From positions 1 to 49,268 of the forward strand of contig NZ_RQVT01000063.1 of the NCBI RefSeq assembly GCF_004010055.1: a stretch of 49,268 bases of DNA. The letters are read 5' to 3'. Made by a program: the position numbers and the translations under genes. Position 1 is the stretch's first letter. Every line of letters begins with the position of its first letter. This document shows, piece by piece, positions 1-49,268 of the stretch. The notes beneath the pieces were generated by a model. The model had not been told where the DNA came from. It saw nothing but the letters and a program-made list of their open reading frames with translations, and did not search any database. The DNA comes from Psychroflexus aestuariivivens (GTDB taxonomy: Bacteria > Bacteroidota > Bacteroidia > Flavobacteriales > Flavobacteriaceae).

Positions 1-127
1 TTCAAAAGAATACGAATCAGAATCAGGCCGAATAAATATAGAGGCAAGAAGTTTGAATTCAGGAGTGTACTTAGTAAAGGTAAATTCCAACTCCGGACAA
101 AGCACTAAAAAGTTAATCGTTAAATAA
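1..127 (+). CDS. C-terminal end of a T9SS-exported protein (5' truncated by window)
   Basis: Reading from base 2, an open frame runs off the left edge and stops at 125-127. The 41 visible residues include INIEARSLNSGVYLVKV and end STKKLIVK. This is the last part of the T9SS type A sorting domain: a SLNSGVYLVKV strand, then a basic tail ending in a short Lys-rich strand. The family is known to be exported across the outer membrane and often anchored to the cell surface after removal of this tail. The passenger domain is outside the window, so the function cannot be named. A terminator follows within 20 bases. Confidence 0.8.
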   Translation, partial: SKEYESESGRINIEARSLNSGVYLVKVNSNSGQSTKKLIVK

Positions 128-145
128 TATTTTTCATAACTGAAT

Positions 146-184
146 AAAAAGCACGTTTGTAAATAAGCGTGCTTTTTTTATTTT
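146..184 (+). terminator. Rho-independent terminator after the T9SS-tail gene
   Basis: The 10-bp arms AAAAAGCACG (146-155) and CGTGCTTTTT (168-177) pair across a 12-base loop and run into T-rich sequence. It ends the partial gene at the left edge and lies just upstream of the methyltransferase start at 195. Confidence 0.85.
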
Positions 185-194
185 AAGCCAAAAA

Positions 195-908
195 ATGACA
201 GAAGTATTTAAGTTTAAAGAATTCGAAGTTCAGCAGTCTCAATCGGCAATGAAAATTGGTACGGACGCTGTGCTTTTGGGCGCTTGGATTAATATTCCAG
301 AATCAACACAGAGTATTTTAGATGTTGGCGCAGGTACAGGAATTTTAGGATTGCAAATGGCGCAAAGAAGCTTTGCAGAAACCATTGATGCTGTAGAGCT
401 AGATTCCGCAGCTTATGAAGAATGTGTAGATAATTTTGAGAACAGTCCTTGGGGCGATCGGTTATTTTGTTATCATTTTGACTTCAAAAATTTCTCTAAG
501 GAAATGGATGAAAAATATGATTTAATCATCAGTAATCCACCGTTTTTTAAAGTTTCCGAGAATATTTCCACTGAAGAGCGAAACACAGCTAGGAGTCAAT
601 CTGAATTAAGTTTTGAAGAGTTACTAAAAGGTGTAAACCAACTTTTGACTTTAACTGGAAACTTTGCAGTTGTTATTCCTTATGAAAGGGAAAAAGAATT
701 TATTGAAATGGCCACACAATTCAATTTGTTTCCAAACCAAATTTTGAATGTGAGGGGACAGTTTAATTCTAAAATAAAGAGGTCTTTAATTAATTTCTGT
801 CGAGAGAAATCATCAATAGAAATAGATGAACTCACCATTGAAATCAGTCGACATAATTACACAACAGAATATATAGAACTGGTTGAGGATTTTTATTTGA
901 AAATGTAA
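195..908 (+). CDS. trmN6: tRNA1(Val) (adenine-37-N6)-methyltransferase
   Basis: This 237-residue class I SAM-dependent methyltransferase resembles the YfiC/TrmN6 family, which methylates N6 of A37 in tRNA-Val. The N-terminal FKFKEFEVQQ and MKIGTDAVLLGAW segments are typical of the family. SAM motif I is DVGAGTG (residues 43-49), and motif IV is NPPFF (114-118), the amino-methyltransferase signature that positions the target adenine N6. Length matches the family. The ATG at 195 lies 10-18 bases past a terminator, so it probably has its own weak promoter. The stop is 9 bases from the convergent paaD stop with no obvious terminator between them. The family assignment is firm; the exact tRNA target is inferred from it. 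Confidence 0.88.
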   Translation: MTEVFKFKEFEVQQSQSAMKIGTDAVLLGAWINIPESTQSILDVGAGTGILGLQMAQRSFAETIDAVELDSAAYEECVDNFENSPWGDRLFCYHFDFKNFSKEMDEKYDLIISNPPFFKVSENISTEERNTARSQSELSFEELLKGVNQLLTLTGNFAVVIPYEREKEFIEMATQFNLFPNQILNVRGQFNSKIKRSLINFCREKSSIEIDELTIEISRHNYTTEYIELVEDFYLKM

Positions 909-917
909 GCGATTAGA

Positions 918-1418
918 CTAAATCAAACATTTAAAATAATCAAAGGTTTCTTCGCAGTCTTCACACTTGAACATGGCTTTGCAAGCTGTAGACCCAAATT
1001 GACTTACCAATTGCGTGTTTTTGGAACCACATTGTGGACACTCTATGATTTTTTTGTTTCCCAAAAGCGCATCTTTGTCAGATGTAGGATCAACGGGAGG
1101 CGCAATGCCGTAATCTTTCAATGCTTTTTTGCCTTCCTCAGTCATCCAATCCGTTGTCCAGGCTTCAGATAAAATTAGCTTAACTTCTGGTTCGTAGCCA
1201 TGTTCTTTAAGCGCAGTTTTAATATCATCGCCAATGACATCCATAGCCGGGCACCCGCTGTATGTCGGCGTAATTTCTACTTTAACTTTATTGTTTTCTA
1301 GCAAATAGGCAGAGCGAACCACGCCTAAATCTACAATACTCAATACTGGTATTTCTGGGTCAGAGACTGATTTTAAAATGGGTAGTAATTCTGTTGCTAT
1401 GTCTGCTTCTTGTGTCAT
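918..1418 (-). CDS. paaD: Phenylacetyl-CoA epoxidase accessory subunit PaaD
   Basis: 166 residues. The N-terminal half is a MIP18/DUF59 domain (DPEIPVLSIVDLGVVR near residues 20-35, then TPTYSGCPAMDVI with the conserved Cys). The C-terminal part is a zinc-ribbon-like segment with two CxxC pairs (CPQCGSKNT and FKCEDC), as in PaaD and unlike plain DUF59 proteins. PaaD is thought to help assemble the iron centre of the PaaABCE epoxidase rather than to act in catalysis. It is the last gene of the minus-strand operon paaE-A-B-C-D, 75 bases after paaC. Neighbours and length both support the name. Confidence 0.93.
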   Translation of the reverse strand: MTQEADIATELLPILKSVSDPEIPVLSIVDLGVVRSAYLLENNKVKVEITPTYSGCPAMDVIGDDIKTALKEHGYEPEVKLILSEAWTTDWMTEEGKKALKDYGIAPPVDPTSDKDALLGNKKIIECPQCGSKNTQLVSQFGSTACKAMFKCEDCEETFDYFKCLI

Positions 1419-1493
1419 TTACTAAAAGAGTTATGAATTTTAAATAAAAAAATTATCAGTCTAAATTCTAACGTCTAACATCTATAATCTGTT

Positions 1494-2249
1494 CTACCAC
1501 TTCATATTTGGGTAAGCCAATTGCATGTACTGCATTTCGGATAAAATATAACCCATATGTTCAGTATGAATGCCTTTTTTACCACCTTTTTGAAAATATT
1601 GAATCTCTGGCACCTCAAGCGTAGCTTGTTTGATTAAGTCCGAAATAATTTGATAATATTCATCTTTCAAGCTTGAATTATCTACACCAAAACCTGCATT
1701 AGCAACAATCTTGTCGTCTTCATTCATGTGGAATAATTCATCGGTGTAAACCCACAAATCATTTATCGCTTTCTGCACACGTTCATGACTTTCTTCGGTA
1801 CCATCGCCAAGACGTTTCAACCAATCTCCAGAAAATCGTCTATGATAAGCAACTTCCTTTAAACTCTTTTTAGCAATATTTTGAAGATTAACATTCTTAG
1901 AATTTTCCAACTGCTTCAAAAGTAAATAATGGTAAACATCAAAGAAATATTGCCTCACTATGATATATGCAAAATCAGTATTAGGCTGTTCTACAAGCAA
2001 TACATTTTTATAATCGCGCTCTTTTCTTAAAAAAGCAATGTCATCTTCGGTTAAATCTTCATTAGACAATTCAGCGGCATACTGAAAATAACTCCTAGTT
2101 TGTCCAAACAAATCTAAAGCGATATTGGTCATAGCAATATCGGTTTCTAAAGTTGGACCATGACCGCAAAGTTCAGATAAGCGTTGACCCAAAATCAAAG
2201 AATTATCTGCAATGCTATGTATGTAATGAATTAAATTTTCGTTTGTCAT
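1494..2249 (-). CDS. paaC: Phenylacetyl-CoA epoxidase structural subunit PaaC
   Basis: 251 residues, the usual length for PaaC. It is a ferritin-like all-helical protein of the bacterial multicomponent monooxygenase fold. PaaC pairs with catalytic PaaA to form the core of the enzyme that makes ring-1,2-epoxyphenylacetyl-CoA. The segment EVAYHRRFSGDWLKRLGDGTEE near residues 130-155 is characteristic. PaaC is known to lack a full set of diiron ligands, so it is scaffolding. It lies 37 bases after paaB in the paaEABCD operon. No signal peptide or membrane segment is seen; a cytoplasmic protein is expected. Confidence 0.95.
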   Translation of the reverse strand: MTNENLIHYIHSIADNSLILGQRLSELCGHGPTLETDIAMTNIALDLFGQTRSYFQYAAELSNEDLTEDDIAFLRKERDYKNVLLVEQPNTDFAYIIVRQYFFDVYHYLLLKQLENSKNVNLQNIAKKSLKEVAYHRRFSGDWLKRLGDGTEESHERVQKAINDLWVYTDELFHMNEDDKIVANAGFGVDNSSLKDEYYQIISDLIKQATLEVPEIQYFQKGGKKGIHTEHMGYILSEMQYMQLAYPNMKW

Positions 2250-2286
2250 TATTATAAATAATTAAAATTTATCAACCGATTAGATT

Positions 2287-2571
2287 TTACATGTGTTCTA
2301 CATCATCCGGCAATTCGTAAAATGTTGGATGTCTATAAGCTTTGTCAGCCGCTGGTTCAAACATTTCGCCATTGTGCTCTGGATTGGAAGCTTTGATGTT
2401 TTTGGATTCAACTACCCAAATACTGACACCTTCATTTCTTCTAGTGTACACATCTCTAGCATTGTTGATAGCCATTTCTGCGTCTGGAGCGTGCAAGCTT
2501 CCAAAATGACGATGTTCCAAACCGTTTTTACTTCTAACAAATACTTCCCAAAGGGGCCAATTTTTTTTCAT
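2287..2571 (-). CDS. paaB: Phenylacetyl-CoA epoxidase subunit PaaB
   Basis: 94 residues, the normal length for this small subunit. It begins near WPLWEVFVRSKNGLEHRHFGSLHA and contains AINNARDVYTRRNEG and IWVVESKNI, all standard PaaB segments. PaaB bridges PaaAC heterodimers in the epoxidase complex. It lies between paaA (71 bases upstream) and paaC (37 bases downstream) on the minus strand. An open frame on the opposite strand over the same bases is a shadow with no recognisable content. Confidence 0.95.
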   Translation of the reverse strand: MKKNWPLWEVFVRSKNGLEHRHFGSLHAPDAEMAINNARDVYTRRNEGVSIWVVESKNIKASNPEHNGEMFEPAADKAYRHPTFYELPDDVEHM

Positions 2572-2613
2572 TCCATTTTATTTTAAATAAGTTTCATAGA
2601 CATTATAGATGAA

Positions 2614-2632
2614 TTCAATATTTAGTATTGAA
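2614..2632 (-). other. Small hairpin between paaA and paaB
   Basis: TTCAATA and TATTGAA form a 7-bp A+T-rich stem with a 5-base loop in the 71-base gap between paaA and paaB. It has no U-run, so it is unlikely to terminate fully. It could tune message stability or partial readthrough, or be chance in A+T-rich DNA. Confidence 0.3.
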
Positions 2633-2642
2633 CATTTTGAAA

Positions 2643-3626
2643 CTATATTGCTTTTCTTATCGATTCGTCATCTGTATGTTTTTCAGCATAAGCTACGGCT
2701 GCATCTCGAACCCAAGCGCCATTATCCCAAGCTTCATTTCTAGCTTTTAGTCGCTCTTTGTTACAAGGGCCGTGACCTTTGACAACTTGCCAAAACTCAT
2801 CCCAATCTATTTTTCCAAAATCATAATGTCCTGTATCGTTATTATATTTTAAATCTTCATCAGGAATTTTCAAACCTAAAATATCGGCTTGCGGTACAGT
2901 TTGATCAATAAATTGCTGACGTAACTCATCGTTGGTTTTACGTTTCAATTTCCATTTCATCGATTGTTCTGTGTGGATGGATTCATCGTCCGTTGGACCA
3001 AGCATCATTAATGAAGGCCACCACCAACGGTTCAAGGCATCCTGAGCCATATCTTTTTGCTCTTGCGTACCATTGCAAAGTGTCATCATGATTTCGTAGC
3101 CTTGTCTTTGGTGAAAACTTTCTTCCTTACAAACGCGAACCATTGCTCTGGCGTAAGGTCCAAAAGAAGTACTACATAAAGGAACTTGATTGATAATGGC
3201 TGCACCGTCTACCAACCAACCTATAGCGCCCATATCTGCCCAAGTTAGCGTTGGATAATTGAAAATACTAGAATATTTTGCTTTTCCAGAATGCAACTGT
3301 TCATACATTTCTTCACGAGAAATACCTAAAGTTTCACAAGCTGAATAAAGATATAATCCATGACCAGCTTCATCTTGAACTTTTGCTAATAAAGCTACTT
3401 TTCTTCGTAGTGATGGCGCTCTAGAAATCCAGTTTCCTTCTGGCAACATACCAACAATTTCTGAGTGTGCATGTTGAGAAATCTGACGAATGTGTGTTTT
3501 TCTATATTTCTCAGGCATCCAATCTTTCGGCTCTATTTTTTCATCGCGAGCAATTTTTGCTTCAAAAATATCTTCTAAACTTTTACTTTTTTCGTTTTGA
3601 CTTGTATTCTTTTCTACATTACTCAT
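2643..3626 (-). CDS. paaA: Phenylacetyl-CoA epoxidase catalytic subunit PaaA
   Basis: 327 residues. This is the diiron oxygenase subunit that epoxidises the ring of phenylacetyl-CoA using O2 and electrons from PaaE. Ligand motifs are visible: Glu56 in HAHSEIVG, the DEAGH motif with Glu86 and His89, and a second ExxH with Glu169 and His172 in [11 protein letters not shown]. The segment [11 protein letters not shown] is also typical. The N-terminus is slightly extended and hydrophilic (about 20 residues rich in Ser, Lys and Glu). It is second in the operon, 45 bases after paaE. All features fit an active PaaA. Confidence 0.97.
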
Positions 3627-3671
3627 AGCATTCTAATTTTTATTATTTTAAAATCTTTGAAGTCGATACAG

Positions 3672-4745
3672 CTAAACATCAAAATCGACAATAACTTGAT
3701 CTGAAGTCGGGATAGCTTGACAACTCAAAATAAAATTTTGTTTCAATTCTTCCTCTTCCAAAGCATAATTGACTTTCATTTCAACAGTTCCTTCTTTTAC
3801 TTGACATTTGCAAGTGCTACAGACGCCACCTTTGCATGCAAATGGCAGGTCAGCGCCAGCGGCAAGCGCAGCATCCAAAATGTTGTCATCTGTCTTAGTC
3901 ATTTCAAAGTGGAATTCTTTCCCACCATCTAAAACAGTAATTTTTGTACCGTCTTTTCGCTTAGCCATAGCGGCTTCAGCACGTTTTTTATCTTCTTCTG
4001 AAAGACCTGTGACAAACAATTCGTAGTGAATTTGTGATTTGCTTAAACCAAGTTTAACCATTTCGTCACGAATCATGAATATCATGTTTTCGGGTCCACA
4101 TATAAAAACTTCGTCCACATGATCAATATCGAAAATTCCACTAGATAACTGTTGTATTTTTTCAGGTGTGAATCTTCCGTTTAACAATTCGATATCACGC
4201 TTTTCTCTTGTCAAGAAATAAAATATTTCAAACCTTCCAAAATGAAGATTGCGTAATTGTTCTATTTCTTCCTTAAATATAATAGATTTAGCATTTTTAT
4301 TCAAGTAAAATAACTTACAATTAGCATTTGGTTCTTTAGCCAGATGGGTTTTAATCATCGAAAGAACTGGTGTTATTCCACTTCCTGCAGCAAAAAATAA
4401 ATACTCTTTTTCTTCAGTTTCACTAATATTAATGCCAAATTCTCCACTTGGTGGCATAACTTCTAAAATATCGCCGCTTTTTAATTCTGAATTGGCAAAA
4501 CTAGAAAATTTACCTTCAAAAATTTGCTTTATAGCAACGCGCCATTCATCGTCAACAGGGCTGGAACACAAAGAGTAAGATCGGCGGACATCTTCTCCGT
4601 TGATGTCTTTTTTCAATGTAAGATGCTGTCCTTGATGATATTTGAATTCTGATTTCAGATGCTCAGGAACATTGAAAGAAACAACTGTACAATCATCTGT
4701 CTCTTTATGTACTGACTTGACTTCTAATGGGTAAAATGTAGCCAT
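3672..4745 (-). CDS. paaE: Phenylacetyl-CoA epoxidase reductase subunit PaaE
   Basis: 357 residues. The N-terminal 240 or so form a ferredoxin-NADP reductase module (RRSYSLCSSP flavin-binding segment; FAAGSGITPVLSMI nucleotide-binding segment; VFICGPENMI). The C-terminal part is a plant-type [2Fe-2S] ferredoxin with Cys304, Cys309, Cys312 and Cys342 (CxxxxCxxC...C). PaaE passes electrons from NADPH to the PaaA diiron centre. Here it is the first gene of the operon; in Escherichia coli the order is paaABCDE. The ATG at 4745 lies about 30 bases after a -7 box overlapped by a palindromic operator. Confidence 0.95.
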   Translation of the reverse strand: MATFYPLEVKSVHKETDDCTVVSFNVPEHLKSEFKYHQGQHLTLKKDINGEDVRRSYSLCSSPVDDEWRVAIKQIFEGKFSSFANSELKSGDILEVMPPSGEFGINISETEEKEYLFFAAGSGITPVLSMIKTHLAKEPNANCKLFYLNKNAKSIIFKEEIEQLRNLHFGRFEIFYFLTREKRDIELLNGRFTPEKIQQLSSGIFDIDHVDEVFICGPENMIFMIRDEMVKLGLSKSQIHYELFVTGLSEEDKKRAEAAMAKRKDGTKITVLDGGKEFHFEMTKTDDNILDAALAAGADLPFACKGGVCSTCKCQVKEGTVEMKVNYALEEEELKQNFILSCQAIPTSDQVIVDFDV

Positions 4746-4772
4746 CGATGTGTTTTGATATTATTTTCAAAC

Positions 4773-4801
4773 AAAACTAACGATTGTTAGTCTGTTTTGA
4801 A
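4773..4801 (-). promoter_or_regulatory. paaE promoter with overlapping palindromic operator
   Basis: Read on the minus strand, ACTAACAATCGTTAGT (4792-4777) is a near-perfect 16-base palindrome. Its right half runs into TAGTTTTG (4780-4773), a match to the Bacteroidota -7 consensus TAnnTTTG. The palindrome extends with looser symmetry to about 4768-4801. No clear -33 TTTG is seen 19-21 bases upstream. The site resembles the PaaR (TetR-family) operators known from phenylacetate clusters, and the same module precedes the crotonase gene at 24128. A repressor binding here would block RNA polymerase; the regulator itself is not in the window. Confidence 0.75.
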
Positions 4802-4953
4802 AATTATTCATGTTAAAATAAGATTTGTTCAACCTTGAATTTGAAATTTTTCGCGTCACCAACAAAACTTCAAGGGATTTTATTGCTCATTCCGATTCAA
4901 AATTTTGGCTTTCATTCTTCAAGTGAAATATTTGTAAAGTTTAATTTAACACC

Positions 4954-7900
4954 TTATTTTTCAACTAAAATTCTGCCGCCTTTAGTTCTTGCACTAAATT
5001 CTGGAGCGTACATACTTTGTAAATTTGAATGTCCACCTGTAAAATCTCCATTTTGATTCGCTCGCAAATCGTATTCTAGAATATAAGTACCGCGTGGCAA
5101 ATCATCAATAAAAAAGTTGGTCGACGCATCTTTGGTCACTTGATAAAATCGTAAACCATCTTTGTATTTGTATTCTGAAATTACATCGGTTGGTTCAAAA
5201 GTAGAAGCTCGCAAATCTTTCAAGTGAATGAAATTGAAATCGTCTTTAGCTTTTATTGTCAACTGGATTCTTACCAAATCACCAATTTTCAAACTTTCAT
5301 TTTGAAGCCGAATCATATTTTCTCCATCTGAAGTCTGTTTCACCACAAACCATTCTTTTTCAACTTGAAGATATTCACTTGAAGAAGATTTTACATTGTC
5401 CAGATTTTCTAAATATTGCCAAAAAATACCACCAAATTGTGGAGAATCGCTTTTGTTTTTTATTTCGATATTTGCCATTTCAGGCTGAATATTTTCTGCA
5501 GAAAATACTTTTTTGATGCGTTTACTTTGTCGTTCTTCTTCCGATATTTCAATTGAAATATCGCCAAGTTTTATACTCGGTATTTTTTCTGAAGTTGTCC
5601 AAGATTTGCCAGACAACATAAGTGCGTAAATGGCTTCTGTAGTGGCTTTTGTTGTTGGCCAAGCTGCCTTTCTTTTGGAATGAATCAGCCATTGTTTCAA
5701 AAGATTTGTTTTTTGTTGGTCTTCTAAAATCTCACGAAAAGCTTCCACCGCCAATGCTTGGTTTTCTATAGCCGAATTTTGCCAGTTGTAATTGGTGAAA
5801 TTTTCTTTCCAATACATGCCTTTGTCCGTTTCTATCACAGCATTTTGCTCCAAAGCTTCCAGCACCGTTTTAGCTAAATTGTCATATCCAAATCTATTTG
5901 AAATTAAGGCGAAGAGCAGTTTTTGACTAAAACTAAAAGAGATCCAATCGTCTTGATGAGCATCTAGAAACTCTGCTGCAAGTTTTGTAATTGTTGGCTT
6001 GTTGTAGGTTTTGAAAAAACTTCGGCTGTATAGATAATGCAGTGTTTGATACTCTGTCTTTTTATTTTCATCATCTTGGTAAGCTTTGTCTAAAAACATG
6101 ACTAGTTTTTTAACCATATTTTCTGCCTCTGAATTTTCGATGTCGAAGGCTTCCAATTGTTCTAAATGTCCAAAACCAGCTAAGATATGTTGAGAAATCA
6201 AGAAGTTTTTGTGACCACCAGAAAACCATGGAAATGCGCCGTTTGGCAATTGCATGGCGTTCAATTTTGATATTAACTCCTGGATATTCTGTTCGTTTTT
6301 GTCTTTGTCCAGAAGTTTGCTCAATTGTTTTCTTTGGGCATCGTCATCCAATGCTTCTTGTAACCACGGTGTTTCTTCGATTAGAATTTGTTTCAACTCT
6401 TCGTTTTCGAACATTGCGCCGGTTTCATTTTCAGAATCACGCCATTGTTTCAAAATATTTTGAACATCGGGATGCGTGTTTAGAATTTTCACTGAAAGCA
6501 AATTCGAATATAATTTGGCGAAAGTTTGCTCGCTACATTCGTGGGGAAAATCCATGGTGTAGGGCAGCGCTTCCAATGCCGTCCAAATTGGATTCATATT
6601 ATAATTGAAGGTCAAACTTTTGTGAACTAAAGTTTCTGAATCATTGTTTTTCATTGCTGAAAATGTAAAGTCAGTTTTACTGTTAGGTTCAACCCAAATC
6701 GGTAAGGTTTCTGTGATCAAAACTTTGTTGCTCAAGACTGGAATTACATCTTCTTGCCCGTCTGTGAATTGTCCAGCTTTGGCTATAATTTTGTAGCGAA
6801 CAGCTTCAATATTTTCAGGAATTTTGAGTTCAAAACTTACATTTTTACTGCCTTTTGCAGGAATATTTACTCGTTGGGAATCTTCTGAATTGATAATGTT
6901 TATACTTTCTTGAGTAATTTCATTTTTGAATGAAAGTTGTGCCATACCATTTAATGCTTCATCGGTCAAATTTGTGATTTTTGCCGAAATGAAAATTCGA
7001 TCTCCCGATCTGAAAAATCTTGGGAAATTGGGCGATATATTCAGTTTTTTCTGAGTTACGACATTCAATTCTGTACGATGACTTCTCATTTTTTTATCGT
7101 GAGCTAGGGCTTGAAATTTCCATTTGGTCAAAGCTTCAGGACTTTCAAAATTGAATATAACTTCGCCGTTTTTATCTGTGGATAATTGTGGCATAAAGAA
7201 AGCGGTTTCTTTCAAATCTTTTCTGGGTTTGATTTGTTTTAAAGCAGCTTCCAGTTCAGCATCACCAGATTTTGAACTGATAAGAATAACGCCATTGGCA
7301 CCACGACTGCCATACAAAGAGGTGGCTTCTTCGCCTTTCAAGATATTAACTTCAGCGATATTGTTTGGATTTAAATTTCTAAAGTTTTCCCCAGAAACAA
7401 TTTCACCATCGACAACGTATAATGGGGTTTTGCCACCACTTATACTTCCGTTGCCTCTTATAGTTACAGAAGAATTATGAGTTGGTGAAGCTTCTGCATC
7501 TTCAACTTGAATTCCTGACACAGCTCCTTTCATAGCAAATGAACTTTCATCATCATATCCTGTAACAATAACCTCATCGAGACTTTCGGAATTGACTTTT
7601 AGTGTAAAGTTTATCCCCGAGTTATAGATTGTAGTTGTTTGGGTTGCGTAGCCAATAGATTCAGCAATTAATTCGTCTCCTTTATTGGCTTTTATTACAT
7701 AAAAACCATCAAAATCGGTTTGAGTGCCGCGATTCGTGCCTTTAATTAAAATGTTGGCACCTGGAACTGGTAAACCGTCTTCATCATACACATAACCGCT
7801 CACAGTTCCATTTTTGAATTTTATTTTTGTTTTTAGCTTTGCGATTAGTTTTTTGACATATTCATTTTGTGCTTCAAATGGATTTGTAAAATCATAACCA

Positions 7901-10900
7901 AAATTCTCTAATTTTACTAAAGTTGGTGCTGCTAAGCTTCTTCTATAACTGAAGTAACTTCTGTTGAGTGTCGTAAAACTGGAAATACTGAAAACTCTGC
8001 TATAAATGTTAGAATTCCCAAAAGTTTTATAAAGGTTGTAATCTTCTTTTTCGAATTTTACTCGCCATTGGTGTGGTCTGAAATCATCTAGAGATGCGTC
8101 GTACATGCTGGCAACAACTTCTGCAGCTACTGGATTTTTAGTATCATCCGTAACTTTTAGCGACCAAGTTTCGTCACTACCAGGTTCAAGTTTGTTGCGG
8201 TGAGAAATTACTTCAACTTGTATTGAACTATTCTTCGTTTTGAAATCGATGTTTCTTGAATTGCTTTGCCATTGGTTTCCGTAAATATAACTCCACTGAA
8301 TTTGCGCTTTTTCTGTGTTATCTGGCAGTTTGATTTGTTTTGAAAGCTTGGTTTTTAAGGTGTAAAATCGACGCTCATAAAAGCCGTTTTGATTGGAAAT
8401 CTCTAAAAACACATAAAGCTCTTCTGCATCGCTTTGCATGTTGAGTTGAGCAAATTTTCCATTTGAATTTTCTAAACTTTCAGCTTCTAAAGTGAAAGTT
8501 TCTTGCGGAAGCTCTGCATCTGTTTTGGAAGTGTAATTGATGTTTTGTTTCGCTTCTATTTCGATACCGAATTCATCTTTGGTTTCGATTTTTAATTGGT
8601 ATTTTCCGCTTTCTAAATTTAATTTTTCATCATAATTAAAGATATTTTTTTTGTCAGTATCGACGATAATTTGTGAAACTAGAGTATCGATTTCATTCAG
8701 TTTTTCTAGTTCATTCTGATCGTAAGCTTCATGAGGGAAAAGTTCTGTAAATTGTTCGAATGGAATTTGCTGAATTTCTGGTGGCGACCACGGTCTGTAT
8801 TTAAGTTTTCGATCCAGACTTTTGAAACGGTAAATTTTTAAAGTGTCTTCAATGTTTTTTTTGTTTTTGTTCAAGTCGTTTGCAGTAATCTGAAACTCCT
8901 GATTTTGACCTTCAGTAATTTCGTTTTCCGTAAGAATATCTATGTTTAGACCGTGATAACCGATGTTTATATTTTTTTCAGCGGTTCTGGTTTCACCATT
9001 AATATCCGTAACCGAAGCTTTGATTTGATAAACGAAAATTGGTAAGAATTTTTTATCGACAGTCCTATCGGGTTCAGCTTTGAATATGATTTCAAAATTA
9101 CCGTCTTGGTCGGTTTCAACTTCACCAGCAGCAATTCTTTCTGGCTCTACTGATTCAAAATAACGTGTTTGGCGATACAACGGGTTGTAATTCATTCGTC
9201 TTTCAACAGTAAATTCTACTTTGGCATTAGAAACATTACCGCCAAAAAAGGCTTGCGCTTTGCCACTAATATTAATACTGTCGTTCAATTTATATGTGGT
9301 CTTCAGATCGTTTATGTCAACTTCAAATTTTGGACGTTTATATTCTTCAACATTGAAATTGGCAGTTTTAGCTTCAAAATCGAAATAATCATATTTGTCA
9401 TAAAACGAATCATTATTATCAAAATCTTCGTCAATTTCAATAGAATATTGACCTAAATTCCGACCACGCGGAATTTTGAATTTGCCATGAACGCTACCAA
9501 ATTCATTCGTTTTGAGTTGAAGCGAGTCTAGCACATCTTGATTTTGATCTAAAAGTAAAATTTGAACGGAAAAGTCTTCTACAGCAGATGTTTGGTTTTC
9601 TTCTATGGAATGGACAAAAGTTTTGAAAAACACTTCTTGTCCTGGTCTGTAAATACTTCTATCAGTAATACTTTGTGCGAATATCTGCAAACCCTCATCA
9701 GAATTTGAAGCTTGTCTTTCATAGGGTTTTGAGTAGGAATCTTTGGTGCTTAGCGTATCTTGGTTGTGGATAAATGTGATTTGGTAAGGCTGGTAAGGTT
9801 CTTCAAAATTAAATCTGGCAATTCCATTATTATTGGTAGGTTTTACAAAACTTTTATCGCTACGTTTTTTTTTGAATTCTAAATGAACTTGTGCATTTTC
9901 AATCGGTTTGCCATTCAGACGTTCGACCAGCTGAAAGTCTATGAAATTGTCTTTTATTAGAATTTGAAAAGCCAAATCAGACACTTTTACGATTTGATAC
10001 TTAAATTCATCGTAAATCACGTCCGAGTTCGATTTTTCTGAAAATTTTAATACGTATTGCCCTTTCTCAAGTTCTGGAATGAGCACTTCTGTGCTATAGT
10101 TGAAATAATCGTTTTGGTTTGGTAATTTGTAAGTTTTGCTTATTTCTGCTGTGTTCGATTCGAAAAAAGACTTAATGATCGATTCTCGTTGTTTGTAATC
10201 ATATTTTGAAATTTCGTCGAAAAACGAATTTTTTGCAGAGAGTTTGTATATTTCTAAATCTAAACTGTCTATATTTTTGAAATTCACCAAAACTTTTGAC
10301 ATTTGATTTGGAGAAATGATTTCTTGACTAGTGATTTCTAGGTCTGGGAATTTTATCTTTTTAATCAATTTTCGGGCTTGGCTAGATAACTGAGATTCTG
10401 GATATGTTTCGATACATTCTTCAGCTAATTTCACACTCTTTTTATTAAAATCGGGGTAATTTTCTTTGTTAGCAAATTGCTCGTGATATTCTGCTAACTT
10501 CAGAAGAATGCTTGCTTTAGAATAATCTTCGTCGAATTCATTTTTTAAACTTTGAAGACTTTTGATATATAATTCGACTGTTTTATCACCGAAATCACCA
10601 TTGTTTTTTAAAAACTCTAAACGTTCTAAAGCCAAAGAAAATACAGATAATTCGCTATTGTTTTGCCAATGGAAAGTTTCTAAATTCTGATATATTTTCA
10701 ATTGCTTGAAAATAGAAGCTGTCGATTGTTCTGTGTTTATATTTAATTTAATAAAGTTTTTTGTTGTCGCTAAAAAAATAGAATCTTCAGGTTTAAACGA
10801 TGATTTAAATTCAGAAGGTTGTCGGTATTGTTCTAGGAATTCAATATATCTGTTGGCTAGAATGTCGTAAATACTTGTTCTGAATTTTTGGTAATTATCG

Positions 10901-11424
10901 CCTATTTTTAAAAAGTCTTTGTAGTCCTTATCCTCAATTTTTTGCAATTTAGATGATGGATTCAGTGACTCTTGGTACAAACTGTCGATCTGATGGTAAA
11001 GCTTGTTTTCACTCCAAGTTGTAAAGTCTTCAGAAGATCTATTGGTTTCGCTTCGTCTTCTGATTTTGTAGTAATTGCTATTGTAATATTCATTCAGGCT
11101 TTCGGCTAAATGTGAAGTCAAGATTTGTTTGAAAGGGAATTTTTGAGATTTAATTTCTTTTAAAAATGCTTGATAGACATCGTTTTCACTATTTTCTTTC
11201 AGCATCAATTCAAATTTCGACTTGTAGATGAATGCTTTTGCAGCTTGCTTTTGATTGTTTTTTCGCTTGGCTTTGTCATAAATTTCTAAAACCAACTCAT
11301 AAGCATCTTTAGAATGATCTTTAGTTTCTAGAATTTCAATTTTATCCCATAATTTGTCATATTTCTTTTGGGCGAATAAGTTCAAACTTAAAAGGCAGAT
11401 AAGTAGAATCAAGAAATTTTTCAT
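4954..11424 (-). CDS. Giant alpha-2-macroglobulin-family protein with inserted SusC-type regulatory/TonB-plug module
   Basis: 2156 residues with a signal peptide (MKNFLILLICLLSLNLFAQ). The N-terminal 500 or so are helical and Lys/Glu-rich. MG-type domains follow, including the MG2 signature DRSIYRPGQ near residue 590, and a bait-region-type domain from about 975. A SusC-like module fills about 1206-1385: a carboxypeptidase-regulatory repeat (GYVYDEDGLPVPGANILIKG), a LDEVIVTGYDD box and a plug with LYVVDGEI and SLYGSRGANGVILI. The A2M domain starts near 1400 (FFMPQLSTDKNGE). A thioester-type CxEQ motif (CSEQ, Cys1630) is followed by a terpenoid-cyclase-like helical region and a C-terminal receptor-like domain. 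No TonB-receptor barrel is present. Bacterial members are thought to trap proteases in the envelope. The role of the plug is unknown. Confidence 0.88.
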   Translation of the reverse strand: MKNFLILLICLLSLNLFAQKKYDKLWDKIEILETKDHSKDAYELVLEIYDKAKRKNNQKQAAKAFIYKSKFELMLKENSENDVYQAFLKEIKSQKFPFKQILTSHLAESLNEYYNSNYYKIRRRSETNRSSEDFTTWSENKLYHQIDSLYQESLNPSSKLQKIEDKDYKDFLKIGDNYQKFRTSIYDILANRYIEFLEQYRQPSEFKSSFKPEDSIFLATTKNFIKLNINTEQSTASIFKQLKIYQNLETFHWQNNSELSVFSLALERLEFLKNNGDFGDKTVELYIKSLQSLKNEFDEDYSKASILLKLAEYHEQFANKENYPDFNKKSVKLAEECIETYPESQLSSQARKLIKKIKFPDLEITSQEIISPNQMSKVLVNFKNIDSLDLEIYKLSAKNSFFDEISKYDYKQRESIIKSFFESNTAEISKTYKLPNQNDYFNYSTEVLIPELEKGQYVLKFSEKSNSDVIYDEFKYQIVKVSDLAFQILIKDNFIDFQLVERLNGKPIENAQVHLEFKKKRSDKSFVKPTNNNGIARFNFEEPYQPYQITFIHNQDTLSTKDSYSKPYERQASNSDEGLQIFAQSITDRSIYRPGQEVFFKTFVHSIEENQTSAVEDFSVQILLLDQNQDVLDSLQLKTNEFGSVHGKFKIPRGRNLGQYSIEIDEDFDNNDSFYDKYDYFDFEAKTANFNVEEYKRPKFEVDINDLKTTYKLNDSINISGKAQAFFGGNVSNAKVEFTVERRMNYNPLYRQTRYFESVEPERIAAGEVETDQDGNFEIIFKAEPDRTVDKKFLPIFVYQIKASVTDINGETRTAEKNINIGYHGLNIDILTENEITEGQNQEFQITANDLNKNKKNIEDTLKIYRFKSLDRKLKYRPWSPPEIQQIPFEQFTELFPHEAYDQNELEKLNEIDTLVSQIIVDTDKKNIFNYDEKLNLESGKYQLKIETKDEFGIEIEAKQNINYTSKTDAELPQETFTLEAESLENSNGKFAQLNMQSDAEELYVFLEISNQNGFYERRFYTLKTKLSKQIKLPDNTEKAQIQWSYIYGNQWQSNSRNIDFKTKNSSIQVEVISHRNKLEPGSDETWSLKVTDDTKNPVAAEVVASMYDASLDDFRPHQWRVKFEKEDYNLYKTFGNSNIYSRVFSISSFTTLNRSYFSYRRSLAAPTLVKLENFGYDFTNPFEAQNEYVKKLIAKLKTKIKFKNGTVSGYVYDEDGLPVPGANILIKGTNRGTQTDFDGFYVIKANKGDELIAESIGYATQTTTIYNSGINFTLKVNSESLDEVIVTGYDDESSFAMKGAVSGIQVEDAEASPTHNSSVTIRGNGSISGGKTPLYVVDGEIVSGENFRNLNPNNIAEVNILKGEEATSLYGSRGANGVILISSKSGDAELEAALKQIKPRKDLKETAFFMPQLSTDKNGEVIFNFESPEALTKWKFQALAHDKKMRSHRTELNVVTQKKLNISPNFPRFFRSGDRIFISAKITNLTDEALNGMAQLSFKNEITQESINIINSEDSQRVNIPAKGSKNVSFELKIPENIEAVRYKIIAKAGQFTDGQEDVIPVLSNKVLITETLPIWVEPNSKTDFTFSAMKNNDSETLVHKSLTFNYNMNPIWTALEALPYTMDFPHECSEQTFAKLYSNLLSVKILNTHPDVQNILKQWRDSENETGAMFENEELKQILIEETPWLQEALDDDAQRKQLSKLLDKDKNEQNIQELISKLNAMQLPNGAFPWFSGGHKNFLISQHILAGFGHLEQLEAFDIENSEAENMVKKLVMFLDKAYQDDENKKTEYQTLHYLYSRSFFKTYNKPTITKLAAEFLDAHQDDWISFSFSQKLLFALISNRFGYDNLAKTVLEALEQNAVIETDKGMYWKENFTNYNWQNSAIENQALAVEAFREILEDQQKTNLLKQWLIHSKRKAAWPTTKATTEAIYALMLSGKSWTTSEKIPSIKLGDISIEISEEERQSKRIKKVFSAENIQPEMANIEIKNKSDSPQFGGIFWQYLENLDNVKSSSSEYLQVEKEWFVVKQTSDGENMIRLQNESLKIGDLVRIQLTIKAKDDFNFIHLKDLRASTFEPTDVISEYKYKDGLRFYQVTKDASTNFFIDDLPRGTYILEYDLRANQNGDFTGGHSNLQSMYAPEFSARTKGGRILVEK

Positions 11425-11482
11425 AGGTAGAAATTTATGATTTAAAAATACAGATTAATTCATAAAGCGTGCCGTTTATAAC

Positions 11483-11540
11483 AAGAAACCTGAAGTGAAA
11501 ACTCCAGGTTCTTATCTAAAACAAACTTTGAGTTTGTTTT
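11483..11540 (-). terminator. Tandem hairpins downstream of the small membrane protein gene
   Basis: AAAACAAACT/AGTTTGTTTT (11518-11527 and 11531-11540) forms a tight A+T-rich stem overlapping the stop codon of the 98-residue gene. A second stem, AAGAAACCTG/CAGGTTCTT (11483-11492 and 11505-11513), follows on the minus strand and leads into a T-rich tail. Together they probably end transcription before the macroglobulin gene. Confidence 0.65.
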
Positions 11541-11835
11541 AATTTACGAAAAAATGATAATACATAAATGCCCCCGTAGAAATACAAATAAAAAGAGAAA
11601 ACGAAAGTAATTTTTGTTTCACTTTTTTTATTTGACCTTCTTTATATTGCCTCCTTAAGACAATATACAAAGAAACTAATGAAAGAATTGCCATTCCTGT
11701 TGCTATGTTTGTTTTCAAATTGCTATTTATAAATTCAGAGTCTTTAATGAAGATATAGTAAGTTGCAAGCATTCCAAAAGGGAATATTTGAAAGTTTTTA
11801 GTAGAAATTCTATATTTTTTACCGTCGGCCATCAT
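11539..11835 (-). CDS. Small membrane protein, unknown function
   Basis: 98 residues that I do not recognise. Three hydrophobic stretches are visible: about residues 16-30 (IFPFGMLATYYIFI), 43-60 (IATGMAILSLVSLYIVL) and 77-95 (LLSFSLFICISTGAFMYYHF). A Lys/Arg-rich loop (RRQYKEGQIKKVKQK) separates the second and third, so an inner-membrane protein is likely. It starts MMADGKKYRIS; either Met could be used. It stands alone, 165 bases after fic, with strong hairpins behind it. No motif points to a function. Confidence 0.6.
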   Translation of the reverse strand: MMADGKKYRISTKNFQIFPFGMLATYYIFIKDSEFINSNLKTNIATGMAILSLVSLYIVLRRQYKEGQIKKVKQKLLSFSLFICISTGAFMYYHFFVN

Positions 11836-11865
11836 TTTAATTTAATCGAATGAATTCTTTATGTG

Positions 11866-11910
11866 TTAGGCTACAATTGTCAATTTTTTACATAATTATT
11901 TGTAGCCTAA
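11866..11910. repeat. 11-bp perfect inverted repeat in the fic / small-membrane-protein gap
   Basis: TTAGGCTACAA (11866-11876) and TTGTAGCCTAA (11900-11910) are exact reverse complements separated by 23 A+T-rich bases. They lie between the fic stop and the start of the small membrane protein gene. No U-run follows on either strand, so this is not a normal terminator. It could be an operator, an RNA stem in the leader of the downstream gene, or the ends of a decayed small element. Confidence 0.6.
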
Positions 11911-12000
11911 ATTAAAATGAAAATTAAAAAAATATAAATAACTTCTTGAAATTTGTAATGTTAAATTTTCAATATTTCTTAAAAATAACCTTACCGTTTG

Positions 12001-12945
12001 CTAGCGTTTTCGCTTTCTATTTTGAATATAATCTTCAATCGCTTTTTTGGAAGTCAGCCAGTTTCGACCTTCTTTGTAGGCGTCTATTTTACCTTGACGT
12101 GCCAAAAGACTAATGTAGTCTTGGCTATAAGGCAAGTTTTCCTCTTCTACTAAGTTAGCAATTTCTTGATAATCGTCATTGGCTTCTGGCAATGCATTGA
12201 GATAAATATTCAGTGTGCGTTCCAAAGCTTGTGCCATGAGTAGCATTAGCTTTTCATAATTGCCTTTGTTTGCAGAATTCAATGCTGAATAATATTTCTT
12301 GCGGTCTGTACTCAAAATAATAGCAGGCGTAAAACCTTCTTTCATCAAAATTAAATTCATTGCCAAGCGTACTGTTCTGCCATTTCCGTCAAAAAATGGA
12401 TGAATCCAAACAAATTTATGATGGAAAAATGTAGCCAACTCCAAAGTGTTGAGTCCTAATGGATTTTCTTTTATGAATTTTACCAATTCATCGACCAAAT
12501 CTGAAACTTTTCTTGCATTTGGAGGTACAAAATTTGCGCCAGTAATACGCACACCTGCTGTTCTGAAGCGTCCAGCAAAATCTTCTTCTATACTTCTAAG
12601 CACAAACTCATGAAGCTTCATGATGTCTTTGGCAGACAGCTCATAGTTTGGGTTCACTAGTTTGTAAAGATAATTCAGAGCTAACTCGTGATTTTTGGCT
12701 TCAAAATGCTCACGAAGCGATTTTCCTTTGACAGTGATGCCTTCTTGAAGCACCATTTGGGTTTCCCTGAGTGTAAGTGTGTTGCCTTCGATGCTGTTGG
12801 AGTTGTAAATCCATTCTACAGCCAAAGCTTCTTTTATTTTTCCCAAAGCTATGCTTGGGAGCGGTCTGGCTTTGGTTAGCAGATTCTTCTTTTCTTCCAG
12901 TCTTTTGAAAGTTGTGTCTAATTTTGGGCGATATGTATTATCCAT
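12001..12945 (-). CDS. Fic family protein with C-terminal helix-turn-helix
   Basis: 314 residues from the ATG at 12945. The Fic core motif HPFFDGNGRTVR is intact (catalytic His near residue 182). An N-terminal inhibitory motif, SNSIEGN (about 49-55), fits the (S/T)xxxE(G/N) rule of self-inhibited class II Fic enzymes. The family usually transfers AMP to a target protein. The last 40 residues (YISLLARQGKIDAYKEGRNW...) look like an excisionase-type winged helix-turn-helix, suggesting DNA binding. A longer frame from a TTG at 12969 is unlikely because that codon precedes the -7 box. The ATG at 12954 is also possible. An inverted repeat sits at the promoter. Confidence 0.88.
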   Translation of the reverse strand: MDNTYRPKLDTTFKRLEEKKNLLTKARPLPSIALGKIKEALAVEWIYNSNSIEGNTLTLRETQMVLQEGITVKGKSLREHFEAKNHELALNYLYKLVNPNYELSAKDIMKLHEFVLRSIEEDFAGRFRTAGVRITGANFVPPNARKVSDLVDELVKFIKENPLGLNTLELATFFHHKFVWIHPFFDGNGRTVRLAMNLILMKEGFTPAIILSTDRKKYYSALNSANKGNYEKLMLLMAQALERTLNIYLNALPEANDDYQEIANLVEEENLPYSQDYISLLARQGKIDAYKEGRNWLTSKKAIEDYIQNRKRKR

Positions 12946-12958
12946 TCTCCACATACCA

Positions 12959-13012
12959 CAAATATACAACTATTATCGGGAAATTCCTTTTTTTTAACTA
13001 TCCGATAATAGT
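12959..13012 (-). promoter_or_regulatory. fic promoter with inverted-repeat operator
   Basis: Minus-strand TATATTTG (12966-12959) matches the TAnnTTTG -7 box. Directly upstream are the arms ACTATTATCGG (12969-12979) and CCGATAATAGT (13002-13012), exact 11-bp inverted repeats spaced 33 bases centre to centre, about three helical turns. The outer copy is itself a partial palindrome, ACTATCCGATAATAGT (12997-13012). The layout suits repression of fic by a dimeric DNA-binding protein, perhaps Fic's own C-terminal helix-turn-helix. Confidence 0.65.
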
Positions 13013-13033
13013 ATTTGACTAAAATTCAATACT

Positions 13034-13588
13034 TTAAATGTATTCAATTTTATCTTGAATGCTTGTTTTTCGTTTGCCTTGTGGTAATTCTCCGTCAAAT
13101 TTTCCCATATAAAAAAAGCCTAAACATCTTTCGTTTGTTTCAAATTCAAAAAATTCGTCTAAATGGTGAATCATTTTTGGTGAACTCCAATATGCACCGA
13201 TTTTCAAGTCAAATGCAGTAAGCCACATATTTTGTACAGCCATGGCAACTGCTGCAATTTCTTCCCATTCAGGTATTTTGCCAGGGTGAGTTTTGATGCA
13301 AATAGCTATAACTGTGTGTGATTTTTCGAATTTCGAAATATTTTTTTTGCTCTCAAAATTTGAACTTTTTCCCTTAATTTCAGCTTTTTTGTCAACGAGA
13401 AAACGTCCAAGTTTTAACTTGCTATCGCCTTGCAAAATTTTGAATCGCCACGGTTCAGTATGTTTGTGATTCGGTGCCCAGTTGGCAGATTCCAAAACCG
13501 TATCTAATTCTTTTTTAGAAATTTCTTCAGAATTGAACTGCTTAGGATATACTGACCGTCTGGATTGAATAATGTCTTGTAAATTCAT
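13034..13588 (-). CDS. Nitroreductase family protein
   Basis: 184 residues from the ATG at 13588 (MNLQDIIQSRRSVYP). The N-terminal RRSV segment and ESANWAPNHKHTEPWRF are the FMN-phosphate-binding signatures of the NfsB/YdjA-like nitroreductase fold. AAVAMAVQNMWLTAFDLKIGAYWSS and RCLGFFYMGKFDGELP complete it. Such enzymes are FMN-dependent NAD(P)H oxidoreductases of broad or unknown substrate range. A longer reading from 13732 would run 48 residues back through the preceding aminotransferase gene in another frame and is rejected. The start lies only 4 bases after the aminotransferase stop, so it is the third gene of that operon. Confidence 0.88.
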   Translation of the reverse strand: MNLQDIIQSRRSVYPKQFNSEEISKKELDTVLESANWAPNHKHTEPWRFKILQGDSKLKLGRFLVDKKAEIKGKSSNFESKKNISKFEKSHTVIAICIKTHPGKIPEWEEIAAVAMAVQNMWLTAFDLKIGAYWSSPKMIHHLDEFFEFETNERCLGFFYMGKFDGELPQGKRKTSIQDKIEYI

Positions 13589-13592
13589 GAAT

Positions 13593-14741
13593 TTAGATTT
13601 TAAAAACTTCTCTAATTCCTTGCTTAATTCTTTCTCGATCCTCGTCCGTAAGATTTGAACCCGAAGGCAAACAGAGCCCTTGTTCAAATAATTTTTCAGC
13701 AACTTTCCCACCATAAAAAGGTGTGTTTTCAAATACAGGTTGCATATGCATCGGTTTCCAAAGTGGGCGACTTTCTATATTATATTTTTCCAAGTGAAGT
13801 CTCAAATCTTCACGAGAAATACCATTCGTTTGCTCTGGGTTTATAGTAATTGCAGACAACCAATGATTACTTTTGAAATTTTCGTTCGGTTCAGTTAACA
13901 CCTTTACGCCTTTGATGTCTTTAAAAATAGAAACGTAAAAATCATGCATTTTTCTACGCAATGCAACATGCTTGTCTAAAACCAACATTTGTCCGCGACC
14001 AATTCCAGCTGAAATATTGCTCATTCTATAATTGAAACCGATTTCTGAATGTTGATAATGCGGTGCATTATCTCTAGCTTGAGTGGAATAATATACGATT
14101 TTCTGTTTGTCGGATTCAGTTGGGCAAACCAATGCACCACCGCCAGAAGTTGTAATGATTTTATTACCATTGAAGGACAAAGCGCTATAAGCTCCAAAAG
14201 TACCGCAAGATTTATTTTTGTAAGTTGAACCTAAGGACTCCGCTGCATCTTCAATAATTGGAATTTCATATTTCGATGCGACGGCATGAATTTCATCGAC
14301 CAAATAAGGCATGCCATACAAGTGAACAGGTATAATTGCTTTTGGTTTTTTACCCTTAGAAATTCTATCCTCAATAGCTTCTTTCAAAGCTTTTGGACAC
14401 ATATTCCAAGTGCTTGGCTCACTATCTACGAAAATAGGTTTTGCACCTTGGTAGACAATCGGATTCGAAGAACCGCAGAAAGTAAAACTTTGACAAATTA
14501 CCTCATCACCAGATTGAACACCAAGTTTTACCAGTGCCAAATGAATAGCAGCAGTACCGCTACTTAAGACTGCAATATGCTTGTCTTGATTGATATAGTT
14601 GACCAAGTCTTTTTCAAATCCGTTGACATTTGGTCCAAGCGGAGCAATCCAATTTTCCGCAAAAGCGCTATTTACAAAATCTTGTTCTTTACCACCCATA
14701 TGTGGAGAAGACAACCATATTTTAGATAATTCTGATGACAT
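13593..14741 (-). CDS. DegT/DnrJ/EryC1/StrS-family PLP-dependent sugar aminotransferase
   Basis: 382 residues. Signatures include SSGTAAIHLAL (about 60-70), IEDAAESLGS and the PLP-binding Lys194 in FNGNKIITTSGGG. The family transfers an amino group from glutamate to a nucleotide-linked keto sugar. With a PglC-type sugar transferase 10 bases upstream, the likely product is an aminosugar such as a bacillosamine-type residue for a surface glycan or glycoprotein. No PglD-like acetyltransferase or PglF-like dehydratase is next to it, so the pathway must be completed elsewhere. The exact substrate cannot be read from the sequence. Confidence 0.9.
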   Translation of the reverse strand: MSSELSKIWLSSPHMGGKEQDFVNSAFAENWIAPLGPNVNGFEKDLVNYINQDKHIAVLSSGTAAIHLALVKLGVQSGDEVICQSFTFCGSSNPIVYQGAKPIFVDSEPSTWNMCPKALKEAIEDRISKGKKPKAIIPVHLYGMPYLVDEIHAVASKYEIPIIEDAAESLGSTYKNKSCGTFGAYSALSFNGNKIITTSGGGALVCPTESDKQKIVYYSTQARDNAPHYQHSEIGFNYRMSNISAGIGRGQMLVLDKHVALRRKMHDFYVSIFKDIKGVKVLTEPNENFKSNHWLSAITINPEQTNGISREDLRLHLEKYNIESRPLWKPMHMQPVFENTPFYGGKVAEKLFEQGLCLPSGSNLTDEDRERIKQGIREVFKI

Positions 14742-14751
14742 ATTGGCTATT

Positions 14752-15315
14752 TTATTTGAAAGGTAAAAGTAAAGTTTTAATCAGTATTTTAATGTCAAGA
14801 CCAAAAGAAATATTATTTCGATATTTCAAATTAAGTTTAACTTTTTCAGGAAATATAACCTGATCGTTATATTCTAATGGATTTTCTTGTTGGGATAGAA
14901 TTTCCTCTTCGTTTGCAAACTCAATAGAGGCGTAACCAGTAATGCCAGGTTTCAAGTCTAGAATACTTCGATTTCCACCTTGAAGCTGATCGTAATATCC
15001 AGGCAAATCAGGTCTCGGTCCAACAAGACTCATTTCACATTTTATGACATTGACTAGTTGTGGAAGCTCGTCGATTTTAGTTTTTCTAAGAAATTTTAAA
15101 AAAAGATTTGAACTGGAATCTGCTTTAATTGTTTTGAATTTTAAAATAGTGAAGTTTTCACCAAATTGCCCGACACGTTTCTGATAAAATATTGGATTTG
15201 ACTTATGGATCATAAGTAAAATAAGATAAACAAAAAGTAACAAAGGAAATAAAACCGCTAGTAAAACTAATGACCAAAATACATCAAAAATTACTTTGAA
15301 AAACCTTATGTACAT
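14752..15315 (-). CDS. Sugar transferase, PglC-like phosphoglycosyl transferase
   Basis: 187 residues. One hydrophobic N-terminal re-entrant segment (FDVFWSLVLLAVLFPLLLFVYLILLMI, about 10-36) is followed by the cytoplasmic catalytic domain. The domain has YQKRVGQFGENF, KFKTI, the Asp-Glu dyad in KIDELPQL, and SLVGPRPDLPGY. Minimal enzymes of this type move a phosphosugar from a UDP-sugar to undecaprenyl phosphate to start glycan synthesis. The size matches the monotopic PglC class rather than the long WcaJ class. It heads the operon with the aminotransferase (10-base gap) and the nitroreductase. Confidence 0.9.
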   Translation of the reverse strand: MYIRFFKVIFDVFWSLVLLAVLFPLLLFVYLILLMIHKSNPIFYQKRVGQFGENFTILKFKTIKADSSSNLFLKFLRKTKIDELPQLVNVIKCEMSLVGPRPDLPGYYDQLQGGNRSILDLKPGITGYASIEFANEEEILSQQENPLEYNDQVIFPEKVKLNLKYRNNISFGLDIKILIKTLLLPFK

Positions 15316-15341
15316 CTGAAGTCATTATTTTTAGTTATGTT

Positions 15342-15349
15342 CAAAAATA
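15342..15349 (-). promoter_or_regulatory. -7 box for the sugar-transferase operon
   Basis: Minus-strand TATTTTTG matches TAnnTTTG and lies 27 bases before the ATG at 15315. No clear TTTG at -33 spacing is seen. Confidence 0.45.
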
Positions 15350-15388
15350 AGATAAGTGAACAAGACTTTAGTTTAAATTTCAAATAAA

Positions 15389-15419
15389 AACAGCCTAAAC
15401 TAAAATCGCTTAGGCTGTT
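15389..15419 (-). terminator. Terminator of the T9SS cargo gene
   Basis: AACAGCCTAA (15389-15398) and TTAGGCTGTT (15410-15419) form a 10-bp stem. On the minus strand it is followed by TTTATTTG. It lies 25 bases after the stop of the gene at 15444-16469. Confidence 0.85.
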
Positions 15420-15443
15420 AAATTTTTTCAATAAAACTGGTTT

Positions 15444-16469
15444 TTATTTTTTCAGCAATTGCTTAACGGTTTTGCCTTTCTCAGTTTCAATTTGAATGAA
15501 ATACAAACCAGAATTCAAATTTTGAATATTTATTTTGTCAAAATTATGTTCAATTTTAGAAATTTTCTTTCCAGCAGAATCAAAGATTTTCACCTTTTGA
15601 ATTTGAAGATTGGCGGTATTTGCCAAACTGAAATAATCTACAGCTGGATTCGGATATAAACTGATGTTTTGAAGATTTTTGAATTCTTCTGAAGTTAAAT
15701 TATTTGGCGTTAACCTTAAGACCAAACCTTCCTGAGGGTGGCCATTTAGTCCAGTAATGTTAGATTCAAAATCTGTAACAATGTTTGGTGAATCTGGATT
15801 TCCAGAAAGTATAATTCCACCTTCTTCTGAAACATCTTCAAAAGACGCAGCCACAATTGGGCCGGTTAAACCATCACTTGACGGGCTATATGTGAATGGA
15901 GAATTAGTAGATGAGTCTCCAAATCTAACTTCAAAAGAATTATCTGATTCATATAGCCAAACTTGTGCATTGGCATAATCGTTATTGGTTTCATTAAATA
16001 ATATTTCGAGAAGAAAGCCCAAATTTTTCCATTCAATTTTACAAATTTGACTCCCAGTTTGGCCTTCATGTGTAAAAGAAATTGTCGATTGAGAATTATT
16101 TAAATTTTCAATTAAAGAATCTGGGGGACCAGTGTCTCCTGTATAACCGCGATCTACGACAAAACTACCATAACCTGCCAATACAATATTCTGATCACCT
16201 TGGTCGTTTGGATTGTTGATTAAAAAAGTTACAGATCCTATGTCTTCTGAAGTGTAAAACGTGTTTATATCTTCGCCAAACATATTGAAATCAAACCCAA
16301 TTGGAATGTTTAAGTTAGGTGCCATCCAAGCTTGAGAACTTGTTATGACAGTTGGATTAACTAAATCGTTATACGGCTCATTATCAACTTCTAAGTTGTA
16401 AGGAGCGTTTTGGCTTTGCAAACATAAAACACCAAAACACAAAATAAGAGTGAGGTAAATTCTTTTCAT
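15444..16469 (-). CDS. T9SS type A sorting domain-containing secreted protein
   Basis: 341 residues. A signal peptide (MKRIYLTLILCFGVLCLQSQ) is followed by about 240 residues of Asn/Ser/Asp-rich, probably beta-rich sequence with no enzyme motif I recognise. The last 75 residues form a clear T9SS type A tail: LYPNPAVDYFSLANT, VKIFDSAGKKI, LNSGLYFIQIET, and a basic end (KQLLKK). The protein is probably exported through the outer membrane and attached to the surface or released. It is a single-gene unit with its own -7 box and terminator. The passenger function is unknown. Confidence 0.85.
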   Translation of the reverse strand: MKRIYLTLILCFGVLCLQSQNAPYNLEVDNEPYNDLVNPTVITSSQAWMAPNLNIPIGFDFNMFGEDINTFYTSEDIGSVTFLINNPNDQGDQNIVLAGYGSFVVDRGYTGDTGPPDSLIENLNNSQSTISFTHEGQTGSQICKIEWKNLGFLLEILFNETNNDYANAQVWLYESDNSFEVRFGDSSTNSPFTYSPSSDGLTGPIVAASFEDVSEEGGIILSGNPDSPNIVTDFESNITGLNGHPQEGLVLRLTPNNLTSEEFKNLQNISLYPNPAVDYFSLANTANLQIQKVKIFDSAGKKISKIEHNFDKINIQNLNSGLYFIQIETEKGKTVKQLLKK

Positions 16470-16487
16470 AATTAATTAGATTTTGGA

Positions 16488-16495
16488 CAAATTTA
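16488..16495 (-). promoter_or_regulatory. -7 box of the T9SS cargo gene
   Basis: Minus-strand TAAATTTG fits TAnnTTTG, 19 bases before the ATG at 16469. Confidence 0.5.
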
Positions 16496-16537
16496 AGTAT
16501 AATATTTTAATCCAGACTCGATTTTTTAAACACAAAA

Positions 16538-16563
16538 AAAGCTTGAGCATACACCCAAGCTTT
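16538..16563 (-). terminator. Terminator of the acyl-CoA dehydrogenase gene
   Basis: AAAGCTTG (16538-16545) and CAAGCTTT (16556-16563) pair around a 10-base loop. On the minus strand the stem is followed by a run of T, 22 bases after the gene's stop at 16585. Confidence 0.8.
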
Positions 16564-16584
16564 GAAATAATATTTAGTCAAAAA

Positions 16585-17727
16585 TTAGTCTGCTAAAATT
16601 GTTCTTGAAATCACTATTTTTTGGATTTCTGAAGTGCCTTCATAGATTTGTGTAATCTTAGCATCTCTCATCAATCGCTCAACATGATATTCTTTCACAT
16701 AACCATTTCCACCATGAATTTGAACCGCCTCAACAGCAACATCCATCGCAACTTGTGACGCATATAGTTTTGCCATCGCGCCGGATAAATCGTAGTTTTC
16801 ACCATTATCTTTATCACAAGCGGCTTTCATAACCATATGTCTAGCTGCTTCAATACTTGTATGCATATCAGCTAATTTGAAAGCAATAGCTTGGTGGTTT
16901 TTGATTTCCGTACCAAATGCTTTTCTGATTTTAGAATATTCTTTAGCTAATTCATAGGCGCCAGCAGCAATTCCCAAAGCTTGGGCAGCAATACCAATCC
17001 TACCACCAGAAAGGGTTTTCATCGCAAATTTGAAACCAAATCCATCTTCACCAATTCGGTTTTCTTTAGGAACTTTTACGTCATTGAAAGTTAAAGAATG
17101 CGTATCGCTTCCACGAATTCCCATTTTTTGTTCTTTCGGTCCAATTTCAAAACCTTCCATGCCTTTTTCTAAAATAAAAGCATTGATTCCACGATGTTTT
17201 TTTGATTTATCGGTATGTGCAATTACTAAGTAAATATCGGCAGAATTTCCATTTGTAATCCAGTTTTTAGTGCCGTTGATCACATAGTGGTCGCCTTTAT
17301 CTATTGCAGTCGTTTTCTGCGAAGTAGCATCGCTTCCTGCTTCTGGTTCACTTAAACAAAATGCACCCAATTTTTCTCCTGTTGTCAATTTAGACAAATA
17401 CTTTTCTTTTTGCTCTTGAGAGCCATAAGTATCTAATCCCCAGCAAACCAAAGAATTGTTAACAGAGACAACCACAGATGCTGACGCATCAATTTTAGAT
17501 AATTCTTCCATCGCCAAAACATAGGAAACTGTGTCCATTCCGCCGCCACCAAATTCTGGTGAAGCCATCATGCCAAGAAAACCAAGCTCTCCTAACTTTT
17601 TCACTTGCTCTTTTGGAAATTCTTGCTTTTCATCCCGTTCTATAACACCCGGCTTTAGCTCATTATTGGCAAAATCTCTAGCCGCTTGGCGTATCATTTC
17701 GTGTTCTTCTGTCAACTTAAAATCCAT
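16585..17727 (-). CDS. Acyl-CoA dehydrogenase, short/branched-chain type
   Basis: 380 residues, the standard length for homotetrameric acyl-CoA dehydrogenases. Motifs include GAFCLSEPEAGSDA, FAD-binding YVINGTKNWITNG, and VQIHGGNGYVKEY. The catalytic base is the Glu in IYEGTSEIQ near residue 363, the position used by butyryl-CoA and related dehydrogenases. It oxidises acyl-CoA to trans-2-enoyl-CoA and passes electrons to ETF. Chain-length preference cannot be fixed by eye; short-chain or branched-chain acyl-CoA is most likely. It is a single-gene unit, divergent from anmK. Confidence 0.93.
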   Translation of the reverse strand: MDFKLTEEHEMIRQAARDFANNELKPGVIERDEKQEFPKEQVKKLGELGFLGMMASPEFGGGGMDTVSYVLAMEELSKIDASASVVVSVNNSLVCWGLDTYGSQEQKEKYLSKLTTGEKLGAFCLSEPEAGSDATSQKTTAIDKGDHYVINGTKNWITNGNSADIYLVIAHTDKSKKHRGINAFILEKGMEGFEIGPKEQKMGIRGSDTHSLTFNDVKVPKENRIGEDGFGFKFAMKTLSGGRIGIAAQALGIAAGAYELAKEYSKIRKAFGTEIKNHQAIAFKLADMHTSIEAARHMVMKAACDKDNGENYDLSGAMAKLYASQVAMDVAVEAVQIHGGNGYVKEYHVERLMRDAKITQIYEGTSEIQKIVISRTILAD

Positions 17728-17762
17728 ATTATAGTAGTTTCAGATTTATTAAAATTTTGCTA

Positions 17763-17770
17763 CAAATATA
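17763..17770 (-). promoter_or_regulatory. -7 box of the acyl-CoA dehydrogenase gene
   Basis: Minus-strand TATATTTG, an exact TAnnTTTG match, lies 36 bases before the ATG at 17727 in the divergent gap shared with anmK. Confidence 0.5.
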
Positions 17771-17879
17771 AGGCTTAGCTAAATATTTCTCAGTCTTTGA
17801 TGTGATAATTTAAGATTTGTGTAAAAGAATACTTCAATTTTTTTTTGCATTAATTCATTATTCTTATCAATCATGGAGC

Positions 17880-17907
17880 TTGAAATTTCAATTTTACCGT
17901 ATTTTTG
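17880..17907 (+). promoter_or_regulatory. anmK promoter
   Basis: TATTTTTG (17900-17907) matches the -7 consensus, with TTG at 17880-17882 a 17-base spacer upstream. The ATG at 17922 follows 15 bases later. This rules out the longer in-frame reading from 17817, which begins upstream of the promoter. Confidence 0.55.
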
Positions 17908-17921
17908 ATAGAAAAATTAAA

Positions 17922-18974
17922 ATGCAATCCTATAATGTGATTGGTGTAATGTCGGGAACTTCTCTGGATGGAGTCGATTTAGTTTATGCCGAATTTACTA
18001 AAAATGAAACTTGGAATTATCAAATTATTCATGCGGAAACCCTTCCTTATACAGATGTTTGGAAAAATAAACTTCATTCAGCTCACCGATATAATGAATT
18101 TGATTTAAAACAAGTCAATGAACATTACACAGTTTATTTAAGTGATTTTATTCAAAGTTTTATTGAAAAATATAATATAAATAAACTTGATTTTGTTGCT
18201 TCTCACGGTCATACTATTTTGCATGAGCCAGAATTGGGACAAACTTTGCAAATCGGTAATTTACCAAAAATTTCAAAATTGTTAGGGCAAACTGTCGTTT
18301 GTGATTTTCGTGTAGGCGATGTGGCTTTAGGTGGTCAGGGTGCGCCGCTTGTGCCAATTGGTGACGAGCTTTTGTTTTCTGAATACGATTATTGTTTGAA
18401 TTTGGGTGGATTCGCCAATTTGTCTTTCAAAAGAAATTCCGAAAGGCTTGCCTACGATATTTGCCCAGTGAATAAAATATTAAATTTCTACGCCGAAAAA
18501 CTTGGCTTTGAATACGATGAAGGAGGAGCAATCGCCAGAAATTCAAAAATTGATGAAGACTTATTAGCACAGCTGAATCAGATTCAGTTTTACAAAAAAC
18601 AACCTCCAAAATCACTTGGAACAGAATGGCTGGAAGCCAACTTTTTTCCAATTTTGGAACAATATAATTTGAAGCCAGAAAAAATCATTGCAACATGTAC
18701 CAAACATTTCGCCATGCAAATTGCTTCTCAGTTTGAATGGAATTCCAAAGTTCTTGTGACTGGCGGTGGAGCATTCAATTCTTATTTAATTTCAGAAATT
18801 GAAAAATTATCAGATTCAAAATTAATTATTCCCGAATCTCAATTGGTAAATTACAAGGAAGCTTTGATTTTCGCTTTTTTGGGAATTCTGAGAATCCGTA
18901 ATGAGATTAACGTTTTAGCTTCGGTAACAGGTGTGAAAAAAAACCATAGTTCCGGGAGAGTTTTTCGCGCTTAA
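17922..18974 (+). CDS. anmK: Anhydro-N-acetylmuramic acid kinase
   Basis: 350 residues from the ATG at 17922. The N-terminus GVMSGTSLDGVD (8-19) is the phosphate-binding signature of AnmK. ASHGHTILHEPELGQTLQIG, CDFRVGDVALGGQGAPLVP, LNLGGFANLS and VTGGGAFNSYL match the ASKHA-fold kinase throughout. The enzyme phosphorylates and hydrates 1,6-anhydroMurNAc to MurNAc-6-phosphate in cell-wall recycling. The 35 residues available upstream are not family-like and begin before the promoter, so they are left out. No other recycling gene is adjacent. Confidence 0.93.
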   Translation: MQSYNVIGVMSGTSLDGVDLVYAEFTKNETWNYQIIHAETLPYTDVWKNKLHSAHRYNEFDLKQVNEHYTVYLSDFIQSFIEKYNINKLDFVASHGHTILHEPELGQTLQIGNLPKISKLLGQTVVCDFRVGDVALGGQGAPLVPIGDELLFSEYDYCLNLGGFANLSFKRNSERLAYDICPVNKILNFYAEKLGFEYDEGGAIARNSKIDEDLLAQLNQIQFYKKQPPKSLGTEWLEANFFPILEQYNLKPEKIIATCTKHFAMQIASQFEWNSKVLVTGGGAFNSYLISEIEKLSDSKLIIPESQLVNYKEALIFAFLGILRIRNEINVLASVTGVKKNHSSGRVFRA

Positions 18975-19035
18975 AAATTATTCAAAACCCTCTTTTTTTT
19001 ATAATGAATTGTTAAAGATAACGCATTCTATTCTC

Positions 19036-19043
19036 TATATTTG
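19036..19043 (+). promoter_or_regulatory. -7 box of the amino-acid dehydrogenase/nhaD operon
   Basis: TATATTTG is an exact TAnnTTTG match, 32 bases before the ATG at 19076. A TTG lies at 19009-19011, at a longer spacing than usual. A GTG at 19043 in the same frame is inside the box and so is not the start. Confidence 0.55.
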
Positions 19044-19075
19044 TGGCAAATTTTGAATTTATTAAAGTTATTAGA

Positions 19076-20302
19076 ATGAAAGAATTACTGAATAAATACG
19101 AAGAAAAATCACCAGAAATAGTTTTTCACTGGAAGGATTCTGAAACTGATGCTGAAGGCTGGACTGTAATCAACTCTTTACGAGGTGGTGCAGCTGGTGG
19201 CGGAACCAGAATGAGAAAAGGCCTAAATGAAAATGAAGTTATGTCTTTGGCTAAAACGATGGAAATAAAATTTACTGTTTCCGGACCGGCCATTGGCGGG
19301 GCAAAGTCGGGCATTAACTTCGACCCTAAAGATCCAAGAAAACAAGCAGTTTTGGAACGTTGGTACAAAGCGGTTTCTCCTTTACTGAAAAGTTACTACG
19401 GAACTGGTGGCGATTTGAATGTAGATGAAATTCATGAAGTCATTCCTATTACAGAAAGTTGTGGAGTTTGGCATCCCCAAGAAGGTGTTTTTAACGGTCA
19501 CTTTAAACCTACAGAAGCTGACAAAATCAATAGAATAGGTCAGTTGAGACACGGTGTTATAAAAGTGATTGAAAACAAAGATTATACGCCAGACTTGTTG
19601 CGTAAATTCACTGTAGCAGATATGATTACTGGTTTTGGTGTGGCAGAATCGGTGAAGCATTTTTACAATATTTATGGTGGCAATGTTGAAGGTAAAAAAG
19701 CCATTGTTCAGGGATTTGGTAATGTAGGTTCCGCAGCCGCGTATTATTTGGCACAAATGGGCGCTAAAGTTGTTGGGATTTTGGATAAAGATGGCGGTTT
19801 GATCAATGAAAATGGGTTTACTTTTGAAGAAATCAAAGAATTATTTTTGAACAAAGACGGCAATACTTTGCGTTCACCAAATATGATCAATTTTGAAGAA
19901 GCTAACGAAAAGTTTTGGAATTTAGGCGCTGAAATTTTTGCACCGTGCGCAGCATCAAGATTAATTCAAAAAGACCAGATAGATGCTTTGGTAAATAATG
20001 GTTTAGAGGTGATTTCAAGTGGAGCAAATGTTCCGTTTGCTGACAAAGAAATTTTCTTCGGTCCAATTATGGAATACGCCGATAGTAAAGTGAGCGTGAT
20101 TCCAGATTTTATTGCAAACTGCGGCATGGCAAGAGTTTTCGCCTATTTTATGGAACGCAAAATTCAAATGACAGACGAAGCTATTTTCAATGACATTTCA
20201 ATTACTATCAAAAACGCAATCCAGAATACATTTGAAAATAATAACGATACAAAAAATATCAGCCGTACTGCTTTTGAAATTGCTCTAAAACAGTTGGTGT
20301 AA
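19076..20302 (+). CDS. Glu/Leu/Phe/Val dehydrogenase family protein
   Basis: 408 residues from MKELLNKYEEK. GPAIGGAKSGINFDP carries the catalytic-region Lys77. The dinucleotide-binding GFGNVGSAAAYYLAQMGAKVVGILD begins near residue 212, and PDFIANCGMARVF matches the C-terminal part. The family deaminates L-amino acids to 2-oxoacids with NAD(P)+. The compact 408-residue length and GGGTRMRKG segment resemble leucine/valine-type and short glutamate dehydrogenases; specificity is unresolved. It is followed after 14 bases by nhaD, so the two are almost certainly co-transcribed. It would feed the 2-oxoacid dehydrogenase encoded at 28-32 kb if branched-chain amino acids are the substrate. Confidence 0.88.
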   Translation: MKELLNKYEEKSPEIVFHWKDSETDAEGWTVINSLRGGAAGGGTRMRKGLNENEVMSLAKTMEIKFTVSGPAIGGAKSGINFDPKDPRKQAVLERWYKAVSPLLKSYYGTGGDLNVDEIHEVIPITESCGVWHPQEGVFNGHFKPTEADKINRIGQLRHGVIKVIENKDYTPDLLRKFTVADMITGFGVAESVKHFYNIYGGNVEGKKAIVQGFGNVGSAAAYYLAQMGAKVVGILDKDGGLINENGFTFEEIKELFLNKDGNTLRSPNMINFEEANEKFWNLGAEIFAPCAASRLIQKDQIDALVNNGLEVISSGANVPFADKEIFFGPIMEYADSKVSVIPDFIANCGMARVFAYFMERKIQMTDEAIFNDISITIKNAIQNTFENNNDTKNISRTAFEIALKQLV

Positions 20303-20316
20303 TACATACATAAAAA

Positions 20317-21696
20317 ATGGTTTCAATAATCATTATAATTTTTGTGATTGGCTATTTAGGCATCACATTAGAACATCCTTTAAAGTTAGATAAAGCTGTG
20401 CCTGCATTGTTAATGGGAACAACAATGTGGGCATTTTTAGCTATTGGTTTTAATGCTGGCTGGTTCAATATCGTAGATAGTCATGGACATGTCTTTGGTT
20501 TTTTTCTAGATGATGAAGAAGCAATTGCAGAAGGTTTCAAAAGTAATTTGATTCATCATTTTAGCAGTATTGGCGAGATTTTATTTTTCTTAATCGGTGC
20601 AATGACAATTGTTGAAATTATTGATTTACATCGTGGTTTTGGAATTATTAAAAACGCAATTACTACCAAAAGTAAAAAACGATTACTCTGGACTTTGGGG
20701 ATTTTAGCTTTCGTACTTTCTGCAATTATCGATAACCTAACGGCTACAATTATCTTGATTACTTTATTAAGAAAAATTTTAGCTAGAAGAAATTACAGAA
20801 TTTGGTATGCTGCCATGATTATTATAGCAGCCAATGCTGGTGGCGCTTGGTCACCAATTGGAGACGTTACAACTACCATGCTTTGGATTGGCGGAAAAGT
20901 GACCGCCGTTGGACTATCAGAATATTTAATTGTTCCTTCTCTATTTTGTTTTATTGTTCCGTTTCTAATTGCTTCTAATATGAAACCGTTTCGGGGGAAA
21001 GCAATTCGTAAGGAATTAATTGTTGATGAAGAAGCCGAAAGATTATTGAGTAGTAAAACGATGCTTTATGTTGGCTTAGCTGCGATAGTTTTTGTGCCAA
21101 TTTTCAAAGGAATTACAGGCTTGCCTCCATACTTGGGCATGATGTTTAGTTTGGGCGTGGTTTGGTTGGTTTCTGAATACGTTCGACCAGAAAAAAACTT
21201 GCCTAAAAATCAAAAGTATCGCTATTCAACACATAGAGCACTTTCTAAAATTGAATTTTCTAGTATTTTGTTTTTCTTAGGAATTCTACTTTCTGTTGCG
21301 GCTTTGGAAAGTTTAGTTTATGGCAGTATCAATGGTCAAGAGGTTGGCACTTTACGTTATGCTGCGGAATCATTATCGCAAACCATACCCAATATGGATT
21401 TGGTGATTTTGTTATTAGGAGCTTTGTCTTCTTTAATCGACAATGTGCCGATGGTTGCTGCTACAATGGGAATGTACGATTTTCCAACAGACAGTCCAAT
21501 CTGGCATTTTATAGCTTATTCTGCGGGAACAGGAGGGAGTTTGTTAGTAATTGGTTCTGCGGCTGGAGTTGCGGCTATGGGCATGGAAAAAATCGATTTT
21601 ATTTGGTATTTCAAGAAAATTGCTTGGATTGCTCTTACTGGATTTCTAGCTGGCGCAGCTGTCTTTATTGTTATAGAAAAATATTTTTATGCATAG
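20317..21696 (+). CDS. nhaD: Na+/H+ antiporter NhaD
   Basis: 459 residues, mostly hydrophobic, with roughly 11-13 membrane segments. ALLMGTTMWAFLAIG, LSAIIDNLTATIILITLL, AANAGGAWSPIGDVTTTMLW and SSLIDNVPMVAATMGMY are hallmark NhaD/ion-transporter-superfamily motifs, with Asp-Asn pairs on the broken helices. The protein expels Na+ in exchange for protons at the inner membrane. It is translationally close to the amino-acid dehydrogenase gene upstream. With the nqr operon at 41-47 kb it supports a sodium cycle. Confidence 0.93.
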   Translation: MVSIIIIIFVIGYLGITLEHPLKLDKAVPALLMGTTMWAFLAIGFNAGWFNIVDSHGHVFGFFLDDEEAIAEGFKSNLIHHFSSIGEILFFLIGAMTIVEIIDLHRGFGIIKNAITTKSKKRLLWTLGILAFVLSAIIDNLTATIILITLLRKILARRNYRIWYAAMIIIAANAGGAWSPIGDVTTTMLWIGGKVTAVGLSEYLIVPSLFCFIVPFLIASNMKPFRGKAIRKELIVDEEAERLLSSKTMLYVGLAAIVFVPIFKGITGLPPYLGMMFSLGVVWLVSEYVRPEKNLPKNQKYRYSTHRALSKIEFSSILFFLGILLSVAALESLVYGSINGQEVGTLRYAAESLSQTIPNMDLVILLLGALSSLIDNVPMVAATMGMYDFPTDSPIWHFIAYSAGTGGSLLVIGSAAGVAAMGMEKIDFIWYFKKIAWIALTGFLAGAAVFIVIEKYFYA

Positions 21697-21716
21697 ATTA
21701 TAAATTTGAAACAAAT

Positions 21717-21756
21717 AAAAAGCGGCAAAATTCATATTTGAATTTTGCCGCTTTTT
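21717..21756. terminator. Strong bidirectional terminator between nhaD and the DUF3050 gene
   Basis: An 18-bp perfect stem (21717-21734 with 21739-21756) with a 4-base loop runs from AAAAAGCGGC to GCCGCTTTTT, so it gives a U-run on both strands. It serves the convergent genes nhaD (ends 21696) and the DUF3050 gene (ends 21785). Confidence 0.95.
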
Positions 21757-21784
21757 ATTTTAGTGTAGATATGATATTTAAAAG

Positions 21785-22567
21785 CTAAGCAATCGCCTTG
21801 AAATAATTTACTTCTTTAGCAATACCATTCCAAAGTTGTTGTCTTTTTTCTAAAGCTTCTTTAGAACATTCTAGGGCTTCTTGCCACTTTATTTCATCTT
21901 CGCCACATAATTCAGAAATAAGTTCTAGCGCCATTGGCCCATGTTCATCGCCATCTAATTCAATATGTCTATCGAAATAATATTTGAACAAACTCAAATC
22001 CTCTTCTGGAAATCTCTGTTGAATTTCATTAATAATAGAAGTGAACATATCCGGAATCAATTCTTCGCGACCAAACGTAAACGCAGCGGCAATTTTGTGT
22101 AATTTTCCTTCTTTAATAGTGTTGAAAGTGAATATTAAAAAAGATTTTACTGTTTCGGGTAAATCACTTGTTGCAATAACTAAAAAAATATCTGTACCGT
22201 GTTTTATTTGTTCCATAAAAGTATGGACAGGTTCAGTATTGGCATTGGCTTTTTGCATCGCGTCCAAATACATTTCAAAATGACTTTGGCGTTCGCCGTT
22301 CATATTGATATCTGTTTCTTCAGCTAAAACAATTTCGTTAATCAAATACCGATGCTTGGCATTGCCAACAGGAAACCAAGGAGCAGAGGTTCGTGTCAAT
22401 TCATACTGAAGCGATTTTAATAAGGACATAAAATCCCAAACTGCAAAAACGTGATGTTGCATGAAAATCTTCAAATCTTGCGGACTTTCTATGCTTTTAT
22501 ATAAATTGTGTTCTATGAGTTGATTTCGTTGCGATTTTAGTTCAGATTGAATTTGTTCGATATTCAT
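21785..22567 (-). CDS. DUF3050 domain protein
   Basis: 260 residues of helical sequence matching the DUF3050 family, which looks like a heme-oxygenase-type helical bundle. FMQHHVFAVWDFMSLLKSLQ near residues 35-55, the ILAEET-like LINEIVLAEETD, and the C-terminal YYFDRHIELDGDEHGPMA carry conserved His, Glu and Asp residues that could bind a metal or haem. No signal peptide is seen, so it is probably cytoplasmic. No reaction is established for the family. It is a single-gene unit between two terminators. Confidence 0.85.
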   Translation of the reverse strand: MNIEQIQSELKSQRNQLIEHNLYKSIESPQDLKIFMQHHVFAVWDFMSLLKSLQYELTRTSAPWFPVGNAKHRYLINEIVLAEETDINMNGERQSHFEMYLDAMQKANANTEPVHTFMEQIKHGTDIFLVIATSDLPETVKSFLIFTFNTIKEGKLHKIAAAFTFGREELIPDMFTSIINEIQQRFPEEDLSLFKYYFDRHIELDGDEHGPMALELISELCGEDEIKWQEALECSKEALEKRQQLWNGIAKEVNYFKAIA

Positions 22568-22602
22568 TTAAATAATTTTTATATAGACAAAATTACAATA
22601 AA

Positions 22603-22635
22603 AAAACCGTGGTTCTAAGTGAAAACCACGGTTTT
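22603..22635 (-). terminator. Terminator of the glutaryl-CoA dehydrogenase gene
   Basis: AAAACCGTGGTT (22603-22614) and AACCACGGTTTT (22624-22635) form a 12-bp stem with a 9-base loop and U-runs on both sides. It follows the minus-strand gene that ends at 22664 and precedes the DUF3050 start at 22567. Confidence 0.92.
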
Positions 22636-22663
22636 AAACTGTTTTTAATAAAAATCAAATACT

Positions 22664-23842
22664 TTATTTGAAAGCAGAAATTCCTGTTATATCTAGACCA
22701 GTAATCAATAAATGAATATCGTGGGTGCCTTCGTAAGTTATTACACTTTCCAAATTCATCATATGGCGCATAATGCTGTATTCTCCAGTAATTCCCATTC
22801 CGCCTAGAATTTGTCTGGCTTCTCGCGCAATATTTATTGCCATATCCACATTATTTCTTTTCGCCATCGAAATTTGTGCAGAACTTGCTTTTCCTTCATT
22901 TTTAAGTTGACCCAAACGAAGTGCTAAAAGTTGTGCTTTGGTAATTTCAGTAATCATTTCAGCCAATTTCTTTTGTTGGAGTTGATAACCAGCAATTGGT
23001 TTTCCAAACTGAATGCGTTCTTTGGCGTAACGCAAAGCGGTATCATAACAATCCATAGCTGCGCCAATCGCGCCCCAAGCAATACCATATCTAGCAGAAT
23101 CTAAACAAGAAAGTGGAGCGCCAAGACCGCTTTTTCCAGTTAATAAATTATCCTTTGGCACTTTTACATCTTGGAAAATCAATTCGCCAGTGGCAGATGC
23201 ACGAAGCGACCATTTATTATGGGTTTCTGGGGTAGAAAAACCTTCCATCCCACGTTCTACTAAAAGCCCATGAATTCTGCCTTCTTCATTTTTTGCCCAA
23301 ACGACAGCAACATCACAAAACGGAGAGTTTGAAATCCACATTTTGGCGCCATTTAGTAAATAATGGTCGCCCTTATCTTTGAAATTGGTCACCATTCCGC
23401 TTGGATTTGAACCGTGGTCGGGTTCAGTTAAACCAAAAGATCCCATCATTTCACCAGAAGCTAATTTCGGCAAGAATTTTTTCTTTTGTGCTTCAGTGCC
23501 GTAAGCATAAATTGGAAACATAACTAAAGAAGATTGCACCGATGCTGTTGAGCGCACGCCACTATCACCGCGTTCAATTTCTTGCATAATCAATCCGTAA
23601 GAAATTTGATCGAGCCCAGCACCACCATATTCTTCAGGAATGTAAGGTCCAAAAGCACCGATTTCTGATAAACCTTTGATAATCGATTTTGGAAATTCAG
23701 CCTTCTGTGCTGCTTCTTCTATAATTGGGCTAACATCACGTTTTACCCAATCTCTAGCCGCTTGACGAATTAAACGATGTTCTTCAGTTAATAAATCGTC
23801 AATATTATAGTAATCTGGAGCCTGAAATGTATCTTGTTTCAT
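22664..23842 (-). CDS. gcdH: Acyl-CoA dehydrogenase, glutaryl-CoA dehydrogenase-like
   Basis: 392 residues, close to bacterial and human glutaryl-CoA dehydrogenase over its whole length: ASVQSSLVM, FGLTEPDHGSNP, LNGAKMWISNSP, SLRASATG, SARYGIAWG, LGGMGI and the active-site YEGTHDIH with catalytic Glu371. Arg97-Ser98 in SGVRST match the Arg-Ser pair that binds the second carboxylate of glutaryl-CoA. That supports oxidation plus decarboxylation to crotonyl-CoA in lysine/tryptophan breakdown rather than a simple acyl-CoA dehydrogenase. It is a single-gene unit with its own promoter, divergent from the crotonase gene. Confidence 0.88.
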   Translation of the reverse strand: MKQDTFQAPDYYNIDDLLTEEHRLIRQAARDWVKRDVSPIIEEAAQKAEFPKSIIKGLSEIGAFGPYIPEEYGGAGLDQISYGLIMQEIERGDSGVRSTASVQSSLVMFPIYAYGTEAQKKKFLPKLASGEMMGSFGLTEPDHGSNPSGMVTNFKDKGDHYLLNGAKMWISNSPFCDVAVVWAKNEEGRIHGLLVERGMEGFSTPETHNKWSLRASATGELIFQDVKVPKDNLLTGKSGLGAPLSCLDSARYGIAWGAIGAAMDCYDTALRYAKERIQFGKPIAGYQLQQKKLAEMITEITKAQLLALRLGQLKNEGKASSAQISMAKRNNVDMAINIAREARQILGGMGITGEYSIMRHMMNLESVITYEGTHDIHLLITGLDITGISAFK

Positions 23843-23893
23843 AGATCTTTTATTATTTTAAATTTTAATTAAAAAAAGCCTTTTAAGACATTA

Positions 23894-23924
23894 CAAATTT
23901 AATCATTAGATACTTCAACATCAA
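23894..23924 (-). promoter_or_regulatory. gcdH promoter
   Basis: On the minus strand, TTG (23924-23922), a 20-base spacer and TAAATTTG (23901-23894) fit the Bacteroidota -33/-7 pattern, 51 bases before the ATG at 23842. No CTAAC-type operator lies here, unlike the divergent promoter 150 bases away. Confidence 0.6.
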
Positions 23925-24059
23925 CTAAGGTTTGTTATATTTTTTTAAGATTTTGCAATAAAACCGACTTTTAATTGTTGAAAACTATCATTTATATGAA
24001 TATTCACTGTTTTGTTTTTAAAAATGATGATAATTTGATTCAGCTTCTAAACTGAAATC

Positions 24060-24090
24060 TTGTCTTTCAAGCTAACAATTGTTAGATTTG
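24060..24090 (+). promoter_or_regulatory. Crotonase/PaaY promoter with perfect palindromic operator
   Basis: TTG (24060-24062), a 20-base spacer and TAGATTTG (24083-24090) make a well-spaced Bacteroidota promoter. The perfect 14-base palindrome CTAACAATTGTTAG (24072-24085) overlaps the first three bases of the -7 box. The module CTAACAATTGTTAGATTTG matches the one before paaE at 17 of 19 positions, with the same phase relative to the -7 box. A shared repressor is the simplest reading. Confidence 0.78.
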
Positions 24091-24127
24091 GAGATTAAAT
24101 AATATGAACATTAAGAAATTAAATACG

Positions 24128-24880
24128 ATGACAGAAGCTTACGTAAAAAAAGACATACAAGACAAAATTGCAATAATTGAATTTTTTCATCCAGCACACA
24201 ATTCTTTACCGAGTGATATTTTGGCTCAACTAGCTGAAACTATTACAGAGGTTGGACAAAACGATGAGGTTTTAGTCATCATTTTGAAATCTGGCGGAAA
24301 CCGAACCTTTTGCGCAGGAGCTAGCTTCAAAGAATTAATCAATATTGATGACGAAAAAACAGGCGAAAAATTCTTTATGGGTTTTGCAAACGTGATCAAT
24401 GCCATGCGAAAGTGTCCCAAATTCATTATTGGGCGTGTGCAAGGCAAAACTGTTGGGGGAGGCGTAGGCTTAGCTTCAGCAATGGATTATTGTATGGCGA
24501 CAAAATTTGCAGCAATCAAATTGAGTGAGTTGAATATCGGCATTGGACCATTTGTTGTCGGACCAGCCGTAGAACGTAAATTGGGCGTAAGCGGAATGTC
24601 GCAAATCGCGATAGATGCTAATTCGTTTTATTCACCAGAATGGGCAATGCAAAAAGGCTTGTTTGCCAAAGTTTTTGAAAGTACAGAGGAAATGGATGAA
24701 GCCGTCGCAGAATTTGCTAAAAATTTATGCGAATACAACCCGGAAGCGGTAAAACATATGAAACAAATGTTTTGGCGAGGCACCGAAGATTGGGATGAAT
24801 TGTTAAATGAACGCGCTAAAATCAGTGGGAAATTAGTATTGAGTTCATTTACAAAAGAGAAATTGAAAAGGTTTAAGTAG
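24128..24880 (+). CDS. Enoyl-CoA hydratase/isomerase family protein, probable phenylacetate-pathway member
   Basis: 250 residues from MTEAYVKKD. An ATG eight codons earlier (24104) is possible but adds a segment (MNIKKLNT) unlike the family. The crotonase fold shows FCAGASFKEL and GKTVGGGVGLASAMDYC, the two oxyanion-hole loops. In classical hydratases two Glu residues act on water; here the position after GGG is Gly (GGGVG) and only the second Glu is kept (KLSELNIGIGP). That is more like an isomerase or a special hydratase. The operator shared with paaE and the PaaY gene downstream suggest a step of phenylacetate degradation. Its exact reaction is inferred, not shown. Confidence 0.85.
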   Translation: MTEAYVKKDIQDKIAIIEFFHPAHNSLPSDILAQLAETITEVGQNDEVLVIILKSGGNRTFCAGASFKELINIDDEKTGEKFFMGFANVINAMRKCPKFIIGRVQGKTVGGGVGLASAMDYCMATKFAAIKLSELNIGIGPFVVGPAVERKLGVSGMSQIAIDANSFYSPEWAMQKGLFAKVFESTEEMDEAVAEFAKNLCEYNPEAVKHMKQMFWRGTEDWDELLNERAKISGKLVLSSFTKEKLKRFK

Positions 24881-24885
24881 AGGGT

Positions 24886-24922
24886 AGTTGTTAGTCTGTA
24901 GCTATTAGCCTTTAGAAAAATA
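24886..24922 (+). repeat. Left TAGCT/TTAGC-type flank of the four-helix-bundle cassette
   Basis: Between the crotonase stop and the four-helix-bundle gene lies low-complexity DNA built from GTTAG, TAGCTATTAGCC and TTTAG units. It is roughly the reverse complement of the GCTAAAAGCTAATGCC tract at the other end of the gene (25289-25318). Such flanks suggest an inserted cassette. Confidence 0.5.
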
Positions 24923-24930
24923 GGATAAAT

Positions 24931-25302
24931 ATGAATGGTAAATATCATTTCAAGTTTGAAGATTTAAAAATCTACCAAAAAGCTATTTTACTTGGAGAGT
25001 TCGTTCATAAAATTATTCAAAAGTTTCCAAAGAGAGAGGACTTTAAGCTTTCTTCTCAATTTAGCAGAGCTTCTGATTCTATTGCTCTAAACATAGCGGA
25101 AGGTTATTCTGGATCTGATGCTAATTTTAATCGATATTTAATTGTTTCTCAAGGTAGCGTAAATGAATGTGTTGCATGTACAACAAAAGCTAAATTAAGA
25201 AAATACATAACAGAAAAAGAAAATGAAGAATTAAGAAAAGAACTATCAGAATTGTCAAAAATGAATTCATCTTTAAGAAAAAGATTAACAGCTAAAAGCT
25301 AA
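24931..25302 (+). CDS. Four-helix-bundle protein, 23S rRNA intervening-sequence (S23) type
   Basis: 123 residues. The segments YHFKFEDLKIYQKAILLGEFV, FPKREDFKLSSQFSRASDSI and NIAEGYSGSDANFNRYLIVSQGS are the signatures of the S23/IVP four-helix-bundle family. The family was first seen inside intervening sequences of 23S rRNA and is related in fold to Avd of diversity-generating retroelements. Here it stands alone between two phenylacetate-type genes. Its last residues (TAKS) are encoded by the flanking GCTAAAAGC tract. Its cellular function is not known. It may be a passenger in the operon. Confidence 0.88.
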   Translation: MNGKYHFKFEDLKIYQKAILLGEFVHKIIQKFPKREDFKLSSQFSRASDSIALNIAEGYSGSDANFNRYLIVSQGSVNECVACTTKAKLRKYITEKENEELRKELSELSKMNSSLRKRLTAKS

Positions 25303-25318
25303 AAGCTAATGCCTAATG
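25289..25318 (+). repeat. Right GCTAAAAGC flank of the four-helix-bundle cassette
   Basis: AGCTAAAAGCTAAAAGCTAA is a short direct repeat (two and a half units of AAAGCT). It is followed by TGCCTAATGGC, which overlaps the start codon of paaY at 25316. It mirrors the left flank at 24886-24922. Confidence 0.5.
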
Positions 25319-25915
25319 GCTATATACAAATTCAAAAATCACATACCAGTTGTTCACAAATCTAGTTTTGTCCATCCATTAGCGGCTGTTACTGGAAATG
25401 TTATTATCGGTAAAGATTGCTACATCGGACCAGGTGCAGCAATTAGAGGCGATTGGGGCGAAATTATTTTGGAAGATGGTGTAAATGTGCAAGAAAACTG
25501 CACTGTCCACATGTTTCCAGGTAAAAGTATTCGATTGAAAAAAGGAGCGCATGTTGGTCATGGCGCTATAATTCATGGTGCGAATTTAGGCGAAAACTGT
25601 CTGATAGGAATGAATACTGTAATTATGGACGATGCTGAAATTGGCGATGAATCGATTGTTGGCGCAATGGCGTTTGTAAAAGCAGAAACTGTGATACCAA
25701 AGCGAAGTTTAGTCGTAGGTAATCCTGCAAAAATCATCAAACAAGTTTCTGATGATATGATTGCCTGGAAAACCGCTGGAACAAAGCTTTACCAGCAATT
25801 ACCAGCCGATTGCCATGACAGTTTGGAAGTAGTCGAGCCATTGAGAGAAATACCGAAAAATCGTCCAAAACAGGAAGATTTTTATCAAACTTTACAAGAA
25901 ATGAAAAAACAGTAA
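25316..25915 (+). CDS. paaY: PaaY-like gamma-carbonic-anhydrase-fold thioesterase
   Basis: 199 residues. It is a left-handed beta-helix of hexapeptide repeats with metal-ligand His65 (NCTVH), His82 and His87 (HVGHGAIIHG). It matches Escherichia coli PaaY end to end: PVVHKSSFVHP, GPGAAIRGDWG, IGMNTVIMDDA, SIVGAMAFVKA, VVGNPAKII, and the C-terminal VEPLREIP that plain carbonic anhydrases lack. PaaY hydrolyses dead-end CoA esters formed during phenylacetate breakdown. The gene follows the crotonase and four-helix-bundle genes on one transcript from the operator-bearing promoter. A terminator follows. Confidence 0.92.
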   Translation: MAIYKFKNHIPVVHKSSFVHPLAAVTGNVIIGKDCYIGPGAAIRGDWGEIILEDGVNVQENCTVHMFPGKSIRLKKGAHVGHGAIIHGANLGENCLIGMNTVIMDDAEIGDESIVGAMAFVKAETVIPKRSLVVGNPAKIIKQVSDDMIAWKTAGTKLYQQLPADCHDSLEVVEPLREIPKNRPKQEDFYQTLQEMKKQ

Positions 25916-25918
25916 ACG

Positions 25919-25949
25919 AAAAATCCGATGTGTTTAGCATCGGATTTTT
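25919..25949. terminator. Terminator after paaY
   Basis: AAAAATCCGATG (25919-25930) and CATCGGATTTTT (25938-25949) form a 12-bp stem with a 7-base loop, with U-runs on both strands. It serves paaY and the convergent S46 peptidase gene. Confidence 0.95.
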
Positions 25950-25975
25950 TGGTTTTTATTTTAAAATAAAGACTC

Positions 25976-28117
25976 TTATTTTTTGGGATGAACCAAAGTC
26001 ATTTCTTCTATTAAATGCTGTGCGCCAGCAAATTTATCTATGATAAATAGAATATAACGTGCATCGACCATGATATTTCGAGAAATACTTGGGTCGTAAT
26101 AAATATCACTCATCGTGCCTTCCCAAACTCTATCAAAATTCAACCCGATGAGGTTGCCATATGCGTCGATCGCTGGACTTCCAGAATTTCCGCCAGTAGT
26201 GTGATTGGTTCCTATGAAATTTACTGGCATTTTTCCGTCTTCACCGTAATTTCCATAATCTTTAGTTTGATACAGATCGATTAATTTTTGAGGAACGTCA
26301 AATTCATAATCGCCTGGAACATATTTTTCCATAACACCTTCCAAATAAGTGATGTGTTCGTATTTTACAGCATCGCGTGGACTGTAACCTTTTACTTTTC
26401 CATAAGTAACTCGTAAAGTTCCGTTAGCATTAGGGAAAATTCTAGCATCTTCAGGGCTCAATTCCACGATTGCTTTCATGTATTTTTTCTGTAAAGCATC
26501 GATTTCAAGTCTTTTGCTTTGGTAAGTAGGAAGCACTTTAGCGTAAAATTCCTGTGTCAACATTTTTACAAATTTATAAGCTTTGTCTTCATTTAGCTTT
26601 TTGAAAACCTTATTAGGATTGCCTTTCAGAATATCTTCAGTACTCTCGAAAGATGTGAGTGCTGAGTTTTCATAAATATCGTTTGTAAGTTTCTCTTTAT
26701 CTTGATTAATAAATGACTCTGGAAGAAATTGTTTTGGCATTTCATTTGCAAAAACCTCGATTACTTTCTCGAAAACATGTTTGTCAACTTCGGCGTTGTA
26801 ATTTTTGAAATCAGATTTGAAATCTTCCAAAAGATTGTCTCTTCGATCCTTGAAAGATTGTTTTCCTCTAGCGTCGTAAACTTGTTCGAGTTGGTAGATT
26901 TGAAAACCATGTCTCAATAATTCTACATTTCTTAAAAAAGTTTCTGAAAAATAGTTGTACGCCAGATCATAATCTTCAAACTCAGTATAAGCGGTTTCAA
27001 AATCCTCTAGTATTGTTCCGTATTCATCCTCTAAACCCTCGGCTTTTACACGCTTCATAAAGTTTTTTTCCTGGGCTTTTTTGATTCCAATAGCATCGGT
27101 TTTTTTCAAACCTTGATTTTCACCAATCCATTTCTTATAGTAGTTGGCAATTCGTGCGTATTTAGATGCATATTGAATTTTAATTTCTTGGTCTTTTCTC
27201 ATAAAAGCATCTTGTTCTTTAAGTGCAACTTCACGAAGACCGATTCTTGCTGGATTGATGGTTTCTACCAATTGTTCAACGGCCACAGCTGGCAAATATT
27301 CGTCGGTTGTGCCTGGAAATCCAAACACTAAATTGAAGTCATCTTCCTCTACACCATCCAAACTTATCGGCAAATAATGTTTTGGTGTGTATGGTACATT
27401 GCCTTCGGAATATTCAGCTGGGCGATTGTTTTTATTAGCGTAAATTCTAAATAATGAAAAATCGCCCGTATGTCTAGGCCACATCCAGTTATCGGTATCC
27501 GAACCGAATTTCCCGATTGACGATGGTGGCGCACCAACCAAACGAATATCTTTGAAAGTTTCCACGCGGAAAAGCATGAATTGATTACCATCAAAAAAAG
27601 TGCTGACGCGGTTCGTTTGCCAATCTTCTTTAGTTGAATTTTCTACCACCTTTTGTTTGTTTTGTTCAATGATGTTTTGTCGTTCTTGTTCTGAAGTTAC
27701 GTTGTATGTGCCTTCCAAAATCTGATCGGTAACGTCGCTGATTTCAACAATGAAAGTGACTGTCATGCCAGGATTTGCAAGTTCTTCTGAAAGATTTTTA
27801 GCCCAAAAACCATTGGCTAAATAATCGTTTTCTACAGAAGAATGCGATTGAATTTGTCCATAACCACAATGGTGGTTTGTAAGCAAAAGACCTTTTGGTG
27901 AAATAACTTCAGAAGTACAACCACCGTTGAAATGCGGTACAGCGTCTTTCAAACTGCTTTGGTTGACGCTGTAAATATCTTCGGCATTCATCTTCATGCC
28001 TAAGTTTTGCATTTCGTTCTCGTTCATGCCTTCCAAAAGTGAAGGAATCCACATGCCGCCTTGCTGTGCAAAACTCGAAAATGCGACTAAAAAAAATAAA
28101 ATTCTAAATAACTTCAT
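25976..28117 (-). CDS. S46-family dipeptidyl-peptidase, DPP11-like
   Basis: 713 residues with a signal peptide (MKLFRILFFLVAFSSFAQQ), the usual length for DPP7/DPP11. The chymotrypsin-type double barrel carries the His motif LTNHHCGYG (about 80-87), the Asp region SDTDNWMWPRHTGDF, and the Ser motif GGNSGSP with nucleophile Ser645. Eighteen residues on is Arg663 (NFDRVWEG). In the family, Arg at this position marks DPP11, which releases dipeptides with Asp or Glu at P1, while Gly marks DPP7. The enzyme would act in the periplasm and feed amino-acid catabolism. Specificity is inferred from one residue and needs an assay. Confidence 0.92.
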   Translation of the reverse strand: MKLFRILFFLVAFSSFAQQGGMWIPSLLEGMNENEMQNLGMKMNAEDIYSVNQSSLKDAVPHFNGGCTSEVISPKGLLLTNHHCGYGQIQSHSSVENDYLANGFWAKNLSEELANPGMTVTFIVEISDVTDQILEGTYNVTSEQERQNIIEQNKQKVVENSTKEDWQTNRVSTFFDGNQFMLFRVETFKDIRLVGAPPSSIGKFGSDTDNWMWPRHTGDFSLFRIYANKNNRPAEYSEGNVPYTPKHYLPISLDGVEEDDFNLVFGFPGTTDEYLPAVAVEQLVETINPARIGLREVALKEQDAFMRKDQEIKIQYASKYARIANYYKKWIGENQGLKKTDAIGIKKAQEKNFMKRVKAEGLEDEYGTILEDFETAYTEFEDYDLAYNYFSETFLRNVELLRHGFQIYQLEQVYDARGKQSFKDRRDNLLEDFKSDFKNYNAEVDKHVFEKVIEVFANEMPKQFLPESFINQDKEKLTNDIYENSALTSFESTEDILKGNPNKVFKKLNEDKAYKFVKMLTQEFYAKVLPTYQSKRLEIDALQKKYMKAIVELSPEDARIFPNANGTLRVTYGKVKGYSPRDAVKYEHITYLEGVMEKYVPGDYEFDVPQKLIDLYQTKDYGNYGEDGKMPVNFIGTNHTTGGNSGSPAIDAYGNLIGLNFDRVWEGTMSDIYYDPSISRNIMVDARYILFIIDKFAGAQHLIEEMTLVHPKK

Positions 28118-28252
28118 TAGTGTTGTTTTAAATTGAATTTGAAAATATAATCTTCGGCAAAATACTATTTTTATCTATTTTTCAGTTTATTTTTTTTTGA
28201 CGAAACTTTAAAATAACCAGTCAAACCTTGAGAATTCATTAGTGAAATCAGC

Positions 28253-28280
28253 TTGAAATACGCTTAAAATGTTATTTTTG
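28253..28280 (+). promoter_or_regulatory. Promoter of the 2-oxoacid dehydrogenase E2 gene
   Basis: TTG (28253-28255), a 17-base spacer and TATTTTTG (28273-28280) lie 30 bases before the ATG at 28310, in the divergent gap with the S46 peptidase gene. Confidence 0.5.
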
Positions 28281-28309
28281 TTAGCAATCATATTTCACAT
28301 AAACTTTTT

Positions 28310-29650
28310 ATGTCAACAAAAGAATTTAAACTCCCAAAAATGGGAGAAAGTATTACCGAAGGCACAATTTTGAACTGGGTAGTCAATGAAGGCGAAAGTT
28401 TTCAGGAAGGCGATATTTTGGTTGAAGTTGGGACTGATAAAGTCGACAACGAAGTGCCAGCACCCTTTGCTGGAAAACTTGTGGAAACTAAATATCAAGC
28501 GAAAGACGTTGTTAAAATAGGATCAGTGATTGCGATTTTGGAAGTTTCTGAAAAAGGCGAAACTGCGTCTCAGGATCCATCTAAATCTGAGACTGAAGAA
28601 AATAAAAGCAAATCAAAAACTTCTATTAAAAAACCAACACCAAGCGCACCTGAAAAACGATCACAAGCACCTGAGTCTGTTTCACAAGAATGGAAATCAG
28701 TAAATCGAACTAATAATTTTTACTCCCCTTTGGTGGAAAAAATCGCACAGGATTATCACATTAGCTATGAAGAATTAGCGCGAATTCCAGCAAGTGGAGC
28801 AAATGATAGATTACAGAAATCAGATATTTTTAGATATATAGAAAACGGGCGTCCAGCACAATTTGCCCAACCTGTTGAGGTGCAACATCAACCTCAAAAC
28901 AAAAGTTCTTTTCAAGTTCCAGATTTAAAATTTGATAAAGGCAAAGGAAAACTTGTAGAAATGGACCGAATGCGTCAGATGATTGCCGATCATATGGTGT
29001 TTTCTAAGCATACTTCACCTCACGTTACAGCTTATGTTGAAGCCGATCTCACAGATTTGGTGAATTGGAGAAATGCAAATAAAAAGTCTTTTCAGGAAAA
29101 AACAAGTGAAAAATTGACCTTTACACCACTTTTTATTCAAGCTGTTACCAAAGCGATTCAAGATTTTCCAATGATTAATTCTTCGCTTGATGGAGACCAA
29201 ATCATCGTTAAAGACGAAATCAATATCGGAATGGCAACGGCACTTCCAAGCGGAAATTTGATTGTTCCGGTAGTGAGAAATTCCGATCAGAAAGACTTGG
29301 AAGAACTGGCAAAAGTAGTGAATGAATTGGCAGGAAAAGCAAGAGATAACAAATTATCAAACGATGATACCAAAGGCGGCACGTTTACCATTTCAAATGT
29401 AGGAACTTTTGGGAGTTTGATGGGGACACCGATTATCAATCAACCGGAAGCAGCGATTTTGGCGACAGGAATTATCAAAAAACGCGCTGAGGTTATGGAA
29501 TATGAAGACGGCGATAAAATTGAAATCCGACAGATGATGTATTTGTCGCTTTCATTTGATCACAGAATTGTAGACGGATTTTTAGCTGGTAGTTTTTTAA
29601 GGAGGATTGCGGATTATTTGGAGAACTCAAAAAATCTGAATAAAATTTGA
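28310..29650 (+). CDS. 2-oxoacid dehydrogenase E2 (dihydrolipoyl acyltransferase), branched-chain type
   Basis: 446 residues. An N-terminal lipoyl domain has lipoylated Lys44 in VGTDKVDNEVP. A Ser/Lys/Pro-rich linker is followed by an E3/E1-binding domain at about 136-178 (YSPLVEKIAQDY...PASGANDRL), a second linker, and the catalytic acyltransferase domain ending in FDHRIVDG with His418 and Asp422. It transfers the acyl group to CoA. With the fused E1 gene at 30290 it makes a 2-oxoacid dehydrogenase; the single lipoyl domain and the E1 type favour branched-chain 2-oxoacids over pyruvate. A GxxExxY cassette separates the two genes. Confidence 0.92.
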   Translation: MSTKEFKLPKMGESITEGTILNWVVNEGESFQEGDILVEVGTDKVDNEVPAPFAGKLVETKYQAKDVVKIGSVIAILEVSEKGETASQDPSKSETEENKSKSKTSIKKPTPSAPEKRSQAPESVSQEWKSVNRTNNFYSPLVEKIAQDYHISYEELARIPASGANDRLQKSDIFRYIENGRPAQFAQPVEVQHQPQNKSSFQVPDLKFDKGKGKLVEMDRMRQMIADHMVFSKHTSPHVTAYVEADLTDLVNWRNANKKSFQEKTSEKLTFTPLFIQAVTKAIQDFPMINSSLDGDQIIVKDEINIGMATALPSGNLIVPVVRNSDQKDLEELAKVVNELAGKARDNKLSNDDTKGGTFTISNVGTFGSLMGTPIINQPEAAILATGIIKKRAEVMEYEDGDKIEIRQMMYLSLSFDHRIVDGFLAGSFLRRIADYLENSKNLNKI

Positions 29651-29717
29651 TAAAAGGCTTTTTTAAAGCAAGATTTGTTAAAAACTGAAAAGCTAGAATA
29701 AAGTGATTAGTTGTTAT

Positions 29718-29800
29718 TTCACGCAGAGAACGCAAAGAGAAAAGCGCAAAGTTTGCAAAGATGTATAATTAAAAAGTTTACTGGCTTTAAGAAAACTTAG
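29718..29800 (+). repeat. Left CGCAAAG-type flank of the GxxExxY cassette
   Basis: The tract holds ACGCAGAG, ACGCAAAGAG, GCGCAAAG and TTGCAAAG, then GGCTTTAAGAAAACTTAG (29783-29800). The last part nearly copies GGCTTTGCGAAAACCTTAG in the right flank, and the first part is its approximate reverse complement. The tract lies entirely between E2 and the GxxExxY gene. Confidence 0.7.
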
Positions 29801-29851
29801 TAATCTTATCGCTTAATATTTTTTAGATTAAAATTTTGAAAGCATTGCATC

Positions 29852-30229
29852 ATGACGGAAAACGAACTATCCTACAAAGTAATTGGAAAGGCAATGGAGC
29901 TTCATAAATCTTTAGGACCTGGATTATTGGAGTCTTCATATGAGGCTGCGTTAAAATACGATTTGGAAAAAGCTGGACTACACGTACAACAACAAGTGGC
30001 AATGCCTTTCATATATAAAGAAATTAATATGGATGTTGGATATAGGCTGGATTTAATTGTTGAAAATAAACTGATTTTAGAAATAAAATCTTTAGAAAAT
30101 TTAGCTCCTGTACATTTTGCTCAATTGCTTACTTATCTTAAATTATCAGATAAAAAACTTGGTCTATTAATTAATTTCAATACTAAATTGCTAAAAGACG
30201 GTATTCATCGTATCGTTAATAATCTATAA
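29852..30229 (+). CDS. GxxExxY protein
   Basis: 125 residues. The family motif is present as GLLESSY (GxxExxY) in LHKSLGPGLLESSYEAAL. The centre YRLDLIVENKLILEIKSLENL has the Asp...Glu-x-Lys spacing of the PD-(D/E)xK nuclease fold, and LLTYLKLSDKKLGLLINFN is the usual C-terminal part. The family is common in Bacteroidota and cyanobacteria and has no settled function. The gene sits between E2 and E1 of a metabolic operon within CGCAAAG-type repeats, so it looks like a recent cassette rather than a partner of the enzyme. Confidence 0.9.
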   Translation: MTENELSYKVIGKAMELHKSLGPGLLESSYEAALKYDLEKAGLHVQQQVAMPFIYKEINMDVGYRLDLIVENKLILEIKSLENLAPVHFAQLLTYLKLSDKKLGLLINFNTKLLKDGIHRIVNNL

Positions 30230-30233
30230 AATA

Positions 30234-30275
30234 GCTTTGTGGGCTTTGCGAAAACCTTAGCGCACTTTGCGAGAA
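30234..30275 (+). repeat. Right CTTTGCG-type flank of the GxxExxY cassette
   Basis: CTTTGTGGGCTTTGCGAAAA and CCTTAGCGCACTTTGCGAG lie between the GxxExxY stop and the true E1 start. They mirror the CGCAAAG tract on the left. Because they are open in the E1 frame, they add a false N-terminus (MGFAKTLAHFARKK) to E1 if translated from 30239. Confidence 0.7.
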
Positions 30276-30289
30276 AAAAGACAGATGAA

Positions 30290-32329
30290 ATGAAAAAAGA
30301 AATATTCAAAAAAGCTTTCAAAAACTTGGTAACGGCGAAAGCCTTGACCGAGTTATATGAAGAAAACTTTAAGGTGGTTTCTAAATACGTTCATGCCACA
30401 TCACGTGGTCACGAAGTTATACAAACCGCTGTAGGAATGCAGTTAGAACCGCAAGATTATGTCTATCCATATTACCGAGACGATTCTATTTTACTTTCCA
30501 TAGGGATGACACCAAAAGACCTTATGTTGCAACTATTGGCAAAAAAGGACGATCCGTTTTCTGGAGGAAGAACTTACTATTCACACCCGAGTTTGAAGGA
30601 TGAAGACAAACCGAAAATTCCACATCAAAGTTCAGCAACAGGAATGCAAGCCATTCCCGCAACTGGTGCTGCAATGGGATTTTGGTACAAAGAACAACTC
30701 AAGCAAGACACCAAACAAGCTGTTGTAGTTTGTTCTCTTGGCGATGCTTCCGTTACCGAAGGTGAAATTGCTGAAGCGCTTCAAATGGCAGCTTTGAAGC
30801 AATTGCCAATTATTTATTTGGTTCAAGATAATGGTTGGGATATTTCAGCCAATGAAGCAGAAACTCGTGCTCAAAATGCGTTTGAATACGCCCGTGGATT
30901 TAACGGTTTGGAAGCAATTACAATAGATGGAACTGATTTTGAAGAGTCGTATTCAGAATTCAACAAAGTTTTAAAAACCGTTAGGGAAGAACGTCGGCCA
31001 TTTTTGGTACACGCCAAATGTCCATTGTTGAATCACCACACATCTGGTGTACGAATGGAGTTTTATCGAGATGATTTGGAAGAATCTAAATTACGTGATC
31101 CTTATCCAAAATTGAAACAACAATTATTGAAAAATGGGTTTACTGAAGATGAGTTAGAAGCTATTGAAAACGAAGCAAAAGCTATTGTTTCTAAAGAATA
31201 TCAAGAAGCTTTGTTGGCGGAAGATCCAAAACCTGAAGATTTGTTTACCCACGATTTTGCACCAACAAAAATTACTGAAGAAAAAGGAAATCGCTCTCCA
31301 GAAGGCGCCGAGAAAGTTGTTATGGTGGATTGTGCGTTGTTTGCCATTGAAGAATTGATGAAAGAATTTCCAGAATGTTTGTTGTACGGTCAAGATGTTG
31401 GAGGAAGATTGGGTGGTGTTTTTCGTGAAGCTGCTACGCTAGCTCAAAAATTTGGTGATCATCGTGTATTCAACACGCCAATTCAAGAAGCTTTTATCGT
31501 AGGTTCTACCGTTGGAATGTCAGCGGTTGGTTTGAAACCAATTGTTGAGGTTCAGTTTGCGGATTATATTTGGCCAGGACTCAATCAATTATTTACAGAA
31601 GTCAGTAGAAGTTCTTATTTATCGAACGGAAAATGGCCAGTTTCTATGATTTTGCGTGTGCCAATTGGTGCTTACGGAAGTGGTGGTCCCTACCATTCTT
31701 CTTCTGTTGAAAGCGTGGTGACCAACATTCGCGGTTTAAAAATTGCTTATCCTAGCAATGGCGCAGATTTAAAAGGTTTGATGAAAGCCGCTTATCACGA
31801 TCCAAATCCTGTGGTTATTTTTGAACACAAAGGTTTGTATTGGAGTAAAGTGCCTGGAACCAAAGGCGCAACTAGCGTTGAGCCAGATAAAGATTATGTT
31901 TTGCCTTTTGGGAAAGCTTGGGTTTTACAAGAAATTTGGCCACAAGACGATCAGGAAACTTTGAGTATTATTACTTATGGAATGGGCGTTCATTGGGCAA
32001 TGAATGCTTCTCAGGAATTAGGCATGCAAGATCAAATTGAAGTGGTTGATTTAAGGACTTTACACCCGTTGGACGAGAAGACAATTATGAAATCTGTCAA
32101 AAAATGTGGAAAATGTCTAGTCGTTACCGAAGAACCTTCCGATAACACTTTTGCAAGAGCTTTAAGTGGTAAAATTCAAGAAGAATGTTTTCAATATATT
32201 GATGCGCCAGTGATGACTATTGGTTCTGAAAATATGCCGGCAATTCCTCTGAATTCAACTTTGGAAGAAACGATGATTCCAAGTACTGAAAAGGTGAAAA
32301 CTAAAATTCAAGAACTTCTGAATTACTAA
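30290..32329 (+). CDS. 2-oxoacid dehydrogenase E1, fused alpha and beta subunits
   Basis: 679 residues from MKKEIFKKAF. The alpha part (about 1-330) holds SRGHEVIQTAVGM, GGRTYYSH, and the thiamine-diphosphate motif GDASVTEGE...NGW (about 152-183). The beta part (about 342-679) holds YGQDVGGRLGGVFREA, TPIQEAFIVGSTVG, VEVQFADYIWPGLNQL and EEPSDNTFARAL. It decarboxylates a 2-oxoacid and loads the acyl group on the E2 lipoyl arm. The SRGHE segment and fusion are typical of the branched-chain type in Bacteroidota. The start at 30239 is rejected because those codons are cassette repeat DNA. Confidence 0.93.
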   Translation: MKKEIFKKAFKNLVTAKALTELYEENFKVVSKYVHATSRGHEVIQTAVGMQLEPQDYVYPYYRDDSILLSIGMTPKDLMLQLLAKKDDPFSGGRTYYSHPSLKDEDKPKIPHQSSATGMQAIPATGAAMGFWYKEQLKQDTKQAVVVCSLGDASVTEGEIAEALQMAALKQLPIIYLVQDNGWDISANEAETRAQNAFEYARGFNGLEAITIDGTDFEESYSEFNKVLKTVREERRPFLVHAKCPLLNHHTSGVRMEFYRDDLEESKLRDPYPKLKQQLLKNGFTEDELEAIENEAKAIVSKEYQEALLAEDPKPEDLFTHDFAPTKITEEKGNRSPEGAEKVVMVDCALFAIEELMKEFPECLLYGQDVGGRLGGVFREAATLAQKFGDHRVFNTPIQEAFIVGSTVGMSAVGLKPIVEVQFADYIWPGLNQLFTEVSRSSYLSNGKWPVSMILRVPIGAYGSGGPYHSSSVESVVTNIRGLKIAYPSNGADLKGLMKAAYHDPNPVVIFEHKGLYWSKVPGTKGATSVEPDKDYVLPFGKAWVLQEIWPQDDQETLSIITYGMGVHWAMNASQELGMQDQIEVVDLRTLHPLDEKTIMKSVKKCGKCLVVTEEPSDNTFARALSGKIQEECFQYIDAPVMTIGSENMPAIPLNSTLEETMIPSTEKVKTKIQELLNY

Positions 32330-32790
32330 TGTCCAAGATAAGGTATTCGGAAAGGATTTTCAATAAAGTCATCATTCTGCCTTTTGGTATTTTGATGGCT
32401 TTTTTGTTGGTGGCAAGTTTTAGCATTAATATTCAAGATTTAAGTGCCATTAGAATTATTTTCCCAATGATTTTTCTATTGGTATTTTTCATTCATTTAT
32501 ATCAATTGAAAATTCAGGTTTCTGAAAGTGAATTGAAATTGAGTTTAGGAATAGGCACTTTTCATAAAAGTTATTCAATTTCAGAAATTGATTTGGATAG
32601 TTTTCAAATTGAAAAAGCACCATTTTATTTGAGTGGCTCAGGTTGGAAAAATGATTTCAAAGGAAATGTTATTTTCAGTGCCGGATTTGGAAAAGCACTT
32701 AGTTTTAGACTTAAAAACAATTCCTCCAAAATTTTAATTGTCACCAATAATCAGCAAAAATTGCAATTGTTGCTGAAGGGTGAAATTTGA
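32329..32790 (+). CDS. Membrane protein with PH-like C-terminal domain, unknown function
   Basis: 153 residues. Two membrane segments are visible (about 13-31, VIILPFGILMAFLLVASFS; about 41-59, IRIIFPMIFLLVFFIHLYQ). A soluble beta-rich part of about 90 residues follows, with LKIQVSESELKLSLGIGTFHKSYSISEI, which resembles bacterial PH-like domains. Its ATG overlaps the E1 stop by one base (TAATG), so translation is coupled to E1 and it is part of that operon. No function is known to me. Confidence 0.75.
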   Translation: MSKIRYSERIFNKVIILPFGILMAFLLVASFSINIQDLSAIRIIFPMIFLLVFFIHLYQLKIQVSESELKLSLGIGTFHKSYSISEIDLDSFQIEKAPFYLSGSGWKNDFKGNVIFSAGFGKALSFRLKNNSSKILIVTNNQQKLQLLLKGEI

Positions 32791-32802
32791 ATATAAAAAT
32801 TC

Positions 32803-33465
32803 TTATTCTTCCACAATAATATTGCTGTCTTTTACGCCAATTTCTTTCAGATCTTTTACAACACTTTTTATCATATCTTCTGGTCCGCAGACATAAAATT
32901 TTTGATCTAAATTATGAATGTGATCTTTTAAAAAACTTGGATTGATGTGACCATGTGCATATTCATCGTGGTCTTCTTCAGAAAGAATATTGATAAACCG
33001 ATCTCCAAGCATTGCTTCAAGTTCGTCTTTCAAAATGATGTCAGCTTTGGTTTTATTGGCAAAAATGAGTTTGTTGTTTTCGTTTTCGCCATTTTTTTCT
33101 CGATCTCTAAGAATCGAAATCATTGGAGTAAGCCCGGCTCCACCAGCAACAAAAGTTCCTTCACCTCTAAAATAAATATTCCCGAAAACTTCGTTTTGTA
33201 GAAATTCGTCACCACTTTTTAAATCGAGTAATTTATCGGTAACTCCATTATGGTCAGGATAGGTTTTTATTATAAATTCAAGATCATCCTCCTCTGGTAA
33301 GTTGGTAAATGTGAAAGGTCGCCCTTCTTTTTTCCAACCTTCTTTATCTATAAATAGTTCTGTAGCTTGACCTGGTTTGAATTCTAATTCGGGAGGTTTA
33401 TTAGTTTTAAACTGTAAGACGTCCCGAGTTATTTTTTTAATCTCTTTAATCTTTAGAATATTCAT
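32803..33465 (-). CDS. Flavin-dependent ferredoxin/flavodoxin reductase-like oxidoreductase
   Basis: 220 residues, a bare ferredoxin-NADP reductase module. GRPFTFTNLP is the flavin-binding motif, VAGGAGLTPMISILRD binds the NAD(P) pyrophosphate, and FYVCGPEDMIKSV is the C-terminal signature. There is no [2Fe-2S] domain, unlike PaaE. It probably moves electrons between NAD(P)H and an unknown partner protein. It is convergent with the E1 operon (12-base gap) and stands alone. Confidence 0.85.
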   Translation of the reverse strand: MNILKIKEIKKITRDVLQFKTNKPPELEFKPGQATELFIDKEGWKKEGRPFTFTNLPEEDDLEFIIKTYPDHNGVTDKLLDLKSGDEFLQNEVFGNIYFRGEGTFVAGGAGLTPMISILRDREKNGENENNKLIFANKTKADIILKDELEAMLGDRFINILSEEDHDEYAHGHINPSFLKDHIHNLDQKFYVCGPEDMIKSVVKDLKEIGVKDSNIIVEE

Positions 33466-33609
33466 TTTTTTATTTGAAATTAAAAAAGGTATTCGATTTA
33501 TCGACCAGTATTAAGAAATAACAGTAGGTTTTTTAACAATAAGAAACTATTGTCTAAATTCTTTAGATTACGAATTTTAATATCTATCTTATTCCAAAAT
33601 TAGTTTTAT

Positions 33610-34467
33610 ATGGATAATTCAATTATTGAGGCTTTGAAGAGTTTTTTTAAAGACACCCTTATTTATTTAGGTCCAAAAATCCTTTATTCTATTATAATAT
33701 TTTTTATAGGGATTCTCGTGATTAAATTACTAATGAGAATGCTGAAAGCTGTTTTGAAAAAGTCGAATGTAGAATTATCTTTAAAAACCTTTATAGAAAG
33801 TTTATCCATTTTTGTTCTTTATGGATTATTATTTACACTTATTGGATCTGTTTTAGGAGTAAAGGCAACTTCATTTCTCGCAATTTTTGGAGCTGCCGGA
33901 ATAGCTATTGGTTTAGCGCTGCAAGGAAGTCTTGCTAATTTTGCAGGTGGTGTCTTAATTTTAGTATTCAAGCCTTTTAAAGTTGGTGATTTAATCCATG
34001 TTAATTCCAATCTTGGATTCGTTATCAAAATTGATATACTTTACACTAGAATTGAGACGTTTGACGGAAGAATTATTACCATGCCAAACGGAAATGTTGC
34101 CAATAGTGATGTTGATAACAGAACCATGAAGCCCATCAGACGAGTTGATCTAAATCTGAAATTTGCTTTCGATATTAAGATGGAAATGATAAGACCCATC
34201 ATTCTTGATGCCCTGAAAGCACATCCTATAGTTGAAAAAGATCCTGAACCAGATGTATGGTTGGAGGAAATAGGAGAATCGGAAATAAAAGTTACCGCAA
34301 GAAGCTGGGTAGAATCTATACATTACTGGCCAACCTATTGGGAGCAATTGGAGGCCGTAAAAAAATCACTGGATGAACATGGCATTGAAACTCCAATTCC
34401 TCGTAGAATCGTTTATCAAGGAGGCGAATATCAATCAAATACTTCACAAGCTAAGTCTAAAGACTAG
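33610..34467 (+). CDS. Small-conductance mechanosensitive channel (MscS family)
   Basis: 285 residues, the length of the minimal MscS. Three membrane segments are seen (about 20-38, 62-84, 92-117). The third is the pore helix AIFGAAGIAIGLALQGSLANFAGGVLI, rich in Ala and Gly as in MscS. KPFKVGDLI then begins the beta domain, and a soluble C-terminal cage follows (PNGNVANSDVDNRT; WPTYWEQLEAVKKSLDEHGIETPIP). It opens on membrane tension to release solutes after osmotic downshock. Its stop codon overlaps that of the convergent aminotransferase gene. Confidence 0.93.
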   Translation: MDNSIIEALKSFFKDTLIYLGPKILYSIIIFFIGILVIKLLMRMLKAVLKKSNVELSLKTFIESLSIFVLYGLLFTLIGSVLGVKATSFLAIFGAAGIAIGLALQGSLANFAGGVLILVFKPFKVGDLIHVNSNLGFVIKIDILYTRIETFDGRIITMPNGNVANSDVDNRTMKPIRRVDLNLKFAFDIKMEMIRPIILDALKAHPIVEKDPEPDVWLEEIGESEIKVTARSWVESIHYWPTYWEQLEAVKKSLDEHGIETPIPRRIVYQGGEYQSNTSQAKSKD

Positions 34468-35648
34468 CTCAATGAATTTTTAATTCTGTCAATTGCATTC
34501 TCAATATCACTCTCGCTTGCGGCGTAAGAAAGTCTTATGCAATTTGGGTTACCGAAAGCTTCGCCTGTAACGGTTGCCACATTTGCTTTTTCTAATAAAA
34601 ACATAGAAAAATCTGTAGCGTTTTCAATTTTATAATCTTGAATAGTTTTTCCGAAATAATTTGAAATATTTGGAAATACATAAAATGCTCCTTTTGGTTC
34701 GTTGCATTCAAAACCTGGAACCTCTTTGAGTAATCCTAAAATCAACTCACGTCGACTTTTGAACTTATCAATCATGTATTGAATCTTGTCAATTGGTGCT
34801 TCTAAAGCAGTAATTACAGCCCGTTGGGCAATACAGTTTGCACCACTTGTAACTTGACCTTGCAGTTTTTTGCAAGCATTGGCGATTTTTTCCGGCGCAC
34901 CGATATAACCAATTCTCCAGCCAGTCATAGCAAAAGCTTTAGAAACCCCATTTACCGTTACTGTTCGGTCGTACATTTCTGGAATTTGAGCCATGGAAAA
35001 TCTCTCGTCTCCAAAATTAATATGTTCGTAAATCTCATCGCTAACCACAATAATATCAGGATATTTTTGAAGAACTTTTGCTAATCCTTCAAGCTCAGAT
35101 TTTGTATATACAGAACCACTTGGATTGCATGGCGAACTATACCAAATCATTTTGGTTTTCGGCGTAATTGCTTCCTCAAGTTGCTGAGGTGTCATTTTAA
35201 AGTCTTTCTCAATATCTGTTTTCACTTCAACAGGAACGCCTTCATTCAACATGACAATATCCTTGTAACTCACCCAATAAGGACAGGGTAAAATAACCTC
35301 ATCTCCAGGATTCAATAGGGCAGATGCAACATTGTAAAGTGATTGTTTCGCTCCAGTTGAAACCACGATTTGATTCAAATCATATTCTAAAGAATTATCT
35401 CTTTTGAATTTATTCTGAACGGCTTTTTTCAATTCAACATAACCGTCAACAGGCGTGTATGAGCTGTAATTGTCATTAATAGCTTGTACGGCGGCTTCTT
35501 TTATAAAATCTGGTGTATTGAAATCGGGTTCACCTAAGCTTAGCCCAATTATATCTTTACCTTCAGCTTTTAATTCTCTTGTTTTCGCTGCCATTGCAAG
35601 CGTGGCAGAGGTTTCAAGTTTGTTGATTTTGTCAGAAAGTTGAATCAT
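34464..35648 (-). CDS. PLP-dependent aminotransferase, aspartate-aminotransferase type (class I)
   Basis: 394 residues. GLSLGEPDFNTPDF at the N-terminus, WYSSPCNPSGSVY (substrate/PLP region), VVSDEIYEHINFG, and the PLP-binding Lys237 in NGVSKAFAMTGWRIGY define the AspC/class I-beta group. It moves amino groups between aspartate or similar amino acids and 2-oxoglutarate. The C-terminal CIRLSYAASES holds the Arg that binds the substrate carboxylate. The ATG at 35648 follows the desaturase stop by 13 bases, so the two may share a transcript. Confidence 0.92.
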   Translation of the reverse strand: MIQLSDKINKLETSATLAMAAKTRELKAEGKDIIGLSLGEPDFNTPDFIKEAAVQAINDNYSSYTPVDGYVELKKAVQNKFKRDNSLEYDLNQIVVSTGAKQSLYNVASALLNPGDEVILPCPYWVSYKDIVMLNEGVPVEVKTDIEKDFKMTPQQLEEAITPKTKMIWYSSPCNPSGSVYTKSELEGLAKVLQKYPDIIVVSDEIYEHINFGDERFSMAQIPEMYDRTVTVNGVSKAFAMTGWRIGYIGAPEKIANACKKLQGQVTSGANCIAQRAVITALEAPIDKIQYMIDKFKSRRELILGLLKEVPGFECNEPKGAFYVFPNISNYFGKTIQDYKIENATDFSMFLLEKANVATVTGEAFGNPNCIRLSYAASESDIENAIDRIKNSLS

Positions 35649-35661
35649 GAAATTGTAAAGT

Positions 35662-36756
35662 TTAAGAAAGTTGCGGTTCGCTGCCTAATATACGCAAATG
35701 TCTGAAATGCGACCTAATCGCTTCACGTGTAGATTCGTATTCGTTATAAGGTAAATTGAACTCTAAAGCAGTTTCTTTAACTATTTTGCTGATTTTGTCA
35801 TAATGAATATGACTAATATTTGGAAAAATATGATGTTCAACTTGGTGGTTTAAACCGCCACTGAACCAATTCATGATTTTATTGTTAGTTGCAAAATTTG
35901 TTGTGGTAAACAATTGATGAATTGCCCAAGTATTTTTCATTTCACCAGCTTCGTTTGGCATTGGCATTTCGTTGTTTTCAACCATATGCGCAAGCTGGAA
36001 AATAACACTTAAAATCAAGCCTGCTGTATAGTGCATAACAAAAAACCCAATTAAAACTTTCCACCAAGTGATGCCAATAATCATAGGAATAGCAATCCAA
36101 ATTGCAGCATAAAGTGTTTTAGTAATAGCTAGCAAACTCCACTGTTTGAATTTGCTTGGCATCTTTCCGTAAGACAATTGTTTTTTTAGATAGCGTCTAG
36201 TTTGCTTAAAATCTGAGGTTAATGCCCAATTAAAGGTTAATAAGCCATATAAGAAAATAGAATAAATATGTTGAAATTTGTGAAATCTTTTCCATTTGGC
36301 ATGAGAAGAAAATCTAATAATTCCACCTGCATCAATATCTTCATCATGACCATGAATGTTAGTGTAAGTATGATGCAATACATTATGTTGTACTTGCCAG
36401 TTGTAAACATTTCCAGCCAAGATATAAATGGAACTTCCCATAAACTTATTCACCCATTTTTTCTTTGAATAAGTGCCGTGATTGCCGTCGTGCATAACAT
36501 TCATGCCAACGCCAGCCATTCCAGCGCCCATCAAAACTGTAAATAGTAGCTTCCACCAGTCTGAAATATCTAAAAATAAGATTAAAAAGTAAGGACTTAA
36601 AAACAGACTAAACATTATGATTGTTTTCAAATGCAACTTCCAGTTGCCTGTTTTTTTAATTTGATTTTCGCTAAAGTAAGCATTGACACGCTTATTCAGC
36701 GTTCGAAAAAATTTCTGAGGATCTTTTCTAGAAAATTTAATTGTGGTTGTATTCAT
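35662..36756 (-). CDS. Membrane fatty acid desaturase (acyl-CoA/acyl-lipid desaturase)
   Basis: 364 residues from MNTTTIKFSRKD. The three His boxes are clear: HDGNH (89-93), HNVLHH (124-129) and HQVEHH (304-309). The last has Gln in the HQVEHH form typical of front-end/linoleoyl-type desaturases. Hydrophobic spans lie at about 44-85 and 180-240. The enzyme inserts a double bond in membrane fatty acids using O2 and a diiron site. No cytochrome b5 domain is fused. A start 7 codons earlier is rejected because the -7 box overlaps those codons. Confidence 0.9.
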   Translation of the reverse strand: MNTTTIKFSRKDPQKFFRTLNKRVNAYFSENQIKKTGNWKLHLKTIIMFSLFLSPYFLILFLDISDWWKLLFTVLMGAGMAGVGMNVMHDGNHGTYSKKKWVNKFMGSSIYILAGNVYNWQVQHNVLHHTYTNIHGHDEDIDAGGIIRFSSHAKWKRFHKFQHIYSIFLYGLLTFNWALTSDFKQTRRYLKKQLSYGKMPSKFKQWSLLAITKTLYAAIWIAIPMIIGITWWKVLIGFFVMHYTAGLILSVIFQLAHMVENNEMPMPNEAGEMKNTWAIHQLFTTTNFATNNKIMNWFSGGLNHQVEHHIFPNISHIHYDKISKIVKETALEFNLPYNEYESTREAIRSHFRHLRILGSEPQLS

Positions 36757-36774
36757 TGTAAAAATTATAAGGCA

Positions 36775-36782
36775 CAAATATA
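36775..36782 (-). promoter_or_regulatory. -7 box of the desaturase gene
   Basis: Minus-strand TATATTTG, 19 bases before the ATG at 36756. It places the transcription start after the upstream in-frame Met and so fixes the shorter start. Confidence 0.55.
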
Positions 36783-36961
36783 AAAATTAATCTCTAGCAA
36801 CTGAATTTTAAACCTTCAATTAAGTCTAATTTACCATAATTTCATGTTTCTCTAAAGCTGGATCTTAGATTCAATATGAGCTTACAGGTCTGAAAACCCA
36901 GTTTTTATTTGTCTTAATGTTTTTTGGAACGTAAGTTAGAATCTCCTTTATTTTGAATTGT

Positions 36962-36994
36962 TTTGAGGTAACCCAAATGAAAACTTTACTTTTG
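36962..36994 (+). promoter_or_regulatory. rsmG promoter
   Basis: TTTG (36962-36965), a 21-base spacer and TACTTTTG (36987-36994) fit the -33/-7 consensus well. The TTG start codon of rsmG follows 21 bases later. The rest of the 259-base gap from 36757 holds only the divergent desaturase -7 box and A+T-rich sequence. Confidence 0.6.
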
Positions 36995-37015
36995 TAGAAT
37001 ATAAAATTTTAAGCT

Positions 37016-37648
37016 TTGGAGATTATAAGAGATCATTTTCCTAATTTATCGGAAACTCAAAAAAAACAATTCAGTCAAATTGCTGAAGTTTATAAAGATT
37101 GGAATCAAAAAATTAATGTGGTTTCCAGAAAAGACATTGATGAAATATATATTCGCCATGTTCTGCATAGTTTAGGCATCGCAAAAGTTCAAGCCTTTTT
37201 GCCAAATTCGAGAATTTTGGATGTTGGTACAGGAGGCGGTTTTCCAGGCGTTCCCTTGGCGATTTTATTTCCAGAAACTGAGTTTACACTTGTAGATAGT
37301 ATTGGAAAAAAAATAAAAGTTGTGGACGAAGTTGTTGATGCGCTTGGTTTAAAAAATGTAAAAACTGTTAATGATCGAGTTGAAAACATTTCTGGTGAAT
37401 TCGATTTTATTGTTAGTCGTGCTGTTGCGGTGATGCCAAGTTTTGTTCATTGGGTAAAAGGTAAAATTGCCAAAATCTCTAGACATGAACTAAAAAATGG
37501 TATTCTTTACTTAAAAGGAGGAGATCTCAGTGAGGAACTTTCACCATATAAAACAGTCGAAATTTTTGAACTCTCTGAAATTTTCAACAACGATTTTTTT
37601 GATACCAAAAAAGTAGTGTATTTGCCGATGAAATATCGTGGTAAATAA
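37016..37648 (+). CDS. rsmG: 16S rRNA (guanine-527-N7)-methyltransferase RsmG
   Basis: 210 residues starting at TTG (37016). MEIIRDHFPNLSETQKKQF is the usual N-terminus in Bacteroidota, which supports this rare start. YKDWNQKINVVSRKD, RHVLHSL and the SAM loop LDVGTGGGFPGVPLA (68-82) are family signatures; VSRAVAVMP follows. The enzyme makes m7G527 in the decoding region of the 30S subunit. It is a single-gene unit ending at a strong terminator shared with pruA. Confidence 0.95.
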   Translation: MEIIRDHFPNLSETQKKQFSQIAEVYKDWNQKINVVSRKDIDEIYIRHVLHSLGIAKVQAFLPNSRILDVGTGGGFPGVPLAILFPETEFTLVDSIGKKIKVVDEVVDALGLKNVKTVNDRVENISGEFDFIVSRAVAVMPSFVHWVKGKIAKISRHELKNGILYLKGGDLSEELSPYKTVEIFELSEIFNNDFFDTKKVVYLPMKYRGK

Positions 37649-37671
37649 CAAATCCATTTCAAAAACTAAAA

Positions 37672-37703
37672 AAAAGCCTCTTTTCAATTGAAAAGAGGCT
37701 TTT
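37672..37703. terminator. Perfect-palindrome bidirectional terminator between rsmG and pruA
   Basis: A 32-base perfect palindrome: arms of 16 from AAAAGCCTCTTTTCAA to its exact complement, with A-runs and T-runs at the ends. It serves both convergent genes. Confidence 0.95.
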
Positions 37704-37728
37704 AACATTAATTCTGAAATCTAATTAT

Positions 37729-39354
37729 TTATCCCATGTGTGGATAAGTGTAATCTGTAGCTGGAACAAAAGTTTCTTTTATCAATCTTGGTGAAGACCA
37801 TCTCAATAAGTTGAATTTAGATCCTGCTTTGTCGTTTGTACCACTATTTCTAGCGCCACCAAATGGTTGACGTCCTACAACGGCGCCAGTACATTTATCA
37901 TTGATATAGAAGTTACCAGCAGAATTTTGTAAAATATCTGTTGCCACAGATGCAGCGTAGCGATCTGTAGAGATAATAGATCCAGTTAATCCATATTGAC
38001 TTGTATTATCTACTAAATGTAAAGTTTCTTCGTATTTGTCATCATCGTAAACATAAAGTGTTAACACAGGGCCAAAAAGTTCTTCGACCATAGTTTCATA
38101 TTTTGGATTGGTAGTAACAATTACAGTAGGTTCAACAAAATAACCTTTAGATTTATCACAATTACCTCCAACAATGATTTCTGCTTCATCACTTTTCTTA
38201 GCTCTTTCAATATATTCAGATAATTTATCGAAAGATTGTTCGTGGATTACCGCACCAATGAAATTACTCAAATCTCCAGTTGATCCCATTTTGATGGACT
38301 TCACATCTTTGACCAATTTCTCTTTTACACTTGGCCATAAGCTACTGGAAACATAAGATCTAGATGCAGCACTACATTTTTGACCTTGAAATTCAAAAGC
38401 TCCTCGTAATAATGCAGTTGCAACGACTTGAGCATCTGCAGATTTGTGAGCTACAATGAAATCTTTACCGCCAGTTTCCCCAACGATTCTTGGATAAGTA
38501 TTGTAATTGTGAATATTCTCACCAATTTTAGACCAAATTCCTTTAAAAACATTAGTACTTCCAGTAAAATGTATACCTGCGAACTCTTTTCTAGCCAAGA
38601 CTTTGTTTGTAATCATTTCAGGATCGCCAATAATCATATTGATTACACCATCAGGAAGACCTGCTTCTTTGAATACTTCCATAATCACTTGTGCAGAAAG
38701 CATTTGACTGTCACTAGGTTTCCAAACTGCTACATTTCCCATTAGAGCTGCACTTGAAGGTAAATTACCAGCAATTGCTGTAAAGTTAAAAGGAGTGATA
38801 GCGTAAACAAAACCTTCAAGCGGTCTGTGTTCTAATCTGTTCCATTCGTTATCTGCAGATTCTGGTTGTTCTCTATAGATTTCAGTCATGTATTCAACAT
38901 TGAATCTAAGGAAATCACAGATTTCACATGCTGAATCAATTTCAGCCTGAAAAACAGTTTTAGACTGACCGATCATGGTCGTTGCATTCATCCTGTCTCT
39001 ATAAGGTCCGGAAATTAAGTCAGCAGCTTTCAAAAATACTGCGGCTCTTTGCTCCCAAGGGAGTTTCGCCCATTTTTTTCTTGCTTCCAAAGCAGTATCA
39101 ATAGCCTGGTCAACATGCTTTTCTTCAGCATTGTGGTAAATGCCTACTTCGTGCTGATGATCGTGTGGCGGTCTTATACTTTTCGTATGACCTGTTTTAA
39201 TCTCTTCACTACCAATATACAAAGGTATTTCGGCTTTTTGATTGTAAATTTCTTTATACTTTTTTTCTATTGATTCTCTTTCTGGTGAGCCTGGAGCATA
39301 CGATTTTATAGGTTCGTTTATAGCGCTAGGCACTTGAAAATATCCTTTTCCCAT
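37729..39354 (-). CDS. pruA: L-glutamate gamma-semialdehyde dehydrogenase
   Basis: 541 residues, the length of the group 2 enzyme rather than the long PutA fusion. It has FAIAGNLP-type FTAIAGNLPSSAALMGN, IHFTGST, the catalytic Glu in VGETGGKDFI and the catalytic Cys327 in GQKCSAASRSYV. EELFGPVLTLYVYDD and RQPFGGARNSGTNDKAG are standard. It oxidises glutamate semialdehyde (from proline) to glutamate with NAD+. Proline dehydrogenase is not adjacent. A single-gene unit. Confidence 0.95.
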   Translation of the reverse strand: MGKGYFQVPSAINEPIKSYAPGSPERESIEKKYKEIYNQKAEIPLYIGSEEIKTGHTKSIRPPHDHQHEVGIYHNAEEKHVDQAIDTALEARKKWAKLPWEQRAAVFLKAADLISGPYRDRMNATTMIGQSKTVFQAEIDSACEICDFLRFNVEYMTEIYREQPESADNEWNRLEHRPLEGFVYAITPFNFTAIAGNLPSSAALMGNVAVWKPSDSQMLSAQVIMEVFKEAGLPDGVINMIIGDPEMITNKVLARKEFAGIHFTGSTNVFKGIWSKIGENIHNYNTYPRIVGETGGKDFIVAHKSADAQVVATALLRGAFEFQGQKCSAASRSYVSSSLWPSVKEKLVKDVKSIKMGSTGDLSNFIGAVIHEQSFDKLSEYIERAKKSDEAEIIVGGNCDKSKGYFVEPTVIVTTNPKYETMVEELFGPVLTLYVYDDDKYEETLHLVDNTSQYGLTGSIISTDRYAASVATDILQNSAGNFYINDKCTGAVVGRQPFGGARNSGTNDKAGSKFNLLRWSSPRLIKETFVPATDYTYPHMG

Positions 39355-39464
39355 ACTATTTAAATTTTTTGTTTTTTAATTTTGTTAAAGATAATTTTAA
39401 AAATTCAATTTGAAAAAATATCAACATAAGTTTTTATTAATCCTTGTTAAGTTGTCTTAAAAAA

Positions 39465-40709
39465 CTAGTTTATGATGTTCCTGCTATTGTTTCTGCCTAT
39501 TCCAATAACCTTATCATATCTAGCGCCTATATCTCTGTAGTAAACCAAAACCATGTAGTCATTTTCTGTCTCATCATGATCGCCACTGATGAAACCTTCG
39601 TCGAAATTTCCATTTTTGTCTAAATACACATATTTGAAATTGTAGAAACCTTGCTTCAACAATAACTTATTTTCATACAGATTTTTGTTTTTATTGTAAG
39701 TCATTAAAGTACTGTTGTCCAAAACATAATTATTAAATCGTCCGTATAGATGCAATTCACCACCATTCAAATCTTTATAATTTTCTAAGAAAAAATGCAC
39801 CCAAGCATAATCAGACTCAATGTCTATGTCTTCGCCTTGTACGGTGTTTATTCTGAAAGCGCCATTGATGTCAGGATTGTAGGTGTAAGGTCGACCTTCT
39901 CTTACAAAATTAGGATACAGATAGGAGTGGTAAAGCTCTTGTAATTCTATGCGTTGTATTCGCAATGTTCCAACTCTTATGTCTTTATTATCGAAGTTCA
40001 GATATTCATTTCCGCCCCAGAAAGACGACTCTTGGTCATATTTATAAATTAACCTATTTCCCTGAGTAAATTGTGGTTTCAAATCATAAATAGCTGTGTT
40101 GAAATCATTGTTTTGTACCACAACGGTTTTTACAGTATTGTCTGGATTTCTAAAAATAAAATTATTACGACCAATTTCAAAATTCACGACTTGTTTTTCG
40201 TTAATATGTTCCAGTTCTCTAGATCTTTTTATAGTGACTGCAACATCAACAAGATTTTCATAAATAATGAATTTTCTTGAAAAAATAATTTCATCTTGAC
40301 TATTAAAAATTTTCAGCATATAATTTCCACTAACCTTGAATTTTCGAGTATTACTATTAGGAAGTTTCAATTCATGATGAGTGTAAGGTTGCAAGGTTGT
40401 GAATGAATTTGTAAAATTGAACAAACGAATATCATCAAAGCCCTCTATGAATTCATTCTTAGCCAGATCTGAAGGTGTCCAGTCAAAATTGTAATGCTCG
40501 ATTTCATAATAATAATCGTTTTCACTTGCAGTCAAGTCATCAAATTTCAAAACCAAATTACCATTCAAAGGAATAACAGGCGTGCCGCTAAATTCTGAAG
40601 CACCATAAAACTCTATGGTTTTTATAAAGTCTGGTGGAAGCGTTTCATACTCTTGGCTTGAAGCTATAAAACTGATTAAACTTAGATATACAAGTGCTAT
40701 TTTTTTCAT
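39465..40709 (-). CDS. T9SS plug-family protein (DUF5103)
   Basis: 414 residues with a signal peptide (MKKIALVYLSLISFIASSQ). The run NDYYYEIEHYNFDWTPSDLAKNEFIEGFDD near residues 65-95 is the hallmark of the DUF5103 family. The Flavobacterium johnsoniae member was seen plugging the periplasmic end of the SprA translocon. It is mostly beta-sheet with Tyr/Asn-rich strands (GGNEYLNFDNKDIRVG; GELHLYGRFNNY). It presumably keeps the outer-membrane T9SS channel closed between substrates. This agrees with the two T9SS cargo proteins in the window. A single-gene unit. Confidence 0.85.
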   Translation of the reverse strand: MKKIALVYLSLISFIASSQEYETLPPDFIKTIEFYGASEFSGTPVIPLNGNLVLKFDDLTASENDYYYEIEHYNFDWTPSDLAKNEFIEGFDDIRLFNFTNSFTTLQPYTHHELKLPNSNTRKFKVSGNYMLKIFNSQDEIIFSRKFIIYENLVDVAVTIKRSRELEHINEKQVVNFEIGRNNFIFRNPDNTVKTVVVQNNDFNTAIYDLKPQFTQGNRLIYKYDQESSFWGGNEYLNFDNKDIRVGTLRIQRIELQELYHSYLYPNFVREGRPYTYNPDINGAFRINTVQGEDIDIESDYAWVHFFLENYKDLNGGELHLYGRFNNYVLDNSTLMTYNKNKNLYENKLLLKQGFYNFKYVYLDKNGNFDEGFISGDHDETENDYMVLVYYRDIGARYDKVIGIGRNNSRNIIN

Positions 40710-40822
40710 TTCTCTGTAAATTAAATCACTAAACTAAACAAATTTGAATAAAAACTATTTAGAATCAGTATAAATAAATTAACTATAATAATTGTTTACC
40801 CTGAAATTGCAAGTTTAATTAT

Positions 40823-40830
40823 TAAATTTG
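40823..40830 (+). promoter_or_regulatory. -7 box of the nqr operon
   Basis: TAAATTTG matches TAnnTTTG, 29 bases before the ATG of nqrA at 40860. A TTG at 40807-40809 is too close for a normal -33 element. Confidence 0.5.
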
Positions 40831-40859
40831 CGTTCCAAAATTTAAACGATACTTTGAAC

Positions 40860-42203
40860 ATGTCTAAAGACGTTAAAGTTAAAAAAGGATTGAAGCTCAG
40901 GCTGAAAGGCGAAGCTGAAAAAATCCTAAAAGATGCCCCAAAGTCAAAGACTTATGCCATCAGACCTTCAAATTTTCATTCTGCCGTTCCTAAAATGGTT
41001 TTGAAAGAAGGAGAGAAAATAAAAGCAGGGGAAGAATTGTTTTTTTCAAAATATTCAGAAAAAACTAGATTTGTTTCACCTGTGAGTGGAACTTTGAAGG
41101 AAATCGTAAGAGGAGCAAAGCGTAAAATATTGAGCGTTATTGTTGAGTCTGACGACACAATAGAATATAAAGATTTTGGCACAATGAATCCTTTGAAATC
41201 CTCAAACGAGGAAGTTAAAGAGCGTGTGTTTTCAACAGGTTTAGGCGCTTTTATAAAACAAAGACCTTACGATATTCCAGCTGTTGCGGACGATTCTCCA
41301 AAAGCAATTTATGTTTCTGCATTCGATACAGCTCCACTAGCAGCATCGGCAGAAATTATTTTGAAAAATAAAGTTGAACACTTTCAGGCTGGAATAAATG
41401 TCCTAACAAAACTTACTGAAGGGAAAGTCTATTTGGGTGTTGATAAACATTCAGCCAGTTTTCTAAAAGATATTGAAAACGTTGAGATTCTAAATATTTC
41501 CGGACCACATCCTGCTGGTAACGTTGGAACTTTAGTTCATGAAACTGAGCCAATGAACCGAGGAGAGCGAGTTTGGTCTGTAAATCCTGAAGATGTTGCT
41601 ATCATTGGAGAGCAGTTTTCAACCGGAAAATATAACGCAGAACGCACTGTAGCAGTTTGCGGATCTTCTGCAAATGAAAAATATTACTACAAAACTATAA
41701 TTGGCGCGGAAGTAAAATCAGTTCTCAAAGATTTTGAAGATAATTCTAGAATTATTTCAGGGAACGTTTTGACTGGCGAAAAAATTCCAGCTGATGGTTA
41801 TTTAAATTTCTTTGCCAACGAATTGACAGTAATTCCTGAAGGCAATGAATATAGAATGTTTGGATGGTTACCATTTAAAGATAATGATATTCATTCCATG
41901 TCGAAAACTTCTTTGTCTTGGATGTTTCCAAACAAAAAATATGAAGTTAATACAAATTTGAACGGGGAAGAACGTGCATTGGTTGTAACTGGTGAAATGG
42001 AAGAGGTAATGCCATTGGATATTTTTCCAATGCAACTCATCAAAGCGTGTCTAGCTGGCGATGTTGAAAAAATGGAAAATCTTGGTATTTATGAAGTTAT
42101 TCCAGAAGACTTCGCCTTGATAGATTATACAAATACATCGAAAATCGAAGCGCAAGAAATTATTCGCAATGGTTTAGATATAATGATAACAGAGGTAGGA
42201 TAA
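40860..42203 (+). CDS. nqrA: Na+-translocating NADH:quinone reductase subunit A
   Basis: 447 residues from MSKDVKVKKGLKLRLKG. A TTG two codons earlier is not needed. SKTYAIRPSNFHSAVPKM, EKTRFVSPVSGTLKEI (a lipoyl-like/barrel-sandwich region), SGPHPAGNVGTLVH and GWLPFKDND match NqrA. The subunit is soluble, on the cytoplasmic face, and involved in quinone binding. It is the first gene of the nqrABCDEF operon, with gaps of 1-21 bases between genes. Confidence 0.96.
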   Translation: MSKDVKVKKGLKLRLKGEAEKILKDAPKSKTYAIRPSNFHSAVPKMVLKEGEKIKAGEELFFSKYSEKTRFVSPVSGTLKEIVRGAKRKILSVIVESDDTIEYKDFGTMNPLKSSNEEVKERVFSTGLGAFIKQRPYDIPAVADDSPKAIYVSAFDTAPLAASAEIILKNKVEHFQAGINVLTKLTEGKVYLGVDKHSASFLKDIENVEILNISGPHPAGNVGTLVHETEPMNRGERVWSVNPEDVAIIGEQFSTGKYNAERTVAVCGSSANEKYYYKTIIGAEVKSVLKDFEDNSRIISGNVLTGEKIPADGYLNFFANELTVIPEGNEYRMFGWLPFKDNDIHSMSKTSLSWMFPNKKYEVNTNLNGEERALVVTGEMEEVMPLDIFPMQLIKACLAGDVEKMENLGIYEVIPEDFALIDYTNTSKIEAQEIIRNGLDIMITEVG

Positions 42204-42216
42204 ATCTATATTGACT

Positions 42217-43380
42217 ATGAATTGGATTAGAAAAAAAATTGACAAAATTAAGGAGCCATTTGAGCCTGGCAATAAATTAGAAAAATATAGGCCGGCTGTA
42301 AATGCATTAGACACATTTCTATTTGTGCCAGATCATACCACCAAAAAAGGTGCACATATCAGAGATGCTGTAGATTTAAAAAGAACAATGATTACTGTTG
42401 TGCTTGCTTTGATTCCAGCATTGATTTTTGGAATGTGGAATGCAGGTTATCAGCATTTTACACAGTTAGGAGAAAACCCAGCATTTATTGAAGCATTCTT
42501 ACACGGTGCATACAAAATTGTACCGATGATTATCGTGTCTTATGGCGTAGGTCTAGGATTAGAATTTGCTTTCGCTATTATGCGTGGTCACGAAGTCAAT
42601 GAAGGTTATTTGGTGACAGGTTTGCTTATCCCAATGATTATGCCTGTAGATATACCACTTTGGATGGTAGCTCTTTCTGTAATTTTTGCAGTATTAATTG
42701 GTAAAGAAGCTTTTGGAGGAACAGGAATGAACATTTTGAATCCAGCTCTTACAGCTCGTGCTTTTGCATTTTTTGCTTACCCAACATACATGTCTGGTAA
42801 CAAAATTTGGGTTAGTGAAGCTTCAAATGTAGATAGCATTTCTGGGGAAACCATTCTTGGAACTTTAGCGGCTAATAAAGAAGTAGAATACAATGTTGCT
42901 GAAATGTTTACGGGTGTTATTCCGGGATCAATTTCAGAAACTTCAACTTTATGCATTTTAGTCGGTGCTTTACTACTAATTTTAACCAAAGTTGGGAGTT
43001 GGCGAATTATCGTTAGCGGCTTTATTGGTGCAGCCTTGATGGGTTTAATCTTTAATGCATTGAATATTGAAGGAAATGGTTTGACTAATTTTCCTTGGTA
43101 TCAGCATTTAGTTGTTGGAGGTTTAGCATTTGGTATTGTCTTTATGGCAACAGACCCTGTGAGTGCTTCGCAAACAATGAAAGGAAAATGGATTTATGGA
43201 TTCTTGATAGGTTTGTTTGGTATAATGATACGGGTTTTCAACCCAGCCTATCCCGAGGGAATTATGCTTGCTATTTTGTTGTTGAATGTATTTGCACCAA
43301 CAATTGATTATTATGTGATTCAGGGCAACATAAAAAATCGTCAAAAGAGATTAAAATTGAAATCAGTTAAATCAGCTTAA
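42217..43380 (+). CDS. nqrB: Na+-translocating NADH:quinone reductase subunit B
   Basis: 387 residues from MNWIRKKIDKIKE; a TTG two codons earlier is less likely. About ten membrane segments are seen, with FGGTGMNILNPALTARAFAFFAYP and FMATDPVSASQT conserved. The FMN-attachment site is read as SGET (209-212), with Thr212 as the acceptor. The Vibrio NqrB motif is SGAT, so the residue before Thr is Glu here instead of Ala. Thr itself is kept, and ApbE encoded downstream would attach FMN. NqrB forms the main Na+ path. Confidence 0.95.
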   Translation: MNWIRKKIDKIKEPFEPGNKLEKYRPAVNALDTFLFVPDHTTKKGAHIRDAVDLKRTMITVVLALIPALIFGMWNAGYQHFTQLGENPAFIEAFLHGAYKIVPMIIVSYGVGLGLEFAFAIMRGHEVNEGYLVTGLLIPMIMPVDIPLWMVALSVIFAVLIGKEAFGGTGMNILNPALTARAFAFFAYPTYMSGNKIWVSEASNVDSISGETILGTLAANKEVEYNVAEMFTGVIPGSISETSTLCILVGALLLILTKVGSWRIIVSGFIGAALMGLIFNALNIEGNGLTNFPWYQHLVVGGLAFGIVFMATDPVSASQTMKGKWIYGFLIGLFGIMIRVFNPAYPEGIMLAILLLNVFAPTIDYYVIQGNIKNRQKRLKLKSVKSA

Positions 43381-43381
43381 A

Positions 43382-44140
43382 ATGGATAAAAATAGTAACG
43401 CTTATACATTTATATTTGCTATAGCAATGGTTATTGTTGTTGCTGTGACACTTTCTTTTACAGCAACTTCCTTGCAACCAATGCAAGCTGAAAATGTGCG
43501 TCAAGAAAAAATGCAAAGTATACTTTCAACATTTGTTGGAGATTCTGTCACTATTGATGGTCAAAAACAAGAATTATCAAGATCGGTAGCTTCAAAAATA
43601 TACGACGATTTCATTCTTGAAGAATTGACATTAGATAATAAAGGTGATTTGAAAGAAGGTGAAAACGCCTTTCAAGTGAACTTAGCGAAGCAATTATCTT
43701 TGGAAGAAGACAAACAAACTTTCCCGCTTTATGTTGCTGAATTTGAAGGTAGTAGATTTTATGTTGTACCTTTAAGAGGAACAGGACTTTGGGATGCTAT
43801 CTGGGGTTACGTGGCTTTAAAAGAAGATGCAAATACTATAGAAGGTGTTATTTTCGACCATAAAGGTGAAACTGCCGGATTAGGTGCAGAAATTACTACA
43901 GATTGGTTTCAGGAAAGATTTGTAAATGAACAAATTTACAATGAATCTGGCGAGATAGTTGGTGTTGAAGTTGTGAAAGGCTATGGCGGTGGAGACAATA
44001 AAGATGACAATAAAGTAGATGCTATTTCTGGCGCTACTATTACTGGTGATGGTGTTTCCAAAATGATGGAAAATAGATTGAAACATTATAAGCCGTATTT
44101 TGAGAAAGTTAAAAAATCAGGTAAAGTTGCAACGCGTTAA
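43382..44140 (+). CDS. nqrC: Na+-translocating NADH:quinone reductase subunit C
   Basis: 252 residues. One N-terminal membrane segment (about 8-28, AYTFIFAIAMVIVVAVTLSF) is followed by a periplasmic FMN-binding domain. GLWDAIWGYVAL, GETAGLGAEI and the attachment motif DAISGATIT with Thr219 are all present. FMN is bound there through a phosphoester by ApbE. The ATG follows the nqrB stop by one base, indicating translational coupling. Confidence 0.96.
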   Translation: MDKNSNAYTFIFAIAMVIVVAVTLSFTATSLQPMQAENVRQEKMQSILSTFVGDSVTIDGQKQELSRSVASKIYDDFILEELTLDNKGDLKEGENAFQVNLAKQLSLEEDKQTFPLYVAEFEGSRFYVVPLRGTGLWDAIWGYVALKEDANTIEGVIFDHKGETAGLGAEITTDWFQERFVNEQIYNESGEIVGVEVVKGYGGGDNKDDNKVDAISGATITGDGVSKMMENRLKHYKPYFEKVKKSGKVATR

Positions 44141-44142
44141 TT

Positions 44143-44892
44143 ATGGAAGATAAAAAGATAAAGAACAGCGAAGAAAATAAGTCTGAGAAAAAGAAAGAAA
44201 TGATTATGTTTCTTTCTAGTTCAGAAGAAAAAGAACACTTTTTATCTAAGGCTAATAGAAAAATTCTTTCAGACCCTTTAGATGATAATAACCCGATTAC
44301 TGTTCAAGTTTTAGGTATTTGTTCTGCATTGGCAATTACAGTTCAGTTAAGACCTGCAATTGTAATGTCGTTGGCAGTTGTGTTTGTAATGGCATTTAGT
44401 AATGTTATTATTTCATTGTTAAGAAATTCCATTCCTAGCCGAATCAGAATTATAGTTCAGTTGGTTGTTGTTGCTGCAATGGTAATTTTAGTCGATCAAA
44501 TTCTGAAAGCTTATGCGTTTGACGTTAGTAAACAATTATCCATATTTATTGGATTAATTATTACAAACTGTATTATTATGGGTCGTTTGGAAGCTTTCGC
44601 TCTAGGAAATGGTGTTTATAAGTCTTTCCTTGATGGTATTGGAAATGCTGCTGGATACGGTTTGATTTTAATAATTATCGCCTTTTTTAGAGAGCTTTTT
44701 GGCTCTGGAAAATTGTTAGGTTATGAAGTACTTGGACACAAAGGTGCAACGCTAGCAGAATCGACAGGTCTTTACGCTTTAGGTTATGAGAATAATGGTT
44801 TCTTCTTGCTTTCGCCTATGGCACTTATAGTTGTTGGAGTAATTATTTGGGTACAAAGAGCTAGAAATAGAAAATTAGTTGAAGAAAATTAA
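44143..44892 (+). CDS. nqrD: Na+-translocating NADH:quinone reductase subunit D (extended N-terminus)
   Basis: 249 residues as read from 44143. NqrD is usually near 210. Conserved sequence begins at DPLDDNNPITVQVLGICSALAITVQLRP (about residue 44), preceded by a Lys/Glu/Ser-rich hydrophilic head. Internal Met codons at 44200 and 44206 could be the true start. Six membrane segments follow, including GRLEAFALGNGVYKSFLDGIGNAAGYG with the conserved Cys region before it (ITNCIIMG), which helps bind the intramembrane iron centre shared with NqrE. The ATG at 44143 is two bases after the nqrC stop, which favours it. Confidence 0.92.
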   Translation: MEDKKIKNSEENKSEKKKEMIMFLSSSEEKEHFLSKANRKILSDPLDDNNPITVQVLGICSALAITVQLRPAIVMSLAVVFVMAFSNVIISLLRNSIPSRIRIIVQLVVVAAMVILVDQILKAYAFDVSKQLSIFIGLIITNCIIMGRLEAFALGNGVYKSFLDGIGNAAGYGLILIIIAFFRELFGSGKLLGYEVLGHKGATLAESTGLYALGYENNGFFLLSPMALIVVGVIIWVQRARNRKLVEEN

Positions 44893-44913
44893 AATATTTA
44901 AACCTTACTATTA

Positions 44914-45528
44914 ATGGATTTAATAAACTTATTTGTAAAAAGCATTTTCATTGAAAATATGATTTTTGCTTACTTTTTGGGGATGTGCTCTTACTTAGCT
45001 GTTTCTAAAACTGTTAAAACCGCTGTTGGACTTGGAGCTGCTGTTGTTTTTGTATTGCTTATTACAGTTCCTGTGAATTATTTATTAGACAATTATTTAC
45101 TACAACCTGGTGCATTATCTTGGTTGGGTGCTGAATTTGCTGAGGTAGATTTGAGCTTTTTGAGCTTTATAATGTTTATTGCGGTAATTGCTTCAATGGT
45201 ACAATTAGTTGAAATGATAGTAGAAAAATTTGCTCCAGCACTATATGGCTCTTTAGGTATTTTCTTACCACTAATTGCCGTTAACTGTGCTATTTTAGGA
45301 GGATCTTTATTCATGCAGCAAAAAGATTTCGATGGTATTGAAGGTGCAGCAGTTTATGGACTTGGAAGTGGTGTAGGTTGGTTTTTAGCTATTCTAGCAA
45401 TCGCTGCCATTAGAGAGAAAATAGCCTATTCTAACGTGCCAGCACCGCTTAAAGGTTTGGGAATTACATTTATTATTACCGGCTTGATGGCAATTGGCTT
45501 TATGAGTTTCATGGGAATTAAATTATAA
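44914..45528 (+). CDS. nqrE: Na+-translocating NADH:quinone reductase subunit E
   Basis: 204 residues, the family length, with six membrane segments. [25 protein letters not shown] holds the conserved Cys of the first half and [17 protein letters not shown] that of the second. With the two in NqrD they hold an iron centre in the membrane. [23 protein letters not shown] is typical. It lies 21 bases after nqrD and 10 before nqrF. Confidence 0.96.
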
Positions 45529-45538
45529 ATAAAAAATT

Positions 45539-46828
45539 ATGACAGTTATATTAGCGAGTGTAGCAGTTTTCTTAACTCTAATTTTGTTATTGGTAATCAT
45601 TTTGTTGACTGCCAAGTCAAAATTATCGCCATCTGGGCCAGTTAAGATAAATGTGAACGAAGAAAAAGATTTGGAAGTTGGGTCTGGATCTACCTTATTA
45701 AATACTTTAAGTGATAATAAACTATTCTTACCTTCAGCTTGCGGTGGAGGTGGAACTTGTATTCAATGTAAGTGTATTGTGAAAGACGGTGGTGGTGCTA
45801 TTCTACCAACAGAAGAACCTCACTTTACAAGAAAAGAAATTGCTGAAGGCTGGAGATTAGGTTGTCAGGTTAAAGTCAAACAAGACATGAAAATCGAAAT
45901 TCCTGAAGAAGTTTTCGGAATTAAAAAATGGGAAGCAACAGTCGCTTCTAACTATAATGTTGCTTCTTTTATCAAGGAATTTATTGTTGAAATTCCAGAA
46001 GATATGGACTATAAAGCTGGCGGTTATATTCAAATTGAAGTGCCACCATGCCAGGTAAAGTTTGAAGATATGGACATCACTGCCCATCCTGAAGAACATC
46101 CTGATCAAAAAGATAAATTTAAAGAAGAGTGGGACAAATTTAAATTATGGCCACTCGTTATGAAAAATACGGAAACTGTAGAAAGAGCATATTCTATGGC
46201 TTCCTACCCAGCAGAAGGAAGAAGAGTAATGCTTAACGTTCGTATTGCTACGCCTCCTTTCGACCGAGATAAAGGCGACTGGATGAGTGTTAATCCTGGA
46301 ATTGCTTCTTCTTATATTTTTAATTGTAAAGCTGGTGACAAAGTTACGATTTCAGGACCTTATGGTGAATTCTTCATCAACGAAAGCGAAGCAGAAATGC
46401 TTTATGTTGGTGGTGGTGCAGGAATGGCGCCGATGCGTTCTCATTTATACCACTTGTTCAGAACTTTGAAAACTGGACGTAAAGTAACATTCTGGTACGG
46501 TGGTCGTTCAAAAAGAGAATTATTCTACATTGATCATTTCAGAGCGCTAGAAAAAGATTTTCCTAATTTCAAATTCTATTTAGCACTTTCTGAGCCAATG
46601 GAAGAAGACAATTGGAAAGAAAAGAAAAGTATAGATGATGAAGGTGACGGATTCGTTGGCTTCATTCACCAATGTGTAATCGATAATTACCTGAATCATC
46701 ACGAAGAACCTGAAGATATTGAATTATATTTCTGTGGTCCTCCATTGATGAACCAAGCTGTTCAGAAAATGGGTGAAGATTTCGGAATTCCTGATGAAAA
46801 TATCAGATTCGATGACTTTGGAGGTTAA
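45539..46828 (+). CDS. nqrF: Na+-translocating NADH:quinone reductase subunit F
   Basis: 429 residues. An N-terminal membrane anchor (about 4-24) is followed by a [2Fe-2S] domain with Cys68, Cys74, Cys77 and Cys109 ([19 protein letters not shown]). The FAD domain has [10 protein letters not shown], and the NADH domain has [15 protein letters not shown] and [13 protein letters not shown], ending in RFDDFGG. It accepts electrons from NADH and starts the chain FAD to 2Fe-2S to NqrD/E iron to FMN of NqrC and NqrB. It is the last nqr gene and is followed by a terminator. Confidence 0.97.
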
Positions 46829-46850
46829 AATATTTTTTACTTAAACTTAC

Positions 46851-46881
46851 AAACCCAAGTATTCTATGCTTGGGTTTTTTT
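46851..46881 (+). terminator. Terminator of the nqr operon
   Basis: AAACCCAAG (46851-46859) and CTTGGGTTT (46869-46877) form a 9-bp stem followed by a U-run. Readthrough into the small gene and apbE may still occur. Confidence 0.88.
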
Positions 46882-46888
46882 ATATTTG
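46881..46888 (+). promoter_or_regulatory. Possible -7 box for the small gene and apbE
   Basis: TATATTTG matches TAnnTTTG and grows directly out of the terminator's T-run. The ATGs at 46890 and 46893 are so close that a transcript from here would be leaderless or nearly so. It could be a chance match. Confidence 0.35.
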
Positions 46889-46889
46889 A

Positions 46890-47252
46890 ATGATGAGTAT
46901 TTTAAATGAACAACAATTACATAACCTTGCCATGAATGTCGTTGGCGAAGATCTTGAATCTTTGGGTTATGAGTTTTTAGCGGTCAATAGCAAAATTGGA
47001 AAGAATCCTCAGTTCGTTGCAACAAAATCTGGAAAATTGATTTTTGTGGTTGTTAAGGCCATAAAATATCCTGAAAATCCTGTGTTATATGACGAAAAAT
47101 TACTTTTGAAAATTAGTAATCACGGCCAAAAATTTAAAGCTAAAACTTTTTATGCTGGCGTTGGTTTAGCAAATTCTATAGATTATCAACTTCCAGTAGA
47201 TTCCGATGAAAACTATGTAATGAATTATACTGGCTTAATTGAAATCAAATGA
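46890..47252 (+). CDS. Small protein between nqrF and apbE, possibly a degenerate UPF0102/nuclease-fold protein
   Basis: 120 residues (118 if the second Met at 46896 or the Met at 46893 is used). There is no signal peptide or membrane span. The outline of NVVGEDLESLGYEFLAVN, then GKLIFVVVKAIKYP, follows the pattern of UPF0102/YraN proteins (GE..A...L...GY.IL..N, then FVEVK). The acidic residues of a PD-(D/E)xK active site are missing (VVVK instead of VEVK), so nuclease activity is doubtful. Short homologs next to nqr genes are, as I recall, sometimes labelled as NqrF by neighbourhood; it has no NqrF domain. It overlaps apbE by 4 bases (ATGA), so the two are translated together. Confidence 0.7.
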   Translation: MMSILNEQQLHNLAMNVVGEDLESLGYEFLAVNSKIGKNPQFVATKSGKLIFVVVKAIKYPENPVLYDEKLLLKISNHGQKFKAKTFYAGVGLANSIDYQLPVDSDENYVMNYTGLIEIK

Positions 47253-48250
47253 AATACATCTTACCTATATTAATATTTTTCTTGATCAGTTGTCAAGAAG
47301 AGAACAATGAATATAAAGTTTTACAAGGAAATGCTTTTGGTACCACTTACGGAATTCAGTTTTTTTCAGATGCTAAAGCAATTAATGAAAAATCCATAGA
47401 CTCTATTTTTGATAAGTTAAATCAATCGATGAGTACGTATATCACTTATTCAGATATTTCAAAAATAAATTCTGGCTATGAAAACATTAAAGTAGATGAT
47501 GCGTTTTTAGAAGTTTTTAATTCTGCTAAAAAGATTTATAATGAATCTGAAGGCTATTTTGACCCCACAGTTGGACTTTTAGTAAATGCATACGGTTTTG
47601 GTCCTGAAGGCTATGATGAGAACTTTACAAAGACAGAACTAGACTCATTGATGACGTATGTCGGATTCGACAAACTTAGAATTCAAAATCGTCAAGTACT
47701 TTCTACCAAGCCACACTTTTATATTGATTTCAATGCTATCGCAAAAGGTTATGCGGTTGATCGTGTTGCTATTTTTTTGGAACAAAATGGAATCGAGAAT
47801 TACTTAGTTGAAATTGGTGGAGAAGTCCGAGTTAAAGGTAAAAATAAGCGTACTGATCAACTATGGAAACTTGGCATCGACATGCCTACCGAAAATGATG
47901 AGCGCATTCTTAAATATGCGACTGAACTCAGTAACGAAGCCCTAGCGACTTCGGGAAATTATAGGAAATTCAGAATAGATTCTGCTACTGGAAACAAATT
48001 TGTACACACCATAAATCCGAAAACGGGTTTAGCGAAAAAAAGTAATATTTTATCGGCTTCAATAATCGCAAAAACCTGTATGGAAGCAGATGCTTATGCA
48101 ACGGCTTGCATGGCAATGGGTTTTTCAAAAGCTAAAATTATGGTCGAATCTCTCGAAGAAATTGATGCTTTTTTTATTTATATCAATGATGAAGGCGAAC
48201 AAAAAACGTTTTCAACAAAGGGCTTTCAAGAAAAATTAATTGAACTCTAA
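47249..48250 (+). CDS. apbE: FAD:protein FMN transferase
   Basis: 333 residues. A lipoprotein signal peptide ends in the lipobox LISC (Cys15). QGNAFGTTYGIQFF, the DINAIAKGYAVD-like FNAIAKGYAVDRV, VEIGGEVRVKG, HTINPKTG and EADAYATACMAMG are ApbE signatures, with the metal-binding Asp in the last. The enzyme moves FMN from FAD onto Thr in periplasmic flavoproteins, here most likely NqrB and NqrC encoded just upstream. It is co-translated with the small protein before it. Its stop abuts the stop of the convergent methyltransferase gene. Confidence 0.95.
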   Translation: MKYILPILIFFLISCQEENNEYKVLQGNAFGTTYGIQFFSDAKAINEKSIDSIFDKLNQSMSTYITYSDISKINSGYENIKVDDAFLEVFNSAKKIYNESEGYFDPTVGLLVNAYGFGPEGYDENFTKTELDSLMTYVGFDKLRIQNRQVLSTKPHFYIDFNAIAKGYAVDRVAIFLEQNGIENYLVEIGGEVRVKGKNKRTDQLWKLGIDMPTENDERILKYATELSNEALATSGNYRKFRIDSATGNKFVHTINPKTGLAKKSNILSASIIAKTCMEADAYATACMAMGFSKAKIMVESLEEIDAFFIYINDEGEQKTFSTKGFQEKLIEL

Positions 48251-49018
48251 TTAGTTTTTAAAACAAACCGGAATAATTTCTCCTTTAGATAGACGATAAC
48301 GGTCGATATTTTCTTCGCTCATTTTTGAAGTGTAGTCAACTTCTTCAACCTCAAAACCAATAGAGCGAAGTTTGTCAAAATAATCTCGACCGTAGATTCT
48401 GACGTGATCGTACTGACCAAAGATTTTGGCTCTCTTTTTTGGGTCTTTAATGCTGTTGTCTTCAAAAGTTTTAGTCCTACTTAAATCCTGTGGAATTTGC
48501 AAAATAGCCATGCCGCCAGGTTTCAGAATACGGTAAATTTCTTGCATAGCTTTGGTGTCGTCCTGAATATGCTCCAAAACATGATTGCAGATTACGACAT
48601 CATAAATATTATTCTGAAAAGGTAAATCACATATATCTGCTTTCACATCTGCAATAGGAGAATTCAAGTCAGTGGTGGTGTAATCTAGATTTTCTTGTTT
48701 TCTAAATCGCTTATAAAAGGCTTGCTCAGGAGCGAAATGTAAAACTTTAAGTGGTTTAATAAAGAAATCGGTTTCATTCTGAAGAAATAGCCAAAGTAAC
48801 CGATGACGTTCTAATGAAAGGGTAGAAGGACTCAAAACATTGGGGCGTTGTTCGCCATAACCGTAAGGCAAAAATTTAGAAAAACGCTTGCCATCAATAG
48901 GATCTTCATAAGTATTTCCGCTGTAGATAAAAACTAAAAGCGGTCGAATAAGAAAGCTGATTTTAATGAGAAAAGGTCTCGGAACCGAGTTTAGAATAAA
49001 TTTGAAGATTTTTTTCAC
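48251..49018 (-). CDS. Class I SAM-dependent methyltransferase, unknown substrate
   Basis: 255 residues from a GTG at 49018 (MKKIFKFILNSVPRPF). A longer frame from an ATG at 49069 is rejected because its first codons lie in the tRNA-Leu gene. The methyltransferase domain shows YDVVICNHVLEHIQDD and IYRILKPGGMAILQIP, the common UbiE/type-11 motifs. The first SAM motif is weak (VLHFAPEQAFYKRF instead of a GxGxG loop). A hydrophobic stretch near the start (FLIKISFLIRPLLVFIY) may attach it to the membrane. The target is unknown; many relatives act in cell-surface glycan loci. Confidence 0.8.
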   Translation of the reverse strand: MKKIFKFILNSVPRPFLIKISFLIRPLLVFIYSGNTYEDPIDGKRFSKFLPYGYGEQRPNVLSPSTLSLERHRLLWLFLQNETDFFIKPLKVLHFAPEQAFYKRFRKQENLDYTTTDLNSPIADVKADICDLPFQNNIYDVVICNHVLEHIQDDTKAMQEIYRILKPGGMAILQIPQDLSRTKTFEDNSIKDPKKRAKIFGQYDHVRIYGRDYFDKLRSIGFEVEEVDYTSKMSEENIDRYRLSKGEIIPVCFKN

Positions 49019-49042
49019 ATGAAATAATTTATTCTTTAAAAG

Positions 49043-49126
49043 TGCCCAGAGCGGGAGTCGAACCCGCACGCCCTAATGGACACATGGCCCTCAACCATGC
49101 CTGTCTACCAATTCCAGCACCTGGGC
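49043..49126 (-). tRNA. tRNA-Leu (anticodon GAG)
   Basis: The minus strand folds as a class II tRNA of 84 bases. The acceptor stem is GCCCAGG with TCTGGGC (one G-U pair), the D-arm contains TTGGTAGAC, and the anticodon stem CATGG/CCATG encloses loop TTGAGGG with anticodon GAG. A long variable arm and T-arm GCGGG TTCGACT CCCGC follow, then discriminator A. CCA is not encoded. It reads CUC and CUU codons. Confidence 0.97.
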
Positions 49127-49211
49127 AAATTATAGATGCAAATATAATTTCAAAATAGAAATTAAACTTAGTTTTTCGTAAGAATTTGAAAACTGAATAG
49201 AATTGAAAAAG

Positions 49212-49268
49212 TGATCTGGCTGGGGCTCGAACCCAGGACCCTCTCCTTAAAAGGGAGATGCTCTACCA
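49212..49268 (-). tRNA. tRNA-Lys (anticodon UUU), 5' end beyond the window
   Basis: The visible 57 bases on the minus strand include the end of the D-arm (TGGTAGAGC), anticodon stem TCTCC/GGAGA with loop CTTTTAA (anticodon TTT), T-arm CTGGG TTCGAGC CCCAG, acceptor 3' strand CCAGATC and discriminator A at 49212. CCA is not encoded. The 5' acceptor strand and start of the D-arm lie past 49268. It lies 85 bases from tRNA-Leu in the same direction, so the two may form one tRNA transcript. Confidence 0.95.

Follow-up and report, generated by a model that had tools for sequence, protein, structure and literature searches.

PaaR (TTHA0973) of Thermus thermophilus HB8 is a TetR family protein that represses paa units from a palindromic operator, for which the consensus CNAACGNNCGTTNG was derived from two promoters and AACnAACGTTnGTT by selection (PMC6651687). 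PaaR of Burkholderia cenocepacia is likewise described as a TetR-type repressor of several separate paa units, released by "compound II," which is taken to be phenylacetyl-CoA, but its 15-bp operator, ACCGACCGGTCGGTT, is of another sequence than the one presented here (PMC9493321). In flavobacteria, PaaR was predicted from gene context in 2026, paa configurations being associated with PaaY and PaaR; the words "operator," "binding site," and "phenylpyruvate" never occur in the main text of that paper (PMC13186573). Among the literature listed in our searches (titles and abstract starts, with few subscription papers), there was neither a flavobacterial PaaR operator nor a phenylpyruvate dehydrogenase feeding the paa pathway. 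Regulator and pathway are of known kinds; the operator, its geometry, and the dehydrogenase link described below appear to be new within the literature searched.

We analyzed a stretch of 49,268 nucleotides from Psychroflexus aestuariivivens (here called the window), which contains two predicted operators. Operator 1, CTAACAATCGTTAG (positions 4777 to 4790, minus strand), is located 31 bp 5' of the start of paaE and would serve paaEABCD, and operator 2, CTAACAATTGTTAG (24072 to 24085, plus strand), is located 18 bp 5' of the start of a crotonase gene and would serve crotonase-paaY. They are approximately 19 kb apart on the same contig (C2) and are the sole exact sites of the general operator pattern CTAACNNNNGTTAG in the genome (3.1 Mb, 64 contigs). 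The operator has CNAAC and GTTNG in common with the Thermus consensus described as CNAACGNNCGTTNG, the inner CG of which is not required at the sites in the window (PMC6651687): CNAAC-N4-GTTNG is present before paa genes here, with the inner G and C of CNAACGNNCGTTNG matched only in part. Since the half-sites fit the Thermus PaaR consensus, we read the two sites as part of a Bacteroidota PaaR-type regulon. The likeness of our TetR candidate to TTHA0973 is drawn from the operator consensus and the description of that protein.

Unlike the Thermus operator, the operator in the window lies inside a Bacteroidota -33/-7 promoter. Bacteroidota sigma-A promoters combine a TAnnTTTG -7 element with a TTG spaced about 20 bp 5' of it. 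This arrangement is complete at site 2, where TTG (24060 to 24062), N20, and TAGATTTG (24083 to 24090) make up a plus-strand promoter (24060 to 24090) that holds operator 2 within its spacer and -7 element. At site 1, the minus-strand -7 element TAGTTTTG (4772 to 4779) overlaps the right arm of operator 1, and the -33 position is degenerate, with TTT (4800 to 4802) instead of TTG at N20 spacing. The initial annotation of this DNA had stated that the 19-mers at the two sites are identical at 17 of 19 positions and that each palindrome overlaps TAnnTTTG in the same phase, and we confirm both. The site that it noted before paaE is real; the interval assigned to it (4773 to 4801) is shifted, the 19-mer occupying 4772 to 4790 and the palindrome 4777 to 4790. 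Operator 1 is also the center of a longer imperfect inverted repeat (4760 to 4807) with 22-nt arms that are 82% complementary.

The genes behind operator 1 encode the phenylacetyl-CoA epoxidase and form the unit paaE-paaA-paaB-paaC-paaD (918 to 4745, minus strand), recognized by Pfam and tblastn. paaE (3672 to 4745) scores 408 bits with TIGR02160, under its cut-off of 420.8, and paaA (2643 to 3626), paaB (2287 to 2571), paaC (1494 to 2249), and paaD (918 to 1418) were assigned by Pfam. A 2,156-aa open reading frame (4954 to 11424) lies 5' of paaE on the same strand. Operator 2 precedes the crotonase gene (croX; 24104 to 24880, plus strand; Pfam ECH_1), for which no NCBIfam family scored above its own cut-off among the best 25 matches listed, and paaY (25316 to 25915, plus strand), encoding a hexapeptide-repeat protein (TIGR02287, 230 bits, under its cut-off of 319.6). 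Crotonase orthologs are located between paaZ and paaY in the paa clusters of relatives, and croX, judged by position only, probably represents the pathway's second hydratase, a PaaF-like one. In Psychroflexus salarius (L025), all genes form a single cluster in the order GSCFA-tetR-operator-paaE-A-B-C-D-G-H-I-J-Z-crotonase-paaY; its crotonase is 83% identical to that of the window and has no operator directly before it. In the genome studied here the cluster is dispersed, with paaEABCD and crotonase-paaY on C2, paaZ/J/I on C39, paaG/H on C21, and tetR on C11, the latter behind a GSCFA gene as in the P. salarius order. A gene of the 23S rRNA-intervening-sequence type separates crotonase and paaY in the window (24931 to 25302), and genes of this type (51 to 76% identity) recur in or beside the paa clusters of relatives, where their position varies; in L333, L334, and L338, for instance, they lie between paaH and paaI, and L034 and L052 have them as well.

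We consider the palindromes to be predicted operators of a PaaR-type TetR repressor, encoded at G000:C11:20554-21114, which would control the two units through steric block and release by an acyl-CoA, and assign this reading a probability of roughly 0.85. A TetR homodimer would sit on CTAACNNNNGTTAG, filling the -33/-7 spacer and overlapping the -7 box, and the bound protein would block RNA polymerase until a pathway acyl-CoA, with phenylacetyl-CoA as the likeliest candidate, releases it. It would control paaEABCD and, 19 kb away, crotonase-paaY, which we regard as fragments of a paa cluster, undivided in relatives and broken up here. A PaaR-type regulon with the operator inside the promoter had been proposed in the initial annotation; conserved sites, TetR co-occurrence, and Thermus-like half-sites support it as a prediction from sequence. 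The expectation of extra operators before other paa genes mostly failed, as there is no good operator before paaG/H (C21), paaI/J/Z (C39), or tetR and no PaaK-type ligase, which leaves the operator at two of the four paa units. The best matches around the other units are two sites within reading frames, each with 11 of the 14 fixed bases of AACTAACNNNNGTTAGTT, and a 10/14 match is found approximately 60 bp before paaG. The missing sites at paaG/H, paaI/J/Z, and tetR argue against the PaaR reading. The sharing of one operator by several paa units, expected of a PaaR-type regulon, is seen here for two units. If correct, the PaaR reading provides a TetR regulon of Bacteroidota for which an operator, a regulator gene, and a promoter arrangement can each be named and put to the test.

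As anticipated in the initial annotation, the probable regulator gene lies outside the window, on another contig. It encodes a protein of 187 aa that matches TetR_N with 41.2 bits, above the cut-off, and, of the three TetR_N genes in the genome, is the ortholog of the TetR gene beside paaE in relatives. The TetR genes L021 and L023 were rejected as regulators, L021 for its weak, mostly N-terminal similarity in paa loci and L023 for showing no similarity among the paa-locus matches listed. In a set of 149 family genomes, including the one studied here, the ortholog is present in 57 of the 60 genomes with PaaE (a match of at least 55% identity) and in 0 of the 89 without, in agreement with the predicted linkage of a TetR gene to paa; the Fisher values for this co-occurrence ignore the kinship of the genomes, and four TetR matches of 24 to 31% identity in PaaE-negative genomes were not counted as orthologs. 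The gene is at most 400 bp away from paaE in 53 of the 57 and, in the remaining four (G000, studied here, and G054, G074, and G010), is more than 10 kb distant or lies on a different contig. In these four genomes and in seven congeners the paaE operator is kept despite the distant tetR, which implies that the factor would act in trans. Of 22 congeners in which both genes were mapped, 11 have 1.3 to 5.7 kb between tetR and paaE (e.g., loci L333 to L338). The Saprospira grandis TetR is 33% identical; a TetR match on a Deinococcus plasmid was dismissed as a paa regulator, with no paa genes within 12 kb.

Conceivably, the palindrome serves another factor, and the TetR gene has simply long been a neighbor of paa. 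Such a scenario, which we consider improbable, would accommodate two genomes that also count against the PaaR reading, G168 (99% complete, approximately 250 contigs) and G171 (80% complete), both of which carry paaE and the exact operator without a TetR match in the genome, and our screen for regulators covered the TetR family only. Six loci with an exact operator (L024, L026, L058, L068, L071, and L077) also weigh against the PaaR reading, as the stretch searched around each shows no TetR match. Also in favor of another factor, no operator precedes tetR in the genus, where the gene was found in 24 of 27 genomes and the best score is below 0 in 24 of 24 loci, our own included; autoregulation of tetR via an operator of its own was rejected for the genus on these grounds, whereas TTHA0973 is described as having its own operator. 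However, operators are found before tetR itself in G087, L069, L072, L081, and L085, the half-site fits published PaaR sites, and just three TetR_N genes were found in the genome, one of which is this ortholog. Besides the 57/60 versus 0/89 distribution, the erosion of the site in a genome that lacks TetR argues against a different factor: the PaaE-positive genomes without the ortholog are G089 (82% complete), G112 (64%), and G027 (99%), and in G027 (L115), the sole near-complete one, which has no TetR match genome-wide, the TTG...TAGTTTTG promoter is retained and the palindrome is lost. The same is seen in L032, where no TetR match is present at the locus.

The TetR ortholog is the probable repressor. 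Its residues S39, L40, Y41, N42, and H43 (SLYNH) are invariant in 34 orthologs from named loci, as is the half-site, and they lie in or adjoin the third predicted helix (37 to 43 in the structure predicted for the P. salarius ortholog); the third helix is the recognition helix of TetR proteins. The P. salarius model has a TetR fold (pLDDT, 95.4), and the nearest solved folds are Thermus PfmR and KstR2, followed by DarR, AibR (with isovaleryl-CoA), and FadR (with stearoyl-CoA), so that several of the closest structures are complexes with an acyl-CoA. PfmR, KstR2, AibR, and FadR are 19 to 25% identical, belong to other regulons, and respond to acyl-CoAs. These fold neighbors of a predicted structure favor an acyl-CoA inducer without proving one, and some near folds, such as DarR, bind cyclic nucleotides, which speaks against it. 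Phenylacetyl-CoA is reportedly the effector of Thermus PaaR, according to work by Sakamoto in 2011.

The relation between operator and promoter differs across the family. Among 93 paaE loci, 27 (mostly outside Flavobacteriaceae) lacked an exact palindrome and 66 had one, which after removal of 2 duplicates left 64 contexts; these are selected for the exact palindrome and some may stem from the same species, and the upstream stretch of L042 was unreadable. Class A comprises 29 of the 64 (from Psychroflexus, Aequorivita, Aquimarina, Kordia, and other taxa), in which TAG.TTTG and the right arm overlap. Class B, likewise 29 contexts (from Flavobacterium, Winogradskyella, Bizionia, and other taxa), has the last base of its TAnnTTTG exactly 9 bp 5' of the palindrome; L116 shows both arrangements and 5 contexts show neither. 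Exactly 9 bp 5' of the palindrome is where a TTG ends in 27/29 class A and 29/29 class B contexts (56/58 in total), our own paaE site being among the exceptions in class A. At this fixed distance, the TTG fits a -33 element (N20 to TA) in class A; in class B, it fits as the last part of a -7 element. With the Bacteroidota -7 consensus, TAnnTTTG, at -12 to -5 (PMC9723704), the class A operator would extend from approximately -23 to -10 and that of class B from approximately +6 to +19, and in either position it could block transcription. The class B operator would cover the transcription start rather than the -7 element. The upstream TAnnTTTG is only the putative -7 element of class B: against this reading, none of the 29 contexts has a TTG at the usual distance (14 to 24 bp) 5' of it, and class B may keep a weak class A promoter. 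The outgroup loci of Spirosoma (L062) and HyVt-532 (L071) are class A, and L058 and L077 are neither, which hints that class A is older than class B. The proposal that the operator covers the -7 box holds for this genus and for roughly half of all surveyed promoters but not for the rest, where TAnnTTTG lies 9 bp upstream. The operator stays in place while the operon breaks up and the promoter register appears to change.

These data also bear on the possibility that the palindrome, instead of being an operator, is an element of the promoter or start site, constrained only by its overlap with -33 and -7. Although the right arm supplies the TA of TAnnTTTG and the register of the TTG is fixed, both halves are exact while the promoter needs the right arm only, and in 29 of the 64 contexts, selected as they are for an exact palindrome, TAnnTTTG lies outside it. 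In addition, the promoter persists without the palindrome in L032 and L115, and we judge this explanation very unlikely.

Site counts alone do not distinguish the operators from background. With up to 2 mismatches on both strands of the window there are 5 matches, a number also reached by 14 of 100 shuffles, where 2.46 would be expected; genome-wide, the 2 exact sites compare with 3.4 expected from the base composition of the window and with 10 for a reversed control pattern, and the 18-mer with 1 mismatch has 2 matches, as has its control. The genome-wide palindrome count, being above neither chance nor control, was therefore dropped as evidence. What sets the operators apart from chance is their placement before paa-pathway genes and their conservation. 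Both exact sites are at most 31 bp from the start of such a gene, and the chance of finding two in five 100-bp upstream stretches is about 1.5e-7, although these stretches were picked post hoc. Operator 1 is exact before paaE in all 25 genus genomes with paaE (of 27, our own included), always in the -7-overlapping phase, and an exact operator precedes paaE in 29 of 30 family loci examined, again including our own, so that the palindrome is kept in relatives as had been predicted. A chance resemblance of two 14-mers, though compatible with 2 exact sites where 3.4 are expected, is contradicted by this conservation and by the position of both sites just 5' of paa-pathway genes, and we regard it as negligible.

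Conservation on the crotonase side is looser. TTG-N20-TAG.TTTG precedes crotonase in 19 of 27 genus genomes, and within 250 bp 5' of the gene (our own genome included) operator 2 is exact in 5/27, which counts against the PaaR reading, and has at least 9 of 10 bases in 17/27. A crotonase-side operator is located between paaZ and crotonase in L334 and L338 and ahead of crotonase-paaY-E2-E1 in L339 and L340. In Saprospira grandis, tetR and the next gene of the pathway have CGAACATTTGTTCG between them, and CGAACAAGCGTTCG precedes paaA. In the Saprospiraceae loci L061 (8485 to 8523) and L064, tandem palindromes of the CTAAT/CTAAC type, rather than one, are found before paaE. Single-mismatch sites of CTAACNATYGTTAG at C11:134702 (L003) and C48:196964 (L004) fall within reading frames and were taken as chance. 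Another, at G000:C56:192890 (L005, 1501 to 1514), lies approximately 90 bp 5' of a 105-aa reading frame and also at the end of another one; it may represent a further target.

Downstream of paaY, the window carries genes for a 2-oxo-acid dehydrogenase, i.e., an E2 acyltransferase (28310 to 29650, plus strand; Pfam) and a fused E1 alpha-beta subunit (30239 to 32329, plus strand), whose best solved matches are 2-oxoisovalerate dehydrogenase subunits. An E2 ortholog (at least 57% identity) is present in 56 of the 60 PaaE-positive family genomes versus 1 of the 89 PaaE-negative ones (G048, 82% complete), and G087 has a further, partial E2 match of 73%. A separate E2 of approximately 43 to 49% occurs in both groups; in our genome and in G042 it is located away from paa, beside genes identified by eye as recR and a glycosyltransferase. 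No operator precedes E2 in the window. Elsewhere, one is present in 8 of the best 30 E2 loci, and also in G026 and G079, both of which were selected for showing a second site. E1 lies between the operator and paaE in Saprospira grandis, adjoins tetR in Spirosoma (L062), and follows paaY in Agaribacillus (L058).

The co-inheritance of this complex with PaaE may relate to the source of phenylacetyl-CoA. No PaaK-type ligase was detected in our genome at E <= 1e-40, whereas the described Thermus regulon includes a phenylacetyl-CoA ligase (PMC6651687). Of the 149 family genomes, 4 have a PaaK-type ligase of more than 500 bits, all of them PaaE positive (4/60) and none above the family cut-off; weaker PaaK-family matches in 29 further genomes (146 to 188 bits) were not counted. 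Most PaaE-positive genomes here thus differ from those described in the 2026 flavobacterial study, which carry a CoA ligase (PMC13186573). In Phaeobacter, phenylalanine is reported to be converted via phenylpyruvate without free phenylacetate (PMC7497051). The co-inheritance suggests that the E1/E2 complex makes phenylacetyl-CoA from phenylpyruvate; branched-chain substrates for E1/E2, or other CoA ligases supplying phenylacetyl-CoA, are possible as well. Taken one step further, the PaaR regulon of Flavobacteriaceae might serve phenylalanine rather than phenylacetate, with E1/E2, in part of the family under the same operator, replacing PaaK, and with a switch of promoter register in which one conserved TTG acts, depending on the genus, as the -33 element or as the last part of the -7 element. 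We offer this combined proposal tentatively, at somewhat less than even odds. It suggests a route from phenylalanine to phenylacetyl-CoA that would go unnoticed in surveys relying on PaaK.

Several other genes accompany the dehydrogenase. Between paaY and E2, the window has a Dpp7-like gene on the opposite strand, and between E2 and E1 a PDDEXK_3 gene (29852 to 30229); a relative of the latter (54%) is found at the same place in L339, and others occur in L024 and L034, both paa loci. A class I/II aminotransferase gene (34464 to 35648), approximately 2 kb past E1, is a possible source of phenylpyruvate, and in G026 and G024 the gene adjoining E2 is, by eye, a branched-chain aminotransferase.
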